A DNA stretch of 64,000 bases, from positions 310,001-374,000 of the forward strand of contig NZ_FMCS01000003.1 in the NCBI RefSeq assembly GCF_900091435.1. The letters run 5' to 3'. The DNA comes from Micromonospora chaiyaphumensis. GTDB taxonomy: Bacteria > Actinomycetota > Actinomycetes > Mycobacteriales > Micromonosporaceae. The notes beneath the pieces were generated by a model. It saw only the letters and a list, made by a program, of their open reading frames with translations. It did no database searches and was not told the DNA's origin. A program made the position numbers and the translations under genes. Of the stretch, positions 1 through 64,000 are shown in pieces (positions within the stretch are counted from its first letter, which is position 1; each line of letters opens with the position of its first letter).

Positions 1-3000
1 TACGAGGTCGCCAAGAACGGCGACCCCAAGGACGGCTCGTGGATGATCCCGGCCTCCAAGGCCGAGGAGTACGAGGACAGCGTCTTCGTCTACAAGGAGG
101 ACCCGTACACGGGCGTGCGCAGCCGGGTCAGCTACGCCCCCGGCGCGTTCGTCTACCGGCTCGCCGGCCGGGACCGGCAGACCAGCGCCTCCTACTACAC
201 CCCCCAGTCGCTCACCGAGGTCACTGTCCAGCTCGCCCTGAAGTACCGCCTGGACCAAGGCGGCACCGTCACCAAGGCCCGTGAGCTGCTGAACTGGACA
301 ATCTGCGAGCCGGCGCTCGGCTCTGGTGCGTTCCTCAACGAGGCAATCAACCAGGTCGCCGCTGAATACCTGCGCCGTCGCCAGGAGGAGCTCGGCATCA
401 GCCTCGACCCGGAGCAGTATCACCTCGAACTCCAGCGGGTAAAGGCGTATATCGCCCTCCACAACTGCTACGGCGTCGACCTCAACCGCACCGCCGTCGA
501 GCTCGCCGAGGTGTCGCTCTGGCTCAACGTCATGCACGCAGGCCTCCGGGCGCCCTGGTTCGGCCTGCACCTCCAACGCGGTAACTCGCTCATCGGCGGC
601 GGTCGGAAGCTCTACGGCCCGAAGCAGCTCGCTGACAAGTCCTGGCTGACCACAGCGCCGGCGGAGAAGCCGTTCCGGGACGGGGCGATCGACGACGGCA
701 CCATTCACCACTTCCTGCTGCCAGCCGACGGGTGGGGCGCAGTTGCGGGGGAGAAGGAAGCCCGCGAGCTGGCACCTGAGGAGACTGCCAAGCTCAAGGC
801 ATGGCGTGCGGCGATGAAGCGCGTCCCGTCCGGCAAGGGGAAGAACTCGCAGGTCAAGCGGTTGCAGGCGCTCGCCCGTCGGGTGGAGTTTCTCTGGGAC
901 CTGGTACAGCAGCGCCTCGCCATCTCGGAGCGGGAAATCCGCCGCGACATCAGAGTCTGGGAAGCTGAAGACCTGCCGCCGGTGACCGAGGCGGTGCCCC
1001 GGGAGAAGATCCTCGAAGACCTAACCGCGCCTGGCGCGCCGTACTGGCGGCTCAAGACATTGATGGACGTCTGGTGTGCGCTCTGGTTCTGGCCACTGGA
1101 CAAGGTTGGCCTGCTGGATGGCTCAGATTCCGTGTATCCGACAGCGCCCGTCGAGGTCAGTCATGTCAAAGAACTGCCGGTGTACGACGAGGCACCGGCA
1201 TACGAGACGGCGGACCTTTTCGGTCAGGTGGCGCCGCAGCAACCCAAGTTGCCGACCAAGCCGACCGGCTCCCGTAAGATGACGGTGGCGGAGCAGCTCC
1301 GTAAGCAGGTGTCGCTGGCCGACCTGGATGAATGGCTCACCTTTGCTGAGGCGCTGATCGGCCGCTCGGACATCCAGGCAGAGTCGCTGCTCAGCAACTT
1401 TTCGTCGCTGTCTCAGCTAGGCGAGTACGAGGACGTGCTCCCTGGTCTGCTGGGCATGGATGAGTCCTACCGGCTTGCCGACCGCTTCCCCTGGCTACAA
1501 ACCGCTGAGACCATCGCCGAGCAGCAAGGTTTCTTCCACTGGGAACTCGCCTTCGCCCAAGCGTTCGCCATGGGTGGATTCGATCTGCAAGTCGGTAATC
1601 CTCCTTGGGTGCGTCCCCGTTGGGACGAGATGGGCGCACTTGCTGAGCGTGAGCCGTGGTTCGCGTTAGTGGGAAGCTCATCGATTGAGACGCTGCGTGG
1701 GCGGAAGATTGCGCTTCTCGCTGATGTGCCGGCTCGGCGCTACCTCCTTCATGAACTGGCTACGAACGCGGGAGTGGCAGCTGTCCTTGGGAGTGCAACG
1801 ACATACCCTCTACTTTCCGGAACTCAGCCGGACTTGTATCGGGCTTTCATGTGCCAGGTCTGGGTGCATTTAACTCCGCCAGGTTCTGCCGGCCTGGTTC
1901 ATCCCGACAGTCATTTCAATGGAGTGAACGAGGGCTTGCTTCGGGCAGCTTCCTATCGCCACCTCTGTTTGCATGGACATTTCCAAAATTCTCGGCTACT
2001 TTTTCCAGATATCGACTGGAGTCGTCAATATTCCGTAAATATCTACCGTTCCAAGGGTGAGATCAACTTCACTCATGCCAGTTGGCTATTCGACCCATCG
2101 GTTCTGATTCAATCTCTGTCGCACAGTGGCGAGGGCGCACTGCCGTCCATCAAGTTCGAGGGCTACTGGGACCTCCGGCCCCATCGCTCGCGCCTGATTC
2201 GGGTCGATCTACGACAGTTGGCTGTGTGGAACCGCCTCCGCGGGGACACCAAAACCCCGGTGGAGCAAACGCCGTTACTGTATCCGATCACTATCCAGGA
2301 AGAGCGCGCTATTGCATCATTGGCTGGGTTCAAGCAGCGTCTTGGCTCAATGGATCCCTGGATCAGTCGAGGATACGACGAATCTAATGGCAAGAAGGAT
2401 GGGCTCATAGCCGAGAGGTTCGAAGAGCCGGGGGATTGGAAGGATGTCATCCTTCGCGGTCCACAGTTCTCTATCGCAACGCCCTTTGCCAAGCGACCCC
2501 CGTACACTGGTCGTTATGACCCCCCGTTCAATCTAGAAATTCTCGACACCGACACCGTTCCCTCGACCGACTACGTCAGAGCCTGCTCCATTGAGCGCTT
2601 CACTCAGGCCCAAGATGTCTGGGATGGTCGGCGCTATGCCGAGTATTTCCGGGTTGCTTGGCGGGAAATGATTCCGCTCAACACGGAGCGAAGCTTATTT
2701 GTTGCAATCGTTCCGCCTGGACCGACGCATATCAGTGCAGTCCGGACCATGGCGGTCAGGGATGTCAGGTCGACCGCTCTTGTCGCGGGATTCTGGTCTG
2801 CACTGCCAGTAGATTATGTTCTGCGCGTCATGGGTCGGGCTCATCTCAAGAATGCGGACGCGTTGGTATTGCCCGCTCCGGAGCCTACTCACCCCCTCTC
2901 TGGGTCGCTGTTGCTGAGGGCGCTGCGGCTCAACTGCCTAACCTCGGCTTACGCGAACCTCTGGGAAGAACTGTTCGACCCCTCGTGGACCGCCGGGGCT

Positions 3001-3453
3001 GGCTGGGCGACGCGTTGGCCTGGGCAAAAGCCCTTGAGTAATGTAGATGGGGTTTGGGGGTTCCACACACCTTTGAGGACGGAACGCGAGCGGCGATCGG
3101 CACTAGTAGAAATCGATGCCCTCGTTTCGGTCTGGCTGGGGATCGAAGTTGACGAACTGATTGCCATCTATGGTTCGCGATTCCCTCAGTTGGTGGACTA
3201 TGAAGCAGCCACCTGGTTCGATGCAAAAGGTCGTAAGATAGCGGCTGACCGCAATTCTTTCGGTCAGGGCCAGACGAAAGAGCACTATCAGCAACTGATG
3301 GCGTACCTCGACGATTCGGAGCGGAGCCCGCTGCCGGAGGGGTATACCGCACCGTTCTATAAGGCTGACCGAGAGAACGAGTACCGCCAAGCGCACGCGG
3401 TTTTCAGCAAGCGCCTGCAGGATGCCATTGACGCGGGGTGGCAGCCGTCATGA
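1..3453 (+). CDS. Eco57I-type N6-adenine DNA methyltransferase (5' partial)
   Basis: Predicted to transfer a methyl group from SAM to adenine in DNA, marking host DNA in a restriction or phage-defence system. The frame is open from base 1, so the N-terminus lies outside the window; 1150 residues are visible. SAM-binding motif I is CEPALGSGAF (about 307-336), followed by an acidic ligand in GVDLN (about 472-486). The catalytic motif IV is NPPW at 1597-1608. Motif I before motif IV and the long spacer between them (about 420 residues) fit large Eco57I/PglX-like enzymes. After NPPW the DNA is visibly less GC-rich, in the part expected to hold target recognition. The stop overlaps the start of the next gene (ATGA, 3450-3453), so the two are translationally coupled. 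No nuclease motif was found in the visible part. The family call is firm; the exact system is inferred. Confidence 0.85.
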   Translation, partial: YEVAKNGDPKDGSWMIPASKAEEYEDSVFVYKEDPYTGVRSRVSYAPGAFVYRLAGRDRQTSASYYTPQSLTEVTVQLALKYRLDQGGTVTKARELLNWTICEPALGSGAFLNEAINQVAAEYLRRRQEELGISLDPEQYHLELQRVKAYIALHNCYGVDLNRTAVELAEVSLWLNVMHAGLRAPWFGLHLQRGNSLIGGGRKLYGPKQLADKSWLTTAPAEKPFRDGAIDDGTIHHFLLPADGWGAVAGEKEARELAPEETAKLKAWRAAMKRVPSGKGKNSQVKRLQALARRVEFLWDLVQQRLAISEREIRRDIRVWEAEDLPPVTEAVPREKILEDLTAPGAPYWRLKTLMDVWCALWFWPLDKVGLLDGSDSVYPTAPVEVSHVKELPVYDEAPAYETADLFGQVAPQQPKLPTKPTGSRKMTVAEQLRKQVSLADLDEWLTFAEALIGRSDIQAESLLSNFSSLSQLGEYEDVLPGLLGMDESYRLADRFPWLQTAETIAEQQGFFHWELAFAQAFAMGGFDLQVGNPPWVRPRWDEMGALAEREPWFALVGSSSIETLRGRKIALLADVPARRYLLHELATNAGVAAVLGSATTYPLLSGTQPDLYRAFMCQVWVHLTPPGSAGLVHPDSHFNGVNEGLLRAASYRHLCLHGHFQNSRLLFPDIDWSRQYSVNIYRSKGEINFTHASWLFDPSVLIQSLSHSGEGALPSIKFEGYWDLRPHRSRLIRVDLRQLAVWNRLRGDTKTPVEQTPLLYPITIQEERAIASLAGFKQRLGSMDPWISRGYDESNGKKDGLIAERFEEPGDWKDVILRGPQFSIATPFAKRPPYTGRYDPPFNLEILDTDTVPSTDYVRACSIERFTQAQDVWDGRRYAEYFRVAWREMIPLNTERSLFVAIVPPGPTHISAVRTMAVRDVRSTALVAGFWSALPVDYVLRVMGRAHLKNADALVLPAPEPTHPLSGSLLLRALRLNCLTSAYANLWEELFDPSWTAGAGWATRWPGQKPLSNVDGVWGFHTPLRTERERRSALVEIDALVSVWLGIEVDELIAIYGSRFPQLVDYEAATWFDAKGRKIAADRNSFGQGQTKEHYQQLMAYLDDSERSPLPEGYTAPFYKADRENEYRQAHAVFSKRLQDAIDAGWQPS

Positions 3454-6400
3454 GACCCACGATCGCCGCCGAGACCCTGCGCCGGACCCTCACCCAGTAC
3501 CTGACCACCACCTTCGGTCTGACCGAGGAGGGCGTACGCCAAGGCCTGGAGGGTTTCCTGTCCCACCCGGAGCAGGGCATCTTCCGCGGGCCATACCTGC
3601 GGATCCGCACCCCCTTCCGCCCGGCGGAGGGAAACTGGCGAGGGTGCCTGGACTGGGCGCCGGCCGGCTTCACCCCCTACCTGCACCAGGCGAAGGCGTT
3701 CGCCCGGCTGTCGACCATGGGTAAGGCGGCCGAGCCGACCCTGATCACCACCGGCACCGGTTCCGGCAAGACCGAGTCGTTCCTGATCCCGGTGCTCGAC
3801 CACTGCCGCCGCCAGCGGCAGCAGGGGAAGGCCGGCACCAAGGCGATCCTGCTCTACCCGATGAACGCGCTAGCGACAGACCAGACGCAGCGCATCAACG
3901 AGTTACTTTCCGACCCGGCGCTCAGCGGGGTTACCGCTGGCCTCTACATCGGCGACGTCGCGGCCATCGAGTACCAGCACGTAATGACCAGGCGATCGGA
4001 GATGCGCCGGACCCCGCCGGACATCCTAATCACTAACTACAAGATGCTGGACCTGCTGCTTCAGCGCGCCGACGACCTTCCGCTCTGGGAGGGAGCCGAT
4101 CCGGCGTACGTAGTGCTGGACGAGTTCCACACCTACGACGGTGCGCAGGGCACGGACGTCGCGATGCTGCTGCGCCGACTCGCGGCTGCGCTCGGCCTCT
4201 CCGAGCCGGACCGGCCGTTGGGCCCGATCTGTCCGGTCGCCACCTCCGCCACCCTCGGCGAGGGCGGCGGCCGGGACGGCCGTACGGCCATCCGTGAGGT
4301 CGCGGAGCAGGTCTTCGGCGTCCCTTTCGACGCCGAGTCGTTGGTGGGGGAGGACCGCTACGAGCCGGGCGAGTTCATGGTCCACCAAGATTTCAGCTTG
4401 CCGCTGCCCAGCCCTGAGCAGCTCTCCGCCGTCGACGGCCGGGACCCCGAGCGGATGATGACCGAGGTCGCCGAGCTGGTAGTGGGTGAGCCGTGCATCG
4501 ACAACCCGGCCCGCCTCGGTGCGCTGCTGCGCCGGCACCCGCTGACCAAGGCGGTACTCGACTCGCTGCAGGCCCGACCGTGCACCCTCGACGAGATCAT
4601 CGAGGTTCTGCCTCGGAAGAACGCCACCGGCTGGGGCAGCGCCATGAAGACCCGCCCCGAGGTCACCGCTAAGGCCCTCGCCCGATTCGTCGGCCTGCTC
4701 TCGATGGCACAGAACCCGGAGGCACCGGGCCGCCCGCTGCTCAACATCGAAACCCACCTGTGGGTACGAGCCGTCTCCCGGCTGCTGCGCGGCACCTCCC
4801 ACCAGCCCGCCTTCGGCTGGTACGGCGAACCGCCCCGGGAGCTCGACCCTTACGCGCCCGATGCCGATGTCGTGGTCGCCGACAACCGCTACCCACGCCT
4901 GCCCGCCATCTATTGCCGGCACTGCGGCCGCTCCGGCTGGATGGCCCTGTCGCCGGAGAAGGACCCGCAGGAACTGGAGACCGACCCGGACAAGATCTAC
5001 CGGGCCAGCGTCGGCCGGGACAAGCGCCGCGTCCGCGCGCTGATCACCGCGACCGACGACGAGATCCGACAGCGCTCCGGCGGCCTGCTGGTCCTGGAGT
5101 ACGGCCGGCGGGTGCGCCCCTTCGACGAGCAGCGGGATCGCAAGCCGAGTGAGGACGCGATCGTCGTGCTCGGCGACATCCTCGCCATCGACGCGGCCGA
5201 GAAGGACCGGTGCCCGTCCTGCCAGATGGACCACGGCATCCGCTTCCTCGGCGCCGGCCTGGCCACCCTCGCCTCGGTGGCGATCACCCAGCTCTTCACC
5301 GGCGGCGAGCTGGACGAGCGCGAGAAGAAGACGCTGCTCTTTAACGACTCCGTGCAGGACGCCGCGCACCGCGCGGGCTTCGTCGCCAACCGCTCGTACG
5401 CCTTCTCTCTGCGCTCCCTGCTTGCCAGCCGGTTGCACCCGGGGCAGCCGGTCGGGCTGGACGATCTTTTCGCCGAGATGATCGAGGCGGCGGCGCGGCC
5501 GGAGATCCTCTCCACCGTGGTTCCGCCGGACCTGCACGACCAGCCGGGGGTCGACGCCCTGCTCGCGGGAGAGCACACCGGCAGCCGGGAGACCTGGTCG
5601 CTGATCAGCGAGCGGCTCGTGTTCGCCACCGTGATGGAGGTCGGGCTGCGCTCCCGCCAGGGGCGCACGCTGGAGCTGACCCGCAGCGTCGGCGTCGAGG
5701 TTGCCCTCGATGATCCCGCGAAGGCCGCCGCGATCTGCCGGGACGTACACCTGACCGGTCCTTGGCAGCTCGGCGGCACGCCGCCCGACGACGCCCGTTA
5801 TCTTGCCTTCCTTCGGGGCCTGCTGGAGCGGCTGCGGACCCGCGGCGCGGTCTACCACGAGTGGCTGGTGCCGTACCTGAAGCGGGGCGGCACCCGGTGG
5901 CAGGTGTGGGGCGGTCGTCCGGCCGGCATGCCCGCCTTCCCGAGGGGGGTCTCCGCGCCTGCGTTCTTGCTCGCGATGGCGAAGTCCCGCTCCGAATTCG
6001 ACGCGATCACCGCCCGCGGCAACTGGTACCAGGACTGGACCTTCCGCTGCCTGGGCCTGGACCTCGGCGACGCCGGTAGTTACCTCAGCCGGCTGCTGCC
6101 GGCCCTGGCCGCCGCCGGCATCGTCGCCGCCGGCGACACAGAGGACAACAACCAGGTGTACGGGCTGATGCCCGGCCACCTGCGGGTCACCCGGCTTGAC
6201 GACACCGCCGCCGTGCTGGCCGGCGTTGGTTGCGACACCTGCCACTGGCAGCAGACCGAGCATCCCGACCGGGTTGCTGACTGGGTCGGCCAGCCCTGCC
6301 GGCAGTACCGCTGCCGAGGCCGGCTGCAGCCCGCCCACGACGACACCGCACCCGACGACTACTACCGGCGGCTCTACCTGGAGGGCGACGTCTTCCGAGT

Positions 6401-9400
6401 GGTGACCGGCGAACACACCGGCATGCTCACCCGTGTCCAGCGGGAAACCGTCGAGCAGCAGTTCCGCGAAGGGCAGCGCTACACCGATCCGAACGTCCTC
6501 TCCTGCACGCCCACCCTGGAGATGGGCATCGACATCGGCGCGCTCTCCGCAGTCGTGCTGGCGTCGCTCCCGCAGGGGCCGGCCAACTACGTGCAGCGAG
6601 CCGGCCGGGCCGGCCGCAAGAGCGGCAACGCGCTCGTCCTCACCCTGGTCGGCCGCAGCGAGCGGGACCGCTACTACCTGACCGAGCCGAGGGACATGAT
6701 CGCGGGACAGATCGTGCCACCCGGTTGTTTCCTCTCCGCCGTGGAGATCCTGCGCCGGCAGTACCTGGCGCACCTGATCGACCTGGCCGCGCGCAACCGG
6801 CTGCCCGGAGTCCTGCCCATGCCCCGGCGGGCGCACGTCCTCTTCGGCCCGAGCGGCTGGCTCACCAACCTCGCCGAAGCCGGCCGGCGCGACGGGGCCC
6901 GGCTGGTAAAGGACTTCCTGACGCTGTTCGGTGACAAGGTCCTGCGGGCCGCCGCCGACCAGCTTCGAGAGTTCGCGGTGGACGGCATCGTGCACCGGGT
7001 GAAGGAGGCCGACGAGACCTGGGAGGAACGGCTGGCCGACCTGCGCCGCCGTCTCCAGGAGATCGCCAAGGCCCGCGGCACCCTGGTGCCCAGCGACCCG
7101 GACCACGCCCGCGAGATCAAGATGCTCAAGGCGGAGGAAGCCGCGGTCCGCCGCCGGCTGCGGGAGGTCAGCGCCGCCGCCGCCCACGGCACCCTGGTCG
7201 AGTTCGGGCTGCTGCCGAACTACGCGCTCATCGACAGCCGCACCGACCTCGAAGCCACCCTGACCTGGGAGGAGCAGACTGACGGCGACCGCCGGTTCCA
7301 CAGCGAACTGCGCGAGTACGCCCGCCCCGCCCGCCCGGCCCTCGTCGAGATCGCCCCCGGCAACAGCTACTACGTGCGCGGCTACAAGCACGAGATCTCC
7401 GGCCTCGACATCGGGCCGGCCGACCGGCCCGCATACGAGCAGTGGCGGGTCTGCGCCCAGTGCGGGTACGTGCGCACCCACCTGGCCAAGGAGGACACCA
7501 GCCCGTGCCCGCGCTGCGAGGACGGGGGTATCGCCGACCACGGCCGGCTGTTCCAGGTGCTCCAGCCGACGCGGGTCTACAGCCGGGACAAGCGCGACGA
7601 CGCCCGGATCCGGGACGACAGCGACGACCGGGACCGCCGCTTTTATGCCACCAGCGTCGCGGTCGACATCGACCCCGCCAAGGTCGAGTCGTCGTGGCGG
7701 CACGCCCGCGACACCTTCGGCGTCGATTACAGCCGGCATGCGATGATCCGCCACTTCAACCTCGGCGCCCAGCGCTACGACCGGGCCGCCGAACTCTTCG
7801 CCGGCGACGAGGTGCGGATCAACCGATTCCACACCTGCACCTCATGCGGTGGCACCACGGTGGATGGCGCTCCGGCGGCCAGCCAGCAGCTCGCCGCGCA
7901 GGCCTCCGGCACGACCGTCGTCCAAGGCGCGGAGCATCACCTGCCCTGGTGCCCGTACCGGCGGTCCGCGGCCGGTCCGGACAGCCACGTGGACCTGATC
8001 CTGGCCCACGAGCTGGAGACCGAAGCGTTGCGCATCCTCATTCCGGCGGCTACCGCGATGGTGCAGGAGCGGCTGCTGTCCTTCGCCGCCGCGATCCGGC
8101 TCGGCATCGCGGCCCAGTACGGCGGCGAGCCGGCCCACCTGCAGGCTGTCCCGGCCACGATGCCCGACGGGCACAGCGAGGGCACCCGCAACTTCGTGGT
8201 CGTCTACGACACCCAGCCGCAGGGCACGGGATATCTGCACCGTCTCGCCAAGCCGGACGAGTTCCGGGCGGTTCTCGAGCTTGCCCGGCAGCGCATCGCA
8301 GACTGCGACTGCCGGCACGAGGCCAAGCCCGTGTGCCACCGCTGCCTCCTGCGCTACGCGCGCAACGAGCATTTCGCCTTCATGAGCAGGAGTGAGGCGC
8401 TGAACATGCTCGACAAGCTCCTCGACAGTTGGGACGTCGAGGAGGGCACCCGCACCGACGAGATCTCGCTGATCCACCAGGTGGAGAGCGAGCTGGAGCT
8501 GCAGTTCCTGACCAAGCTGCTGGCCCTCGGCGAGACGCCGGGCTCCGCGCTGCGCATCGACCGGCGTACGGATCACGACGGCGCCCGGATCGCCGACCTG
8601 AGATTCATCAGGGACGGCGGGCAGAGCGTCACGCACTGGCAGATGAAGCTGCAGAACACGGTCAAGGGCACCCGGCCCGACGTGCACTTCAAGCGCCTCG
8701 ATGCGCCGGCGCCGGAGGTAGCGGTCTACCTCGACGGGTTCAAGTACCACGCCTCTTCGCAGTACAACCGCCTCGCCGACGACGCCGAGAAGCGCGCCCG
8801 ACTGCGTGCTCACGGCTACCTGGTCTTCGCCGCCACGTGGGACGACGTCAAGACCTGGGGGAGCGCTGAAGGGCAGGGGCGCTGGACGCCGTACGGCGGG
8901 GTCTGCAAGCAGACGGCGCGGGAACGGTATCGGCAGTTCCTCCCCGGTGCGGACCCGGACGAGCTGGAGGAGGCGATCTGGACCAACCCGATCGAGCAGC
9001 TGATGCGGTTCCTCGCTGACCCCGATCTTGTCCGCTGGCAGCGCCGAGCGGAGGCGACCCTCGCGGGCATGCTCAAGCAGGCCCGCGACAACAGCCCCAC
9101 CGACTCTGCTGGTGTCGGTGAGCGGTTGCTCGCCTCGCTGCGCGGCGAGCCGCTGCCTGCGCCCTCCCCGCAACGCCACATCATCGTGGGTCGTGCTCGT
9201 GACAACGCGGATTGTCCCGTGACAGTGGTCGTGGACAGCCGGAGCAAGCCTCTGCCAACGTGGTCGGCGCTCACCGTTGTCGACGATCTGCCGGCCGCGG
9301 TTGCCGGCGAGGGGCACAAGGAGCGTTGGGCGGCCTGGCTCGCCTGGGGCAACGTCATCCAGTTCCTCGCCAACGGCGGCGGTGACGCCGGCCAGCTCGC

Positions 9401-9878
9401 GGTCTCCACCCTAGGCGCCTTCGATCCCGCGTCGATGGCGGTCACCGAAGGCACGGGACTGGTGTTGGCCCAGCGGGCGCTGCCGCTGGACGAGGAAACC
9501 GCCACCTGGCTCGGCGTCGCGCCGCAGCAGGTGTCGACCGAGCCGGAGCCGGTCGACGACGAGTCGCCGTGGCACGAGGTACTGCAGTACATGGACCGTG
9601 ACGAGACCACGCTGGAGCTTCTCGTCCAGCAGCTCGCGCGGCAGAACCTGCCCGCACCGGTCGTCGGCTACGAGCTGGGCGATCAGGCGTGGCCCGCCGA
9701 GCTCGCCTGGCCGGATCGGCGGATCGCCATCGTGCTCACCGGCCCGCCTGACGATCCGGAAACGGAAGATCGCGACCGGGCGTACGCCGCGGCGGGCTGG
9801 CACGCGCGGACCGCGCGGGAGTGGTCGATTGACGAGCTGGCGGCACAGCTCACGGGGACGAGTGGGGGAGAGAGCTGA
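3450..9878 (+). CDS. Giant DEAD/DEAH-box helicase with DUF1998 and Vsr/DUF559-like nuclease tail (DruE/MrfA/DrmA-like)
   Basis: A 2142-residue superfamily 2 helicase. Walker A is TTGTGSGKTES (about residue 100), the DEAH-type box reads LDEFHTYD (about 222), motif III is TSATLG (about 262) and motif VI is QRAGRAGR (about 1050). Several CxxC pairs suggest zinc ribbons, and the DUF1998 cysteine cluster (CDCRHE...CHRC) sits near 1620. Beyond it, the block around YLDGFKYHA (about 1760), followed by D..KR..L...GY, resembles Vsr/DUF559-type endonuclease folds. The start at 3450 (ATG) is preferred over an upstream GTG at 3438 because it gives the ATGA overlap and a GGGGTGG ribosome site. The length and DUF1998 call to mind DruE of Druantia, but the partners differ. 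Substrate and direction of translocation are unknown. Helicase call firm, nuclease domain moderate. Confidence 0.85.
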   Translation: MRPTIAAETLRRTLTQYLTTTFGLTEEGVRQGLEGFLSHPEQGIFRGPYLRIRTPFRPAEGNWRGCLDWAPAGFTPYLHQAKAFARLSTMGKAAEPTLITTGTGSGKTESFLIPVLDHCRRQRQQGKAGTKAILLYPMNALATDQTQRINELLSDPALSGVTAGLYIGDVAAIEYQHVMTRRSEMRRTPPDILITNYKMLDLLLQRADDLPLWEGADPAYVVLDEFHTYDGAQGTDVAMLLRRLAAALGLSEPDRPLGPICPVATSATLGEGGGRDGRTAIREVAEQVFGVPFDAESLVGEDRYEPGEFMVHQDFSLPLPSPEQLSAVDGRDPERMMTEVAELVVGEPCIDNPARLGALLRRHPLTKAVLDSLQARPCTLDEIIEVLPRKNATGWGSAMKTRPEVTAKALARFVGLLSMAQNPEAPGRPLLNIETHLWVRAVSRLLRGTSHQPAFGWYGEPPRELDPYAPDADVVVADNRYPRLPAIYCRHCGRSGWMALSPEKDPQELETDPDKIYRASVGRDKRRVRALITATDDEIRQRSGGLLVLEYGRRVRPFDEQRDRKPSEDAIVVLGDILAIDAAEKDRCPSCQMDHGIRFLGAGLATLASVAITQLFTGGELDEREKKTLLFNDSVQDAAHRAGFVANRSYAFSLRSLLASRLHPGQPVGLDDLFAEMIEAAARPEILSTVVPPDLHDQPGVDALLAGEHTGSRETWSLISERLVFATVMEVGLRSRQGRTLELTRSVGVEVALDDPAKAAAICRDVHLTGPWQLGGTPPDDARYLAFLRGLLERLRTRGAVYHEWLVPYLKRGGTRWQVWGGRPAGMPAFPRGVSAPAFLLAMAKSRSEFDAITARGNWYQDWTFRCLGLDLGDAGSYLSRLLPALAAAGIVAAGDTEDNNQVYGLMPGHLRVTRLDDTAAVLAGVGCDTCHWQQTEHPDRVADWVGQPCRQYRCRGRLQPAHDDTAPDDYYRRLYLEGDVFRVVTGEHTGMLTRVQRETVEQQFREGQRYTDPNVLSCTPTLEMGIDIGALSAVVLASLPQGPANYVQRAGRAGRKSGNALVLTLVGRSERDRYYLTEPRDMIAGQIVPPGCFLSAVEILRRQYLAHLIDLAARNRLPGVLPMPRRAHVLFGPSGWLTNLAEAGRRDGARLVKDFLTLFGDKVLRAAADQLREFAVDGIVHRVKEADETWEERLADLRRRLQEIAKARGTLVPSDPDHAREIKMLKAEEAAVRRRLREVSAAAAHGTLVEFGLLPNYALIDSRTDLEATLTWEEQTDGDRRFHSELREYARPARPALVEIAPGNSYYVRGYKHEISGLDIGPADRPAYEQWRVCAQCGYVRTHLAKEDTSPCPRCEDGGIADHGRLFQVLQPTRVYSRDKRDDARIRDDSDDRDRRFYATSVAVDIDPAKVESSWRHARDTFGVDYSRHAMIRHFNLGAQRYDRAAELFAGDEVRINRFHTCTSCGGTTVDGAPAASQQLAAQASGTTVVQGAEHHLPWCPYRRSAAGPDSHVDLILAHELETEALRILIPAATAMVQERLLSFAAAIRLGIAAQYGGEPAHLQAVPATMPDGHSEGTRNFVVVYDTQPQGTGYLHRLAKPDEFRAVLELARQRIADCDCRHEAKPVCHRCLLRYARNEHFAFMSRSEALNMLDKLLDSWDVEEGTRTDEISLIHQVESELELQFLTKLLALGETPGSALRIDRRTDHDGARIADLRFIRDGGQSVTHWQMKLQNTVKGTRPDVHFKRLDAPAPEVAVYLDGFKYHASSQYNRLADDAEKRARLRAHGYLVFAATWDDVKTWGSAEGQGRWTPYGGVCKQTARERYRQFLPGADPDELEEAIWTNPIEQLMRFLADPDLVRWQRRAEATLAGMLKQARDNSPTDSAGVGERLLASLRGEPLPAPSPQRHIIVGRARDNADCPVTVVVDSRSKPLPTWSALTVVDDLPAAVAGEGHKERWAAWLAWGNVIQFLANGGGDAGQLAVSTLGAFDPASMAVTEGTGLVLAQRALPLDEETATWLGVAPQQVSTEPEPVDDESPWHEVLQYMDRDETTLELLVQQLARQNLPAPVVGYELGDQAWPAELAWPDRRIAIVLTGPPDDPETEDRDRAYAAAGWHARTAREWSIDELAAQLTGTSGGES

Positions 9879-12046
9879 TGAACACCGGAGCCACCCTGCG
9901 GATGCTGGACCGCGCCGACAAGGAGGTCATGAAGCTCACCCGCGCGGACATCGGCGCGGTCTATGAGTTCATGCATAAGTTCCGGCACAACCCGGAGAAT
10001 CCCGGCCTCAACCTGAAGGCGCTCAACGGCGACTCCCGGCTGATGTCCGCGCGGGTGAGCAAGGACTACCGTGCGCTGCTTCTCCACATCGCCGACCGGG
10101 ACTATCTGCTCGTCGCGGTCAAGCATCGCGGCGAGGTGTACGACGACCTTTCCCGGTACGCGTACCGGATCAACCGGGTCACCGGTGGCATCGAAGTTGT
10201 CGACCTTGCGCCGGTCGGCGACAGCATCGTCGGTCGGGTCGTACCCCCGCCCGCCGACCCTGAGCCTGCCCAGAAGCCGCTGTTCGACGCGTACACCGAC
10301 GCCCAACTTCTGGAACTGGGCGTCTCCGAGCCGCTGCTGCCGCAGATCCGGGAACTCACCACCGAGGCCGAACTGCTGGAGCTACTGGACCGGGCGCCGC
10401 AGCTCACCACTGATGTCCTGTTCGCGCTCTTCGACGGCACCCCCTACGACGAGGTGCTCCAGCAGGTCACCGACCCGGTACGTGCCGACGAGCCGGTCGA
10501 CCCGGAGGACTTCGAAGCGGCGGTGCAACGCCCCGCCACACAGGTCACCTCCGACGACGAGGCGCTGCAGGCCATCATCGGCGAGGCCTTCGAGCGGTGG
10601 CAGATCTTCCTGCACCCCACCCAGCGCAAGCTCGTCGAGAAGAAGTACAACGGCCCCGCCCGGGTCGGCGGCGGTCCCGGCACCGGCAAGACCATCGTCG
10701 CGCTGCACCGGGTCGCCCATCTGGCCCGGCAACTGCCGCCCGGCACGGACAAGCCCATCCTGCTCACCACCTTCAACCGCAACCTCGCCGCCGACCTGCG
10801 GACCCGGCTGCTGGCCCTCGGCGGCCAGGAGCTGGTAGCGCGCGTCGACATCGTCAACATCGACCGCCTGGCCAGCCGGGTCGTGACCGAGGCGAAGGCG
10901 GGTGGTAGCCGGCGGGTCGTCGACGACAACCGGGTCTCCGAGCTGTGGAGCGAGTTCCTCCTCGAGACCGGCGAGTCCGGCTGGGACGCGGAGTTCCTGA
11001 CCGCCGAGTGGACCCAGGTGATCCTCGGTCAGGTGCTCAACTCCCGGACCGACTACTTCAAGGCACGTCGCCCCAACCGAGGCCGCAGCCTGACCCGCGT
11101 CGAACGAGACCAAATCTGGCAGCTGACCGAGCGGTTCACCACCTGGCTCGAAAGTCGCGGGGTCTGGACCTGGCGCCAGGTGGCCCAGCGGGCAGCACGC
11201 CTGGAGATGGACCGCGCAGCCGCTTCCAGCGAGTCGTCCGGCGGTTTCTACCGCCCGCGCTACCGCCACATCGTGGTCGACGAGGCGCAGGACCTCAGTG
11301 CCGCCCACTGGAAGATGCTGCGCGCCATGGTCATCCCCGGGCCGGACGACATGTTCCTCACCGGCGACACCCACCAGCGCATCTACGACAACCACGTGAC
11401 CCTGAGCAGCCTCGGCATCAACATCCGTGGCCGCTCGTCCCGCCTCACACTGAGCTACCGCACGACCCGTCAGATCCTCTCCGATGCTCTGCAGATCATG
11501 ACCGGGGAGGTGTACGACGACTTGGACGGTGGCGAGGAGAACCTGGCCGGCTACCGTTCGCTGTTGCGGGGCGGCCGACCGGTGTTCCGGGGTGCGGCTA
11601 CCTGGGCGCAGGAGCGGGACCTCATTGCCGAGCAGCTGCGGGGATGGGGCAACCCGACCGACGGCTCGGTGGCCATCTGCGTCCCCACGCGGGAACTTGC
11701 GGCGGACGTGATTAGCCGACTGGAAGCCGACGGACTCCCCGCCGTGGAGATCGGGCCCGACGGTCCGAAGCAGCCCGACGGCATCCACGTCGGCACCATG
11801 CACCGATTCAAGGGCCTTGAGTACCAGCGGATGATCATCGCGGCGGTCAGCGATGGCCTCGTGCCCCGGCAGATGATCAGCCGCTACCGGGACACCGATC
11901 CGAAGCGCTACCAGCGCGAGCGCCAACGGGACCGGTCCCTGCTGTTCGTGGCCGCCACCCGGCCCCGCGACGAGCTGGCAGTGTTCTGGCACGGCACGCC
12001 GAGCCCGTTCCTGACCGCCCGCCTCGTGCAGCGACAGCTAACGTAA
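9878..12046 (+). CDS. RelE-like domain fused to UvrD/Rep-family superfamily 1 helicase
   Basis: A 722-residue protein. Residues 1 to about 90 look like a RelE/ParE toxin fold: a KxLNGD...R.SKDYRALL pattern followed by HRGEVYDDL. The rest is a UvrD-type helicase: Walker A GGGPGTGKT (about 264-273), DEAQDLS (about 468), the YRTT motif (about 527), a GTMHRFKGLEYQ motif (about 640) and a final FVAATRPRDEL motif. It starts one base inside the stop of the DUF1998 helicase (TGATG), so it belongs to the same operon and probably unwinds DNA for the same system. Whether the RelE-like part still cuts mRNA or only binds nucleic acid cannot be told from sequence. Helicase function is secure; the toxin-like domain call is moderate. 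Confidence 0.85.
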   Translation: MNTGATLRMLDRADKEVMKLTRADIGAVYEFMHKFRHNPENPGLNLKALNGDSRLMSARVSKDYRALLLHIADRDYLLVAVKHRGEVYDDLSRYAYRINRVTGGIEVVDLAPVGDSIVGRVVPPPADPEPAQKPLFDAYTDAQLLELGVSEPLLPQIRELTTEAELLELLDRAPQLTTDVLFALFDGTPYDEVLQQVTDPVRADEPVDPEDFEAAVQRPATQVTSDDEALQAIIGEAFERWQIFLHPTQRKLVEKKYNGPARVGGGPGTGKTIVALHRVAHLARQLPPGTDKPILLTTFNRNLAADLRTRLLALGGQELVARVDIVNIDRLASRVVTEAKAGGSRRVVDDNRVSELWSEFLLETGESGWDAEFLTAEWTQVILGQVLNSRTDYFKARRPNRGRSLTRVERDQIWQLTERFTTWLESRGVWTWRQVAQRAARLEMDRAAASSESSGGFYRPRYRHIVVDEAQDLSAAHWKMLRAMVIPGPDDMFLTGDTHQRIYDNHVTLSSLGINIRGRSSRLTLSYRTTRQILSDALQIMTGEVYDDLDGGEENLAGYRSLLRGGRPVFRGAATWAQERDLIAEQLRGWGNPTDGSVAICVPTRELAADVISRLEADGLPAVEIGPDGPKQPDGIHVGTMHRFKGLEYQRMIIAAVSDGLVPRQMISRYRDTDPKRYQRERQRDRSLLFVAATRPRDELAVFWHGTPSPFLTARLVQRQLT

Positions 12047-12049
12047 GTG

Positions 12050-12067
12050 CCGCCCAGCCAGGGGCGG
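12050..12067 (+). other. Short GC hairpin between helicase and kinase genes
   Basis: CCGCCC (12050-12055) and GGGCGG (12062-12067) can pair across a six-base loop just after the stop at 12046 and before the kinase start at 12091. There is no T-run, so it is at best a weak attenuator or an mRNA-processing or stability element. No function is demonstrated. Confidence 0.3.
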
Positions 12068-12090
12068 TAAGCGACCAGGGGAGACTGCAG

Positions 12091-13311
12091 GTGCAGGCGC
12101 GGGACCGTATTGGCGACCGGTACGAGCTGACGTATCCGGTCGGCCGCGGCGGAATGGGGCAGGTCTGGGCGGGCTACGACGAGCGGCTCGACCGGCCGGT
12201 AGCGGTCAAGTTCCTCCGCCAAATGGAAGTGCCCGAGGACGGGCGCGAGGCCGCCGTCAAACGCTTCCGAAGGGAAGCCAGGGTCACCGCCCGGCTCGAC
12301 CACCCCGGGGTACCGGCTGTTCACGACCTCGGTCAGCACGGCGACGACCTCTACCTCGTCATGCAGCTCATACCCGGGATGGTCCTCGCCGACCTGATTG
12401 CCGAGGAGGAGGAACTTGCCGTCGCCCGGTCGGCCTCAATCGCCGCGCAAGTGTGCGACGTGCTGGCCGCCGCACACGCTGCCTCACTGGTGCACCGCGA
12501 CCTCAAGCCGCAGAACCTCATGATCACGCCGGTCGGCACGGTGAAGGTCCTCGACTTCGGCGTCGCCGCCCTGCTCGACCCCGCAGAGGCCTCACGGCTC
12601 ACCGCAACCGGCCACACGCTCGGCACGCCCGCCTACATCGCGCCAGAACAAGCAGAGGGCGGCCCGGTAGGCCCGGGCACAGATCTGTATGCCCTCGGCT
12701 GCATCCTGTTCGAGATGCTCACCGGCCGCCCGCCATACGACGCCGAAACCGCCCTCAACATGCTGCACCAGCACAGGCGCGGACCTATTCCGATCGTCAC
12801 CGAGCACCGGCGTGACGTGCCCGACGACCTGGCCCACCTGCTGTTCTGCCTACTCGCGAAGGATCCCGCCGAACGACCCGCCTCAGCCGCCGAGGTCGGC
12901 CAACTGCTCGCCCCATTCGCCGATGGAAAGGGAGCCCGGAACACTGCGGTGACAGCAGCGAGGGAACATCCCGCGGTGGCATCGACCCAGCAAACAGCAG
13001 AAACGCCGAGACAGCTGCACGCACGAGCCATCGAACTGGCGGAGGAGGAGCGCTTCGTGCAGGCCGCGGACGTGCTCGCGGCCGCCTTGGCAGCGCATCA
13101 GTCACCGCCTCTCGACGACGCTACGAGGGTGCGCCTGCGCTTCGAACTTGCCACGCTGCGCATGCTCGGCGGGGACTCTCGCGATGCCCAGCACGACTTC
13201 GAGGTACTGGCCCGTGAGGTCGAAGGGCGAGATAGCGACCTCGCTGACGAGTGCCGACGGCGAGCTCGAGCGTGCCAGTCAGGCGGGCAGCCGATGAGCC
13301 TTGAGCCGTAG
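12091..13311 (+). CDS. Hanks-type Ser/Thr protein kinase, soluble, with C-terminal helical repeat region
   Basis: Phosphorylates Ser/Thr in target proteins. It shows a complete kinase core: glycine loop GRGGMGQV (about residues 19-26), catalytic Lys in VAVKFL (about 38), HRDLKPQN (about 136), DFG (about 155) and APEQ (about 185). After about residue 275 comes a helical, TPR-like tail with repeated ELAEEE and ADVLAAAL stretches instead of the PASTA or transmembrane segments typical of PknB, so the enzyme is probably cytoplasmic. The GTG start is chosen because GGGGAG lies 8-13 bases upstream. It sits 44 bp after the UvrD-like gene on the same strand and is probably cotranscribed, suggesting control of, or signalling from, the methylase/helicase module. 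A kinase also occurs in Pgl/BREX type 2 (PglW), but no PglZ is present here. Targets are unknown. Confidence 0.93.
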   Translation: MQARDRIGDRYELTYPVGRGGMGQVWAGYDERLDRPVAVKFLRQMEVPEDGREAAVKRFRREARVTARLDHPGVPAVHDLGQHGDDLYLVMQLIPGMVLADLIAEEEELAVARSASIAAQVCDVLAAAHAASLVHRDLKPQNLMITPVGTVKVLDFGVAALLDPAEASRLTATGHTLGTPAYIAPEQAEGGPVGPGTDLYALGCILFEMLTGRPPYDAETALNMLHQHRRGPIPIVTEHRRDVPDDLAHLLFCLLAKDPAERPASAAEVGQLLAPFADGKGARNTAVTAAREHPAVASTQQTAETPRQLHARAIELAEEERFVQAADVLAAALAAHQSPPLDDATRVRLRFELATLRMLGGDSRDAQHDFEVLAREVEGRDSDLADECRRRARACQSGGQPMSLEP

Positions 13312-13803
13312 GGGCCGGTCTACAGCCTCGAGGCTTGCCCGACGTCCCAGGGATCGACGTAGCTCATGCATTCGGGTACTCGGCAGACGAAATGCCTGTG
13401 AGCCGTCGCCGGGTCGGCCGCGTCGTTCCAACTGCCAAGGAGGACCTACGTGGCGGGCGCGGGCCGGCGGACCGCGCCACGAGTGACTCCCGCCGAAACG
13501 CGGGCAGTTCGGCCCGCACCAGGTGAGCGAACTCGACCAGCTCAACGTGCGCCGCCCGCTCTGCGGTGAAGTCGCGGATCGGCAGCTCCAATCAGCCCTT
13601 CCTCGAACCTCCGGCGCTCGGCCCCTGGATGTGCCGGTTCGGGGACCGGTGTGAGCGGCTGGACATGCTCCACCTCACCCGGAGGCCCCCATCTATTGCA
13701 AGATCGCAGCCATGCCATCAACTTCCGTGGACAGAACACACCTAGCAGGCTGGAGACAGAGTCACTGAGGGACGCGGGGCCCGCCACGTTCCCTTGGCGA
13801 TGG
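13312..13803. other. Gap with no convincing gene
   Basis: About 490 bases between the kinase and the HTH gene. The best candidate is a short minus-strand ORF (13364-13591, TTG start) whose first 40 residues look protein-like (MELPIRDFTAE...), but it has no clear ribosome site or recognisable domain and may be a gene remnant. Nothing else was seen. Confidence 0.4.
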
Positions 13804-14004
13804 CTACTCTTCCGAGTCTTGGAGATCCCGGCGGTGCGCTTTGATCCACCGCTCCACGTCGTCGGCGCGCCAGATGCGCCCGACGGACAGGACGGCCACC
13901 GGATCGGGAAAGGTCTTCGAGTTGGTGATCTGGTAGGCGCGCGTGCGTGAGACGCCAAGCATTTCCTGAATTTCCTGGCTCGCCACCAGCCGAAGGTCTC
14001 CCAC
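13804..14004 (-). CDS. AlpA/excisionase-like helix-turn-helix protein
   Basis: A small DNA-binding protein of the AlpA/MerR-like family, usually an excisionase or regulator of integrated elements. The reading LVASQEIQEMLGVSRTRAY is the HTH, and GRIWRADDVERWIKAH is the typical wing that ends this family. The GTG at 14004 gives 66 residues, the normal family length, and leaves two palindromes upstream as control sites. An upstream in-frame ATG at 14064 would give 86 residues but would place the palindrome at 14031-14042 inside the gene. Neither start has a strong ribosome site. The gene is divergent from the one at 14143. Its presence suggests that the surrounding segment came in on an integrative element. 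No integrase is visible. Confidence 0.75.
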   Translation of the reverse strand: MGDLRLVASQEIQEMLGVSRTRAYQITNSKTFPDPVAVLSVGRIWRADDVERWIKAHRRDLQDSEE

Positions 14005-14030
14005 GGCCTCACGGTAAGAGCAGGCGAACT

Positions 14031-14042
14031 GAACATATGTTC
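14031..14042. promoter_or_regulatory. LexA/SOS-box-like palindrome
   Basis: GAACATATGTTC is a perfect 12-base palindrome and matches the core GAAC-N4-GTTC of actinobacterial LexA boxes. It lies between (or at the very start of) the AlpA-like gene and the divergent gene at 14143, where a repressor could control both. The match to the known core is direct; binding by LexA is inferred. Confidence 0.5.
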
Positions 14043-14065
14043 TCTGCGCAAGTGCACTCTTCATG

Positions 14066-14077
14066 CGCACATGTGCG
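14066..14077. promoter_or_regulatory. Second perfect palindrome in the divergent control region
   Basis: CGCACATGTGCG is a perfect 12-base palindrome. Its centre is 35 bases from that of the LexA-box-like palindrome. It could be the operator of the AlpA-like HTH protein or of another repressor. Only the symmetry is seen. Confidence 0.35.
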
Positions 14078-14142
14078 TGTATGCTGTGCATCTGTTCACA
14101 CGGCGGTGTGTTCGACGGTCGGCAGGGGAGGCGTGGCAGAAC

Positions 14143-14661
14143 ATGGGTAGGCGGTGGAAGTGGTTCTTGCGGCCTCGGAAGATCGTGCTTGATCTGACCG
14201 GGCAGGCGATGCCGGATGGGGACCTGTGGGCGCGGTTTCGGCGGTTGGCAGTCGAGCACGTCGTGCCGGAGCTGCGGATGACGTCGCGGTGCGACGGCGC
14301 GGTCGTCTACGAGCGTTCCGAGGAGCGGCAGGCGATGTCCTCGCCCTGCAACCAGCGTGCGGGCCGCTACGAACCGCACCGGCGAGGCGAGCGGAACCGG
14401 CAAAGGTTCCCGACTTCGGCCGACAAGGCGCCGTCCGGCGGTGAGCCGGCCCGGTCCGCCCGGCCGGACGCGGACGACGAACTCTTCGTGACGCCTGCCC
14501 AGCTCGCCAGGGCAAATCGGATGGCCGAGGTGCACTGGCGCAGCCCCACAGAGGATCCCCGTACCAGGAAATGCCCAGACTGCCGCGCCGATGGCACCTG
14601 CCCCCGGGCGGCCTGGGCCGACTCGATCATTGTGCGCTGCCTGCGGACGTACTGGCGGTGA
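14143..14661 (+). CDS. Hypothetical protein, Cys-containing C-terminus
   Basis: An unrecognised 172-residue protein. It begins with a basic stretch (MGRRWKWFLRPRK), has an arginine-rich low-complexity middle, and ends with a possible metal site, CPDCRADGTCP, at about residues 145-155. The start at 14143 (ATG) follows a GGGGAGG at 14124-14130, with somewhat long spacing. Its stop overlaps the GTG of the next gene (GTGA), so the two form an operon. It is divergent from the AlpA-like gene, with the two palindromes near the shared promoter, so it may be part of the same former mobile element. Function unknown. Confidence 0.55.
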   Translation: MGRRWKWFLRPRKIVLDLTGQAMPDGDLWARFRRLAVEHVVPELRMTSRCDGAVVYERSEERQAMSSPCNQRAGRYEPHRRGERNRQRFPTSADKAPSGGEPARSARPDADDELFVTPAQLARANRMAEVHWRSPTEDPRTRKCPDCRADGTCPRAAWADSIIVRCLRTYWR

Positions 14662-15032
14662 CCGTCTTCGATCTGTCGCCCGCGCAGATCCGTAACCGGC
14701 TGATCCTGCGGGCACGGCGGATCGCGCTGGCCAACGGGCCACGCCCCCAGCCGCCGGCGGGCCCGCTCGGCTCCGCCGAGGCGGCGGCCCGGGTGCCGGT
14801 CGTCCCGCGCGTGTCCGTGGCTTCCGGGGAAGTGGTTCAGCTCGCCGAGTCCGACTATCGGTACGCGGACGGTCCGCTCCGGCTCCGGATCGTCCGGGTC
14901 CGGCCGGACCTCAGCGAGTGGTATGACGGCGAATGGGTGTGGCTCGAAGGAGTCGAGATCGGCCCGGACGGCCAGGATGAGGCGTTCCGGCCGGTGCTTG
15001 CCCGGGTCGCCGCGCTGAGGCCGAAGGGCTGA
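14658..15032 (+). CDS. Hypothetical protein
   Basis: An unrecognised 124-residue protein (MTVFDLSPAQIRNRLIL...). The GTG at 14658 is chosen because it overlaps the upstream stop (GTGA). The second half alternates hydrophobic and charged residues (LRLRIVRVRPDL, GEWVWLEGVEIG), as in a small beta-rich domain. No signal peptide or membrane segment was seen. It is coupled to the gene at 14143, so the two probably act together. Confidence 0.55.
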   Translation: MTVFDLSPAQIRNRLILRARRIALANGPRPQPPAGPLGSAEAAARVPVVPRVSVASGEVVQLAESDYRYADGPLRLRIVRVRPDLSEWYDGEWVWLEGVEIGPDGQDEAFRPVLARVAALRPKG

Positions 15033-15151
15033 CAGGTGAACGTCGGCGTCGGCAACTCGACCCGGGACGGGCCGGCTGTCCTTGAACCACGCCGCGCCTC
15101 GTGGGAGGGTCCCCCCATGCTGGAGCAACACGTGCCCGCAGGACCTGCGGC

Positions 15152-15598
15152 ATGAGGCTGCTCCGCGCGCGGCGGCACCTCAACGGCAGCGAATGCCGGG
15201 CGATCATTGCGGCGGCGGCGACGCTCGCTTCGATGTTCAACATCGCGTGGAGAGTCGCGGATAACGCAGCGGGCCAGAGCCCCGCGGCGCTGGCCGGCAG
15301 TCTCAGCGAGGCCCGCCGGGACGGCAGCACGTTTCTCGTTCCCGGACAGGCGCGAGGCTGGTTCGACCTGAGCTTCGACATCCCGGACACGAGGTATGCC
15401 CTGGCCCTGATTCTCGTGTGGTCGTTCGCCGCGGCCGGGACACCGGACGGTGGTGCCCCGGCCGGGAGCCATGTGTCAGTAGCGATGTGGCATCTGCGCC
15501 ACCTCTTGCCGCGCTCGGCACACCGCGCGCTCGCCGACATCGAGTACGCCTTCGCGCAGTTCAATCCGCCAGCACACACGGACGCCCGGGTCGGCTGA
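15152..15598 (+). CDS. Hypothetical protein
   Basis: A possible 148-residue protein beginning MRLLRARRHLNGSECR, with an alanine-rich helix (IIAAAATLASMFNIAW) and later a hydrophobic helix (ALALILVWSFAAAG). The ribosome site is weak and no family was recognised. Codon positions look like coding DNA, but an in-frame start upstream (15101) is also possible. It ends 7 bp before the convergent end of the minus-strand operon. Confidence 0.45.
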   Translation: MRLLRARRHLNGSECRAIIAAAATLASMFNIAWRVADNAAGQSPAALAGSLSEARRDGSTFLVPGQARGWFDLSFDIPDTRYALALILVWSFAAAGTPDGGAPAGSHVSVAMWHLRHLLPRSAHRALADIEYAFAQFNPPAHTDARVG

Positions 15599-15604
15599 GC
15601 AGGC

Positions 15605-16561
15605 TCACCTTAGGTCGGGAGGCTCCCGCCTGGCGGCCCTCTCCAGATGCATCAACAGCAGGAAAGGCTTGGCCCGCTGGGCTGCCTTTCGCCAGGTGAG
15701 TGCTCGGAGGCCGTACTTGAAGACGACCGTCGACGGTACGGTGGCACCCAGGACATCCCAGACCACCTCCTGTGCGACCTGACCGGCGATGCGCGGCCGG
15801 GCGAACTCCGCGACCGTCTCGCGGTAGCGGCGGGTCAACTCCCGCGCCGTCGCCTCCGGGGTCAGGACCGGGTCGAGGCCCCGCGACAGCGCGAGCAACG
15901 ACTCGTCGAGCAGGGTCCGGAAGTCGGCGTTGTAGCGACGGGACTGGACAATCTGGTCGACGCTGAGCTGGTCGAGTGAGCCGATCTGAAGCTGTCCCAG
16001 CACTTCCTTGACCACTGCGGCTTCGAAGCGTTGCGGTTGCGGCCGGCCGAGGCTTTGAGTGAGCTGAGCCTTCACCGCCGGGTTGGACAGCATGCCGTCC
16101 TGCCGCAGCTCGGAGGAGATGACGAGGGACGCCATGTGGTTGCGCAAGCTCACGATCTCCGCCGCGCCCTGCCGCAGCGCCCGCGTGTCCGTCTCGATCC
16201 GGCGGTACGCCTCCTCTCGGATCGCCCGCATCACCTCGTCCATCCGGGTCAGGCTTTCGCGCATCTGCCCCTGTGGGATGACCAGGTCAGCACGGCGTCC
16301 CTGCTTCGCGCCCTGGCCGAAGCGCACCCGGCCACCATCGTCGACCTCGTATTCGTAGCCCCAGAGCCCCAGGAGCCCGGCCTCCCGTAGCTCGTCTATC
16401 CGACGGTTGATCTCGGTGGCACGGTCCCGGTACGCCGCTGGGACCTCGAAGGAGGCCCGCAGCACCACGCGGTCGGAGAAGAACACGACCGACTGCAGCA
16501 CCTTGTCGAGGGTGTGCGTGTCCACGAGGCCGCTGTCGAGCAGCGTGAGTGACCGCATCAT
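15605..16561 (-). CDS. Unknown helical protein, last gene of the nucleotide/RM operon
   Basis: A 318-residue protein not recognised as any family. It starts MMRSLTLLDSGLVDTHTLDKVL; a short beta-rich N-terminal segment (VVFFSDRVVLRASFEVP) is followed by long charged helices up to about residue 280 and a basic end. No membrane segment, metal site or P-loop was seen. Its ATG overlaps the stop of the thymidylate-synthase-like gene (ATGA, 16558-16561), so its output is tied to that protein. An upstream extension of this frame to 17146 is open but only overlaps the TS-like gene in another frame. A partner, scaffold or immunity role is possible; none is shown. Confidence 0.75.
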   Translation of the reverse strand: MMRSLTLLDSGLVDTHTLDKVLQSVVFFSDRVVLRASFEVPAAYRDRATEINRRIDELREAGLLGLWGYEYEVDDGGRVRFGQGAKQGRRADLVIPQGQMRESLTRMDEVMRAIREEAYRRIETDTRALRQGAAEIVSLRNHMASLVISSELRQDGMLSNPAVKAQLTQSLGRPQPQRFEAAVVKEVLGQLQIGSLDQLSVDQIVQSRRYNADFRTLLDESLLALSRGLDPVLTPEATARELTRRYRETVAEFARPRIAGQVAQEVVWDVLGATVPSTVVFKYGLRALTWRKAAQRAKPFLLLMHLERAARREPPDLR

Positions 16562-17178
16562 TCCGCTCCCGCCAGGTAGGTGAGGTAATCCACCTCGTAC
16601 AGGTGCGCGCTGAACATGTGGTAGCAGATCTTGCTGCTGCGCAGCCCGAGCGCAAGGGCGGCGTCCGATGCCAGCTGCGCGAAGGTCAATAGCTCGGGTA
16701 CGAACCCGATCCAGACGTCGACGCTGCGGGCGGTGAGGAAGAGAACGAGGCCGTCGCCGACAATCCGGAGGGCACCGCCGACCGGGGACACCGGGAATGG
16801 GCCGCCCAGGTCCTCCTCCGGCCGCCACATGGAAAAGACCGCCGCCCTGCTGTGCTCGTCCTGCCGGAGCATTGCGATGGCCTGCTGGAACTGGTCGATC
16901 GGTGAGCCGTCCGCCGCGACCCATTCCCGTAATCGTTGGTAGAGCAGCGATGATTCCCGCTGGTCGCCGAAGATCCGGTCTCGGTAGTCCTTGATCAGTT
17001 CCGGGTAGAGGTAACCCTGTGGCGGTGTCAGGTCTGCCGGGTTCCGCAGCCAGACGGTGAGGCCCGGAATGTCGAAACAGATCCCGTGCCGTGTCGCGAC
17101 CCGCGCCGGCTGCCCTCGGGAGAAGGCCGACAGAACCTTGGGCCAACCGGAGGAAACGGTAGCTACCTCAAGCTCCAC
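16558..17178 (-). CDS. Thymidylate synthase-like protein lacking the catalytic cysteine
   Basis: A 206-residue protein with the signature order of the ThyA/dCMP-hydroxymethylase fold: DQFQQAIAMLRQDEHSRA (like DQ...L...SRR), then a short insertion, then LTARSVDVWIG (like RS.D...G) and AHLYEVDYL (like H.Y...H). The residues that hold dUMP phosphate and ribose (Arg of SR, Arg-Ser, His-x-Tyr) can be matched. In the region where active enzymes have Pro-Cys-His, this protein reads FPVSPVGG, with no Cys, and the usual Asn in FNI is also missing (PELLTF). It is therefore probably a nucleotide-binding pseudoenzyme or has another chemistry. It is shorter than ThyA (about 260). The GTG start is 27 bases after the HisG-like gene. 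A remote relationship is possible, so confidence is moderate. Confidence 0.65.
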   Translation of the reverse strand: MELEVATVSSGWPKVLSAFSRGQPARVATRHGICFDIPGLTVWLRNPADLTPPQGYLYPELIKDYRDRIFGDQRESSLLYQRLREWVAADGSPIDQFQQAIAMLRQDEHSRAAVFSMWRPEEDLGGPFPVSPVGGALRIVGDGLVLFLTARSVDVWIGFVPELLTFAQLASDAALALGLRSSKICYHMFSAHLYEVDYLTYLAGAE

Positions 17179-17205
17179 GCGACGATCTCCCAGACGATGT
17201 CGACC

Positions 17206-17886
17206 TCACCGGCGCAACCCTCCGTCGCGTTGCCGCGGTATTGGCTTGTCGGCACTCCCGCCCGGTGCCTGGCAGAAGCTTGGCAGTGGCAGCACCGGCA
17301 GCGACGGCAGGTCGATCAGCGTCTGCCCGGCGGGAGGCAGGGTACGCGTCACGACGCACACGTCGGTGGCGAGAAGCGGCACCTCCACGTCGAGACCGTT
17401 CGCGGCCAGGGTCTGCCCCGAGGTCACGAGCAGCAATCCGGCGCCGGTGTCGTCGGCGCGAATGACGCCTTCGGTGGACCCGTGCAGCCGTACGATCCGC
17501 ACTGGCTGAGGGTTCGCGCAGGCGGCGAGCCAGGCCCGGGTGATGGCCGGATATTCGGTGTAGATGGTGTGTGGCGTTCGGCCGGCGACCGTGCAGTAGG
17601 TGACAAATGATGTCCGAGCCGGCGGCAACGCCCGGATGGTGAGCGACTGGCCGCTTGCAAGGCACCATTCGACGCACACGTCATAGCCGGTGATGCCGAT
17701 GTCGACGGCTTCCGAAGCCACGAGTTCTGGTACGTCGAAGCCCCGACAGTGGACAAGCGAATCCGCGCCTATGCGGTGCCACAATGACCTCGGATGCGCC
17801 TCGTCATTTCTGGCGAAGCGGCTACCGATGGCGTCGGCGACCGGGCCGTACAGTCGGCTCGATGATCCGGGGACGGCGACTATCAC
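17206..17886 (-). CDS. HisG-like (short form) phosphoribosyltransferase
   Basis: A 226-residue protein resembling the catalytic part of ATP phosphoribosyltransferase. Matching blocks are VDIGITGYDVCVE (HisG D-GITG-D--E), IYTEYPAITRAWL (ATKYP-like block), VRLHGSTEG (L-GS-E) and the PRPP-binding loop TSGQTLAANGL. There is no C-terminal ACT-like regulatory domain, as in short HisG forms that need HisZ, and no histidine genes are nearby. It probably uses PRPP and a purine or related base, but the substrate may not be ATP. The GTG start overlaps the stop of the deoxyribosyltransferase-like gene (GTGA, 17883-17886). The operon setting suggests alteration of nucleotides instead of histidine synthesis. 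Confidence 0.7.
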   Translation of the reverse strand: MIVAVPGSSSRLYGPVADAIGSRFARNDEAHPRSLWHRIGADSLVHCRGFDVPELVASEAVDIGITGYDVCVEWCLASGQSLTIRALPPARTSFVTYCTVAGRTPHTIYTEYPAITRAWLAACANPQPVRIVRLHGSTEGVIRADDTGAGLLLVTSGQTLAANGLDVEVPLLATDVCVVTRTLPPAGQTLIDLPSLPVLPLPSFCQAPGGSADKPIPRQRDGGLRR

Positions 17887-18296
17887 TGCGTTCGGCCCGC
17901 TGCTCCGGCCCTGGCCACCGACCGCAGCGCTGGGCCGATCTCCTCGACCGGAACCACCGCGTCGACCAGCGCCCGGAGTGCGAACTCGGTTGGCTGTTCG
18001 GAGAACAGGATGGCCTTGCCCTGCCCCGCGGCGTAGCCGACCTCGATGCATACGCTCACGCCCGCGTATCCGCCCGTAGCTACGACGAATATCGCGTCCG
18101 ACTTGGCAATCTTGGCGAGGAAGTCGTGGGTGAGCCGAACCTTGTCCGACTCGCCGACCGTCACTTGCTGTTCGTTGAAGTCGTAGCGAGGGGTATGGAC
18201 GGTCATGCCCAGGTCACGGAACGCAGCCTCGGCACGCTGGGCTGTGTCGTAGAACTTGGAGCTGCTGCATATCGTGATCGCCTTGATTTCCGGCAT
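17883..18296 (-). CDS. Nucleoside 2-deoxyribosyltransferase-like protein
   Basis: A 137-residue protein of the NDT/MilB/RCL superfamily, enzymes that cleave or exchange the N-glycosidic bond of (deoxy)nucleosides or nucleotides. It shows an N-terminal beta strand (AITICSSSKF), the SDAIFVVATGGYAG segment and the motif CIEVGYA, whose Glu matches the family nucleophile, followed by KAILFSE. Length is normal. The ATG at 18296 has a strong GGAGG site. It follows the radical SAM gene by 30 bases and overlaps the HisG-like gene. In this company it may release or swap a base, in the way MilB acts next to a TS-like enzyme in mildiomycin synthesis; that parallel is inference. Confidence 0.8.
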   Translation of the reverse strand: MPEIKAITICSSSKFYDTAQRAEAAFRDLGMTVHTPRYDFNEQQVTVGESDKVRLTHDFLAKIAKSDAIFVVATGGYAGVSVCIEVGYAAGQGKAILFSEQPTEFALRALVDAVVPVEEIGPALRSVARAGAAGRTQ

Positions 18297-18326
18297 GGAT
18301 CCTCCGAGTGTTGTCGGTACTCGTGC

Positions 18327-19331
18327 TCAGCTGAGCGGTACCAGATGACGAGGTTCGTCGAGGTACCCGACACCGGTGTGCCGTCGCAGAATCTCCTCCC
18401 ACACCATCGAAGGCGCTTCGGATTCGTTGGGTAGGGGCAGCTTCCGGCGGTCGGCGAGAGCGGGGTAGTCCAGGTGGAAGGGGCGCACCGCGAGTCGCTG
18501 CGGGAGCCCCGGGCTGATTAGGGCCAACTCGTGAAAGGTCCTGTCGAGTTGCTCTGCGGTCCAGTCACTGGCGCCGACCGCTGGAAACAGATCGAACCCA
18601 AGCTCGAGTGCCAGGACGATCCCGTCGCGGATGGCGGGCCAGTCGCCGCTGCCGGGCGGGTGATGCAGCGTCGTGTGAACCTTGACGCGCCGCAGCTCCT
18701 CGCGCTCGGCCGCGGAGAGCCGAAGACCGCTCTGCTGCCAGGCGTACGGCAGGGCGGAAAGGTTGGACTCCACCTTCAAGACGACGGACCCGAGCAGGTC
18801 CCGCGCTGCCAGACAGCGGTAGATCTCGATCACCAGGGAAGGCGCGAGCAGAGGCTCCCCGCCGCTCACACGCAACAGGCTAAGCTGTTTTCCGGCAGCC
18901 TCGGCCGTGCGTCTGAGCGCGAGGAACTCGTCCACCACACCGTCGGCGCTCGTGATAAAGGCGTCCTGACCGGCGAGATGGCGGTAGTCAACGTAGCAGT
19001 AGGAACAGCGGAAGTTGCAGGCGGCGACGTGCGTGATCGCAGCGAGGTTGTACTCCGACCAGTGTCCACCGAGCTCCGCCGCCACCGTCACCGGACTGTC
19101 GGACAGATTGGCCACATGCCGCAACCCCGCGAACTCCGGCAGGGAGGTGGGTAAGCGCATCCGGTCCCGCCGCACCGGCGTGAAGAAGCGGAACTGCCGG
19201 CCCTGCACACCGCCAAGATCCGTTTTGCGAAGATCGGTGAAGGCGTAATCGCCGCCACCGATGTTTACGATCCGATGCGCCCTGAGCAGTATCGGCCGCT
19301 CCTTCGCGCCGCTACCAGGCGAGGCGTCCAT
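18327..19331 (-). CDS. Radical SAM enzyme
   Basis: A 334-residue radical SAM protein. The 4Fe-4S site is CNFRCSYC (CX3CX2C, about residues 102-109) and the SAM-binding GGEP motif follows at about 156. The first 90 residues form an unusual N-terminal domain. After the barrel there is no SPASM-type Cys cluster, so only one cluster is expected. The sequence around the Cys motif does not look like viperin. The ATG overlaps the stop of the methyltransferase-nuclease gene by one base (TGATG), so the two are coupled. The substrate is unknown; the neighbours suggest a nucleoside, nucleotide or base. Confidence 0.88.
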   Translation of the reverse strand: MDASPGSGAKERPILLRAHRIVNIGGGDYAFTDLRKTDLGGVQGRQFRFFTPVRRDRMRLPTSLPEFAGLRHVANLSDSPVTVAAELGGHWSEYNLAAITHVAACNFRCSYCYVDYRHLAGQDAFITSADGVVDEFLALRRTAEAAGKQLSLLRVSGGEPLLAPSLVIEIYRCLAARDLLGSVVLKVESNLSALPYAWQQSGLRLSAAEREELRRVKVHTTLHHPPGSGDWPAIRDGIVLALELGFDLFPAVGASDWTAEQLDRTFHELALISPGLPQRLAVRPFHLDYPALADRRKLPLPNESEAPSMVWEEILRRHTGVGYLDEPRHLVPLS

Positions 19332-22300
19332 CAGCTGAGCATTTCCATGACGACCGCCTCGATCTCGTCGGTGGCAGGGTGGCGTGCGAGCTCGGCTCGG
19401 ACCTGGCGGCGCAACGTCACGAAGTTCGCGCCCTCGGCCAGATGTAACCCGGCGATGGTCTCAGACTGCTGCTGGCCGAGTTCTGCGAGCCGCTGGTGCT
19501 GGCCGTTCACGTCATCGAAGTGGGGAATGGGCAGGTTCCACACGTGCTTGTCGATGTCGCGCTCGTCCTTGCCGTAGGACATCATTGGTCGGACAAGGTC
19601 GGTCAGCGCGCTGCTGTTCAGGATCGCCGAGAGGAAGAAGCCCTCCTCGCGGGTGGCGATGGGTGCCCAGTAGAGCTTGTGCTCGACGACCGCGGCTGGC
19701 TCATCCACGATCGCGGCCGCGACATGCATCCCGGAGGCGGTGTAGGCCAGCCGCAGAGGCGGCGCCGGGAACTGGGCGGTGAGCCCGCGATGAAAGTCGA
19801 GTCGTTCGCTCAGGGTGAGGCGTCCGCTGCTGCGGTGCGCCTCCCAGGTGGTCTCCGCCTTCTGCCACCACTCGGCAAGGCCGACGTAGTAGTCCAGCCC
19901 GGAGTCAGGCCCGGTCATCAGCGTGGAACCGTCGAGCGGGAGCACCGCCTTCTTCGCCGTCAGGATCCGATAGGGCAGCAGGCATTCGCCGAGCAGCACA
20001 GAGCGGATGAATTCGCTCTCCACGACGCCTTCGAGTGCGGGCAACTCCTTCCACGGGGCCTTCTCCAGGTTGCTCCGCGCAGAGCGAACGGCGTGGCGGC
20101 CAGCACCCAGGCCGAGCCGTCCGCCCGTATCGGTCTCCACGAAGAAAAGGATCTTGGGGAAGATGGTCGCGCCGTTGCGCACGTGCGCCATGTACGGTGA
20201 CTCGGCGAGGGATGCCCGCCCCAACGGGGCAGGCTCCCGGTGAATGGATGGCGAGATCTCTGCCCATGTCCTGGCATCGGCGACGAGGCGTCCCGTCCAC
20301 CGGTCGGTGACCGGTGGGAGGCCGCGAGGACTGCCCGTGGCCGCCTTGTTGCCGAAGACGACACTGGCGCCCCGCGGAAAGGGATGCGGACGTAGGCGGC
20401 GCAGGTCCCAGGAGCCGGTGAAGGCAACATCGGTCGGCTCGACCTTGTCCTTGTATCGCCCGCTGCGGAAAGCTTCGAAGTGCTCACGGTCGAGCACGGC
20501 GTTGGGCAGGACGAAAGCGAACGCGCCGCCGTCGCGGAGATACTGCTGAATGGTTCTGGCGACGAAAAGAGCCGAGAGGTCCTGCTGGGTTGCGAACTGG
20601 TTGCCACGCCACAGCCCGCGATCGTGGGACAGCCTCTTGAACATCGCCTGCATACCCGGCGGCATGTGGCGATAGGAGAGCCACGGCGGGTTGCCGATCA
20701 GGACGTCCACCCGGTTGTCGTCCATGGCAAGCCAGACGGGCCGGGCGAGGTTGCGTAGGTAGTAGCTCCAAATATGGTCGCGGCCCTCGTCGTGCAGTCG
20801 GCACATCGCCTCGAAGGTGCTGCGGATCATCGCCTGATCGTCCGGCCCGATCTCCATGTGGTGGAAGAACGCCGCCAGCGACGGCGGGTTGTCCGGATCT
20901 CGCGGCTTAGCCGCGATCGTGGCCAGCCGCGCGACGATCTGATCGAAGCGGCTCGGCTCGTTGAGCAGGCCCTTCGGAAAGCGAAGCCACTCCTCGACCT
21001 CGCTGGTGTTGTAGCCGGCGCTGATCCGCACGTGCTCTTCGGTGAAGAGGTCGCGGCGTTCGCGCCACTGCATGCTGTCGCCGAGATATACCGGGATGGT
21101 GATGGGACCCCGCTCGCCGGCGAGCCGTTGATGGCCGATGGCGAGCAGATAGGTCACACGTGCGAGCGCCACGGCGACCGGGTGCAGGTCGACGCCGACC
21201 ACGTGGTCGGTGAGTTGCGTCAGCGCGACATCCAGCGACAGGTCCGCCGTCTCGGCGGCGGCCAGATATCGGCGTACGGCGTGGAACAGGAAGGTGCCCG
21301 AGCCGCAGGCGGGGTCCAGCACCCGTTGCCGTAGCGGATCGGCGACAAAGGTGTCGACGAGGTGCTCGGCGAGCCAGTCGGGCGTGTAGTACTCGCCCAT
21401 GCGCTTGCGCGTTTCGGGCCCGATCATCGACTCGTAGAGCACCTTGAGGATGTCGTGGTCGGCTTGCCGCCAGTCGAAGCGCGCCAGGCGCCGGGTGAGT
21501 CCCTGGATGAACTCCCGACCGCCGGGCACCTCGGTGGTCCAGCCGAAGAAGTCGTGTTCGACCACGCCCAGGATGCGGGCCCGGTCGAACCGCTGCCCGG
21601 TGATGAGGTCCTGCGGCTGCAACGCCAAGGCGTCGATGTCGAGGACCAGGTGCGCGATGATGTACGCGCTGTTCATCAGCAGGGTGTGCTCGACGAACAG
21701 ATCCCGGTCGTCGACGAACTGGGTGCCCAGGGCGCTGTCCAGCAGCTCCGCCCACAGCTTCCGCTTCAACCTCACCGTCGGCAGCTGCTCGTGCTCGGCG
21801 TAGAGCGCCGCGAGCGCGGCGCGATCCAGCTTGTGAGAGGTGCTCTGTGCGCCGAGGCGGCGAGCCACCTCCGCGGGCGCCGGCCGGACCCGCTGGCTTG
21901 TCGCCAGCACTCCTTCCAGCCAGTAGAAGAGGGCCAGGCCGTCGGGGCGATTGGCGGCCAACGTGTGGGTGTCAATGAGCGCTAATCGCTTGCCAGACAG
22001 CTGGTACGCGCGCCACGTGGCGCCGTCGGTGAGGATGCCGACGTATCGCTGGCCGCTCTCCAAGCTGCGCGACCGTACGTAGCCGCCGAGCTGGCGTTCA
22101 GCCTCCAGCAGCGAGCGTCCGGCGTGGAGACGGCGTTTGACCTCGATGATGGTGTAGCCGACCTCGATGTCGATACGCCGGCCGCCGCCCGCCGCGGCTT
22201 CGAGATCGACGTCGTCGAGATGAGCGCCGGAGAGCCCGAAGTCGCCGGCCAGCAGAAGTTGGCGAATGTCGGCTTGCAGGGTTGCTTCGCTGCGGGCGGC

Positions 22301-22429
22301 TCGCCGGTCGGCGATTCGGGCCAGCAGCGGCTGCAGTGACGGGGGGAAACCGTCGGGGGCGCGTGCCTGCGACCGGGGAGGTGAAGGGCGGCGCCGGCTT
22401 CCGTCTGGCGTACCGTCCGAGCGGGCCAT
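19331..22429 (-). CDS. Type IIG-like restriction enzyme: PD-(D/E)XK nuclease fused to N6-adenine methyltransferase
   Basis: A 1032-residue fusion. The N-terminal nuclease core is RIDIEVGYTIIEVKRRL (D...EVK, about residues 86-102). The methyltransferase part has GEYYTPDWL, motif I LDPACGSGTF (about 370) and motif IV NPPW (about 579), then a C-terminal target-recognition region. This order (nuclease, helical linker, methylase, recognition) is that of single-chain type IIG/IIL enzymes and related defence proteins. The ATG at 22429 is the first good start and faces mcrB across a 240-base gap. It is the first gene of a six-gene operon whose other members act on nucleotides or carry radical chemistry, which is unusual for a restriction enzyme. 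Confidence 0.85.
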   Translation of the reverse strand: MARSDGTPDGSRRRPSPPRSQARAPDGFPPSLQPLLARIADRRAARSEATLQADIRQLLLAGDFGLSGAHLDDVDLEAAAGGGRRIDIEVGYTIIEVKRRLHAGRSLLEAERQLGGYVRSRSLESGQRYVGILTDGATWRAYQLSGKRLALIDTHTLAANRPDGLALFYWLEGVLATSQRVRPAPAEVARRLGAQSTSHKLDRAALAALYAEHEQLPTVRLKRKLWAELLDSALGTQFVDDRDLFVEHTLLMNSAYIIAHLVLDIDALALQPQDLITGQRFDRARILGVVEHDFFGWTTEVPGGREFIQGLTRRLARFDWRQADHDILKVLYESMIGPETRKRMGEYYTPDWLAEHLVDTFVADPLRQRVLDPACGSGTFLFHAVRRYLAAAETADLSLDVALTQLTDHVVGVDLHPVAVALARVTYLLAIGHQRLAGERGPITIPVYLGDSMQWRERRDLFTEEHVRISAGYNTSEVEEWLRFPKGLLNEPSRFDQIVARLATIAAKPRDPDNPPSLAAFFHHMEIGPDDQAMIRSTFEAMCRLHDEGRDHIWSYYLRNLARPVWLAMDDNRVDVLIGNPPWLSYRHMPPGMQAMFKRLSHDRGLWRGNQFATQQDLSALFVARTIQQYLRDGGAFAFVLPNAVLDREHFEAFRSGRYKDKVEPTDVAFTGSWDLRRLRPHPFPRGASVVFGNKAATGSPRGLPPVTDRWTGRLVADARTWAEISPSIHREPAPLGRASLAESPYMAHVRNGATIFPKILFFVETDTGGRLGLGAGRHAVRSARSNLEKAPWKELPALEGVVESEFIRSVLLGECLLPYRILTAKKAVLPLDGSTLMTGPDSGLDYYVGLAEWWQKAETTWEAHRSSGRLTLSERLDFHRGLTAQFPAPPLRLAYTASGMHVAAAIVDEPAAVVEHKLYWAPIATREEGFFLSAILNSSALTDLVRPMMSYGKDERDIDKHVWNLPIPHFDDVNGQHQRLAELGQQQSETIAGLHLAEGANFVTLRRQVRAELARHPATDEIEAVVMEMLS

Positions 22430-22669
22430 ACATCAGTCTGGATATTGAAGACGGCGAGATCCAAGAGGTCACGAACTACTGTCAGGTTTCAGACAGATAC
22501 GGATTGTGGCTGAATGCGATATCGGGATGCGGCTGTGGGGTCCCGGCATGGGCCGCTTTTGCCCAATTGGGCCCTTGCTGGGTGGTACCGGGCTCACTAG
22601 GTTGCTTGGAGTGCGGTGGGCGTCACCGCTGGCCCTGTATGTATAGCCGGCGCCTGATAGGGGTGAGTC
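22430..22669. promoter_or_regulatory. Divergent promoter region with palindrome GCCCAATTGGGC
   Basis: The 240 bases between the RM/nucleotide operon (-) and mcrB (+) must hold both promoters. A perfect 12-base palindrome, GCCCAATTGGGC, lies at 22561-22572 and could be an operator for either unit. No sure -10/-35 pair could be assigned. A ribosome site AGGGG lies just before the GTG of mcrB. Confidence 0.4.
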
Positions 22670-24958
22670 GTGGAGAACGAGGCGATCATTCCCTCGCGAG
22701 ACGACGACTTGGTGCGGTCCGTCGGCCGCAGACTCATCGATGTGGGGCTCGGCCAGGGCGGTTCGCTGCTTGTTCCTGGCAGGCGGGCGTGGGCCCGGGA
22801 GACCGTGAGGGAGCTGTTCCGCGCCTACAACGAGCGCCCCGACGAGGGCTCTGATGCGTTCCTGGTCAAGTTGCACCGGCAGCTCGATGACGCCTCCGAT
22901 GAGGTCAAGTTGTTGGTTGCGGAGTTGTTGACCCTGCAGGCGCTTCCGCTGAGCAACCTCACCCCCGTGACCAAGCGCAGACGGGTTGAGGCTGTGCTGG
23001 CCTGGATGCGCACACCTTCGACCGTCCCAGAGGAGCTCGTTGCCGCTTTTCAGCAGAAGACCTGGAACGGGGGGACCGGCGCCCACACGATGTTGTGGAA
23101 GTGGCTGGCCGACGCGGTCGAGTTTCTCCTGGCCTGGTGGGCGCTACCTGAGCAACGGCGCGCTCTCGCTCTGAGCGACCCCTGGGCGTGGCAGGAGGTT
23201 GTGTACGAGAAGAAGCTAATGCCCTCGTTGCGGGAGGCGCTGCTCTACCTCGCGTTCCCCACGCATTTCTTGCCGATCGTCAACGTGGCCCACAAGCGGG
23301 CGATCCGCGACGCGTTCGCCCCAGGTGCCGCAGTGGCGCCGACGCCGGACCTCAACAGAGACCTGTTCCACATCACCACACAGGTGCAGAAGCGGGTCGG
23401 TGGGCAGCGAGTCGACTTCTACCGGCCGCCGTTTGCGAGTCAGTGGAAGCCGCCACCGCAGGGTCGGCGTGCCTGGCTCGTCCGGTCCCGGGCGAGTGAA
23501 GGCGTGCTCGACCAGTGGAAGAGCGACCAGGTCGTTTCGCTCGTGGCCACCCGCATCGGCCAGCTGCCTGCGGAATCAGAGCGATCCGTGGTGCGGTCAG
23601 CCGTGGATGCCGGGTTCGGGCATTTGGACTACGCCGGGCGGCTCGTGCTCGCCACGGAGTACCACGCCTTCCTGTCGCTGATCAACGTCGAGGACATCGT
23701 GGCGACAGTGGTCAACGACGAGCTGCACCTCGGCGTGATCGATGGGGAACCGGACTATGTCTTCGACGGAGACGAGCTGCTGCTGGTCAGACCGGTGCAG
23801 TGGGTGGCGATTAACCCGGTTCCGGTGGACACCCTCCCAGCGCCCCTTCCGGCGGAGCTGGATCAGCAGGGTGCTGTCGTTGACCTGACCGGTGCGTTGG
23901 AGGCGCTCACGGCTCTGATCGAGGAGGTGGTGGAGCCTCCCGGCCCCGAACCGCAGGGCAACAGTCGTAGCAGGCAGGCCCCGCAAACTGTGCAGGCGTT
24001 GCCGCCGGCTACCGGCGACCTCGCCGATCGCCTGAACCTTCCTCAGGACTGGTTGCAGAAGCTGCTCGATCTGTGGCAAGAGCGGTCCCAAGTCGTCCTG
24101 TTCGGCCCACCCGGCACGGGCAAGACGTTTATCGCCCAGGCAGTGGCCCGACACATCGCAGAACGGGACGCGATCCGTCTGGTCCAGTTCCACCCCTCGT
24201 ACGCCTACGAGGACTTCTTCGAAGGCTTCCGGCCAGTTGAGGGCGCAGACGGCGCGGGGGTGGGCTTCGCCAAGGTTCCCGGACCGCTTCGGGAGATCGC
24301 CGCAGCTGCCAAGGAGAATCCAAGCAAGCCGCACGTCTTGGTCATCGACGAGATCAATCGCGCCAACCTCGCGAAGGTCTTCGGAGAGCTGTACTTCCTC
24401 CTGGAGTACCGGCAGGCCACCGTACGCCTTCAGTACTCGCCGGCGGAGGCGTTCAACCTGCCGCCAAACGTCTTGCTCATCGGCACTATGAACACCGCCG
24501 ATCGGTCGATCGCGCTGGTCGATGCCGCCATCCGCCGCCGCTTCGCATTCGTCGAGCTGCACCCGGACGAGGAACCGGTCTCGTCGGTGCTGAACGTGTG
24601 GTTGAACAAGCAGGGCAAGGCCGATGACGAACGTCCCGCCCTGCTGGGCGCGCTCAACGCGGCGATCGGGGCCGCCGACCACGACTTCAAGATCGGCCCT
24701 TCCTACTTCATGCGCCCCACCGCGGAGCATGTCGACGGCCTCACACGGATTTGGGACCACGACCTCCTGCCGCTACTCGAGGAGCACTACGCGGGACGCC
24801 TATCACGCGCAGCGGTCCGCAGCCGGTTCGGGCTGCCCGCAATCCGCACGGCTATCGCCACACAAGGTCCCCCTAATCGGCGGGTAGGCGACGACACCGA
24901 CGCTGCGCGAGTCACCGTGCCAGCCCAGAACGCTGACGTCGCCGCGGGCCTGGCGTGA
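22670..24958 (+). CDS. mcrB: McrB-type AAA+ GTPase of type IV restriction system
   Basis: The motor of a modification-dependent restriction system; with McrC it translocates on and cuts modified DNA. It is 762 residues. Residues 1 to about 440 are a divergent region that should hold recognition of the modified base. The AAA+ core follows: FGPPGTGKTF (about 481-490), VIDEINRANL (about 560), IGTMNTADRS and the arginine finger RRRFAF (about 622). The DEINR and MNTADRS motifs are diagnostic for McrB. The GTG start has AGGGG upstream. The stop overlaps the mcrC start (GTGA). The N-terminal region is not one of the well-known EVE/DUF3578 domains as far as can be judged by eye. Confidence 0.9.
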   Translation: MENEAIIPSRDDDLVRSVGRRLIDVGLGQGGSLLVPGRRAWARETVRELFRAYNERPDEGSDAFLVKLHRQLDDASDEVKLLVAELLTLQALPLSNLTPVTKRRRVEAVLAWMRTPSTVPEELVAAFQQKTWNGGTGAHTMLWKWLADAVEFLLAWWALPEQRRALALSDPWAWQEVVYEKKLMPSLREALLYLAFPTHFLPIVNVAHKRAIRDAFAPGAAVAPTPDLNRDLFHITTQVQKRVGGQRVDFYRPPFASQWKPPPQGRRAWLVRSRASEGVLDQWKSDQVVSLVATRIGQLPAESERSVVRSAVDAGFGHLDYAGRLVLATEYHAFLSLINVEDIVATVVNDELHLGVIDGEPDYVFDGDELLLVRPVQWVAINPVPVDTLPAPLPAELDQQGAVVDLTGALEALTALIEEVVEPPGPEPQGNSRSRQAPQTVQALPPATGDLADRLNLPQDWLQKLLDLWQERSQVVLFGPPGTGKTFIAQAVARHIAERDAIRLVQFHPSYAYEDFFEGFRPVEGADGAGVGFAKVPGPLREIAAAAKENPSKPHVLVIDEINRANLAKVFGELYFLLEYRQATVRLQYSPAEAFNLPPNVLLIGTMNTADRSIALVDAAIRRRFAFVELHPDEEPVSSVLNVWLNKQGKADDERPALLGALNAAIGAADHDFKIGPSYFMRPTAEHVDGLTRIWDHDLLPLLEEHYAGRLSRAAVRSRFGLPAIRTAIATQGPPNRRVGDDTDAARVTVPAQNADVAAGLA

Positions 24959-26172
24959 ACACCAGCGCCACACCGGGTTCCATCGTCCTCACCGAGGTCG
25001 GATCCAAGGCGGTCGTGCTGGCACTGGACGACCACCAGGTCGCCGCGCTGCGTGCCGCGGGCCTCGTTACCGTGAGCCCTGTCGTCGGCGGCCAATGGAA
25101 GATCAAAGCCGGCCGAAAGGTCGGGGCAATCCGTGTCGGCAATCTCGAGATTGAGGTGACGCCCAAGGTCGGCCTTGCCAACATGCTCTTCTTCCTCGGC
25201 TACGCGACCAACCCCGGATTCCGCCCGGAAGACGTGGCCGGCGTCCCCACCGCCGGACTGTGGCCGGCCCTGGCCACATCACTGATTCGCTACACCCGTC
25301 GCGCACTCGCCTCCGGTCCGCTGCACGGATACGTCACCGTCGACGACGCCCTGCCGCTCGTACGCGGACGAATCCGGTTCGGCGACCACGCGGCCGCACG
25401 CCCCGGCGTGCCGCTACCGGTCGAGGTGCGGTACGACGACCACAGCAACGACATCCCGGAGAACCGTCTCCTGCGCACGGCCGTCCAACGCATGCTGGCC
25501 GTGCCGCGGCTACGCGACGCCGATCAGACTGATCTGACCGAGCTGGATGCCCGCCTGGCCGGGGTGCGCGTACTACCGCAAGGAGCTCCGCTGCCCGTGT
25601 GGCGTCCGAGCCGGCTCAACGCCCGATACGCCCCGGCGCTACGACTCAGCGAGCTGATTCTGCGGCACTGCTCCGCCGACCCCGGTGCCGGCCGCTATGC
25701 CATCGCAGCTTTCGTCGTCAACATGGAGAAGGTCTTCGAAGCGTTCATTGGCGTGGCCCTGCGCGAGGCGCTGTCTAGCTACGGTGGCCACACCGAGACA
25801 CCTGGCAAATGGCCGCTTGACGTAGGGCACGCCGTTCGAATCGAACCCGATGTCCTGCATATCATCGACGGCCAACCAGTGGCCGTCTTCGACGCCAAGT
25901 ACAAGATCGAGCCCGGTGCAGGGAAACCAACCAACGCCGACGTCTACCAGATGCTCGCCTACTGCACCGCGCTGAACTTACGCAGCGGTTGGATCCTCTA
26001 CGCCCAAGGCACAGAACCACCCACCACCTGGCCTATCCGCAACACCAACACCACCATCGGCTACCGGCCGCTCAACCTGCGCCAACCGCCTGAGCAACTC
26101 CTAAAAGACGTGAACATCCTTGCCCACCTCGCCATGCACGAAGCTGCTGCGCCGCTTCATCACCCCGCCTGA
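24955..26172 (+). CDS. mcrC: McrC nuclease subunit
   Basis: A 405-residue partner of McrB that carries the nuclease. The N-terminal region has the McrC pattern GNLEIEVTPKVG and the middle has DDHSNDIPENRLLRTA, typical of the family. The catalytic PD-(D/E)XK core is near residue 313: VFDAKYK, followed by NADVYQMLAY. The GTG at 24955 overlaps the mcrB stop. It is a complete gene, normal in length. Together with mcrB it forms an intact type IV system aimed at DNA carrying modified cytosines or similar bases. Confidence 0.9.
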   Translation: MNTSATPGSIVLTEVGSKAVVLALDDHQVAALRAAGLVTVSPVVGGQWKIKAGRKVGAIRVGNLEIEVTPKVGLANMLFFLGYATNPGFRPEDVAGVPTAGLWPALATSLIRYTRRALASGPLHGYVTVDDALPLVRGRIRFGDHAAARPGVPLPVEVRYDDHSNDIPENRLLRTAVQRMLAVPRLRDADQTDLTELDARLAGVRVLPQGAPLPVWRPSRLNARYAPALRLSELILRHCSADPGAGRYAIAAFVVNMEKVFEAFIGVALREALSSYGGHTETPGKWPLDVGHAVRIEPDVLHIIDGQPVAVFDAKYKIEPGAGKPTNADVYQMLAYCTALNLRSGWILYAQGTEPPTTWPIRNTNTTIGYRPLNLRQPPEQLLKDVNILAHLAMHEAAAPLHHPA

Positions 26173-26954
26173 GATGGGCGGTTCAATTCGGCTCGCCGAA
26201 GACTGGATCTGGTATGCGGGTAAGGTGCCGAGGTCCGTCCGAGATGGGGGAACCGTACATGGGCGCGGACTCGTCACGCTGGCAGCAGATTGACGTCAGC
26301 TCTGAGCCCTGGGTGCAGGACGGATTGGCGGGCCTCCAAGACCGTGGTGTGCACCAGCGTGGAACAGATCGAACGGTTCCACGACAAGGGTCGAAGTCGG
26401 TCGAGCCGATCACAAGCACGCTGACCAGCGGAGTGCCGGTAGCCGCAAAGCGGCGGATCGCCGACAACGGGCACAGCGGCCCGGCAACGCCATTGGCGCG
26501 AGGACGGGCAGGCGGGGATCCCCCGGATCGCGCCCTGAGTTCTCCATCGACTTCATCGGCGGCATGTTGCCTGCGATCAAGATCAACCGTCCCCCGCAGG
26601 GTTGCTGCGGGTACGCAGCCGACGTTGCGCCGGTCCCTCGAGCATCCGGCCTGTCGCGTCTGTGGGTGAGGCTAGCGACCGAGGCGGGCGGTTAGACGAT
26701 TCAGCCTGCGGGCTGGCGAGCATGTCGGCGAAGCTTGGACGGGGCGGCGTGGCCGAACGCGCCGGCACGAACGGTCAGGGCCGCCATGACAGCGTCGATC
26801 GTAGGTGCACCTGAAGGGCGGGCCTTCGCGGTGAGGGTTTCGCCGCCAGCGCCGTTGACACCACCAGACGATCTGGCATCTGAACTGCCCGTTGAGTCGA
26901 GTGCACCGACGATTCTGCCGCCGCTAAGGTGCGCAGCACGGGGAGGTGGTCGGG
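26173..26954. other. Long gap with possible gene remnants
   Basis: About 780 bases after mcrC. An ORF at 26214-26669 (+) begins with a protein-like stretch (MGEPYMGADSSRWQQIDV), then becomes low in complexity. Around 26530-26600 another frame reads RPEFSIDFIGGMLPA, which also looks like part of a protein. Together these suggest a broken gene, but no family was recognised. The 3' end carries the ribosome site of the gene at 26955. Confidence 0.35.
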
Positions 26955-27779
26955 TTGGCCGCTCGGCGTTGGGACGCCTGGTTCGACAAGGAACACCTTG
27001 TCCTCCGGCACAGGCGGCTATTGCCGTGGCCCAGGGCCTACGTCCGGCGCATACCGCTGGCCATGGTCCTCGACATCGGCTCGCTCACCGCAACCGACCA
27101 CGCCAAGCGGCGCGCGCAACTCACAATTCACGATCCGTCGGCGCCGTACCTGACCGAGCTCGTCCCGGTCCGGTTCACCCCGGAGCAATGGGCGGTCGCC
27201 GGCGGCTTCATGCGAGAAGCGCATGGGATACCGACCCAGCCGCGGCAACCCGGCGACGTGCCATCGTGGGATGCCGCCACGTCCCGCTCGGCCGCCGACG
27301 TCCCGAAGCAAGCGCAGCGGCTGGCGCAGCCACCGGCCGATCTACCAGCCCGCCTTCCGCCGCCCAAGCCCTCTCCCGTCAGCCGAAGTGCCACGTCGAC
27401 CATCCCGGGGATGCGGGCCGGCGACGGCAAACGGCCGGTGTGGCTGTGGCTCCAGAACGGCAAGATTCATGCCTCACTCGTCCCGGTCGGCAACACCTCG
27501 CCGCGCCAGCTGAGCGCTGCCGATGTCGCCCATCTCCTGCTCGCCGACCCGTCCCGGGCTATGCCGGCGATCCGTGCCTTGACCGGTATCGCCGACAGCG
27601 GGCAGGCTCTGGCTCGCATGCGAAGTTGGCGGCGGTCGGACGTCGTCAACTTGAGCGCCTCCGATCTCGCCGGTCGGCGGGTCACCGAGGCTCTACAGAA
27701 GCCGGGCCGGAGCAACCCGGATGGCAGCGTTCGGACCGTATCTGGCGGCCTTCCGAGCCTGAACAAGCGCCGCCGGTGA
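26955..27779 (+). CDS. Hypothetical protein with PH-like N-terminal region
   Basis: A 274-residue protein. The first 85 residues (DAWFDKEHLVLRHRRLLPW ... VRFTPEQWAVAGGFM) look like a small PH-fold domain. A proline-rich linker (about 100-150) follows. The C-terminal part (VWLWLQNGKIHASLVPVG) looks like a short beta-rich module, with alpha helices after it. The TTG at 26955 is chosen because GGGAGG lies eight bases upstream; a GTG at 26946 overlaps that ribosome site. No membrane segment was seen. It stands alone on this strand and no function is assigned. Confidence 0.6.
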   Translation: MAARRWDAWFDKEHLVLRHRRLLPWPRAYVRRIPLAMVLDIGSLTATDHAKRRAQLTIHDPSAPYLTELVPVRFTPEQWAVAGGFMREAHGIPTQPRQPGDVPSWDAATSRSAADVPKQAQRLAQPPADLPARLPPPKPSPVSRSATSTIPGMRAGDGKRPVWLWLQNGKIHASLVPVGNTSPRQLSAADVAHLLLADPSRAMPAIRALTGIADSGQALARMRSWRRSDVVNLSASDLAGRRVTEALQKPGRSNPDGSVRTVSGGLPSLNKRRR

Positions 27780-27843
27780 GTGCGAGCCACGGGGGATGCC
27801 GGCTGGGAGGCGATGCCGGCCTCTCCAGTGGTTCCTTAGCCGG

Positions 27844-28329
27844 TCACCCCCCGATGCCGACGCCGTCGACCAAGTTGATCAGTTCGTCGTCGCGGGCCAA
27901 CTCGTAACCACGCCCGCGCAGCTCCGCGACCAGTTCCGCCTCGCCGTCGAGCCGAACCTGCAGGTACTCGCCCTCGTGAACCGTGAGCACGACTTCGCCG
28001 TACCGGTCTTGCAGGTCCCGCGGCAGCACGTCGAGCGCCCGCACCGTGACCATCTTCGGCCAGTACCCGTCCACGATCGCGCCCAGCTCGGTGATGTCGA
28101 AGGGCTTGTCGTCGGCGTAGTCGTCCTCTTCGTAGCAGTCCGGCCCGGCGGGGTTCTCCAGGTGGGTCATCTGCACCTGCCGGGCCTCGCCCCAGGTACG
28201 CGCGCCCGCGAGCGCCCTGATCTCCGCGGCCTCGCCTGTGGCGGCGTCGGCGTCGACGAAGGCCAGGCAGTCGTGATTGGTGGCGTGGCCGTAGACCAGG
28301 CGCCGGGTGGTCGGTTGGTGCGTCGTCAT
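27844..28329 (-). CDS. Hypothetical acidic protein
   Basis: A 161-residue acidic protein, MTTHQPTTRRLVYG..., with no recognised domain. The central stretch YEEDDYADDKPFD is strongly acidic and the end has a short repeat-like pair of strands (VVLTVHEGEYLQVRL). Starts at 28329 and 28338 are both possible; GCAGGA before the first favours 28329. It is divergent from the DUF4011 helicase gene, with about 120 bases between them. It could be a regulator or an antirepressor-like protein, but nothing in the sequence shows this. Confidence 0.65.
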   Translation of the reverse strand: MTTHQPTTRRLVYGHATNHDCLAFVDADAATGEAAEIRALAGARTWGEARQVQMTHLENPAGPDCYEEDDYADDKPFDITELGAIVDGYWPKMVTVRALDVLPRDLQDRYGEVVLTVHEGEYLQVRLDGEAELVAELRGRGYELARDDELINLVDGVGIGG

Positions 28330-28448
28330 GGCGCACATCCTGCCCCAGTCATACGACAACCAAGATCGGCATACGGACGGGGGAGTATCCACCGGTCGGG
28401 CGACCGTTAGGCTGGCCCTTCCTGGCCTCGCCACCTGGAGAAACGCCT

Positions 28449-31400
28449 ATGTCCGACAGCGTCTTCGCGCAGTTCACCGCGGACGACGACCGGCTCGCCG
28501 TCGCGCTGCTGGTACAGCCGGCGATCAACGCCGCCCTGTTGCACAACCGGGTGCCGCTGGTCCGCCACCTCACGCTGGTCAACCGCGGCACGGGACCACT
28601 GGCGGACGTGACCCTGACGTTGGAGCTACTCGGCCCCGACGGCGCTCTCACCGAGCCGTGGACCCGTACCCTCACCGCGCCGCTGCGGCCCGGGGCGAGC
28701 ACCGGCTGGGACGACTTCCGGGACGTCACCCCGGACCGGGCGCTGCTCTACCGCACCGACGAGGCGTTCCCGGTCGACTACCGCCTCACCGTTGAGGCGG
28801 ATGGCCAGGCATTGACGATGGTCGCCCCGTCACGGGTGCTCGCACACAACGAGTGGTTCAACAGTCCCGCCCTCTACGACAGCCTGGCCGCTTTCGTGCA
28901 GCCGAACACCCGGGCGGTCGAGGCGGTGCTGCGGTCGGCGGCGCAGATCCTGCTCGCGCGTACCGGCTCCGGTTCGCTGCAGGGCTACCAGGACGGCTCG
29001 GAGCGGGCGGCATTGATCGCCGGCGCCGTGTACGAGGCACTGCGCCAGCTCGAGATCACCTACCAGACCCTCCCGGCGTCGTTCGAGAACAGCGGCCAGA
29101 AGGTGCGGACGACGGCCGCGGTGCTGGACGGGCGCCTCGGCAACTGCCTCGACCTCTCCGTCACCTACGCCGCGTGCCTGGAGGCGGCGGGGGTGCACCC
29201 GCTCGTCTTCATCAGCGAGGGGCACGCCTTCGGCGGCTTCCTCCTCGAAGAGGAGCGGCTCGGCGCCGCGGCGGTCACCGAGACCAACCTGCTGATCTCG
29301 ATGGTCGACTCGGGCCGCGCGGTGCCGGTCGAGCTGACCCGCATCGGGCCCGGCACCCAGTCGGCGACCTTCACCGAGGCGGTAAGGGTCGGCCTCGGCC
29401 ACTTCCGCAGCGAGGGCCACCGGCTGCAGGGCGTCATCGACATCCACCTCGCCCACCGCTCCGGCATCCAGCCGCTGCCCTCGGCCGACGAACTGGTCGC
29501 GCCCGCGCCCGTCGACACCGAGACGACCCCCAACGCCGGCGCGTCGCTCGACCTTCCGCCCGGTGTCGCCGCCGCGAAGCTGCGCCAGCTCGCCGACGAG
29601 GGCGACGAGGTGCCACAGCCCGCCGACGGCTCCCCGGCGCGCATCCAGCAGTGGCGGAAGTCCCTGCTCGACCTGAGCCTGCGCAACCCGCTGCTCAACC
29701 TGCCCAAGCGCGGCCGCGGCCTGGACCTGCACGTGCCGGCCGGCGCCCTCGCCCTGCTGGACGACCTCATCCACGACGGCCGCCAGGTGCAGGTCATCCC
29801 GCAGGACGACATCAGCCACGTGCACGAGCTGGCCGGCGCGCGCCGGGCGCAGGACCTCGACGCCGAGATCCTTACCCGGGAGCTGCGCACCGACCGGCGG
29901 GTCTACGGCGCTGTGACCGAGGCCCGCTACAAGAGCGCCATGCGGGCGTTGCAGCGCGAGGCGCGCACGATGGAGCAGGAGACCGGCAGCAACTACCTCT
30001 ACCTGACCATCGGCACCCTGGTGCACACCAAGACCACCGGGGGAGAGGCGTACGCGCCGCTGTTCCTCCTGCCGGTGCGTATCGAGGGCGGCAGCGGCCG
30101 CCGTCCGTACGCGATGGTCATCGACGGCACCGAGGTGGCCAGCCCTAACTACTGCCTCATCGAGTGGCTGCGGGTCAAGCACGGCGTGCGGATCCCGGAG
30201 CTGGAGCAGCCGGTCCTCGACGAGCACGGCATCGACATCGCGAAGACCCTCGCGGCGATCAACACCGGGCTGGTCGACAACCGGCTGAACTACCGCATCG
30301 ACGAGACCGCCAGCCTGCGGCTGCTGCAGTTCTCCACCTTCCAGATGTGGCGGGACCTCGGCGACCACTGGCCCCGGTTCAAGGAAAACCCTGTGGTCCG
30401 GCACCTTGTGGAATCCTCCGGCGCCACCTTCGACGACCCGGCCCGGCCGGACCACGACACCGACGTCGCCGTGGACGAGGGGGAGCTGCACCTGCCGATC
30501 CCCGCCGACGGTTCCCAGATGCAGGCGATCGTCATGGCCGAGCGCGGACAGTCGTTCGTGCTCGAAGGGCCGCCCGGCACCGGCAAGTCGCAGACCATCA
30601 CCAACATGATCGCCCGCGCGGTCGCCGCTGGCCGCTCGGTGCTGTTCGTCGCCGAGAAGCAGGCCGCCCTCGAGGTGGTGAAGCGCCGGCTCAAGCAGAT
30701 CGGCCTCGGACCGTTCGCGCTGGACCTGCACGGGCGCAAGCAGTCCCTCAACGCCATCCGACAGCAGCTGCGCGACGCCCTGGACCAGTACGACCTGGGC
30801 AGCGACGGCGACTGGATGGCCGTCGAAACGGCCTACCGGACGCGGCTCGCCCCGCTGGCCGAGTATCCAGCGCAGGTCCACACCGCCAACCCCGTCGGGA
30901 TGTCGCTCTGGTCGGCCTACGAGCAGGTCCTCGCGTACGGGGACGGCCCGGCCGCCCCGGTTCCGGTCAGCTACCTGCACGCACCCGCCGAGGTACGCGC
31001 TCAGGTGGAGACGACGCTGCGGGAGTTCCCGGCCGCCGCCCGCTCCGCGCGGGTCCGGCCCGAGCATCCCTGGGCACTCAGCGGCTGCCGGACCCTCGAC
31101 GGGCTGCACGGCGCGGCCGTCACCGAGATCGCCGCCGACCTCGAACGCCTCCGTGCCGACCTCGCCGCCAGCCCCCACCTGGTCGGGCTGCTGCGGACGC
31201 TGCCTACCCCGGAAACCGTCACCGAGCTGCAGGCCGGCGCCTGGCTCGCCGTACGCGGAATGCTCCCGGACCGGGAGACCACTGTGCGCGCTGGCGACCG
31301 GCGGTGGGACGAGGCCGCGGCCCGGCTTCAGGGGGAGCTGGCCGCCTTCCACCAAGGCTTCGCCGGTGAGCTCGCCACCTTCCGCCCGGACGTCTTCGCC

Positions 31401-34400
31401 CGGCCCGAGCTGGCCGCCTGGCACGCCGAGACGCAGGAGGCGGCGAAGAAGCTGCTCGGCAAGCGCAAGCGCCGGCAGGCCGTCGTCGACAAGCTGGCCG
31501 TGCACCTGGTCGCCGGTGCGACGCTCGACGTCGAGCGGGTCGAGGTGACCACCGGACGCCTGGTCGCCGCCCAGGCCCAGGCCGCCGCGCTGCACCAGCA
31601 CGCGGTCGCGCTCGGCGGCCTACGGATCCCAGCATGGCAGCCCACGAACCCGGACGCACAGCAGCGGCTGGCGGAGGCGATCGAAGCGACCCGGGCCAGC
31701 CGCACGCTCCTGGCCCGGCACCCGCAGGCCTGGGAGCTGTTCCAGCGCGGCATCTCCGACGTCGACGCCGCCCTCCTGGACCGGGTCGCCTCCCGGTGGC
31801 GGGCCTGGCGCGGGGTGCTGCGTTCCGCAGAGCCGGAGCTGGCCCTGTGGTCGGCCGGCTCGCACTGGGTCGACGCCTGGCAGCGGGACGGCGCGACCTG
31901 GCTTCACGACCTGCGCAGCGAGGAACTCTTCCCGCTGCGCCGCTGGGCCACCGTCCTCACCCACGCCGACGTGCTCGCCTCCGCCGGCCTCACCGACTAC
32001 CGGGACCAGCTGCTGCGCGCCGAGGTGAACGGACAGTTCGCCGAGGAGGCATACCGTCGGGGCGTCGCCGCCGCCTCCCTCGGCGAGCGGGTACGGGCCG
32101 GCGGGCTGCAGTACTTCGACCCGGAACTGCACGACGATGAGATCGCCCAGTTCGAGACGGCCGCCGGTGAGCTGCGGGCGGCGCTGCCCGAGCGCCTGCC
32201 CTCGGTGCTGGTCCGCCGCCGCCCGTTCAGCCCGACCGACCGGCGGGGCCGCTTCGCCGACTTCGCGGCGGAACTACGCCGCAAGCGCGGCGGCCGGTCC
32301 TTCCGGGAACTGTTCGAGCAGTACCCCGACGCCGTGCTGGCGCTGACGCCGTGCGTGCTGGTCAGCCCCGCCTCGGCGGCGAACTTCCTGGCCCCGGGAA
32401 GCCAACGATTCAACCTGGTCATCTTCGACGAGGCGTCGCAGATCCGGGTCGCCGAAGCGATCGGCGCGATGGGGCGGGGCAGTGCCGTGGTGGTCGTCGG
32501 GGACTCCCGGCAGATGCCGCCGTCCAGCATCATGCAGGCCAGCCACACCGTTGACGACGTCGACGAGGGCGACGGCCCGGTACTGGAGGACCTGGAGAGC
32601 ATCCTCAGCGAAGCCGTCGAGTCCGGGCTGCCGCAGCGGTGGCTGTCCTGGCACTACCGCAGCCACGACGAGTCGCTGATCGCCTTCTCCAACCGCTACT
32701 ACTACGACAACAAACTCTCCAGCCTCCCGTCGCCGGGGATGAGCGGCTCCACCGGCATCGCCTGGCGGCGGGTCGACGGCCGGTACGACCGCGGCGGCTC
32801 GCGGACCAACGACGTCGAGGCGCGCGCCGTCCTCGCCGACATCACCCGGCGGCTGCACGACCCGGCCACCGCCGGACAGTCGATCGGTGTGGTCACCTTC
32901 AACATCCAGCAGCGGGACCTCATCCTCAACCTGCTGGAGGACAGCACCGACCCGATCATCCGCGAGCAGCTCTCCGGCGCGGTCGCCGAGCCGATCTTCG
33001 TCAAGAACCTGGAGAACGTGCAGGGCGACGAGCGGGACGTCGTCCTGTTCTCCCTGGCCTTCTCCACCAACCCGGACACCGGCCAGCTTCCGCTGAACTT
33101 CGGTCCGCTGAGCCAGGCCGGCGGTGAGCGGCGGCTCAACGTGGCGATCACCCGGGCCCGCCGGCAGGTGGTGCTCTTCTCATCCTTCAACCCGTCGGAC
33201 ATTGACCTGTCCCGCACCTCGGCGGTTGGCACGCAGCACTTGCGGGCGTACTGCGAGATGGCCGCGGCTGGCGTCGACCGGCTGGGCGACCTGACCACCG
33301 ATCGGGCCGAGCGGCGCAGCCGCATCCGCGACGAGGTGGCCGCCGCGCTGCGCGACCGTGGCCACGAGGTCCGCACCTCACACGGCCTGTCCGACTTCAC
33401 CGTGGACCTCGCCGTACGCCGGCCCGGCTCGGCCCGCTGGCAGGTGGCCGTCATGCTGGACGGCCCCGACTGGAGCGCCCGCCCGACGGTGGCCGACCGG
33501 GACCTGGCGCCCGCCCTGCTCCGGACCATCATGGGCTGGCCGGAGGTGGTGCGGTTCTGGCTGCCGGCGTGGATCCACGACCGGTCCGCGCTGCTCGACC
33601 GCGTCGACGACGCCGTCGCAAAAGCCGACGCCCCAGAGCCGCCCGCGCCAGCGGAAGCCGTCGCGCCCCACGGCACGGTCGAGCTGCCGACGCCCCGCAC
33701 GGCCGAGGACGTCGAGCAGGTCCACCTGGTCGAGCTGTCGGGTCCGCGCGTTGCGGAGGACACCGATCCCGCCACGGAAGTGTCGCCGGTACCTGTCACG
33801 AGCCTCGCCACAGCGGCGGTGCCGGCCCCCGTCACGGACCTCGCCACCGCATCCGCGCCGGCCCCCGTCGCGGGCGCGCCGCCGGCGACGACCGGCGCTC
33901 TCGAAGTCAGGCCCTTCGTCCCGTACACCCCGACGCCGCTCGGCGACCAGAACGACCTCGACCTTCTCGCCACCGACCAGCGGGTACGCGGGCTCGTCCG
34001 GGAGGCGCTGCGGGAGACCATCGCGGCGGAAGGCCCGGTCGAACAGCACCGGCTCGCCCGCCTGGCCCTGGCCCGTTTCGGCTTCTTGCGGACCCGGGAG
34101 GACCGGCGCCTTGCCGTGCTCGCGCTCGTCGACGCCCGCCGGCTGTACGGCCATCCCACCGTGGGGCGGTACGCCTGGCCCGAGGAGACGGACCCGCAGA
34201 CGTACCGCGCGTACCGGGTCACCCAGGCGAGCAACGACCGGGCGTTCGAGGAGGTGCCTCCCGAGGAGGTCGCCAACGCGTTCGTGCACGTTCTGCAGGA
34301 CGTGCCGAGCGTGGACGAGGAGCGCCTGCTGCGCGCGGGGCTGGAGCGCCTCGGCTACCGACGGCGCACCGACAAGATCGACAAGCTACTCCGATACGGC

Positions 34401-34484
34401 CTGCACGTCGCCGTGACCAGCGGCCGAGTCCGGTTCGACCAAGAGGGACGTCTGACCCTGGGTCCACATGAGTCATCGACGTGA
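28449..34484 (+). CDS. DUF4011/DUF3320-type superfamily 1 helicase-nuclease with transglutaminase-like N-terminus
   Basis: A 2011-residue multidomain protein. An N-terminal beta-sandwich-like region is followed by a transglutaminase-like block (GNCLDLSVTYAACLEA ... EGHAFGGF, Cys about 232, His about 261). Then comes DUF4011 (KSLLDLSLRNPLLNLPKR). The SF1 helicase core has LEGPPGTGKSQT (about 706), IFDEASQI (about 1325), WHYRSHDESL (about 1400) and NVAITRARRQ (about 1563). Near 1630-1720 a Vsr/MTES_1575-type nuclease domain is suggested by DFTVDLAV and VAVMLDGPDWSARP. The end is DUF3320 (RRTDKIDKLLRYGL). The ATG follows GGAG. The protein stands alone, as such proteins often do in defence islands. 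Helicase call firm; the Cys-His site may be structural or proteolytic. Confidence 0.88.
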   Translation: MSDSVFAQFTADDDRLAVALLVQPAINAALLHNRVPLVRHLTLVNRGTGPLADVTLTLELLGPDGALTEPWTRTLTAPLRPGASTGWDDFRDVTPDRALLYRTDEAFPVDYRLTVEADGQALTMVAPSRVLAHNEWFNSPALYDSLAAFVQPNTRAVEAVLRSAAQILLARTGSGSLQGYQDGSERAALIAGAVYEALRQLEITYQTLPASFENSGQKVRTTAAVLDGRLGNCLDLSVTYAACLEAAGVHPLVFISEGHAFGGFLLEEERLGAAAVTETNLLISMVDSGRAVPVELTRIGPGTQSATFTEAVRVGLGHFRSEGHRLQGVIDIHLAHRSGIQPLPSADELVAPAPVDTETTPNAGASLDLPPGVAAAKLRQLADEGDEVPQPADGSPARIQQWRKSLLDLSLRNPLLNLPKRGRGLDLHVPAGALALLDDLIHDGRQVQVIPQDDISHVHELAGARRAQDLDAEILTRELRTDRRVYGAVTEARYKSAMRALQREARTMEQETGSNYLYLTIGTLVHTKTTGGEAYAPLFLLPVRIEGGSGRRPYAMVIDGTEVASPNYCLIEWLRVKHGVRIPELEQPVLDEHGIDIAKTLAAINTGLVDNRLNYRIDETASLRLLQFSTFQMWRDLGDHWPRFKENPVVRHLVESSGATFDDPARPDHDTDVAVDEGELHLPIPADGSQMQAIVMAERGQSFVLEGPPGTGKSQTITNMIARAVAAGRSVLFVAEKQAALEVVKRRLKQIGLGPFALDLHGRKQSLNAIRQQLRDALDQYDLGSDGDWMAVETAYRTRLAPLAEYPAQVHTANPVGMSLWSAYEQVLAYGDGPAAPVPVSYLHAPAEVRAQVETTLREFPAAARSARVRPEHPWALSGCRTLDGLHGAAVTEIAADLERLRADLAASPHLVGLLRTLPTPETVTELQAGAWLAVRGMLPDRETTVRAGDRRWDEAAARLQGELAAFHQGFAGELATFRPDVFARPELAAWHAETQEAAKKLLGKRKRRQAVVDKLAVHLVAGATLDVERVEVTTGRLVAAQAQAAALHQHAVALGGLRIPAWQPTNPDAQQRLAEAIEATRASRTLLARHPQAWELFQRGISDVDAALLDRVASRWRAWRGVLRSAEPELALWSAGSHWVDAWQRDGATWLHDLRSEELFPLRRWATVLTHADVLASAGLTDYRDQLLRAEVNGQFAEEAYRRGVAAASLGERVRAGGLQYFDPELHDDEIAQFETAAGELRAALPERLPSVLVRRRPFSPTDRRGRFADFAAELRRKRGGRSFRELFEQYPDAVLALTPCVLVSPASAANFLAPGSQRFNLVIFDEASQIRVAEAIGAMGRGSAVVVVGDSRQMPPSSIMQASHTVDDVDEGDGPVLEDLESILSEAVESGLPQRWLSWHYRSHDESLIAFSNRYYYDNKLSSLPSPGMSGSTGIAWRRVDGRYDRGGSRTNDVEARAVLADITRRLHDPATAGQSIGVVTFNIQQRDLILNLLEDSTDPIIREQLSGAVAEPIFVKNLENVQGDERDVVLFSLAFSTNPDTGQLPLNFGPLSQAGGERRLNVAITRARRQVVLFSSFNPSDIDLSRTSAVGTQHLRAYCEMAAAGVDRLGDLTTDRAERRSRIRDEVAAALRDRGHEVRTSHGLSDFTVDLAVRRPGSARWQVAVMLDGPDWSARPTVADRDLAPALLRTIMGWPEVVRFWLPAWIHDRSALLDRVDDAVAKADAPEPPAPAEAVAPHGTVELPTPRTAEDVEQVHLVELSGPRVAEDTDPATEVSPVPVTSLATAAVPAPVTDLATASAPAPVAGAPPATTGALEVRPFVPYTPTPLGDQNDLDLLATDQRVRGLVREALRETIAAEGPVEQHRLARLALARFGFLRTREDRRLAVLALVDARRLYGHPTVGRYAWPEETDPQTYRAYRVTQASNDRAFEEVPPEEVANAFVHVLQDVPSVDEERLLRAGLERLGYRRRTDKIDKLLRYGLHVAVTSGRVRFDQEGRLTLGPHESST

Positions 34485-34602
34485 CCGCGCCTCGGCGAAA
34501 CCCTGGCCGACTACGCCGGGCGGCCCTCGCTTGTCTCATGGTGCACCGCGCACGTCCAGCCGAAGACCGATCAGCATGCCAGCACATAAGTGACGGTCGC
34601 GA

Positions 34603-35169
34603 TCATGCCCGGCGCTCGATCGCCTCTGAGCGGCAGGGAATGCACCTGCCAGCAGGTTGGCCAATGTGCCCCGGACGCGAGCAGCGGCGGCCACCGCCGG
34701 TCATCGGCGGCGCCGCGCCGCCACGCTCGGCGCAACCCGGAGCGCGGGTCTGCTTCCTCTGCGGAGCAAATCGGTCGGAAACCGGTGCCCGCCTGTCTTT
34801 CATTGATTGGTCTTCAAGGCTTCCGGTGACACCCTGTCTGTCACCCCTGCTGGCCGAATCTGTCACCCTGCCCTGCTGATTTGTCACCGCAGAGGCGGTT
34901 CCCGTCCGCCCGGCTCCGGCGACCAGGCGGTAGACGCGGGTGGCGATCCCGGCGACCTTGGATACCGCCAGATGGCCGAGCTGCACCAGCTTGGTGAGGC
35001 ATCGCTGCACCGTCCGCTCCGAGCAGCCGGCGTAGTTGGCGATGGTGGCGACGGAAGGCCAAGCCTTACCCTCGTGGTTGGCGTGTGCAGCGATGGCGAT
35101 AGCCACGGCCCGCTCGTTCTTCCCTAGGTCTTTCGTCGCGAGAAGAGCGCCCTTAACGGCAAGACTCAT
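34603..35169 (-). CDS. Helix-turn-helix (replication-initiator-like) protein
   Basis: A 188-residue protein whose first 90 residues are a winged HTH of the kind found in phage and plasmid proteins: NERAVAIAIAAHANHEGKAW, then PSVATIANYAGCSERTVQRCL. The rest is basic, low in complexity, and may be disordered. The ATG at 35169 has GGAGG upstream; a longer frame to 35208 is less likely. It suggests that this region was once carried by a mobile element. No partner genes were recognised nearby. Confidence 0.65.
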   Translation of the reverse strand: MSLAVKGALLATKDLGKNERAVAIAIAAHANHEGKAWPSVATIANYAGCSERTVQRCLTKLVQLGHLAVSKVAGIATRVYRLVAGAGRTGTASAVTNQQGRVTDSASRGDRQGVTGSLEDQSMKDRRAPVSDRFAPQRKQTRAPGCAERGGAAPPMTGGGRRCSRPGHIGQPAGRCIPCRSEAIERRA

Positions 35170-35568
35170 TAGCCTCGGACCTCCTACGTCCGTCGGGGCC
35201 ACGGGCATGTGTTCTACACCGACGCGGCCGGGCTCGATCTGGCATCCCGCGCCGTACCGGCGTGGGGTCTAGTGATCCACGCTCACCTATCGCTGAAGGT
35301 CAAGTCGCAGAGGAGAGGTGGGGCATCCCAACCGGCTGCCGACTGTGTCCGACTAAAACTCGGCGAGGAGCAACACGCCCGAATCCCAAGCGAGCTGAGC
35401 GTTAGAGGTCGGCCAGGCGGCGGGCAGGGATGGGCTACCCACGGACGGTCCGGGCCGTAGGACGCGCTCAGCTCGCGCACTGGAGGCGGTTGGGCAGGCG
35501 ACGAGAGGCTTGTGCGAGGCTGAAGCGGGCTCGCCGGGCAGCTGGCACAGCGCGCCGTCCCGTTGCGG
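35170..35568. other. Gap with no recognised gene
   Basis: About 400 bases between the HTH gene and the broken kinase gene. Short frames on both strands lack ribosome sites and domains. It contains the promoter side of the HTH gene and nothing else that could be supported. Confidence 0.4.
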
Positions 35569-36089
35569 TTAGGGCAAGGGCTGGTGTTCGTCCCGTACGC
35601 GGTTGATCAACTGGTTGGCCTGCCGGCGGCTGTTGAGGGTGAGAAGCCGGACGTGAGGTCCGTGTTCTCGGACAAGGTTGTGTACCCGGGGTCGCGTAGT
35701 GCGTCGGTAATCGAGGATGTAGCGGACGAAGTTCCAGGTGAGCCGGTCGTAGACGCCATCCTGGTGGTGCTGCCCGCCTCGGTAGCGCCAGCGCCGCTGC
35801 TTGATGCCCCACAGGCAGCTGCGGCGGGTAGGTCGAGGAAGAGGACTGTGTCCGCGGCAGCCAGCCGGATGGGCAGGGTGGTTGCATAGTTGCCCTCGAT
35901 GATCCACCGTTCCCCAGCGACGAGTTCCTCCTGCTGGGCGGCGAATTCGGCCTGCGGCAACGGGCGCCACTGCTCGTCGTAGTAGACGGCATCGAGGTGG
36001 GTCAGCGGTACGTCGAGGATCTGGGCAAGCTGCCGGGCGATCGTGGATTTACCGCTGCCACCGCAACCGATGATGGCGATCCTGTCCAT
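35569..36089 (-). pseudogene. Frameshifted DNA topology modulation protein (FlaR-like, adenylate-kinase fold)
   Basis: The gene starts at 36089 with [20 protein letters not shown], a P-loop kinase N-terminus, followed by [13 protein letters not shown] and WIIEGNY, typical of the topology modulation (FlaR) family. The frame then runs into nonsense after VLFLDLP, near 35827. The expected C-terminus is found in another frame ([15 protein letters not shown] ... [14 protein letters not shown]). One missing C in a C-run (CCC where CCCC is needed) would explain it. It is either a real frameshift mutation or a sequencing error. If intact, it would be about 170 residues, the normal length. Confidence 0.75.
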
Positions 36090-36513
36090 GGCGCTCCAGG
36101 GTAGGGGGCCGTTGACGTACCGCCGAGACGACATGGTCAGTCATGACGCCACCGGTTCCGGCTGACGCAGGAGGCGATTGACCACGTCAAGCTGGGTGGA
36201 GAGCCGGAACGAGTCGAGGTGCTGTAGGCATTCGCGATCATCCGGGTGTGCTCGCCGGTGCCCGGCGATCTCGGCCGGCCAGCCGACGCGGTGCCGGACG
36301 TCGGTGGCGTTCCGTGCGGAAGTGGGCGGGCTGCAACCCGGTGAACGGAAAGATCCACTCAGAGTTGGCTGCCGTGATCACCTGCACCCACGCATCCTGC
36401 CCGATCATCCTTAACACACAGACGCCACGGTTACGAGACGTCTCTTAGGAGGCACCAACTCGGGCAGGCTCGCGACAGAAGCGTTACGGCTCCCTGCTAC
36501 CAGAATTGCTTGG
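36090..36513. other. Gap with a possible broken small gene on the minus strand
   Basis: On the minus strand the stretch from about 36405 down begins MIGQDAWVQVITAAN and then shifts frame near 36310; the next frame reads WPAEIAGHRRAHPDD and ends at about 36145 (VNRLLRQPEPVAS). Both parts look protein-like, so a small frameshifted gene is likely, but its family is not known. Confidence 0.4.
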
Positions 36514-39500
36514 TCAGGACTCCGGCCGCTGGGCGAGGGTGGCAAGGAACGCTTGGACGAACTCGCGGCGGCGCTCCGGACTGGCGTGCCCGAGCACCTC
36601 GACCACGTCCTGGTGGCGTTCGACCAGCAGAATCCTTCGGTCTTGCACCTGCGCCTCCCCGTACTTCTTCACCCACTGGTTGACGTCGACCTCGACCATC
36701 CAGTCACGGACTATAAGTGGCTCACTTAGCTCGGTCAGCGCTTGGTCGGTCTCGATCACCTCCTGTCGGTACCGGGAGGCATATCTGACCAGGTCGGCCC
36801 GCTCGTTCGGCGATGCATCGACTGACTCGGGTACCGTGTCGGTTAGGTCGGACGGAGAGGGCTGGGCCTCCCGGGCGAAGAACTCGGCCAGACCCAGCAG
36901 AGCAGCGAGGGATTCCGGATAGCGCTGCGCCTCCCGCAGCGCCAGATAGACGTTCTCGCGCGCCAACCGTTCACAGACCACGTCCTCGACCCGTCGAGCG
37001 AACGGTATTGAGCGGCACAACAGGTCGAGCGCAGCCTCAGTCCGGCCGGCCTCTCGGGCCCGGTAGCCACGTTCGTTGAACAGTTTAGCCAACCGCTGCT
37101 CGTCGATTCGTTGACTTTTTTGTTCTGCAGATGAGGCCGAGGGCTCCGACGGTGTCAGTCGAGTCACCGAGGACAGGACCGCCTGTCCGTCGGCTTCGAT
37201 CGCCTCCGGCTCGCGGCCGAGCGACGTCAGCACTACTGCGGCCTCCAGGTGGGCCAGCGGCAGCTGGATCGCGAACAGGTAGCTATGGGACATGAATCTT
37301 GTTGCCAGCACTATACGCTCCTGGACCGCTTTCAACGCGGCCTCATGGTCACCAGCCGCGCGGAGAGCGACCGTGGACCATTCGAGGGCGACGGCGAGTT
37401 GGTAATCGGGTTCGGCGCGGAGTTCCGGACCGAGCCGACGGTAGGCCTCGACGGTCCGCCGGGCAACCGCCGCGGCTTCCGCTGAGCCGAGCTGGGAGAG
37501 GGCGAAAGCCAGTCCGCTCAGCGACTTGACCAACCGCGACAAATGTCGCCCCACGCTCTCGGCGCCCAGTTCGTCTCGAATGGACACCGATTCGGTGAGC
37601 AGCGGTATTGCCTGGTCGAATAAGCCCTCGCTGAGCAGGCGCATCGCCCCGTTGTGTAGGGCATGAGCCAACGCTCTTAGCTGCGCACCTCGGCCTCGCG
37701 AGGGCAGCGCCCGCAATATTCGGATCGCCTCGTCTTGGATGGGATCAGCCTCGGCATTCTTGCCGAGCCGATCCAGGTCGGTGGACAGGTTATCCAGCGC
37801 TACCGCCAGTTCGGCCCGGTATCGGTTGGGTATTTCGGCGTCGAGTTCCCGGTACAGCCGCACGGTGGCCTCGGAGGCCTTCAGCGCGTCTTCGTGTCGA
37901 TCGACGTTGGACAACGCCAAACTCAATTCGGTCAATGTTGTCCCGAGCATGGCGCGGTAAGTAACCGGCTCTCGATCGGCGAGCGTGGCGAGAATGAGGC
38001 TTAGTGTTTGATACGTCTGCACTGCGGCCTCTCGCAGGCCGAGCTGGGATTCGATCAGCCCGCGTAGCTGCAATTCCCGGACTTTCCCCAGCTCATCGAT
38101 TGGCGGCTCCGACTCATTGTGGGTGCCGGTTGCCGGGGTGTGCAACAGCTCACGGTAATCGTCCAGCAGCGCGAACGCTTCATCCCGACGCCCCAGACGG
38201 GCGGTGATCTTAACTTGTGCGCGGATGGACCGGAGTAGCCCCTGGCTGTGGGCGCTCGGGTTGTGCCGGGCCAACCGACGCCTGATCTCGGTGGCGCGTT
38301 CGATGTGCACCAGCGCCTCGGCCAATTCGCCCAGATCTCGCAGGGTCAAACCGAGGTTGTTTAGGTACAACGCCAGGTCATGCTCGTGCGTCTCGGGTTG
38401 TTCGGCGGCGAGCTGGTCACACACTTTCACCGCCTCACGGTGCGCCGCCAGGGCCTCACGCAGCCGGCCCAGGTTCCTCAGCGCGTTGGCCAGGTTGTCC
38501 AGCGACATCGCTAGTTCGGGCCGCTGCTGTAGACGGCTTGGCTCCCCGGCGTTGAGCGCACGATTGATGGTCACCGCTCGTTGTGCGGCGTCCCGCGCCT
38601 CGTCCCAGCGATGCTCGTTGGCGAGGTCGACCGAGAGATTGTTCAATGCAACCGCGTGATGGCCCGAGTACTTAGGGTTTACTCTTGTCAGTTCCTCGGC
38701 GATTGCGGCAGCCCTGGTGGAGGCGGCCAGCGCAGCCGTCGAATCGCCCAGGTCGGAAAGGCGAAAACCGAGATTGGTCAGGGCGCTGGCTAGGCCGGGT
38801 AGATGGGTGCCCCGCTCGATCCCGTCAGCTTCCTCGAACGCTGTGACTGCTGCCTGGGCGGTCTCAAGCGCTTCACGGTGTAGGCCAGCATAGCCCAACC
38901 GTCCGCTCAGGTCCAAATAAAGTCTGCCCCGCTCGGCAGGGTCGGTGATCTGGGTAAGCCGGTGGGTGACGACCCGCCGGACCACGGCGGCGGTGGCCAA
39001 GTCAAGGCTGACGTATCGACCGGGCGGAAGTTGTTCGGTGAGCGCCTCCAGCAGATCGATCGGGGCATACCCGGCCAGAGTGGCGAGCGCGGCACCCCCC
39101 ATCTGGCGAACGAGCTGGGGCTGGGCACGAAGCAACGGATAGAGGTAATCGGTGGCAACATGCGGCCAACGCTGTCCGGTGTCCACTAAAATGGTCCACA
39201 CAGAACGTCGGGCCGCTGCCGGTACAACCGGAAGCGGCCTGGACGCGTCGCCGCTACCGGAAGCCGTCGCGGTCAACAACAGCTTCGGGAGTTCTCCGGA
39301 CCACGCGTCGCCCCAGGTCCTTCCGCCCTCGGCGGTGGCATCATCCCTACTTCCATTCCTGGCAGGCAGGCTGCGGGCGAGGAAGTCTTCTCCCAACCGG
39401 TCCGGGTGAAGGGGTTCGAGGACCGTGTCCGCCGACTCCGGCGGATAGCAGGCAGTGTGGTCATTGATCAGCGGGAGCGCCGTCGCCAGTGAATCGGCTA

Positions 39501-40536
39501 AGCCGACGCCTGTAAGCAAGGTAACGGCGGTGGGATGGGCCAGCGGGCGAGTAAGGGTAGCCACCGTGACGAGGCGTCCCATGGTGACCGAATCCGCGCT
39601 CACCCGCCCGGCCTCTTTCATCCGAGCCCAGTGATTCTTCTCCCGATTCAACAGGTACTCCGACAACCGCCCAGGATCAGTCGGAGGGTCGACCCCTCGG
39701 CTGGCAGCGTCCACGGCCACCAGTGCGGCCATCTGGATCGCGAGTACTAGCCGAAACGCCGGATCGTTAAGGGGCGCGGGCGGAGCCGGCCGGGCATCTG
39801 CGGGAAGTCCGAAGACTGGTCCGAAGGCCCGTACCGCCGCGTCGTAAAGGCGCTGGCGTTGCGTCACTGAGCCGACCAACGCCGGAAGCTCGACATTGGA
39901 CACCTGGTAATCCTCATCCCGCAGCGGATGCAGCAGCGACTCCCACCATGACCCGGCGGTGCGTCCCATCAGCAGGCACCGCAGCGGCTCGGTACCGTCG
40001 TCAGGTAGGTCTGCACACAGCAGACTTTCGAGGTCCGTGCGGGGCCAACGGTCCGCGTAGTCGACGATCAGCAGCCGACCGGCCGGGTCTGGTACCCGTT
40101 CGGTCTGGCCCCGATCGCGGCGGCGTACGTTGCCGTGCCGGGCAAGTCGAACGTCCCATCCAGCGTCCAGCGACAGCTGGGCGAGCCGGTGCGCCAACCG
40201 TGTCTTGCCCTGTCCACCGGGTGCGTAGACGAGCCGTATCGAGTTGTCTCCCGGGGCGTCACGCCAGGCTTCGAGGTCCCGGACGATCTCATCACGTCCG
40301 GTGAACTCGACGAGCTGGTGTCGCGCGGCCAGCATCTCGCTGGGAGGCAATAACTGCCACCGGGCCGCGTCGCCCGGCGGCGGGCCAGCGAACGGCATGA
40401 GCTGGTATGGAGCAGCCGTGTCGAAGTGCTGGTGGTACGAGTTCGACTCGAAGTACTGCCGGTTGCCAACGTACGCATCACCGCTGACGTTCAGGGACGG
40501 CACCCGCCTCGTCCACTCGAATTCCCACTCGGTCAC
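36514..40536 (-). CDS. STAND NTPase with TPR-like C-terminal repeats (NLR-like sensor)
   Basis: A 1340-residue signal-transducing ATPase. Near the N-terminus is the short motif LNVSGDAYVGNRQYFE (residues 15-30), then FTGRDEIVRDLEAW, Walker A APGGQGKTRLA (about 103-112) and Walker B LLIVDYAD (about 157). After the NTPase and winged-helix region, from about 530 to 1200, there are many TPR-like helical pairs (LDNLANALRNLGR, LNNLGLTLRDLGE, LDNLSTDLDRLGK). The repeats are the likely sensor. There is no effector domain of its own; only the short motif precedes the NTPase. It is coupled by a GTGA overlap to the membrane protein gene upstream, which carries the same motif at its C-terminus. Confidence 0.85.
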   Translation of the reverse strand: MTEWEFEWTRRVPSLNVSGDAYVGNRQYFESNSYHQHFDTAAPYQLMPFAGPPPGDAARWQLLPPSEMLAARHQLVEFTGRDEIVRDLEAWRDAPGDNSIRLVYAPGGQGKTRLAHRLAQLSLDAGWDVRLARHGNVRRRDRGQTERVPDPAGRLLIVDYADRWPRTDLESLLCADLPDDGTEPLRCLLMGRTAGSWWESLLHPLRDEDYQVSNVELPALVGSVTQRQRLYDAAVRAFGPVFGLPADARPAPPAPLNDPAFRLVLAIQMAALVAVDAASRGVDPPTDPGRLSEYLLNREKNHWARMKEAGRVSADSVTMGRLVTVATLTRPLAHPTAVTLLTGVGLADSLATALPLINDHTACYPPESADTVLEPLHPDRLGEDFLARSLPARNGSRDDATAEGGRTWGDAWSGELPKLLLTATASGSGDASRPLPVVPAAARRSVWTILVDTGQRWPHVATDYLYPLLRAQPQLVRQMGGAALATLAGYAPIDLLEALTEQLPPGRYVSLDLATAAVVRRVVTHRLTQITDPAERGRLYLDLSGRLGYAGLHREALETAQAAVTAFEEADGIERGTHLPGLASALTNLGFRLSDLGDSTAALAASTRAAAIAEELTRVNPKYSGHHAVALNNLSVDLANEHRWDEARDAAQRAVTINRALNAGEPSRLQQRPELAMSLDNLANALRNLGRLREALAAHREAVKVCDQLAAEQPETHEHDLALYLNNLGLTLRDLGELAEALVHIERATEIRRRLARHNPSAHSQGLLRSIRAQVKITARLGRRDEAFALLDDYRELLHTPATGTHNESEPPIDELGKVRELQLRGLIESQLGLREAAVQTYQTLSLILATLADREPVTYRAMLGTTLTELSLALSNVDRHEDALKASEATVRLYRELDAEIPNRYRAELAVALDNLSTDLDRLGKNAEADPIQDEAIRILRALPSRGRGAQLRALAHALHNGAMRLLSEGLFDQAIPLLTESVSIRDELGAESVGRHLSRLVKSLSGLAFALSQLGSAEAAAVARRTVEAYRRLGPELRAEPDYQLAVALEWSTVALRAAGDHEAALKAVQERIVLATRFMSHSYLFAIQLPLAHLEAAVVLTSLGREPEAIEADGQAVLSSVTRLTPSEPSASSAEQKSQRIDEQRLAKLFNERGYRAREAGRTEAALDLLCRSIPFARRVEDVVCERLARENVYLALREAQRYPESLAALLGLAEFFAREAQPSPSDLTDTVPESVDASPNERADLVRYASRYRQEVIETDQALTELSEPLIVRDWMVEVDVNQWVKKYGEAQVQDRRILLVERHQDVVEVLGHASPERRREFVQAFLATLAQRPES

Positions 40537-40910
40537 CGGCTGTCCCGGCCTTGTCGGCGGCGTGGTCTGCGTGCCGTAAAGCGCTGCTCATGGGCGATAT
40601 ATGCGTCACCGTCCACCTTCAGCCTTCCGATCGCTACTCCCGCCGGGGACCCGCCGGTCGACGGCATGGGCGGAGGTGCAGACCTATCCGCCGGTCCTCG
40701 CGGGTCGTGACGGGAGTCCCGCCAAGCCCACACGGCAATGGCTACGCCGAACAGCCCGGCAATGGTAGCCACGACGTTGAGTAGCAGGCCGATGACGCTA
40801 GCGAACTGATCAGCTCGCTCCAACTCCTGGCGACTCAGGAAGATACTCAGGCCCGCCAGTGCAGCAGCGCCAGTCAGCAGACCGGTCGCTGACCATGCGG
40901 TACGGCTCAT
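40533..40910 (-). CDS. Two-helix membrane protein with C-terminal signalling motif (predicted effector)
   Basis: A 125-residue protein. Two membrane helices are likely: TGLLTGAAALAGLSIFL and ASVIGLLLNVVATIAGLFGV. The rest is a basic and proline-rich cytoplasmic tail. The tail contains LKVDGDAYIAHEQRFT, which matches the N-terminal motif of the adjacent STAND protein in 8 of 16 positions (L, V, G, D, A, Y, Q, F). A shared motif at an effector's tail and a sensor's head is the known arrangement of amyloid-type (BASS) signalling in bacterial NLR pairs. The ATG at 40910 is preferred to longer frames. Membrane disruption upon activation would be expected, by inference only. Confidence 0.75.
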   Translation of the reverse strand: MSRTAWSATGLLTGAAALAGLSIFLSRQELERADQFASVIGLLLNVVATIAGLFGVAIAVWAWRDSRHDPRGPADRSAPPPMPSTGGSPAGVAIGRLKVDGDAYIAHEQRFTARRPRRRQGRDSR

Positions 40911-41309
40911 GCCACCATCCTGCGGTGGCCAAGCAAGTTCCGTCCACGACGCGAGCGGATGTGTCGGGCACCGGACAGAATTGCGAGTCGGCACCTGGAG
41001 ATCCGCCGACGAGTTCACCGATCGAGGGGCAGTCAACGCTGCAAGCCGGACAGGCTCGCGACCCGAGCCCCTCAACATCTCACTGGACGCCGGATTTGCG
41101 TCGAGAGCTCCGCCGACTCGTTCGGCGATCCCTGTCGTGACGCTTTGAGGCAGAGCGGTTCAGTCCCTACGCATCGCGTCTCCTCTCTGCTGGCTGAGCG
41201 GATCGTCACTGCGGCCGATCAGGTTCCGGTTGGAGCGCGAATCATGGAGCTATTGCGACGGCCCCGCGTCCTGGATTGCCGCTTTGCTGACCGGCACGGC
41301 CCTGAGCAG
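40911..41309. other. Gap with no recognised gene
   Basis: About 400 bases upstream of the membrane protein gene. It must hold the promoter of the membrane protein/STAND pair. No convincing ORF, repeat or terminator was seen. Confidence 0.4.
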
Positions 41310-42360
41310 TCACTCGTGAGCGGCGTTTGGCATTCCCTGGTGCGCCATTCCAGCTGCCTGCAGAATCTCGGCCAGCTTGGCTCTCGATGAGGCGTCTGCG
41401 ACGGTGAGGATGTCGCGGTGGTGCAGTAGGTCACGGGCGACGCAGGCGTCACCGAAAGTGAGGGCTTGATTGATTAGGCCTGCGGCGAGGCACCGTACGT
41501 CGGGATGGTCTACGCCACTGGCGGCGTCGATGACGGTGAGCCCGAGGCGGGTGTGAAAGACGGCAAGGCTGGGTGTGGGCGTTAGCCGTTGCTGGCTTCG
41601 GAGCAGCGCGTCGAGCTTGCTTCCCTCCGGTTTCGCTGCGGCCTTGGTGCATAGGTAGGCCAGGCATGCGGTGACGGCCTCCTCCCACGGCTCGCCACGG
41701 GCGGTTTCGGCGATGATCGAGCGCGCGCGTTCGAGCTGGCCGGTTGTGGCGTGGGCGATGACCGCGACTTGTCGCCCGTCGAGCATCCGTTGGCCGATGC
41801 CATTGTTCTGCTGGAGGTGGTCGTGGGCCTCTTTTCAACGGCCGGTGGTGGTGATTGCTCGGGCACGGTCGGCGAGGAGCACGCCCCACAGCCGTCGCCG
41901 CACTTCGCGATGGGTCGTCCTCTGTCCGGGTCAGCCGGCTGGCCGGCAGGGGCTGGCCGTCGATCAGCGTGTCGGTGCGGGATGAGACAGCCTTGAAGAG
42001 ATGCCTGAGGAGCCCAAGTGCGGCGTCGCCGTTGCCGTCTCTGATGTGTAGGCGAGCGAGGTTGACCAGCGGCTCGAGAGCGTGCCGCGCGGCCTTCCCG
42101 CCCAAAGGGACGGCGCACAGGTACGCGTCGGCATGGTGGTGGCACCACTGTCGGGCCAGCTCAGGTTGGCCGCAGTCAGAGGCGATCAGCGCGGCCTGGT
42201 TGTAGACGGCAGACGCTGCGGCCAGATCGCTCACCCGATCCGCACGGTCGGCGAGGGCGCAGAGGTCGTCGATGCGGATGCTCAGCGCCTCGGCGGCGGG
42301 CCGCGGTCGAGCCACGAGGGGGAAGCGCCGAAGGGCCTGGCTGGTTCGCTCCATCGTCAT
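41310..42360 (-). pseudogene. Broken partner of FxLD-type methyltransferase
   Basis: A gene of about 350 codons that starts MTMERTSQALRRFPLVARP at 42360 and is coupled to the methyltransferase by ATGA. It resembles an all-helical protein that often sits next to FxLD-system methyltransferases in Streptomyces (ARQWCHHHADAYL, ALEPLVNLARLHIRDGNGDAA). The frame is lost near 41912-41916: one frame reads LTRTEDD, another continues REVRRRLWGVLLADRARA. Then an in-frame TGA at 41835-41837 replaces an expected Trp (TTTGR-stop-KEAHDHLQ). The end (MLDGRQVAVIAHATTGQL ... to 41310) is open. At least two lesions suggest real decay. The family link is from memory and moderate. Confidence 0.7.
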
Positions 42361-43580
42361 CGCCAGGCGACGGTGATCGGATAGTGCGGCCGGGGGAGAA
42401 CGAAATGTCCAGCCGAGGGATTCGCTTGGGCGGGAGCGTCGGGGATTTCGAAGCGCACGGTCCGGGTGCGGTACTCGGCGTCCCAGACGCGGGTTTCGTC
42501 GGCGACGTGCCGGGCGAGGTCCTTGCCGGAGGGGCCGTGGCCGACGACGCCCACTTCGTACAGCTTGCCGCCGTCGGCGGCGGGTGGTGCTGGCCGGATG
42601 GTGAGGTATGCGAGGTCGGCACCGCATGTGGTCGCCACCGCGCCCCACCGAAACGTGGGGGAGACGGTGCCGCGCTCGATGGCCTGGGGTTTGACGTTCA
42701 TCCGCATGATGGCGTTGTCGAGACGGCAGGCGAGCAACAGGTCCAGCCACTCGTAGGGCACCATCGGTGCGAAGAGGACGCCGGTCCACATCTCGTGCCG
42801 CTGGCTCTCGAGCACGCGGGCGAGTGCGGCGGCGTCGACGTCCTGGTCCTTTTGCACCTGCAGCGTCACGTCCTGCTCGTCGGTGAGGGCGACGAGGCGT
42901 CGGGCGTCGTCGCCGGTGCCGCGCAGCGGCATGAAAACGGCCAACTCACTGCCGGCGTCGCGCCATCCGCCGTCGTACCGTTCGAAGATGATCGAGCGGG
43001 ACGCGGCACCGCGCAGCCGCAGCGGCACGACCAGCCGGCCGTCCGGGGCGAGTTGCTCCAGCCACGCGGTGGGCGTCTCCCAGGTGCCGACGGTGGCGAT
43101 GCTCCGGTCATACGGTGCGCCGTCGGAATGTCCGAGCGCGCCGTCGCCGCGAACGACCTGAACGTGGGCGACGCGAGCGGCGGCGAGGTGTTTGCGAGCC
43201 CCGTCGACGAGGTCGGCGTCGAGGTCGATGGTGACGACGCGTTCGGTGTCACAGACAATGGCCGCCAGGAGAGCCGCCTTGTAGCCGGTTCCGGCGCCAG
43301 CTTCCATAATGCGGTGGCCTGGTTGGGCGTCGAGCTGCTCGAGCATCATGGCCACGATCCGGGGCTGCGAGGCCGCCCTGATCGAGGTGCCGCTGCCGTC
43401 GGTCTTGATGTAGACCGGCCCGTCGGCGTACGCCTGTTCCAGCGGCACGCCGGGCAGGAACAGATGCCGGGGAGTGTCCCGCATCGCGGCGTCGACCGTC
43501 CGCGTCCGGATAATGTTCTCTGCCCGGAGCTGGTCGGCGAGCTCGCCGGGCAGGTCACTGGGGTCTCGATGGGTGGTCAT
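42357..43580 (-). CDS. FxLD-system-type protein methyltransferase (PIMT-like)
   Basis: A 407-residue SAM-dependent methyltransferase of the protein isoaspartate methyltransferase (PIMT) type used in FxLD lanthipeptide loci. The N-terminus (LADQLRAENIIR...VDAAMRDTPRHLFLPG) and the SAM motif MEAGAGTGYKAALLA (about residues 80-95) are typical of PIMT, as is the IDLDADL acidic loop. A C-terminal extension of about 170 residues is characteristic of the FxLD type. No FxLD precursor peptide was found nearby, and the partner gene is broken, so this may be a remnant locus. The ATG at 43580 has no strong ribosome site; a clear GGGAGGAG lies about 50 bases upstream with no good start behind it. Confidence 0.75.
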   Translation of the reverse strand: MTTHRDPSDLPGELADQLRAENIIRTRTVDAAMRDTPRHLFLPGVPLEQAYADGPVYIKTDGSGTSIRAASQPRIVAMMLEQLDAQPGHRIMEAGAGTGYKAALLAAIVCDTERVVTIDLDADLVDGARKHLAAARVAHVQVVRGDGALGHSDGAPYDRSIATVGTWETPTAWLEQLAPDGRLVVPLRLRGAASRSIIFERYDGGWRDAGSELAVFMPLRGTGDDARRLVALTDEQDVTLQVQKDQDVDAAALARVLESQRHEMWTGVLFAPMVPYEWLDLLLACRLDNAIMRMNVKPQAIERGTVSPTFRWGAVATTCGADLAYLTIRPAPPAADGGKLYEVGVVGHGPSGKDLARHVADETRVWDAEYRTRTVRFEIPDAPAQANPSAGHFVLPRPHYPITVAWR

Positions 43581-43740
43581 CGGGTCGACGGTGGTGGCAT
43601 GCGGGGTGGGTTCTGCGCTGGATACGGTGCTCCTCCCAGGGCGGCAGACGTTCCAGACTGCGAGGGCGGCGAGGGCGGTCTGGTCACCGGACGGGCAGCG
43701 CTGTGCCCGCTCCGCCTGAACTTGGCTACTCTCCAGATCC

Positions 43741-44448
43741 ATGAGCAACGTGGCCGGAGCGACGACAAGCCGTGAAGAAGAGATTGCCTTCCTGGCGCTA
43801 GAGCAGGTGCTCGGGGTCGACATCAAACTCGCGGATGCTGGCGCCGGCGACAAGAAGCCGGACGGTTCTTGGGTTTACCCCGATGAGCCGAAGCGCCACG
43901 GCATCGTCGAGGTCACTTCACCCCCAGCCACGCACCTGATGCGGGAATGGGCGCGAGCGAAGAAGGCAGGGCGTCTGCAGACCGAGAGCGGAAGGATCGC
44001 CTTGCGCTGGAACGAACTCGCTCAAGTGTGTGCTGAGATGCTTGCGGAAGACTGGGCCCGCGAGAACCTCGACAAGCTCCTGGCCCATCCGGCAGATGAG
44101 CGGCATCTCTTCCTCTTCTCGCGGGGTCACACGGAAGGCGGCCACTACTTCTATCGACTGTCGGATTCTTATGACGACGGATCAACTGAGCACGTCGATG
44201 ACCTTGTCCTCCCCCACGGCATCTCGGACGTCTGGTTCCGAGGTCGGGCACAGCGAGATCTTGACCGACCACTGGGCTCGACCAAAATCTGGTTGGCGAG
44301 GTTTCAAACAGGTTTGGGGTGGCGCCGCTACGTGGTGCGGATCGAGGAGAGGCAACTTCCGTCCCCGAATCCGCGTATCGCTGACGATGGTGTTCCCGCA
44401 GGCTGGCGCTCCGTGAAATGTCGAGCTATCAAGCCAGCTGACAGCTGA
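43741..44448 (+). CDS. Hypothetical protein with PD-(D/E)XK-like pattern
   Basis: A 235-residue protein. Residues 30-65 contain DKKPDGSW, then a short spacer and GIVEVTSP, which fits the PD...E-x-T form of a PD-(D/E)XK nuclease core, but Lys is replaced by Thr. The rest has charged helices and a Trp-rich end (GWRRYVVRIEE). No membrane segment or signal peptide was seen. The ATG lies opposite the methyltransferase gene and has little ribosome site, so translation may be leaderless. Nuclease function is only a possibility. Confidence 0.6.
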   Translation: MSNVAGATTSREEEIAFLALEQVLGVDIKLADAGAGDKKPDGSWVYPDEPKRHGIVEVTSPPATHLMREWARAKKAGRLQTESGRIALRWNELAQVCAEMLAEDWARENLDKLLAHPADERHLFLFSRGHTEGGHYFYRLSDSYDDGSTEHVDDLVLPHGISDVWFRGRAQRDLDRPLGSTKIWLARFQTGLGWRRYVVRIEERQLPSPNPRIADDGVPAGWRSVKCRAIKPADS

Positions 44449-44687
44449 CAGCTGAGACTGGGCTGGAATTCAGCGCACGAGAAACGAGGGAGGTGGCCAT
44501 CGCCCGTGTCCTACGCTGCCCTCAGCTGCCGCTATGAATGGCGCCCGTGCGAACCTCAGTCCACCCGGGCGGTCGTCTTGCCGCTGCCGGAGTTCATAGG
44601 AACGAGGACTGGGGCTCGGTAGGGAGCGGCTCCAGGTCCACGGTCGCAGGCCTGGGTGGCAACCCTTCACGGGCTTCGAACGCCGGC

Positions 44688-45176
44688 TCAGGTCACGATG
44701 CGGACGCACACGCCGTCGAGCAGGTCGTCGAAGGCGTGAGGCGCACACACCGCGATCTGGTCGTATGCGTCGAGGCGTACGGCCACGGCCGTGGCGTACT
44801 CGGGTCAAGTAGCGACCGTGTCGGCGATGGCCCGTAACGGGTCCACCTGCCCGCCGCCGAACTTGGCCGGGTACCAGGTGTGCACGGCGGCCTGATTCTT
44901 CGCCTCCCACGGCGGCTCCGGCCAGGCCGCCACCAGCCGCTCGGTGGCCCGGTCGTCGTTGTCGCGGCTCAGGCCCGCCGCGTCGAGGAAGATGGCGTCG
45001 ACGTCCCGCACCGATGACGGGTCGAAGCCGTCGCCGTACCGCTCGCCCCAGACCAGGTCGCGGATGGCGCCCGCGCCGATCCAGGCGTCCTGCAGGCCGC
45101 AGTCCCGAACGACGCCCAGCGCCCGCACCAGCCACGGGCTGCGCTGGACCAGATCCCGCAGCTCGTCCTCCCGCAT
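44688..45176 (-). pseudogene. Nucleotidyltransferase family gene interrupted by an in-frame TGA
   Basis: The gene starts at 45176 with MREDELRDLVQRSPWLV and a strong GAGGGG site. It shows the nucleotidyltransferase (DUF925-type) pattern WIGAGAIRDLVWGERYG, RDVDAIFLDA and WEAKNQAAVHTWY. At 44805-44807 a TGA interrupts the frame after DTVAT; the same frame then continues PEYATAVAVRLDAYDQIAVCAPHAFDDLLDGV and stops at 44688. The family reads W-P-E-T-A-T-A at this point, so TGA stands where Trp (TGG) is expected. A full-length protein would have 162 residues. It lies 34 bases after the Nudix gene in the same direction. Confidence 0.75.
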
Positions 45177-45210
45177 CGGTTCCCCTCGTTGCCGCTGTTG
45201 GGATTCCTGG

Positions 45211-45660
45211 TCAGTCGAACAACCGGCCCACGAGGGCACCCTCGCCGGCCTGCAGGACGTGTGCGGTCCGTAACGGTATCCAGAAGCATTCGAACCGGGT
45301 GGGCTCCTGCTCGCCGTCGTGCTCTTCCTGGCTCGCCCATCGCTCGGGCGTCACCCCGAGCAGCGCCAGCTCGAAGACGTGACGATGCTGGATCTCGAAG
45401 CGGAGCGGACTGATGTCGTACTCGACCTCCCCCAGCTTGCGCACGACGCTGAAGCCCGTCAGTCCGGTCTCTTCGCGGGCCTCGCGCAACGCCGCGTCCG
45501 CCTGGTCCTCACCCGGGCGGACGCTGCCGCCCGGAACCTGGATGCCCACCTCCTCGTAGCTGAAGTCGGTGTGCCGGAAGACGAGCAAGTGCCCTTCCCG
45601 CACGACGTAGCAGAGAACCTTGTTGGTGATCACCTTCTCCGCAGTGATGTGCACCGACAT
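45211..45660 (-). CDS. Nudix hydrolase
   Basis: A 149-residue Nudix enzyme, which hydrolyses a nucleoside diphosphate linked to another group. The Nudix box is complete: GGSVRPGEDQADAALREARE followed by ETGLTG (about residues 45-70). The first part (NKVLCYVVREGHLLVFRH) and last part (FECFWIPLRTAHVLQAG) fit the family. The ATG at 45660 is chosen; the frame remains open upstream to 46044 but that portion looks like decayed sequence. Substrate unknown. It may be cotranscribed with the interrupted nucleotidyltransferase gene. Confidence 0.85.
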   Translation of the reverse strand: MSVHITAEKVITNKVLCYVVREGHLLVFRHTDFSYEEVGIQVPGGSVRPGEDQADAALREAREETGLTGFSVVRKLGEVEYDISPLRFEIQHRHVFELALLGVTPERWASQEEHDGEQEPTRFECFWIPLRTAHVLQAGEGALVGRLFD

Positions 45661-46236
45661 CCCCGACCTCATCGCTACCTGACCGAACGCATCGTCGACC
45701 TGCCAGCGGTCCACGACATCGAGGTGGCACCGGTCATCCGCACGCTCAAGTGCGCCGCCGCACTCGTGAGGCGCGTAGCACCTGCACGCCGCAGGTCCGG
45801 GCTCACGGGCCGTGAACGCCCCCAACCTGCCTTCGAGCGTGAGGGAGGCGACGCACTGCTGGGGGCGAGGATCCGCGATGACGCACGGCTGTCGACAGCC
45901 CGGGCGGTGGGTGAGGGTCGCGGCGTGGACGCAGTGCGAGATGCGGCGGGCGAGGTCGGCTCCGGGCCGGCCAGGGTGACCGGTGTCGTCCTGGGCGACG
46001 TGGGCGAGAACCCGGGGCGCAGTTGCCGCTCGCGCAGTGACCACGAACGATCACGGTGTTGGATGACCCGCCGTCGGGCCTGTTCGTCTGCCTGCTGCAG
46101 GGGGGCGGTGCACCACAGCTTGGCCGTGACCCAGTCGTCTTCCCGACAAATTGTGGCCAGGCTTGGAGGTTCCAAGCAACATCAACGGGTTGAGAGCAAG
46201 TGCCGAGATTATTCCTAGTGGGATTGGTGGGTCACC
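45661..46236. other. Gap with probable decayed gene on the minus strand
   Basis: The minus strand begins MEPPSLATICREDDWVTAKLW at about 46175, then the protein-like sequence moves to another frame (VLAHVAQDDTGHPG ... LARRISHCVHAATL) that runs into the Nudix frame. This suggests a gene broken by a frameshift, perhaps 100-120 codons. The family is unknown. Confidence 0.4.
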
Positions 46237-46920
46237 TTGCGGTTGGATTCTCATGAAGAAGGTGGCCGGTCCAGGCGCGGGAGGTGGGCTGCCGGCGCCA
46301 CGGTCCTCGCTGCGGTCTTGGCGGTTCCTGGCTTCTTCTTGAACTCCTGCCAACTGCGAGACTACGGAGCCGCCGCACCTGCTTCCTCCGCTGCGGCGCG
46401 CACTCCGGCAGGCCAAGATGTGTCCAGTCGGGCAGCCCCAGTTGATGAGTACACCCTGAGCCCGAGCCCGCAAGCCCAAGTCGATGACTCGACCGCTTCT
46501 GCAGAACCTGCCGCGCCTTCCCAGGTTGATCTGGCTGATATTCCTCCTGCAAAGGGTGGTTGGGGGTCGGATCAGACGACGATGAAGGGGAAGGTGTATC
46601 AAAACGCTGTGAGGATGGATTGCTCTAGTTCCTACAAAGAGGAAATGGAGTATGCCCTAGAGGGCCGGTATGCACGCCTGTCGGGGGTGGTCGGCATGGA
46701 TGACAAGTCTGTTAACGGCGACGTCGTAACGCACGTCAACATCTACAACGAAAGAAACCAACTGCTCAAGAAGTTCAGTGCTCCGATCTATGAGCCATAC
46801 TCCTTGAACCTTGATGTTCGAAATGTTTATCGTCTGCGAATTGAATGTCGCCTGAACGATCCACGCCGAAACTTCAGTCTCGACATGCCGATGTCGATGG
46901 CGCTCACCCTATTCTCTTAG
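46237..46920 (+). CDS. Membrane-anchored protein with NPCBM-like C-terminal domain
   Basis: A 227-residue protein. An N-terminal hydrophobic segment (GATVLAAVLAVPGFFLNSC) is preceded by arginines, so it is likely a signal anchor, with the Cys a possible but non-canonical lipid site. A proline/alanine/serine-rich linker follows (about 45-95). The C-terminal domain (ALEGRYARLSGVVGMDDK ... LNLDVRNVYRLRIEC) looks like the NPCBM/NEW2 sugar-binding-like fold seen in many actinobacterial surface proteins. Base composition is clearly more AT-rich than its neighbours, suggesting recent transfer. The TTG at 46237 is the likely start; an ATG at 46253 is in another frame. Confidence 0.65.
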   Translation: MRLDSHEEGGRSRRGRWAAGATVLAAVLAVPGFFLNSCQLRDYGAAAPASSAAARTPAGQDVSSRAAPVDEYTLSPSPQAQVDDSTASAEPAAPSQVDLADIPPAKGGWGSDQTTMKGKVYQNAVRMDCSSSYKEEMEYALEGRYARLSGVVGMDDKSVNGDVVTHVNIYNERNQLLKKFSAPIYEPYSLNLDVRNVYRLRIECRLNDPRRNFSLDMPMSMALTLFS

Positions 46921-46965
46921 CGGAGCCTGCGGATAGTCTCCGGTGAAAAACCTTCCCAGCGCCAG

Positions 46966-47070
46966 CTAGTGTGCTGAGTCGTTAATTCGTTGGCAGTATG
47001 CGGCGATCGTTTCGAGGATGTCGTCTAGGACGTCGCCTCGTCGGCGGCCAGCGATAACCTGTCGCTCAAA
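46966..47070 (-). mobile_element. C-terminal fragment of IS630-family transposase
   Basis: On the minus strand the reading VLDDILETIAAYCQRINDSAH, then stop (46966-46968), matches the usual end of IS630-type transposases in actinomycetes (ILERIAAYC-RINDS-H). Only about 35 codons remain; upstream the sequence turns into the start of another ORF. No terminal repeats were found. Confidence 0.6.
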
Positions 47071-47152
47071 GGAGTGAGAGGGATGGCGATAGACCTTCGT
47101 GAAGTTGGGCTTGGACGGCTGAAGGACGTCGCCGACGCCGCGGGACGGATGG

Positions 47153-47387
47153 TTGCCGACACCACGAGCGCGGCGAGGCAGCTTGTCGCAGTCGCTGCTG
47201 GCCCGCGGTCACTTCCCGAACGAGGCCTCCGCGCTCAAGTGCGTCTACCTCGCGATGATGAGCCTCGACCCCACCGGGCAGGGCCGCCGGCGGTGGACCA
47301 TGCGCTGGAAACCCCGCCCTGAACGCCTTCGACATCGACTTCGAAGGACGTCTGTCCGCAGGCCGTAAGTGGATGTCAACAACCTGA
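47153..47387 (+). mobile_element. C-terminal fragment of IS256-family (mutator) transposase, frameshifted
   Basis: The + strand reads LSQSLLARGHFPNEASALK and WTMRWK, then after a one-base shift near 47312 ALNAFDIDFEGRLSAGRK and a stop at 47385-47387. These are the usual last 70 residues of IS256 transposases (FPN--A--KL-Y...W-MRWK-ALN-F---F-GR). The rest of the element is missing. It sits about 250 bases from the end of drmC and right next to an IS630 fragment. Confidence 0.65.
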
Positions 47388-47640
47388 GTTATACCGTTCG
47401 TTTGACAGACCAGTACCCGGCGACTGCTGGGGCGAAGGACGTCAGAACGACACCGAATCCCGCAGCAGCAGCGGTCTCGGAAGCCGTCGGGGGAAGCTCA
47501 CCCGACCTTGATCGCGCCGCCGCAGAAACCCTTGCCACCGTCGCGCCCGTCGCAGACGAGGCTGTCCCGCCCACGCCAGTCAAGACAGCCGCGGCCACAC
47601 GCCTGCCGTGCCCTCGCGGATTCATGCTCGTGGCGGGCAG

Positions 47641-48480
47641 TCACGCTTGCGGCAGCCGCCGCCGGGCGAGCTCGTCACACACCGCGTCCAGCCACCGCTC
47701 GAGCGGCACCAGCCGCGGGCCGTGCAGCAGCACTCCTGCTTCCGCGTGCCCGGTCGACCCGGCCAGGGTCGGGTTCGCCGACCCGAGATAGGCCGCGTGC
47801 CCGTACGCGATGACGACCTTGAAATGGATGCCGAGGCCGGACTCCTCCCACGACCGGACCGTGAGTGTTCCGCCCACCGCGGCCGCCGCGTCTCGCAGCA
47901 CGGTCACCGCGGCGACGTTCGCGCTCGAGCGACCCGGCGCCGCCACCGACAGCGCCCGGGTCACGACGACCACCTGCCCGCCGCCGGCCAGCACCCGCTG
48001 CACGTGTGGGGCGAGCAGCCCGACGAACTCCCCATGCAGGAACGGCGCCCCAATCAGCAGCCGTCGGTCCGCACGCCCGGCGACCTCCAGCACCGCTCGG
48101 GTCGTCTCGACTGGCCGGGCGGCCTCGCCATGCACCGCGACCAGCTCGTCCAGCGCCAGACGCAGGAATCCCGGCACGGTCAGCACCAGCTCCCAGCGGT
48201 CGGTGTCCGCCGCGTGCGCCTCGGCGAGAACCGCGGCCTGCGCCAGCCGCACCGCGGCATCCACCGTGACCGCCCCGGCCGGGTCGAGCACGCCGGCGTG
48301 CTGCAGCACCACCCGGGCCAGGCTGGAGTCGGCGACCGCGGCCTGCAGCTGCGCGACCAGAGTGCAGCCCGCCGCGCCGGCTGCAGCGGAGGCGGCCAGC
48401 CGGTGCGCGGCCGCCACCGGGTCGCCCGCCTGTGTAAGCAGCCCAGTCAGCGGGGTCAGGGCGTCCAGAACGCGCGCCAC
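47641..48480 (-). CDS. drmC: DrmC, phospholipase D-like DISARM protein
   Basis: The phospholipase D-fold member of DISARM. The 279-residue protein carries one HxK motif (HFK, residues 219-221), followed by GSANPTLAG, which forms the usual PLD active site, in the C-terminal third. A GTG at 48480 gives an N-terminal start with 25 bases of overlap with drmB. The long in-frame extension to 48921 covers drmB in another frame and is not real. It is the last gene of the operon, in the order A, B, C found in known DISARM loci. In published DISARM systems, drmC is dispensable. Confidence 0.82.
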   Translation of the reverse strand: MARVLDALTPLTGLLTQAGDPVAAAHRLAASAAAGAAGCTLVAQLQAAVADSSLARVVLQHAGVLDPAGAVTVDAAVRLAQAAVLAEAHAADTDRWELVLTVPGFLRLALDELVAVHGEAARPVETTRAVLEVAGRADRRLLIGAPFLHGEFVGLLAPHVQRVLAGGGQVVVVTRALSVAAPGRSSANVAAVTVLRDAAAAVGGTLTVRSWEESGLGIHFKVVIAYGHAAYLGSANPTLAGSTGHAEAGVLLHGPRLVPLERWLDAVCDELARRRLPQA

Positions 48481-50294
48481 GTGATCTCCTCCGGGTTGGG
48501 CGCCGCGCCGCCAGCCGGTGGGAGCGACCCGAACAGCAGATTCCGGTCCAGGACCGTGTTGAAACGGGCGCACGCCACCTCCGACACGTAAAGGCACGCC
48601 GCGCACGCCCCGCCGAACGCGCCTCGGCACGGCGGGTCGAACATGCACCGGGACTCCGCGGCCAACTCGGTCAGCGCGTCCGGCAGGTCGAACCGGAACA
48701 CGTGCTCCAGCCCACCAAGAATGAACTCGCTGCGAGTGTTGGCGTAGATGAGGAACGCGCCGCTGCTCGGGAACAGAAACTCGGCGAGGGAGTCGACGTT
48801 CAGCCCGCACCGGGCCGCGAGCGCCTTCATCGCGCGGTGCGCGAACGAGTGCGTCAGGCCGAGCACAGCGCGGGTGATCCTGTTCTCCGGCGCGGCGAAC
48901 AGGTCGACGACCGGGTCGCACACGGTGAACAGCCAGCGTTGCGCGGCGGCCGCGTCGGTGATGCCGGGGTCGTCGACGACACCGGAGTCAACCAGCCAGG
49001 TCACGATCCGCAGCGGGTCGATCCGGAACAGCAGCCCTTCGGTTTCGGTCCGCACCCCGTACATGGGGAACTTCCCGTTGCGGGTGCCGGGGAAGAACCT
49101 GAACCGGGTGATGACGGTGTCGCCGCGTCGGTTCACCGTGCTCGCCCGCGGCGAGACCCGGGTGTATCCCGCGACGAGGTACGCGACCGGCAGCTGCCGC
49201 AGCAGTGTCACGTCCGCCAGCCCGTACCGGTCGAACAGCGGCCGGTACGTGCGGTACGCCGCGGCGAGCGGCCCGCCGGCGGCGTCGCCGAGCAGGTCCC
49301 CGACGCTCATCGCGTTTGCCGACTGGGCCAGCGACAGCTGCAGGCATTCCTCGCCGAGCAGGTCCAGCCGTTCCGGCTTCAGCCCGAGCGCGTCGACATC
49401 GTCGCGCCACGCCGGCCCGCTGCCGGCCTTGGCCTGCGCGTCGGCCAGGCCGGCGTCGTACAGCGGATTCCCCGGCTTCCATCCCAGGGTCGCGGCGAGC
49501 GCCTCGAACTGGGCGACCGCGTCGTCGGACCCGCCGCTGGCTGCGGTCCGCAGCCCGTCTGGGCCCGGCGGCAGAATGCCGAGTGCCTGGGCGAGCGCGG
49601 CGGCGTGGGTGTGCTCGTGCGCGAGCGCGGCGTATGTCTCCCGCGTCGGCGGGTTGATCACGGTGATCTGCTGCGGGTAGTACGCGGAGGTCTGCGGAAC
49701 CCGGGTGACGGTGACCTTGCCGCGCCGGCATTCGCACCAGCGGGCGACCGGCCGGTCGGAGCGGGTGCCGCACCGGGAGCAGGACCAATACCAGCGGCCG
49801 ATGTTGAACGACTTGGTGTTGAACAGCCGCATCGCGGCCCGGCAGTTGTTCGCGCAATGCGGCGGCCGCAGCTCGCCGAGGTGCCCGCACTCGTGGATCT
49901 CGACGAACGTGAACTGCTCCATCGGCCCGTGCGTGGCGCAGTCCGGGACCCGCTCGCCGGCGCGGATGGTCCGGAACACGCCGCAGTCGCTGCACAGGTA
50001 CGTGTTCGGGAACCGGGCGGCGCGCAGGTCGTCGGCGCGGACAAGCTCGTACTGGCGCCGGTCGATGATGTCGAGCTCCGGGCCGCTGTTCGGGATGTTC
50101 GACGCGGCCTCGGCGAACGGGCGGATCAGGCGGCGCAGCTGCGCCTCTACCCACGCCTCCGGGATGCCGAGCGGGCTGGTCTGCCGCGGCGGTTCCCCGA
50201 CGACGGCGGCCTTCGTGCCGAAGTTGTACGGCTGCCCGGGCATGTACCGCCACAGCGCCTGGATGCTGGTCCGGTTGAGCGTCTCGATCGCCAT
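48456..50294 (-). CDS. drmB: DrmB, DUF1998-domain DISARM protein
   Basis: A 612-residue protein of the DISARM core, which associates with DrmA and binds DNA. CxxC pairs near the N-terminus (CSDCGVFR, CSRCGTRSDR) suggest zinc ribbons, and the C-terminus has the DUF1998 Cys cluster CMFDPPCRGAFGGACAACLY. A start at 50294 (ATG) is preferred. It follows drmA by 58 bases on the same strand and precedes drmC with a 25-base overlap. No helicase motifs are present, as expected for DrmB. Confidence 0.85.
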   Translation of the reverse strand: MAIETLNRTSIQALWRYMPGQPYNFGTKAAVVGEPPRQTSPLGIPEAWVEAQLRRLIRPFAEAASNIPNSGPELDIIDRRQYELVRADDLRAARFPNTYLCSDCGVFRTIRAGERVPDCATHGPMEQFTFVEIHECGHLGELRPPHCANNCRAAMRLFNTKSFNIGRWYWSCSRCGTRSDRPVARWCECRRGKVTVTRVPQTSAYYPQQITVINPPTRETYAALAHEHTHAAALAQALGILPPGPDGLRTAASGGSDDAVAQFEALAATLGWKPGNPLYDAGLADAQAKAGSGPAWRDDVDALGLKPERLDLLGEECLQLSLAQSANAMSVGDLLGDAAGGPLAAAYRTYRPLFDRYGLADVTLLRQLPVAYLVAGYTRVSPRASTVNRRGDTVITRFRFFPGTRNGKFPMYGVRTETEGLLFRIDPLRIVTWLVDSGVVDDPGITDAAAAQRWLFTVCDPVVDLFAAPENRITRAVLGLTHSFAHRAMKALAARCGLNVDSLAEFLFPSSGAFLIYANTRSEFILGGLEHVFRFDLPDALTELAAESRCMFDPPCRGAFGGACAACLYVSEVACARFNTVLDRNLLFGSLPPAGGAAPNPEEITWRAFWTP

Positions 50295-50352
50295 CGCGGG
50301 GCGTCTCCTTGAAGCAGGGCCGGGCAGAACGGGGAGGGCGGGCCGGCGCTGG

Positions 50353-53300
50353 TTACAGGTCGGCGTAGATGGTGATGGGTTCCTCGACGTCGCGCAGCGA
50401 CCGCGGCACCGGCGGGGTGAGCAGCTCCGGAAGCCGTTTGCCGGGCTCGGCCTGCATCGGCAGCCCGGCGAGCCGGTCGTCGACCCACGCCGCGACCGCG
50501 TTCCGGTGCAGCTGGTGGTACACGCTGCTCGGGTGGATCCCGAACCCGCGGGAGAGGTTGCCGATGAGCAGGGCGCGGTCGACGAACCCGGCCGTGACTG
50601 CGGCCGCGAAGGCGGTCGAGTCGGCGAGGGTCTTGCGGCGGGGGGCGCCGGTGAGCCAGTCGCGGTCGTGAACCTGCAGCAGCCACGCCATCAGCCCGCT
50701 GGACAGGACCCGGCGCAGCACCGGCAGTGACTCCCGGTTGACCGGGACCTTGTGCACCAGCCGGTCGAGGAACCGGATCCAGTCGGCGTAGTACCGGAAC
50801 ACCGACAGGTCCCGGTCCCGGGTCGGATTGATGACGTTGACGACCAGGCCGGGCCAGCGGCGCCCGACCCGGGCGGACGCTTGGATGATCTCCGCGGCGG
50901 AGGTTGGGGTGCCCATCACCGTCATGACGCCGAGCCGGCCGACGTCGAAGCCGTGCCCGATCGCCTTGGTCGCGGCGATTATCGTGACCCGCTCGTCGGC
51001 GGCGGCCGGCGGGTTCGTCAGCCGGGCGACGGCGCGCCGGATCGCGGCCGGTTCGGCGTCGCCGTTGATGACGGCCAGGTTCGGCTGGCTACCCAGCAGC
51101 GCCCGGACCTCCGGGTCGCGGGTGAAGCTGGTCAGGTCCTCGTTGCGCAGGCAGTACGCGATGAACACCTCGTACAGGTCGCGGCCGGCGGCGCGGGCCT
51201 CGTCGACCAGCAGCGGGTCGGTCGCGTCGAGGCCGGCTTCGGCGAGCACGGTGGCCGGGTCGGTGAGCAGTTCGGCGAGCCAGCCGGCGTGGGTGAGCGC
51301 GACCTCGCGGGTCGCGGTGACCATCGTGATCGACCGGGGCCGGACGCCGAGGTAGCGGCGCAGCGGCTCGTCGGCGGCCGTGGTGGACCAGAACGTCTCC
51401 CCGACGTCGGGCCCGTTGACCGGAAACCGGCGCGCGTCGCGGCGGTATAGGTGCTGCACCTGGTTCTTGTAGCCCTCGATGGTCGCGGTCGCGCCGACAA
51501 TCTGCATCGGCGCGTTGCCGAGGTCCTCGCTGATGGCCTGCAGCAGCGTCTCGTACATGCCGTCGAGCGCGCCGAGGGATTCATCGAGCAGGTGCAGCTC
51601 GTCGGCGATCTCGAGCCGGACGTGCCCGAACCCGGCCGGGATCGGCTGCCGGTTCTGCTTGCAGCCGAACACCGCGCACCACGTCGGGTTGCCGGTGTAG
51701 CCGTGCCGCGGGCAGCGGGAGTGCGCGCGGCCGAGCAGGACCTGGAACTCGCGGGACTGGCCGAGCTGGGCGAGCTTGTCGACGGTGCCGACCAGCACCG
51801 CCGGTGCGTGCCGGTATATCTCGTCGTCGATGCCCCACACCGGCAGCACGCCGGTCATCCGGCAGGCGGCGTTGCGGCAGCGGTGCTGCATCGTCCAGGA
51901 CGGTTCGTCGAAGGCGACCTCGAGCGGCTGCCGGCACAGCGGGCAGTCGGCGAGGATCCGGCACGCCTCGGCGGTTGCGGCGGAGTGCGGGTCCTGGCCG
52001 CGGTAGTACGGGTTGGTCGGGTCCGGCGCCTGCAGCCGGTTCGGGGTGTTGGTGCCGCCCACGAAGTACCCGATGCCGAACGGGTCACCGGCGGCGATGT
52101 GCGGGTGGCCGCGGCGCAGCAGCTCGGCGTGCAGCACCATCGCGGTGAACCGTTCGGTCTGCTGCAGCGCGAGCAGCCGCAGCGGGAACCGGGCCCACAC
52201 CTGCGCGCCGGCGGTGACGCCGGTGAGCCGCCCGTAGAACAGGGTGGTGAGCATCAGGCCGAGGTACGCCTCGGACTTCCCGCCGCCGGTGGCGAACCAG
52301 ACGATCTCGACGTTCGGGTGCCCGGCCGGGTCGACCATGCCGGGCAGGCAGCCAACCAGCCACGCGACCTGGAACGGAAACCACGCGTCGTAGCTGCCGT
52401 TCGCGGCCGCGGCGACGGCCCGGTTCGCGAGCACGAACGCGTCCCGGACCTGCGGGTCGATCCGCAGCAGGTCCAGTCCGGCGGCGACCCAGGCGACCTC
52501 GTCACGAGCGGCGTGGGCGTCGGCGTCGGCGTCGGCGCGGGCTGCGGCGTCCCACCCGCGGGCCGCGGCGCGGACGTCGAGCGCGGCGGTGCTCCATTCG
52601 ACCTCGACCCAGGCCCGGTGCGCGTCGACGAGCGCGCTCACCGCGGCGACCGGGTCGGCGATCAGGGCCGCGAACGACGTGTCGAGGGTGGTCACGGTCC
52701 CGTCCGGGAGCGTGACCCGCCGGCGCGGGTGGACCCGAGCGGTGGCCTGCTCGGCGGCGTACAGGGTCGCCAGCCGGGTGCGGCCGCCGGTGCGGGTGAC
52801 GTCGACGGCGCAGGCGTGCCCGAGCGCGGGGACGGTCCGGTCGTACCGGTAGGACTGCTGGACCTGTTCGAGCTGATATGGCACGAGCGGCGCGTCCGTG
52901 TCACAGGTCAGCTGTACCTCGTACAGACGCGTGTCCAGGTAGCTCGCCTGGTAGGCGTGCGCGCCGTCGACGGTCTGCTGGTCCGGGGCCGGGGTGAGGT
53001 TGACGACCGCGGCGAGGATCTCGACGTACCCGTCGCCGGGGGTGATGTCGAGCTCGATGGCGGCGCGGAATTCCGGCGGCGGCACGTCGTCGGCGTCGAG
53101 GAGGTTCGCCGCGCAGTATCCGGCCCACGTGGTCGCATCCAGCATGTCGTCCGCGCGCGGCAGGCTGCCGCCGGGCGCGGGGGAAAGGCGCCGCGGCCGG
53201 TGCAGTTCCGAGCCGGCCGGCGGCCGGACCGCGGACCGCAGCGCGGCGGCGAGCTCGTCCTCTCCGGCCCGTACGGTGCCGGTGGTGCCGGCGGCAAGGG

Positions 53301-53847
53301 GCATGGTGACGGTGACGGGGTCGATCGCGACCTTCGTCCACACTGCAGCCAGCGGACGCCCGCGGCCGGCCGTCGGGGCCCCGGCCGACCCCGCCGCCGG
53401 GGCAGCGGCGCCGGCGCCCGGGTCGGAGGCGGCAGTTACCGCCGCCTTCTGCTCCTCCAGGGTCGGGTGCAGCGCGACGTACGCCGCCGCGGACACCGTG
53501 AACTCGAGCGTGACCGGCAGCGCCGCCACCCGGAACGTGAAGCCCTGCGCGGGCGGGACGAGCCGCTCCCCGTACGTGTAGCCGTTGGCGGCCTCGGCAA
53601 TGAGCTTCGGGGCGCTGGCGAGCATGCCGAGCCACAGCCGCTGCTGCGCGGGGGGGTCGGGCAGCCGCGTCCCGGTCGGGATGAGCGCACCTGTGGCGAT
53701 GTCGACGACGCGGCGGGCGAGGCTGCCGAGCAGCGCGTCGTACCGCTGCGCCGCCGTCGCGGCAGGTACAGCAGGCTCCGCGGCGGGTACGGCAGCCGGA
53801 ACCGCGGCAGGTGCGGCGCGCGAGATCGGGGCGGGTGAGACCGTCAA
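50353..53847 (-). CDS. drmA: DrmA, SF2 helicase of DISARM
   Basis: The DISARM helicase (about 1164 residues). Walker A is WFATGGGKSEAYLG (about residue 519), matching the TGGGK(T/S)EAY form of DrmA. The DEAD-like box is IADELHLLDE (about 749), motif III is GATATIEGY (about 783), and motif VI is IIQASARVGRRW (about 985). The C-terminal part has the DUF1998-like features. The TTG at 53847 is chosen because AGGAG lies six bases upstream; an open frame continues to 53964. An N-terminal alanine/proline-rich stretch follows the start. The arrangement drmA-drmB-drmC is conserved. Here it follows a beta-CASP protein with a gap of about 217 bases. Confidence 0.85.
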   Translation of the reverse strand: MTVSPAPISRAAPAAVPAAVPAAEPAVPAATAAQRYDALLGSLARRVVDIATGALIPTGTRLPDPPAQQRLWLGMLASAPKLIAEAANGYTYGERLVPPAQGFTFRVAALPVTLEFTVSAAAYVALHPTLEEQKAAVTAASDPGAGAAAPAAGSAGAPTAGRGRPLAAVWTKVAIDPVTVTMPLAAGTTGTVRAGEDELAAALRSAVRPPAGSELHRPRRLSPAPGGSLPRADDMLDATTWAGYCAANLLDADDVPPPEFRAAIELDITPGDGYVEILAAVVNLTPAPDQQTVDGAHAYQASYLDTRLYEVQLTCDTDAPLVPYQLEQVQQSYRYDRTVPALGHACAVDVTRTGGRTRLATLYAAEQATARVHPRRRVTLPDGTVTTLDTSFAALIADPVAAVSALVDAHRAWVEVEWSTAALDVRAAARGWDAAARADADADAHAARDEVAWVAAGLDLLRIDPQVRDAFVLANRAVAAAANGSYDAWFPFQVAWLVGCLPGMVDPAGHPNVEIVWFATGGGKSEAYLGLMLTTLFYGRLTGVTAGAQVWARFPLRLLALQQTERFTAMVLHAELLRRGHPHIAAGDPFGIGYFVGGTNTPNRLQAPDPTNPYYRGQDPHSAATAEACRILADCPLCRQPLEVAFDEPSWTMQHRCRNAACRMTGVLPVWGIDDEIYRHAPAVLVGTVDKLAQLGQSREFQVLLGRAHSRCPRHGYTGNPTWCAVFGCKQNRQPIPAGFGHVRLEIADELHLLDESLGALDGMYETLLQAISEDLGNAPMQIVGATATIEGYKNQVQHLYRRDARRFPVNGPDVGETFWSTTAADEPLRRYLGVRPRSITMVTATREVALTHAGWLAELLTDPATVLAEAGLDATDPLLVDEARAAGRDLYEVFIAYCLRNEDLTSFTRDPEVRALLGSQPNLAVINGDAEPAAIRRAVARLTNPPAAADERVTIIAATKAIGHGFDVGRLGVMTVMGTPTSAAEIIQASARVGRRWPGLVVNVINPTRDRDLSVFRYYADWIRFLDRLVHKVPVNRESLPVLRRVLSSGLMAWLLQVHDRDWLTGAPRRKTLADSTAFAAAVTAGFVDRALLIGNLSRGFGIHPSSVYHQLHRNAVAAWVDDRLAGLPMQAEPGKRLPELLTPPVPRSLRDVEEPITIYADL

Positions 53848-54064
53848 GGTGGGCTCCTGCAGGTGGCGGCGCGCGGCGCCGGGCCGCGTCGCCCACCGAG
53901 GGGCTCGCGCGGCGGTCATTAGTCGGACGGGGACGGTCAGTGTGCAGTTGTCGGCCCGCGGCACCGGGTGCGACCGGGGCGGTCAGCGGCCGGCGCGGTG
54001 GGCTAACCGGGACGGTACCCGCCACCACCGACATTGCGGAAGATCACCGCCGGACGGCCGGGGT

Positions 54065-56236
54065 TCACCGCTGCCAGTGCCGGGTCGGCGCGACAGCGTA
54101 GCCGCGCCGGGTGAGGTTGTCGGCGAAGTCCCGCTGCTTGCGTTCCACGCCGTGCACCAGCATCACCTCGCGCGGCGCGACCTCGTTGATGATCGCGGAC
54201 AGGCCGCGCCGGTCGGCGTGCGCGGACAGCCCGAACTGCTCCACCCGCGCGTTCACCGCGACGTCGTCGGCGTCGAGGCGGAACGTGCGCGGCCCGCTGC
54301 GGCCGCCCCGGGTGCCGTTGCCGCCGTTGGACAGGTCGAGCAGTTCCGCGCCGGGAGAGTCCTCGTCCTGGTAGCCGGCGACCAGCAGCGCCGAGTTCGG
54401 GTCCGGCAGGATCTCCCGCGCCCACCGGACCGCGGGTCCTGCGGCCAGCATCCCGGACGTCGTCACGACCACTCCCTTGCGGAAGCTCTTGAGCAGGTAC
54501 GGCCGGTTGGTGTCTCGGACTTCCTGCACCCCATCGCCGTAGATCCGTAGCGGCCGGTCGGTCCCCGCGGTCTCCTGCTCGTAGATCCAGGACACGTGCC
54601 GGGCCAGCCCGTCGATGAGGACCGGGACGTCCGGCAGCCGGTCGCGCAGGGTGAGCGCGACCTCCTGGGCCCGGCCGAGCGCGAACGCCGGGACGAGCAC
54701 CCGTCCGCCGGCGGAGACGGTCTCGGCGACCATGTTGATGAACTTCTCCACCTCCAGGTCCCGGTTGGTGCCGCGCTGGCCGCAGTACGTCGACTCGATG
54801 ACGAGCAGGTCCGAGCCGCGGGCCGCGTCCGGCACGATCAGGCCGGGCACGGACAGCTGCGCGAGCGTGGACACGTCCCCGGTCACGGTGACCCGGCGGT
54901 CGCCGGCGGTGACGACGACGCCGGCCGCGCCGAGGATGTGCCCGGCCGGGAACAGCTCGATGGTGACGCCGTCGGCCACCTCGACGGTCCGGGCGAGCGC
55001 GATCGGCTCGAGGCGCCGCTGCGCGGCGAGGGCCTGCGTCCGCGTGTACGGTGGCTCGGCGGGCGGCTCGCCTGCCTCGACGTAGTCGCTGCGGGTCCGG
55101 TCGAACACCTTCACCGAGTCCTGCCACATCGTCGGCAGCAGCGCCGCGGTCTCCGCGGTGCAGAACACCGGCACGTTCGCGAACTGAGCTGTCAGCGCCG
55201 GCACGTACCCGGCGTGGTCGTTGTGCGCGTGCGTGATCACGATCGCGTCTAGGCGGCCGCCGCGGCGGACGACGTCGATGTGCGGCGGGCCGGCGTCGTC
55301 GATGCGCCGCTTGGGCCGCATCCCGGCGTCGACGAGGATCCGCACGTCGCCGGCGGAGACGAGCATGGCCGACCCGCCGATCTCGGTGCCGGCACCGAGC
55401 GGGGTTAACGCGATCTCCCGCGGCGTCGCCACCGCGGGCACCGGCGCGATCGGCGGGGTGAGCAGGGTGGCCAGCACGGCCCGGAGCGCGGCTGGCGCCA
55501 TACCGGCGGCGGCGAGCGCGGCGGCGAGCCGCGTGTCGGACGGGACCGCGGTGGCGTCGTTGGCGAGCTCGCGTGTGCGCGGGTCGTCGGTGTCGCCGGT
55601 GCCGGACGGGGCGGCGGCCGCGGCGAGGACCGCAGCGGCGGCGAGCAGGTCGGTGGACCGGGCTGCGGCTGCTTCCCGCTCCAGGTTCAGCTCAGCCCGC
55701 AGCGCCTCGATGACGGTGCCGGCCTCCTCGAGGTCGCCCTGGGTGGCGGCTAGCTGCCGGGCCAAGTCGCGGGCCTCGGCCTGCGCGGTGTTGCGCTGGG
55801 CGCGGGCGACGTCGCGGGCCTCCTGCAGGTCGGCGATCTTGCGGGCGGTCCGCGCGTGCCGGCGCCGGTCCACCGGCGCCGCCTCGTCGGCGGGGCTTGC
55901 CTGCACGGGAGCAGGGGTGGCGCTGCCGACCCAGCTGCGGGCGAGGCGGCGCACGCCGGCAGGGTCGGTGAGCGTGTTCGCGGCCAACTCGGCCACGGCC
56001 GCGTCTCCGCTGAGTAGGGCCCGCACGGTCGGCTGCTGCAGCGTCGGCTCGTCGGCGTACCGGGCGGTGAGCTCCTCGCGCAACGGCCGGCGGCGGGCGA
56101 TCAGCTGCAGCATGGCGCGCCGGTTGGCCTGCGCGAGCCGGTGCGGGTCGGTCCTGGCTAGCGCCGGCGCCTGGACGGCGTGCCGGGCCGCGTCGAGGAC
56201 GAGCTGTTGGACGAGCTGCGGCAGGGTGCGGCTCAC
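54065..56236 (-). CDS. Metallo-beta-lactamase/beta-CASP nuclease in the DISARM-like operon
   Basis: A 723-residue protein. The first 200 residues are helical, with a coiled coil (about 130-200: RKIADLQEARDVARAQRN). From about 290 comes the metal-dependent nuclease domain, with THAHNDHAG (HxHxDH, about 335), a further GDV metal site, and IESTYCGQRGTNRDLEVEKF. beta-CASP motifs follow: LVPAFALGRAQE, TSGMLAAGPAVRWA and SAHADRRGL, then VHGVERKQ. This is the order of RNase J/CPSF73-type nucleases, which cut RNA or single-stranded DNA. The GTG overlaps the stop of the giant ATPase (GTGA), so the two are coupled. Nuclease activity is likely; the substrate is unknown. No such gene is in the classical DISARM set. 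Confidence 0.85.
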   Translation of the reverse strand: MSRTLPQLVQQLVLDAARHAVQAPALARTDPHRLAQANRRAMLQLIARRRPLREELTARYADEPTLQQPTVRALLSGDAAVAELAANTLTDPAGVRRLARSWVGSATPAPVQASPADEAAPVDRRRHARTARKIADLQEARDVARAQRNTAQAEARDLARQLAATQGDLEEAGTVIEALRAELNLEREAAAARSTDLLAAAAVLAAAAAPSGTGDTDDPRTRELANDATAVPSDTRLAAALAAAGMAPAALRAVLATLLTPPIAPVPAVATPREIALTPLGAGTEIGGSAMLVSAGDVRILVDAGMRPKRRIDDAGPPHIDVVRRGGRLDAIVITHAHNDHAGYVPALTAQFANVPVFCTAETAALLPTMWQDSVKVFDRTRSDYVEAGEPPAEPPYTRTQALAAQRRLEPIALARTVEVADGVTIELFPAGHILGAAGVVVTAGDRRVTVTGDVSTLAQLSVPGLIVPDAARGSDLLVIESTYCGQRGTNRDLEVEKFINMVAETVSAGGRVLVPAFALGRAQEVALTLRDRLPDVPVLIDGLARHVSWIYEQETAGTDRPLRIYGDGVQEVRDTNRPYLLKSFRKGVVVTTSGMLAAGPAVRWAREILPDPNSALLVAGYQDEDSPGAELLDLSNGGNGTRGGRSGPRTFRLDADDVAVNARVEQFGLSAHADRRGLSAIINEVAPREVMLVHGVERKQRDFADNLTRRGYAVAPTRHWQR

Positions 56237-59200
56237 CAGGCGCTCCGGGTCGCTGTGGCCAGGATCGGCTCTATCCGGTACTCGCCCTTGCCGTCGCCGA
56301 GCAGCACGCCGAGCGCGCGCAGAACCTGCACGACGTCCTCGGTGCCGGTGTATCCGTTCGCGGCCAGCCTGGCGGCGGTGAGCTGTTCGCTGCCGGGCTC
56401 GCCGGTCGCGGCGTGCAGCTCGAGGAACTCGGCGAACGTCTCCAGGTCGACGGCCTCGCCGGCCATCTGCCTCACCAGGAACTCCCACGCCTGCTGCAGC
56501 GACCCGTCTGCGGTCACGCCGGCGGCGACGACCAGGTCCCGGGCGTGGCTGCCCAGCCAGGTCCGCACGTCGTCGAGCGGGTCGCTGACCGTGCCGCTGT
56601 CCCGGCCGGCCAGGTGTTGCGCGAGCCGGTCCAGGAGCTTCGGCCAGCCGCCGGTCGTGGCCAGCAGCTCGGTCCGCGACGCGGCGTCTTGGAACGGCAG
56701 CGACTCCTGCGCGAACCACAGACGCAGATCGGTGTCGTCGTAGCGGCGCAGCTCGGTCAGGCCGGAGGACGTATCCGACTCCCGCGCCACGACCGGCCAC
56801 GCGGCGGCCTGCGGGGGGCCGCTGACCAGCACAATCCCGAGGGTGCCGCCGATATGCGCCGCAATCAGCTCCCGGGCCTGCCGCCACACCTCGAGCGCCG
56901 CGTGGGCGGTCGCGTCCTTCAGGTCGACCAGGACGACGGCGTGGTGCCCAGCACTCTGGAGCGGCAAGCTGCGGCACTTGTTCTTCAGCCCGCCCGGCGT
57001 AGCCCGGGACAGGACCGCCTTCCGGTTGCCGGACGCAGCGTTCTCGTTCTCCTTCTCCAGCACCGCCAGGCACCGGTCCAGGTCGAGCGCGGCCGAGCCG
57101 ACCAGCATCCGGACCTGGCGCCGGGCGGCGAGCAGGTCGGCGATCTGCTGCGCGGTCAGCGGCGCCCGGGTCGGCCCGGCGCCGTACACCGGCCGCATCA
57201 GCGACCCGTCGAACGACTCCGGCGCCTCGAACGACTCAGCCCGCTCGAGGACCTCGTCGATCTCGTCGCGGTTGCCGAGCAGGTCGAGCACGTTCGGGGT
57301 CCGAAGCCGGTAGCCGCGCTCGGTTACCGACAGCACCCCGAGGTCGACGCACTCGTCGAGCAGGGCGCGGAACTCACTAGCGCGGATGTCCTCGGCGGCG
57401 AAGCCGGCTGGCCACCACTGCTCGCACTCGGCGCGTAGCTCGCCGGGGGACATCGCGGCGTCGACGCCGACTGCGTGCGCGTTCTGCGCGACGCTGTACG
57501 CGATCACCTTGTAATGCGGGTCGAGGTCGAGGGTCCAGTCGAACCGCTTGCGGAACTGGCGCCGCAGCGTCGGGTCGGCCCACACCTGCTCGACGTCGTC
57601 GGCGACGATGATCTGCGGCGGCGCGTCGCCGAGGACGGGCGCGCCCTGCAGGTTGCGCAGCAGCCGCGCGGCGAACAGCTGGATCAAAGCCGGCTGGTTG
57701 TTTGCCAGCGCCAGCACCCGGGCGGCCTGGTCGGTGTCGGCGAACCGGAACCCGAGTGCGTGCAGCGGCCGGGTGAGAAGGTCGTACGCTGCCTGGGGCG
57801 CGAGCGGCCCGACGCAGACCGGCTCGCCGAAGTGCGCGAGTGGGTGGTTGGCGAGCCGTTCAAACCGGGCGGTCTGGTGGAGGCCGGCGAAGACGACCTT
57901 GACCGCGCGGTGGGTGAGTTCCATCAGCGACTTGAACTGCACGACCTGGGGGAACATTCCACTGACGGCGTTCGCGTCGGCGTCGAGGAACGAGTCGGAC
58001 TCGTCCAGCAGGAGCAGCAGCTGCCGGCCCGGGCGGGCAGTCACCCAGTCGGCGACGTGCCCGGTGAGCGCGGCCGCAACGTCGCCGGCCGGGACGGTCT
58101 CGGGCACGATGCCCTTGTCCGCCAGCCGCGGCCACAGCGTCGTCCAGACCGCTTCGGCCGGGGCGGACTTGCCGATGTGGAAGATCGACTCGTAGATCGC
58201 GTGCCGGGTGGTGCCGTCGTCGAACTCGCGCTCGGCGGCGCGCAGTAGCGCGGACTTGCCCAGCTGCCGGCCGCCGTACACGACGCACGGACCCATCATG
58301 TCGACGACCTTGTCGCGTTCCTCGGCCCGGCCGTAGAACATCTCCTGCGGCACGTTGACGCCGGGCACGTCCGGGGTGAACGGGGACGAGAACGTGAATG
58401 GCAGCGTGACCGACATCGTCACGTCCCGACCGGGGGCCGGCTGGCAGGCGACGTAGGCGATCACCGCGTCGTCGATGACCGCGGTCGGCGGCAGCTTGCG
58501 GCCGCTGCGGAACTGGCGGGCCAGTTCGCGGCGGGCGGCGGCGTCCAGGGTGCCGAAGTACAGCAGGACGATCGACCGGTCGGTCGGTTCGCTGCGCAGC
58601 ATCTCCACCAGCTCGGCCGGCGTCGGGGTCTTCCACACCGCGAGCAGCCGCAGCGTGTCCCCGGACGGGCTCATCGCCGTCCCGAAGGCCGGGATGAGCG
58701 CCTTGCCGGCGGTCGCGCGGACGCCGTGCAGGTCCAGCCACGAGCCCCGCCCGCCGCCCTGCCCGCGCTTGACCGGCGGGTTGGTCGACTTGTCGAAGAT
58801 GAACCCGACCTGCTCGAGGACGGCCTTGACGCTGCCGATGCGGGCGTCGAACGAGCGGCTGACCGCCAGCCGGTTCCAGTGCTCGACCCGTTCGGCGACG
58901 GTCTTGCCACGGGTCACTTCGGCCAGGTTTAGGCCGGCGTCAGTGAGCAGCGCGGCCAGTGCCGGGTCGCTTGGGACCCGCCCGGCCGGCAGCGCCAGCT
59001 GCAGGTCGCGCAGCAGCGGGTGCGTGCCGTTGCTTAGCGCCGGGCAGGCGGCGAACACGTCGCAGAACGCGGGGAAGAATCGGCGCAGGTGGTCGACGTC
59101 GTCTCGCGGGCCGGGTAGTTGTCGGCCGGAGGCGAGCGTCTCGACGTACTCGGCGGCGGTGGTGAGGTCCCCGTCGTCGAGGCGGCGCTGGATCCGGTCG

Positions 59201-62200
59201 GCGTCCTCGGGGTCCATGCCGGTCGTGTCGAGCGCGGCGCGGGCGGCGACGATGGTGCGCCCGACGGCGGCGGCCCGGTCGGCCTCGATGGCGGCGAGGT
59301 CGGCGAACATGACGTCGTAGTCGCGGCGGGTGCCGCGCGGCCCGGCCTGGTGGGCGCGGACCCGGGTGGACAGGTCGGTCCACTCCTGAACTGTGACGCG
59401 GCCGAAGAGCCGGTCGGAGTCAATCTGGGTGACCAGGGCCGTGATCGCGGTATCGAGTGCGGTCGTGGACGCGGCGACGGCTTGGTCCCGGGCGGTGGCG
59501 AGCTCGGCGGCCAGTGGCGGGTCGAGGGTGCGCACGTGCTCGATGAGCAGTTGCGTGCCGACGTGGTCGTGGCGGGCGGCCCGCTGCCCGTACACGGCCC
59601 GCCACCCGGCCGCGCCGGTCAGAGCGGTCCGGTCGGCCGTGACGACGTCGTCCGTGGTGATCGGGCGGGTGGGCTCTCCGGCGCCGCTGAGCGGCAGGTC
59701 GGCGGCGCCGGAGAGCGGCCCGCCGAGGAGCCGGTCGGCCGGAACTTCCGGCCCGGCGGGGACGGCGGCGGTGCCGGCGAGCAGGTCGAGGGCGTCGGTC
59801 AGCAGCCGCAGCCCGGCCTCGTGAACGGCGTCGCGCGCCTTGACGCCGGTGTCGCCGCGGCGGCCGAGCTCGGCGATGGCCTGGTTGCGGACGGCGACGA
59901 CCCGGGTACGCAGGTCGGTAATCGGGTCGCTCATCCACGACTCGGCGTCGGGGCCGGTGAGGTTCTCAACGGCAGTGATCCAGTTCGACAGCAGCTCGGT
60001 GACCTCCCCGGTCCAGGCGAGCAGCTTCTCCCGGGCGCGGGACTCGATCCGCTTGCTGCGCTTGCCGGAGCCGCGGGGCGTGTCGCGGTCGATGGTCGCT
60101 TCCAGGGTGGCGCGTGAGCGGAGTTCGGCGACCCGGTCGCGGACGAGCGCGACCGCGTCGGGGGCCGTCTGCCCGGCGGCGACGATGCTCAACGGTCGAC
60201 CGAGGTAGCCGTCGGGGGCCCTCCACGTCTGCCACAGCTCGGTCGCACGGGCGTAGAGGATGGTGCGGGACGTGGCGAGCAGTTCCTCGGCGCCGGCGGT
60301 CAAGGTCTGCAGGACTTGGTCTGCTTCGGCGGCTTCGGCGACGGCGTCGACGCTGCGCGGAGTGAGGTAGACGCCGCTGTAGATCGCGGTGAGCAGCGCT
60401 TCGTGGAGCTCTTCGACCGCCTTGCCGTAGCGAGGGATGCTGGTCGCGATGTCGCGGAGGGGACCGGCGGCACCGGCCGACGGGGACAGCAGCCCGGCGC
60501 GCACGGCGGCGCCGTAGATCAGCATCTGAGTGGCGGGCATGTCGCGGACGGAGTCGGCGTCGAGGTCGGTGACGGCGGCGGCGAAGGCGGCCGCGTTTGA
60601 GCCGGTGGAGGTCTTGATCGCGGCGGCGTGCGCGGCGAGCCGGTTCGCGGTGCGGAGCGAGGCCGGGGCGCCTTCGGCGGTGGTGAGCCAGTACGCGAGC
60701 GCGTACTGGTCGTGGTTGAGCTGGTCGGCGTAGATCGTGCACGCGTCGCTGTTGTCCGGTGCATCGGCGGCCAACGGCTCAGCGGTCGACAGCTCGGGCT
60801 CGGTGATCTCCTCTGGCGGGGCGTGGCGAGGCTGGGGGGTGGTGGGCGGCGGCGGGACGGTGAGGTTGAGCCCGGCGAGGATGTCCTCGAGGTCCGGCTC
60901 CGAATAGGTGCTGGCCCCGGCGCCCTCCTCCGTGGCCGTTCCCTGCGGGCTCGGCTCGTTCGTGCTGGCGAGGTTGGCGGCCGGGGAAGGGGTCTCGGTG
61001 TCCTCGGCCGAGCTGGTGGCCTGCTCGTCGGTCGCGGAGGCAGCCAGTTGGGTGGCGCGTTGCTCGTCTGTCACGCTAGCGGTGCCCGCTTCGTCTGCGG
61101 CGGCGGGAGGCGTTTCTGCGGCGAGCTCAGCCGGGCCGGGCATGTCCGCGGCCTCGGTTCCAGCGGGTTCCGCGCTGGCGCGTTCGGCGGCGGCCGGGGT
61201 GTAGGTGAGGGTGCCGGCGGTGGTGGCGAACATGAGCAGCGGGATCGCGGCCGGCACCGCCGAGCTGACGAGCCTGCCGAGCCCGACGGCGCGCGCCGGA
61301 TCACGGCCGTCCAGCTCAACGATCTCCAGCAGCGCATCGAGGCCCGCGACGGTCTCCGCCGCAGTCGTGTCGTCGACGCTGCCGGCCAGCTCCGCCACCT
61401 GCGCGACGGCCGCAGCGACGTACTCCGGCGCCCGCAGCGTCGCGAGCTGCCGGACCCGGTCCAGCCGGGCGGTCGCCTGGTCCGCTTCCTGCGCGGCGGC
61501 CAACGCATCCTCGACCGCACGCCGGGCGTCTGCGAGCGTCTCCGGCCGCGCATTTCCCGTCAGCCGCGCGACTGCCTCGAACACCGAGGTGAGTTGGCGG
61601 GTGTAGATCGTGACCGCGACGACGTAGGCTTCCGCCGGGAGTCGTCCGGCAGCCGCGGCGGCGGCGAGGGCGGGAGCCACCTCGTCCTCCACGTGGCTGC
61701 GGAGCTGCTCGAGGTCGTCGAGCTCGCGCTGCAACGACGGCATGTCTCGCTCGGTCGGCTCGGCCGCGACGCCGCCTTCGACAGCCGGCGCGCGGACCGC
61801 CGCCTGAGGGGAGCCGCCGGGCGCATCGGTCACGGCTGGGGGTGCCGCTGCGGGCTCCTCGAGGCCGGCGGGCTCGTCGACATCGTCGAACTCGTCGCTG
61901 TGCAGCACAGCGTCGGCGTCGATGATGACCTCGACCAGATCCTCGAACCGCATCGGTTTCTCCGGCATGTCCGGCGTCCGGGCCCGCACGCTGTCCCACA
62001 CGTCGGCCAGCACCTGCCGCTGCGCATCCGACCACTCCTCCGGCGGCTCGGCGACCAGCCAGGCCAGCGCCGCGACGTCGGCCGAGTGCCCCATGCACAC
62101 CATCGACGCCCAGGCCGCAACCCGCGCTGTCCGGGTCGTGCCGAACTCCTCGGCGTCGAGCAGGGACTGGTAGATCGGCTCGTCACCCAGGCCGTTCATG

Positions 62201-62649
62201 CCGTCGATGTCGCCAGCCAGCAGGGCGGCCAGCTCGGCGAGTTCTAGCTTGGAGGCGGCGTGAGTGGACAGGACTCCATAGTGCAGGCAGTCGTGCAGGA
62301 TCAACGCAATCCGCTTCTCATCTGCGCGGACCAGCCTCGTGCGCACCGCGCGGGCTAGCGCCGCGATCGGAGCGTTGGGGCGCATCTTGGTCTGCCGCCG
62401 CACCCACGAGGCCTCGCCGCCGCTCAGCCGCGGCAGCTCGCTCATCAAGTCGGCCTGGGTGAGGTGCCCGGCCGCGGCGCGGCAGATCTTGGCGCGGCGC
62501 AGCGTCTCGCTCTCCTGCTCAGTGAGAGCGGAGCCAGCGGTGTGCGATTTCCCGTCCTGGCCGCTGCTCTCGGCGCCATCGAGGGCGGCAGCCGCCATGC
62601 CCGGGGTGTCGCCGGTGTCGTGATCCGCGCTGTGTTCGCTGCTGCGCAC
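56233..62649 (-). CDS. Giant ATPase (2138 residues), first gene of the DISARM-like operon
   Basis: A very large protein. Residues 1 to about 1400 are helical, alanine- and acid-rich, and not recognised. The ATPase module starts near MFYGRAEERDKVV (about 1445), with Walker A GGRQLGKSALL (about 1458) and Walker B LLLLLDESDS (about 1545), the form found in archaeal-type and STAND-like AAA proteins. A winged-helix-like stretch (GYRLRTPNVLDLLG) and a further C-terminal domain follow. The GTG at 62649 is chosen because GGGGAGG lies nine bases upstream; the open frame to 63309 overlaps the divergent gene. It could be a DNA-translocating or sensing platform for the nuclease coded next to it. Function unknown. 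Confidence 0.8.
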   Translation of the reverse strand: MRSSEHSADHDTGDTPGMAAAALDGAESSGQDGKSHTAGSALTEQESETLRRAKICRAAAGHLTQADLMSELPRLSGGEASWVRRQTKMRPNAPIAALARAVRTRLVRADEKRIALILHDCLHYGVLSTHAASKLELAELAALLAGDIDGMNGLGDEPIYQSLLDAEEFGTTRTARVAAWASMVCMGHSADVAALAWLVAEPPEEWSDAQRQVLADVWDSVRARTPDMPEKPMRFEDLVEVIIDADAVLHSDEFDDVDEPAGLEEPAAAPPAVTDAPGGSPQAAVRAPAVEGGVAAEPTERDMPSLQRELDDLEQLRSHVEDEVAPALAAAAAAGRLPAEAYVVAVTIYTRQLTSVFEAVARLTGNARPETLADARRAVEDALAAAQEADQATARLDRVRQLATLRAPEYVAAAVAQVAELAGSVDDTTAAETVAGLDALLEIVELDGRDPARAVGLGRLVSSAVPAAIPLLMFATTAGTLTYTPAAAERASAEPAGTEAADMPGPAELAAETPPAAADEAGTASVTDEQRATQLAASATDEQATSSAEDTETPSPAANLASTNEPSPQGTATEEGAGASTYSEPDLEDILAGLNLTVPPPPTTPQPRHAPPEEITEPELSTAEPLAADAPDNSDACTIYADQLNHDQYALAYWLTTAEGAPASLRTANRLAAHAAAIKTSTGSNAAAFAAAVTDLDADSVRDMPATQMLIYGAAVRAGLLSPSAGAAGPLRDIATSIPRYGKAVEELHEALLTAIYSGVYLTPRSVDAVAEAAEADQVLQTLTAGAEELLATSRTILYARATELWQTWRAPDGYLGRPLSIVAAGQTAPDAVALVRDRVAELRSRATLEATIDRDTPRGSGKRSKRIESRAREKLLAWTGEVTELLSNWITAVENLTGPDAESWMSDPITDLRTRVVAVRNQAIAELGRRGDTGVKARDAVHEAGLRLLTDALDLLAGTAAVPAGPEVPADRLLGGPLSGAADLPLSGAGEPTRPITTDDVVTADRTALTGAAGWRAVYGQRAARHDHVGTQLLIEHVRTLDPPLAAELATARDQAVAASTTALDTAITALVTQIDSDRLFGRVTVQEWTDLSTRVRAHQAGPRGTRRDYDVMFADLAAIEADRAAAVGRTIVAARAALDTTGMDPEDADRIQRRLDDGDLTTAAEYVETLASGRQLPGPRDDVDHLRRFFPAFCDVFAACPALSNGTHPLLRDLQLALPAGRVPSDPALAALLTDAGLNLAEVTRGKTVAERVEHWNRLAVSRSFDARIGSVKAVLEQVGFIFDKSTNPPVKRGQGGGRGSWLDLHGVRATAGKALIPAFGTAMSPSGDTLRLLAVWKTPTPAELVEMLRSEPTDRSIVLLYFGTLDAAARRELARQFRSGRKLPPTAVIDDAVIAYVACQPAPGRDVTMSVTLPFTFSSPFTPDVPGVNVPQEMFYGRAEERDKVVDMMGPCVVYGGRQLGKSALLRAAEREFDDGTTRHAIYESIFHIGKSAPAEAVWTTLWPRLADKGIVPETVPAGDVAAALTGHVADWVTARPGRQLLLLLDESDSFLDADANAVSGMFPQVVQFKSLMELTHRAVKVVFAGLHQTARFERLANHPLAHFGEPVCVGPLAPQAAYDLLTRPLHALGFRFADTDQAARVLALANNQPALIQLFAARLLRNLQGAPVLGDAPPQIIVADDVEQVWADPTLRRQFRKRFDWTLDLDPHYKVIAYSVAQNAHAVGVDAAMSPGELRAECEQWWPAGFAAEDIRASEFRALLDECVDLGVLSVTERGYRLRTPNVLDLLGNRDEIDEVLERAESFEAPESFDGSLMRPVYGAGPTRAPLTAQQIADLLAARRQVRMLVGSAALDLDRCLAVLEKENENAASGNRKAVLSRATPGGLKNKCRSLPLQSAGHHAVVLVDLKDATAHAALEVWRQARELIAAHIGGTLGIVLVSGPPQAAAWPVVARESDTSSGLTELRRYDDTDLRLWFAQESLPFQDAASRTELLATTGGWPKLLDRLAQHLAGRDSGTVSDPLDDVRTWLGSHARDLVVAAGVTADGSLQQAWEFLVRQMAGEAVDLETFAEFLELHAATGEPGSEQLTAARLAANGYTGTEDVVQVLRALGVLLGDGKGEYRIEPILATATRSAW

Positions 62650-62812
62650 TGCCCGCGTCCTCCCCTGGTGGCTTGCCGCCGCCCGCGGAGCTGCCGTCGT
62701 GGCAGCCCGCGCCGATGTTCGGGTCACTGTACGACCAGGGTACGACCGACAAGAAAGATGATCTCGAGATGGCTGATCGGCCCCAATCGGGGCAGGTTTA
62801 TCGTTCTGGCTC
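62650..62812. promoter_or_regulatory. Divergent promoter region with direct repeats and palindromes
   Basis: 163 bases between the giant ATPase gene and the rightmost gene. It contains a direct repeat GTACGACC at 62729-62736 and 62740-62747, 11 bases apart (one helical turn), a perfect palindrome ATCTCGAGAT at 62761-62770, and CCCC-AATC-GGGG at 62781-62792. These could be operators controlling both directions. No sure -10/-35 was assigned. Confidence 0.4.
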
Positions 62813-64000
62813 ATGGCAGCTGCCGGGACCCGCGGGTTGAGCGACTGCGTCCTGTCCGGACTCCTCATGCGCGGAAGGGGTGGCGGCCGGCCGCTGCCGT
62901 TCGCACCGACCGTCCTGGATGCCGAACTGCTGCAGGCGGCGGACGCCGCGATGACCGCCCGCATTCCGCTGGCAGTCGTGGTGCCGGCATCCGTCACCGC
63001 GGCGCCGGTTGTGCTGGCCGCGTCCGCGGCCGTCGCGGCCGCGTTACACCGTGGCAGGCTGAACCCGCAGATCGGAGTCGCGTCTGTTCGGCTGGCCGAC
63101 CGGGACCTGTACGACGAGCTGGCCGTCCGGACGCAGCGTCTGGTCGACTTCGTGCCGCGCGCAGTGGTGACCGCGGCAGGACAGCCGCAAGTGATCGGCC
63201 GGTCGAAGCTCGACGCGGGCGGCCGGGTGTACCTGACCGGGCGGGTGGCGCGGCTGCTCCCGCTGCTCGAGCGGCTCGAGGGCGTCATCGTCGCGGCCGG
63301 CGCCGCCACGGCCGACGAACTTGCCGCGGTGCTTCAGCAGACCGGGCGCCGGATCCCGGCCGTCTACTTGACCGGCGATCCGTACGACGCTGGCCTGGAC
63401 ATCGTCCGCAGCGCCGGAGGCGTGGTGTGGGCGTGGGACGCCGCCTGCCTGCCGGCGCTCGCCGGCCCGGCCGCGACGCCTCGCACGGCCGACGCCGGGG
63501 CGGTGTTCGCCGCGGCGCAGCAGCTGCAGGCCACCGGCGCCGCCGTGGTCGACATCGTCGTGCCGCAGCCGGGCACGGTGCTGGACCCGGCCCTCGACAC
63601 GTTGTGGAAGGCGGCAGGCCAGCTAGCAGGTACCGCGACTGCTGACCCCGTCGGGCTGCGATGGGCGTGGCAGGCGTTCCACGCGGTCGCGTCCGTCCCG
63701 GTTCGCCCAGACGTGTACGACCGGTTCCCCGGCGCGAACCCGTACCGGATGCGGCTTGGGACGCTGGTCGAGATCGCCCGGGGCTACGCCGAGCATGCGG
63801 CCGGCTCGAGCCGGGACGCGTGGCTGCGGTTCGCGGACGCGCTCACCGACGCACTCCGCGCAGCTACTGAGCAGCCACGGACCGGCCAGCTGATCGACTG
63901 GGTCACGGCCCGGGTCGAGGCAGGGGAGCGGGCAATCCTGCTGGTGCGCGGCGCGTCCGCAGCCGCCACGGTGACGGCCGCGCTCACGGAGTCGCCACGG
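62813..64000 (+). CDS. Possible DrmE-like protein (3' partial, runs off the window)
   Basis: A frame open from 62813 (ATG) to the right edge, at least 396 residues, divergent from the giant ATPase gene. It reads LDAELLQAADAAMTARIPLAVVVPASVTAAPVV and later IPAVYLTGDPYDAGL and ERAILLVRGASAA. The sequence is alanine-rich, with alternating strands and helices, as in a P-loop-like or nuclease-like fold, but no catalytic motif is seen in the visible part. Position beside drmABC and the general pattern recall DrmE of class 1 DISARM; the match is from memory and uncertain. The ribosome site is weak, so a later start (ATG 62867 or 62951) is possible. Confidence 0.55.
   Translation, partial: MAAAGTRGLSDCVLSGLLMRGRGGGRPLPFAPTVLDAELLQAADAAMTARIPLAVVVPASVTAAPVVLAASAAVAAALHRGRLNPQIGVASVRLADRDLYDELAVRTQRLVDFVPRAVVTAAGQPQVIGRSKLDAGGRVYLTGRVARLLPLLERLEGVIVAAGAATADELAAVLQQTGRRIPAVYLTGDPYDAGLDIVRSAGGVVWAWDAACLPALAGPAATPRTADAGAVFAAAQQLQATGAAVVDIVVPQPGTVLDPALDTLWKAAGQLAGTATADPVGLRWAWQAFHAVASVPVRPDVYDRFPGANPYRMRLGTLVEIARGYAEHAAGSSRDAWLRFADALTDALRAATEQPRTGQLIDWVTARVEAGERAILLVRGASAAATVTAALTESPR

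Follow-up and report, generated by a model that had tools for sequence, protein, structure and literature searches.

A conserved gene cassette with a constant core around a thymidylate-synthase-like protein lacking the catalytic cysteine, and with exchangeable nucleotide-chemistry genes, in Micromonospora and other genera

Six closely packed genes on the minus strand of a 64,000-nt stretch of the Micromonospora chaiyaphumensis genome (hereafter, the window) raise the question of whether they form a single pathway of nucleotide chemistry and, if so, whether that pathway includes the adjoining restriction-methyltransferase and serves in defence, as the initial annotation had proposed. All six open reading frames were confirmed at positions 15605–22429, in the order A-B-C-D-E-F, and a further gene, G, which was absent from that annotation, lies next to F. 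The genes are as follows, with the constant core and the variable module being the two parts of the conserved cassette described below.

19331..22429, minus strand: A, type IIG restriction-methyltransferase (PADLOC REase_MTase_IIG, 1.8e-75), a neighbour outside the conserved cassette
18327..19331, minus strand: B, radical SAM protein of 334 aa (Pfam Radical_SAM, 6.2e-7), variable module
17883..18296, minus strand: C, nucleoside 2-deoxyribosyltransferase (NDT)-like protein of 137 aa (Pfam Nuc_deoxyrib_tr, 2.1e-5), variable module
17206..17886, minus strand: D, short HisG-like (ATP phosphoribosyltransferase-like) protein of 226 aa (Pfam HisG, 2.2e-16), variable module
16558..17178, minus strand: E, thymidylate-synthase-like protein of 206 aa without the catalytic Cys (Pfam Thymidylat_synt, 5.1e-10), constant core
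15605..16561, minus strand: F, protein of 318 aa of no known family (no significant Pfam match), constant core
15101..15598 (start probably 15152), plus strand: G, small protein of no known family, constant core

The spacings were also reproduced: A and B overlap by one base (TGATG), C and D (GTGA) and E and F (ATGA) each overlap by four bases, and 30 and 27 bases separate B from C and D from E, respectively. In the window, G is convergent with F at a distance of 6 bases. Among the Micromonospora loci, the C–D junction recurred in four of five and the E–F junction in all five, and in the pairs compared, the pairwise dN/dS was 0.10–0.31 for B–F, 0.21 for A (one pair), and 0.38–0.58 for G. The recurrent junctions and low dN/dS values indicate that the gene arrangement is more than chance. 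The proposed gene types (radical SAM, NDT-like, HisG-like, thymidylate-synthase-like, and one of no family) were supported by Pfam, with the match of the NDT-like protein falling below the curated gathering score (25.1 bits against 28.8).

When the six proteins were searched for together across genomes, B–F were kept together and A was not. A, which also matched Pfam N6_Mtase (3.5e-13) and Eco57I (2.3e-8), adjoins the cassette in 2 of the 10 loci with E, namely the window and M. globbae, and in the latter, a gap of 114 bases lies between them. In eight of the ten, A was absent from the region of roughly 20 kb; in the genome G581, it lay approximately 0.55 Mb from the cassette; and in G545 and G634, it was present at 85% and 76% identity with no match to E. 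On these grounds, A was rejected as a cassette member and is an independent neighbour, and the conserved unit is B–F plus G, not A–F. The earlier view that the restriction-methyltransferase is joined to the system, reading a DNA mark or modified nucleotide that the cassette makes, is thus largely refuted and very improbable, although A and B overlap in the window, A is also adjacent in M. globbae, and other methyltransferases occur in three more regions (PglX in L013 and L014, and an Eco57I/DrmMI-type enzyme in L039).

E, F, and G occurred together in all 10 loci with E, and in all nine family genomes with E, F and G adjoin it. Eight of these loci combine the E–F–G core with B, C, and D (type I); each of these eight intact loci keeps B–F together, in support of the tightly coupled nucleotide-chemistry gene set noted in the window. 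Furthermore, the seven family genomes with a full-length radical SAM protein all have C, D, E, F, and G sequences as well, and in Actinoplanes, the cassette genes are split into two convergent units with all of them retained. The two remaining loci, from other genera (G330 and G352), carry the core followed by a second enzyme set (type II), consisting of GTP cyclohydrolase I, the split halves of a thiamine-diphosphate (ThDP) enzyme, a phosphoribosyltransferase (PRTase)-like protein, and a NUDIX protein. Because the core is shared by type-I and type-II loci, it is a constant core that goes with exchangeable nucleotide-chemistry genes. NUDIX genes adjoin the cassette in both Actinoplanes and type II, and orthology between the two was not demonstrable. 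Of 61 genomes searched for the type-II PRTase-like protein, only its own contained it, and plasmids yielded no match; for the ThDP partner, a single partial match in plasmids was obtained; no paper on “PRTase-CE” was found.

The cassette is rare, E being found in 5 of 160 Micromonospora genomes and 9 of 354 family genomes, and it has decayed in two genomes (G541 and G440). The flanking genes differ between loci, and a comparison of 12 regions found no gene family outside the cassette in more than five of them, counts obtained with a rough gene caller that missed some genes. This patchiness, the decayed copies, and the changing flanks argue against a metabolic accessory pathway without a role in conflict, such as one that salvages or repairs damaged nucleotides or a cofactor, with E as a carrier or regulator. 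Such a pathway would fit the purifying selection on B–F and the NUDIX genes beside the cassette, and we consider it improbable. As for vehicles, B, C, D, E, and F had no viral-contig relatives at the search patterns used, B, C, D, and F had none in plasmids, and F, the only protein searched for in phages, had none there. E had only two weak plasmid matches, both from Listeria, one of which is annotated as a thymidylate synthase. Carriage of the cassette by viruses or plasmids was rejected on these viral-contig, plasmid, and phage (F) searches.

The absence of the catalytic Cys from E, remarked on in the initial annotation, was borne out: Ser occupies the column of E. coli ThyA Cys146 in all 10 E proteins aligned, the column having been assigned by aligning 7 of the 10 with E. 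coli ThyA. Of the ThyA-family features, E lacks the catalytic Cys and retains the nucleotide-pocket residues Arg126, Arg166, Ser167, Asp169, His207, and Tyr209 (E. coli ThyA numbering), together with Gly173; the changes in the pocket are Cys146 to Ser, His147 to Pro, and Asn177 to Glu. The position of the thymidylate synthase Glu58 aligned ambiguously in E and was left out of this comparison. In MilA, the thymidylate-synthase-like CMP hydroxymethylase of mildiomycin synthesis, the reactive nucleophile is Cys155 (PMC5175136). Because E has Ser in place of the catalytic Cys, mildiomycin-type hydroxymethylation by E is unlikely, and the hydroxymethylcytosine route suggested for the locus was rejected. 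Meanwhile, the pocket Arg and Ser go with deoxyribose, and an acid (Asp) at position 177 goes with cytosine in MilA, BcmA, and T4 CH (PMC5175136). E may bind a 2′-deoxyribonucleotide with a cytosine-like base, without Cys-dependent one-carbon transfer.

A modified nucleotide is nevertheless a reasonable product of the cassette, as judged from its sequences, and the variable module would build it. In B, the CxxxCxxC motif (C105, C109, and C112), all three Cys of which are invariant in the seven sequences aligned, is preceded by a long N-terminal extension. Viperins are radical SAM makers of antiviral nucleotides. B scored 33.4 bits against the viperin family (NCBIfam NF038283, cut-off 180), with the match confined to the surroundings of the cluster motif, and its only PADLOC match was a partial one to pVip (1.1e-8, residues 103–178); on the family score, B was rejected as a viperin. 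It may carry out radical chemistry on the base or the sugar. Glu85 of C is invariant in the nine sequences aligned and lines up with the conserved NDT Glu, and a profile of C matched NDT structures weakly (E 0.03); C would break or swap a glycosidic bond. D matched a HisG structure by profile at 8.4e-16 and scored 61.8 bits against the NCBIfam hisG equivalog, the cut-off of which (75.75) was not reached. Aligned with E. coli HisG, it keeps an Arg, GSxE, and the TSGxTLxxNGL loop and has lost both Asp of the ADAxxD stretch ahead of the PRPP loop, the Asp before the loop being Leu; the Arg residues of HisG are described in PMC9734150, and their placement on D is uncertain. D is predicted to form an N-phosphoribosyl bond.

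The other two core proteins would convert the nucleotide binding of E into an effect. The 10 F sequences were aligned, and the other nine were 49–92% identical to F of the window. No significant family match was found for F, and a Pfam scan of eight sequences gave weak, scattered matches, the best being PIN at 0.023 in one member; its AlphaFold2 model was unusable (pLDDT 36). In each of the 10 E-bearing loci, sequence homologous to G stands beside F; that of L017 has an in-frame stop, and that of L023 has one near the C-terminus. In Actinoplanes and the type-II loci, G is on the strand of F. G had no Pfam or PADLOC match. Its model was fair (pLDDT 82) and had no strong fold match in the PDB (Z at most 3.7, scattered hits) and no match in the viral set at E ≤0.001; the weak PDB hits include a mycobacterial regulator, ArdC, PprI, and dual-specificity phosphatases. 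An extra gene, H (L016, positions 13562–14134), had no Pfam or PADLOC match, and its sole plasmid match was an Alkaliphilus protein (24.5%) in an unrelated neighbourhood.

Several loci lie among defence genes, which makes the suggested link to defence plausible, whereas the part of it that ran through the restriction-methyltransferase fell. The island in the window contains DruE-like, PD-T4-6-like kinase, McrBC, Hhe/PDC-S37, and DISARM DrmA/B genes. The cassettes of G581 and M. humi are each flanked by PglX and PglY, which places them inside a BREX-2 locus; against a cut-off of 400 bits, PglX scored 860 and 1686, respectively, and PglY, incomplete at the edge of the region, scored 1627 and 1302 bits (cut-off 1700). 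A caspase-EAL protein adjoins B in MW-13, and an HD/PRTase protein does so in A. subtropicus. A. cyaneus, A. rectilineatus, and G352, regions that were read by eye and not family-scanned, had no recognised defence neighbour. One island is common to the window and M. globbae and another to G581 and M. humi, which leaves few independent defence contexts. No PADLOC-DB 2023 model matched C, D, E, F, or G, and no such system was found in PADLOC or the literature searched, in agreement with the initial annotation.

An alternative is a small nucleoside natural-product (antibiotic) pathway, in which the module would make a nucleoside and E–F–G would tailor it or give self-protection, with the defence neighbours reflecting shared islands only. 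Precedents are at hand, given that the HisG-like PenA works in pentostatin synthesis (PMC12648386), the thymidylate-synthase-like MilA and the NDT-like MilB make mildiomycin (PMC5175136 and PMC4081090), and three genes, thmA-C, can suffice for a nucleoside-antibiotic cluster (PMC12691670). The GTP cyclohydrolase, PRTase-like, and NUDIX genes of type II point the same way, as does an ABC-transporter ATPase/permease pair with a regulator beside the NUDIX gene of A. cyaneus (L017, 2865–5175, by eye), as a natural-product cluster might have. However, the loci had no exporter or regulator in common; the widest family outside the cassette was a group of only generally related ABC ATPases, in 5 of the 12 regions. 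E has lost the MilA-type Cys, and two species carry the cassette within a BREX-2 locus; both points also count against this pathway. The A. cyaneus transporter pair and the BREX-2 typing pull in opposite directions and left our estimate unchanged: a natural-product role is a real possibility that falls short of probable.

We put at about even the chance that this is a mobile cassette acting inside the cell, where it would produce a modified nucleotide and sense or handle it, probably with an antiviral role, the nucleoside natural-product pathway being the main rival of this reading. The ligand of E would be either the product of the module or a nucleotide of the pool altered by a phage, and the most likely purpose would be intracellular phage defence, through poisoning of replication or a nucleotide signal. 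More specifically, the cassette may represent a new class of nucleotide-based immunity, in which a Cys-less thymidylate synthase fold with a dCMP-type pocket is a nucleotide receptor, F and G are transducers or effectors, and the synthesis modules are interchangeable, so that one sensing core serves different unusual nucleotides; this proposal is tentative, and we consider it rather doubtful. If true, it would add a small-molecule branch to bacterial immunity, with the fold of a DNA-synthesis enzyme repurposed as a nucleotide-binding core with exchangeable synthesis genes. If the cassette is instead a natural-product pathway, its compound would come from an enzyme combination (radical SAM, NDT-like, HisG-like, and Cys-less thymidylate-synthase-like) that was not found described in the literature searched. 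Two sister gene sets on one core make the role of the core directly testable.

Among known systems, mildiomycin synthesis likewise unites a thymidylate-synthase-like and an NDT-like protein in a single gene set. The acid at the Asn177 position is shared (Glu in E; Asp in MilA, BcmA, and T4 CH; PMC5175136), and C has a Glu aligned with the NDT nucleophile, as in MilB, an NDT-like hmCMP N-glycosidase with Glu103 (PMC5175136 and PMC4081090). In contrast, E has Ser for Cys and the deoxy-type Arg and Ser instead of Lys133 and Ala176 of MilA, and the portions of these two papers drawn on here do not mention HisG-like, F, or G genes; a MilA/MilB-type pair is thus not present, E being without Cys although C has the Glu. 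The pentostatin pathway also uses a HisG-like enzyme (PenA) outside histidine synthesis, but its PenB is a short-chain dehydrogenase (PMC12648386), a family that no cassette protein matches. D shares with short-form HisG the homology of the catalytic domain, the invariant Arg, GSxE, and the loop, and differs in the lost Asp pair and the sub-cut-off equivalog score. B resembles the prokaryotic viperins as a radical SAM protein that is located in a defence island and may act on a nucleotide, but it is far under the family cut-off, matches near the cluster motif alone, and has five partner genes. Finally, the thymidylate-synthase-containing system found with DefensePredictor, which was compared with E by description only and whose main text contains none of the terms “radical SAM,” “HisG,” and “deoxyribosyltransferase,” shares a thymidylate synthase domain with the cassette and has been experimentally validated as anti-phage (PMC13092281).

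The six tightly coupled minus-strand open reading frames that the initial annotation had placed at 15605–22429 were all found, with the junctions it described. Family searches returned the families it had proposed for A–E, the Pfam match of C lying below the cut-off; F had no family. A seventh gene, G, lies on the plus strand.

Genes at the locus in the window
A, 19331–22429, minus strand: type IIG restriction-methyltransferase (PADLOC, 1.8e−75)
B, 18327–19331, minus strand: radical SAM enzyme (family search)
C, 17883–18296, minus strand: NDT-like protein (Pfam match below cut-off)
D, 17206–17886, minus strand: HisG-like protein (family search)
E, 16558–17178, minus strand: thymidylate-synthase-like protein (family search)
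F, 15605–16561, minus strand: protein of unknown family (family search)
G, 15101–15598, plus strand: seventh gene, with 6 bases between the ends of G and F

In the pairs of relatives compared, dN/dS was 0.10–0.31 for A–F, which therefore behave as real genes, and 0.38–0.58 for G.

B was searched for in 300 family genomes and had nine matches (seven full-length and two broken fragments), and B, C, D, E, and F, together with G sequence, were present at all seven loci with full-length B; G of Actinoplanes cyaneus has an in-frame stop. When GTDB r220 was scanned with the B alignment, six loci were retrieved, three from Actinoplanes and one each from M. globbae, M. humi, and Micromonospora sp. MW-13; five coincided with loci of the first search and that of A. 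rectilineatus was new, bringing the known loci of this arrangement (type I) to eight. Four-base overlaps join C to D in four of the five Micromonospora loci and E to F in all five. The order is altered in Actinoplanes, where B-C-D on one strand converges with E-F-G on the other; all six genes were kept through this rearrangement, which is good evidence that B–G share one function.

The expectation that A–F would co-occur across genomes as a single six-gene system was borne out for B–F in the type-I loci, but A is absent from most of the loci and is not part of the conserved unit. Only two loci have it next to the cassette, those of the window and M. globbae, which lie in one shared island; A and B, which overlap in the window, are 114 bases apart in M. 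globbae. A was not found in the ~20-kb regions of the remaining eight of ten E-bearing loci; matches at 28–30% identity in the M. humi and G330 regions were rejected as other methyltransferases. Four of 40 relatives searched carry A: the window genome, G581, G545 (85%), and G634 (76%). In G581, A (4,066,982–4,070,077) is far from B (4,624,458–4,625,435), and G545 and G634, both Micromonospora, are not among the E-positive genomes of that genus.

The E alignment, searched against 354 family genomes, gave nine matches: seven type-I loci plus G330 and G352, from other genera, whose regions contain E, F, and G and lack B, C, and D.

Type-II loci
L039 (G330 region), 9567–15239: E-F-G core with a second enzyme set
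L040 (G352 region), 4723–10333: E-F-G core with a second enzyme set

Following E-F-G on the same strand are genes for a small protein without a Pfam match, which we read as cupin-like, GTP cyclohydrolase I (1.4e−40), a split thiamine-diphosphate enzyme (N half, 1.7e−8; C half, 2.9e−7), a phosphoribosyltransferase-like protein (a weak match, 0.004, under the cut-off), and a NUDIX protein (1.5e−10), each family-scanned in one of the two loci. Identity to the window proteins was 60–61% for E and 54–55% for F in G330 and G352, and 48–50% and 49–51%, respectively, in the Actinoplanes type-I loci. Our interpretation is that E-F-G form a constant core, around which the remaining enzymes are exchangeable. 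A further gene, H, and a NUDIX gene adjoin E in all three Actinoplanes loci, and in MW-13 the D protein is fused to an H remnant (61% over 46 residues).

E occurs in 5 of 160 Micromonospora (G000, G581, G551, G390, and G558) and 9 of 354 family genomes. F was found in one of 394 class genomes and B in one of 296 phylum genomes, in each case the window's own; a B profile run against the 394 class genomes matched the window and, weakly and partially, two others. G541 and G440 have broken copies, which retain C with fragmentary B and D; E, F, and G were not found in their regions. In these two decayed type-I cassettes (L018, 8953–10061; L019, 9637–10795), the NDT-like gene alone among B–G seems intact.

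A large defence island occupies the window (3450–34481 and 48459–53919).

Defence genes in the window
3450–9875: DruE-like protein (helicase)
9878–12043: UvrD/GajB-like protein
12091–13308: PD-T4-6-like kinase
22670–26172: McrBC pair
28449–34481: Hhe/PDC-S37 protein
48459–50294: DISARM DrmB
50356–53919: DISARM DrmA

The island is shared by M. globbae, where a type I restriction enzyme is also present. G581 and M. humi have flanking genes in common, and in both the cassette sits between BREX-2 PglX and PglY, as does a GmrSD/HEC-05 protein. PglX scored 860 and 1686 bits, respectively (cut-off, 400), and PglY 1627 and 1302 bits, under the cut-off of 1700 because the compared sequence ends within the gene. 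Between PglX and the cassette, these BREX-2 loci also hold genes without a Pfam or PADLOC match (L013, the G581 region, 11048–19885; L014, the M. humi region, 1139–7415), including two related ~400-aa proteins and a 987-aa protein. Near the M. humi cassette, L014 7693–8583 resembles, by eye only, an EVE-type modified-base reader.

Directly upstream of the MW-13 cassette, on the same strand, lies a gene for a 729-aa caspase-EAL protein (L015, 10254–12760; caspase-like N-terminus, PADLOC 3.7e−11; C-terminal EAL, Pfam 2.4e−22); a 107-aa protein without a family comes after it. A. subtropicus has an 861-aa HD and PRTase-CE protein upstream of B on the same strand (L016, 6196–8781; PADLOC PRTase_III-A, 3.6e−17), and G330 an Eco57I/DrmMI-type methyltransferase ~5 kb upstream of the cassette. 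No defence neighbour was seen by eye around the A. cyaneus, A. rectilineatus, and G352 cassettes. The independent defence contexts are few.

In A. cyaneus, an ABC-transporter ATPase, a permease, and a MerR-like regulator, identified by eye, stand beside the NUDIX gene (L017, 2865–5175), and neither of the two further Actinoplanes loci showed them at the corresponding position; the families most widely common outside the cassette are methyltransferases and generic ABC ATPases (5 of 12 regions each). The main rival explanation, that the cassette is a secreted nucleoside pathway, has precedents in the HisG-like PenA (PMC12648386) and the Mil enzymes (PMC5175136, PMC4081090), as far as the available text of these sources goes. 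We consider it possible but somewhat improbable, since no exporter or regulator is common to the loci and two loci are nested in BREX-2.

Beyond what was observed on gene content and linkage, module exchange, context, and residue changes, we give roughly even chances to a mechanism in which B-C-D or the type-II module would make an unusual nucleotide, E would bind or handle it, and F and G would execute or control the effect, the purpose most likely being intracellular antiviral defence. None of C–G was matched in PADLOC-DB 2023, and no description of this gene set was recognised in the literature searched.

The cluster motif of B is the canonical one of radical SAM enzymes, and no close solved relative was found. 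A Glu of C aligns with the NDT Glu; the E103A mutant of MilB was without hydrolysis activity, according to the portion of PMC4081090 available. D retains many HisG residues, but two Asp that precede the PRPP loop in HisG are lost.

Aligned with E. coli ThyA, seven E proteins retain Arg126, Arg166, Ser167, Asp169, Gly173, His207, and Tyr209, and have Cys146 replaced by Ser, His147 by Pro, and Asn177 by Glu. These three substitutions are invariant in all ten E proteins, and the Ser in the Cys146 column confirms the earlier description of a synthase-like protein without Cys. In the available text of PMC5175136, Asp at the Asn177 position goes with cytosine in MilA, BcmA, and T4 dCMP hydroxymethylase, and Arg and Ser in place of MilA Lys133 and Ala176 go with deoxyribose. 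From these residues, E would bind a dCMP-like nucleotide, without Cys-dependent one-carbon transfer. A validated defence system reported with DefensePredictor contains a thymidylate synthase domain (PMC13092281, available text), and it is therefore plausible, by analogy, that a protein of this fold acts in immunity.
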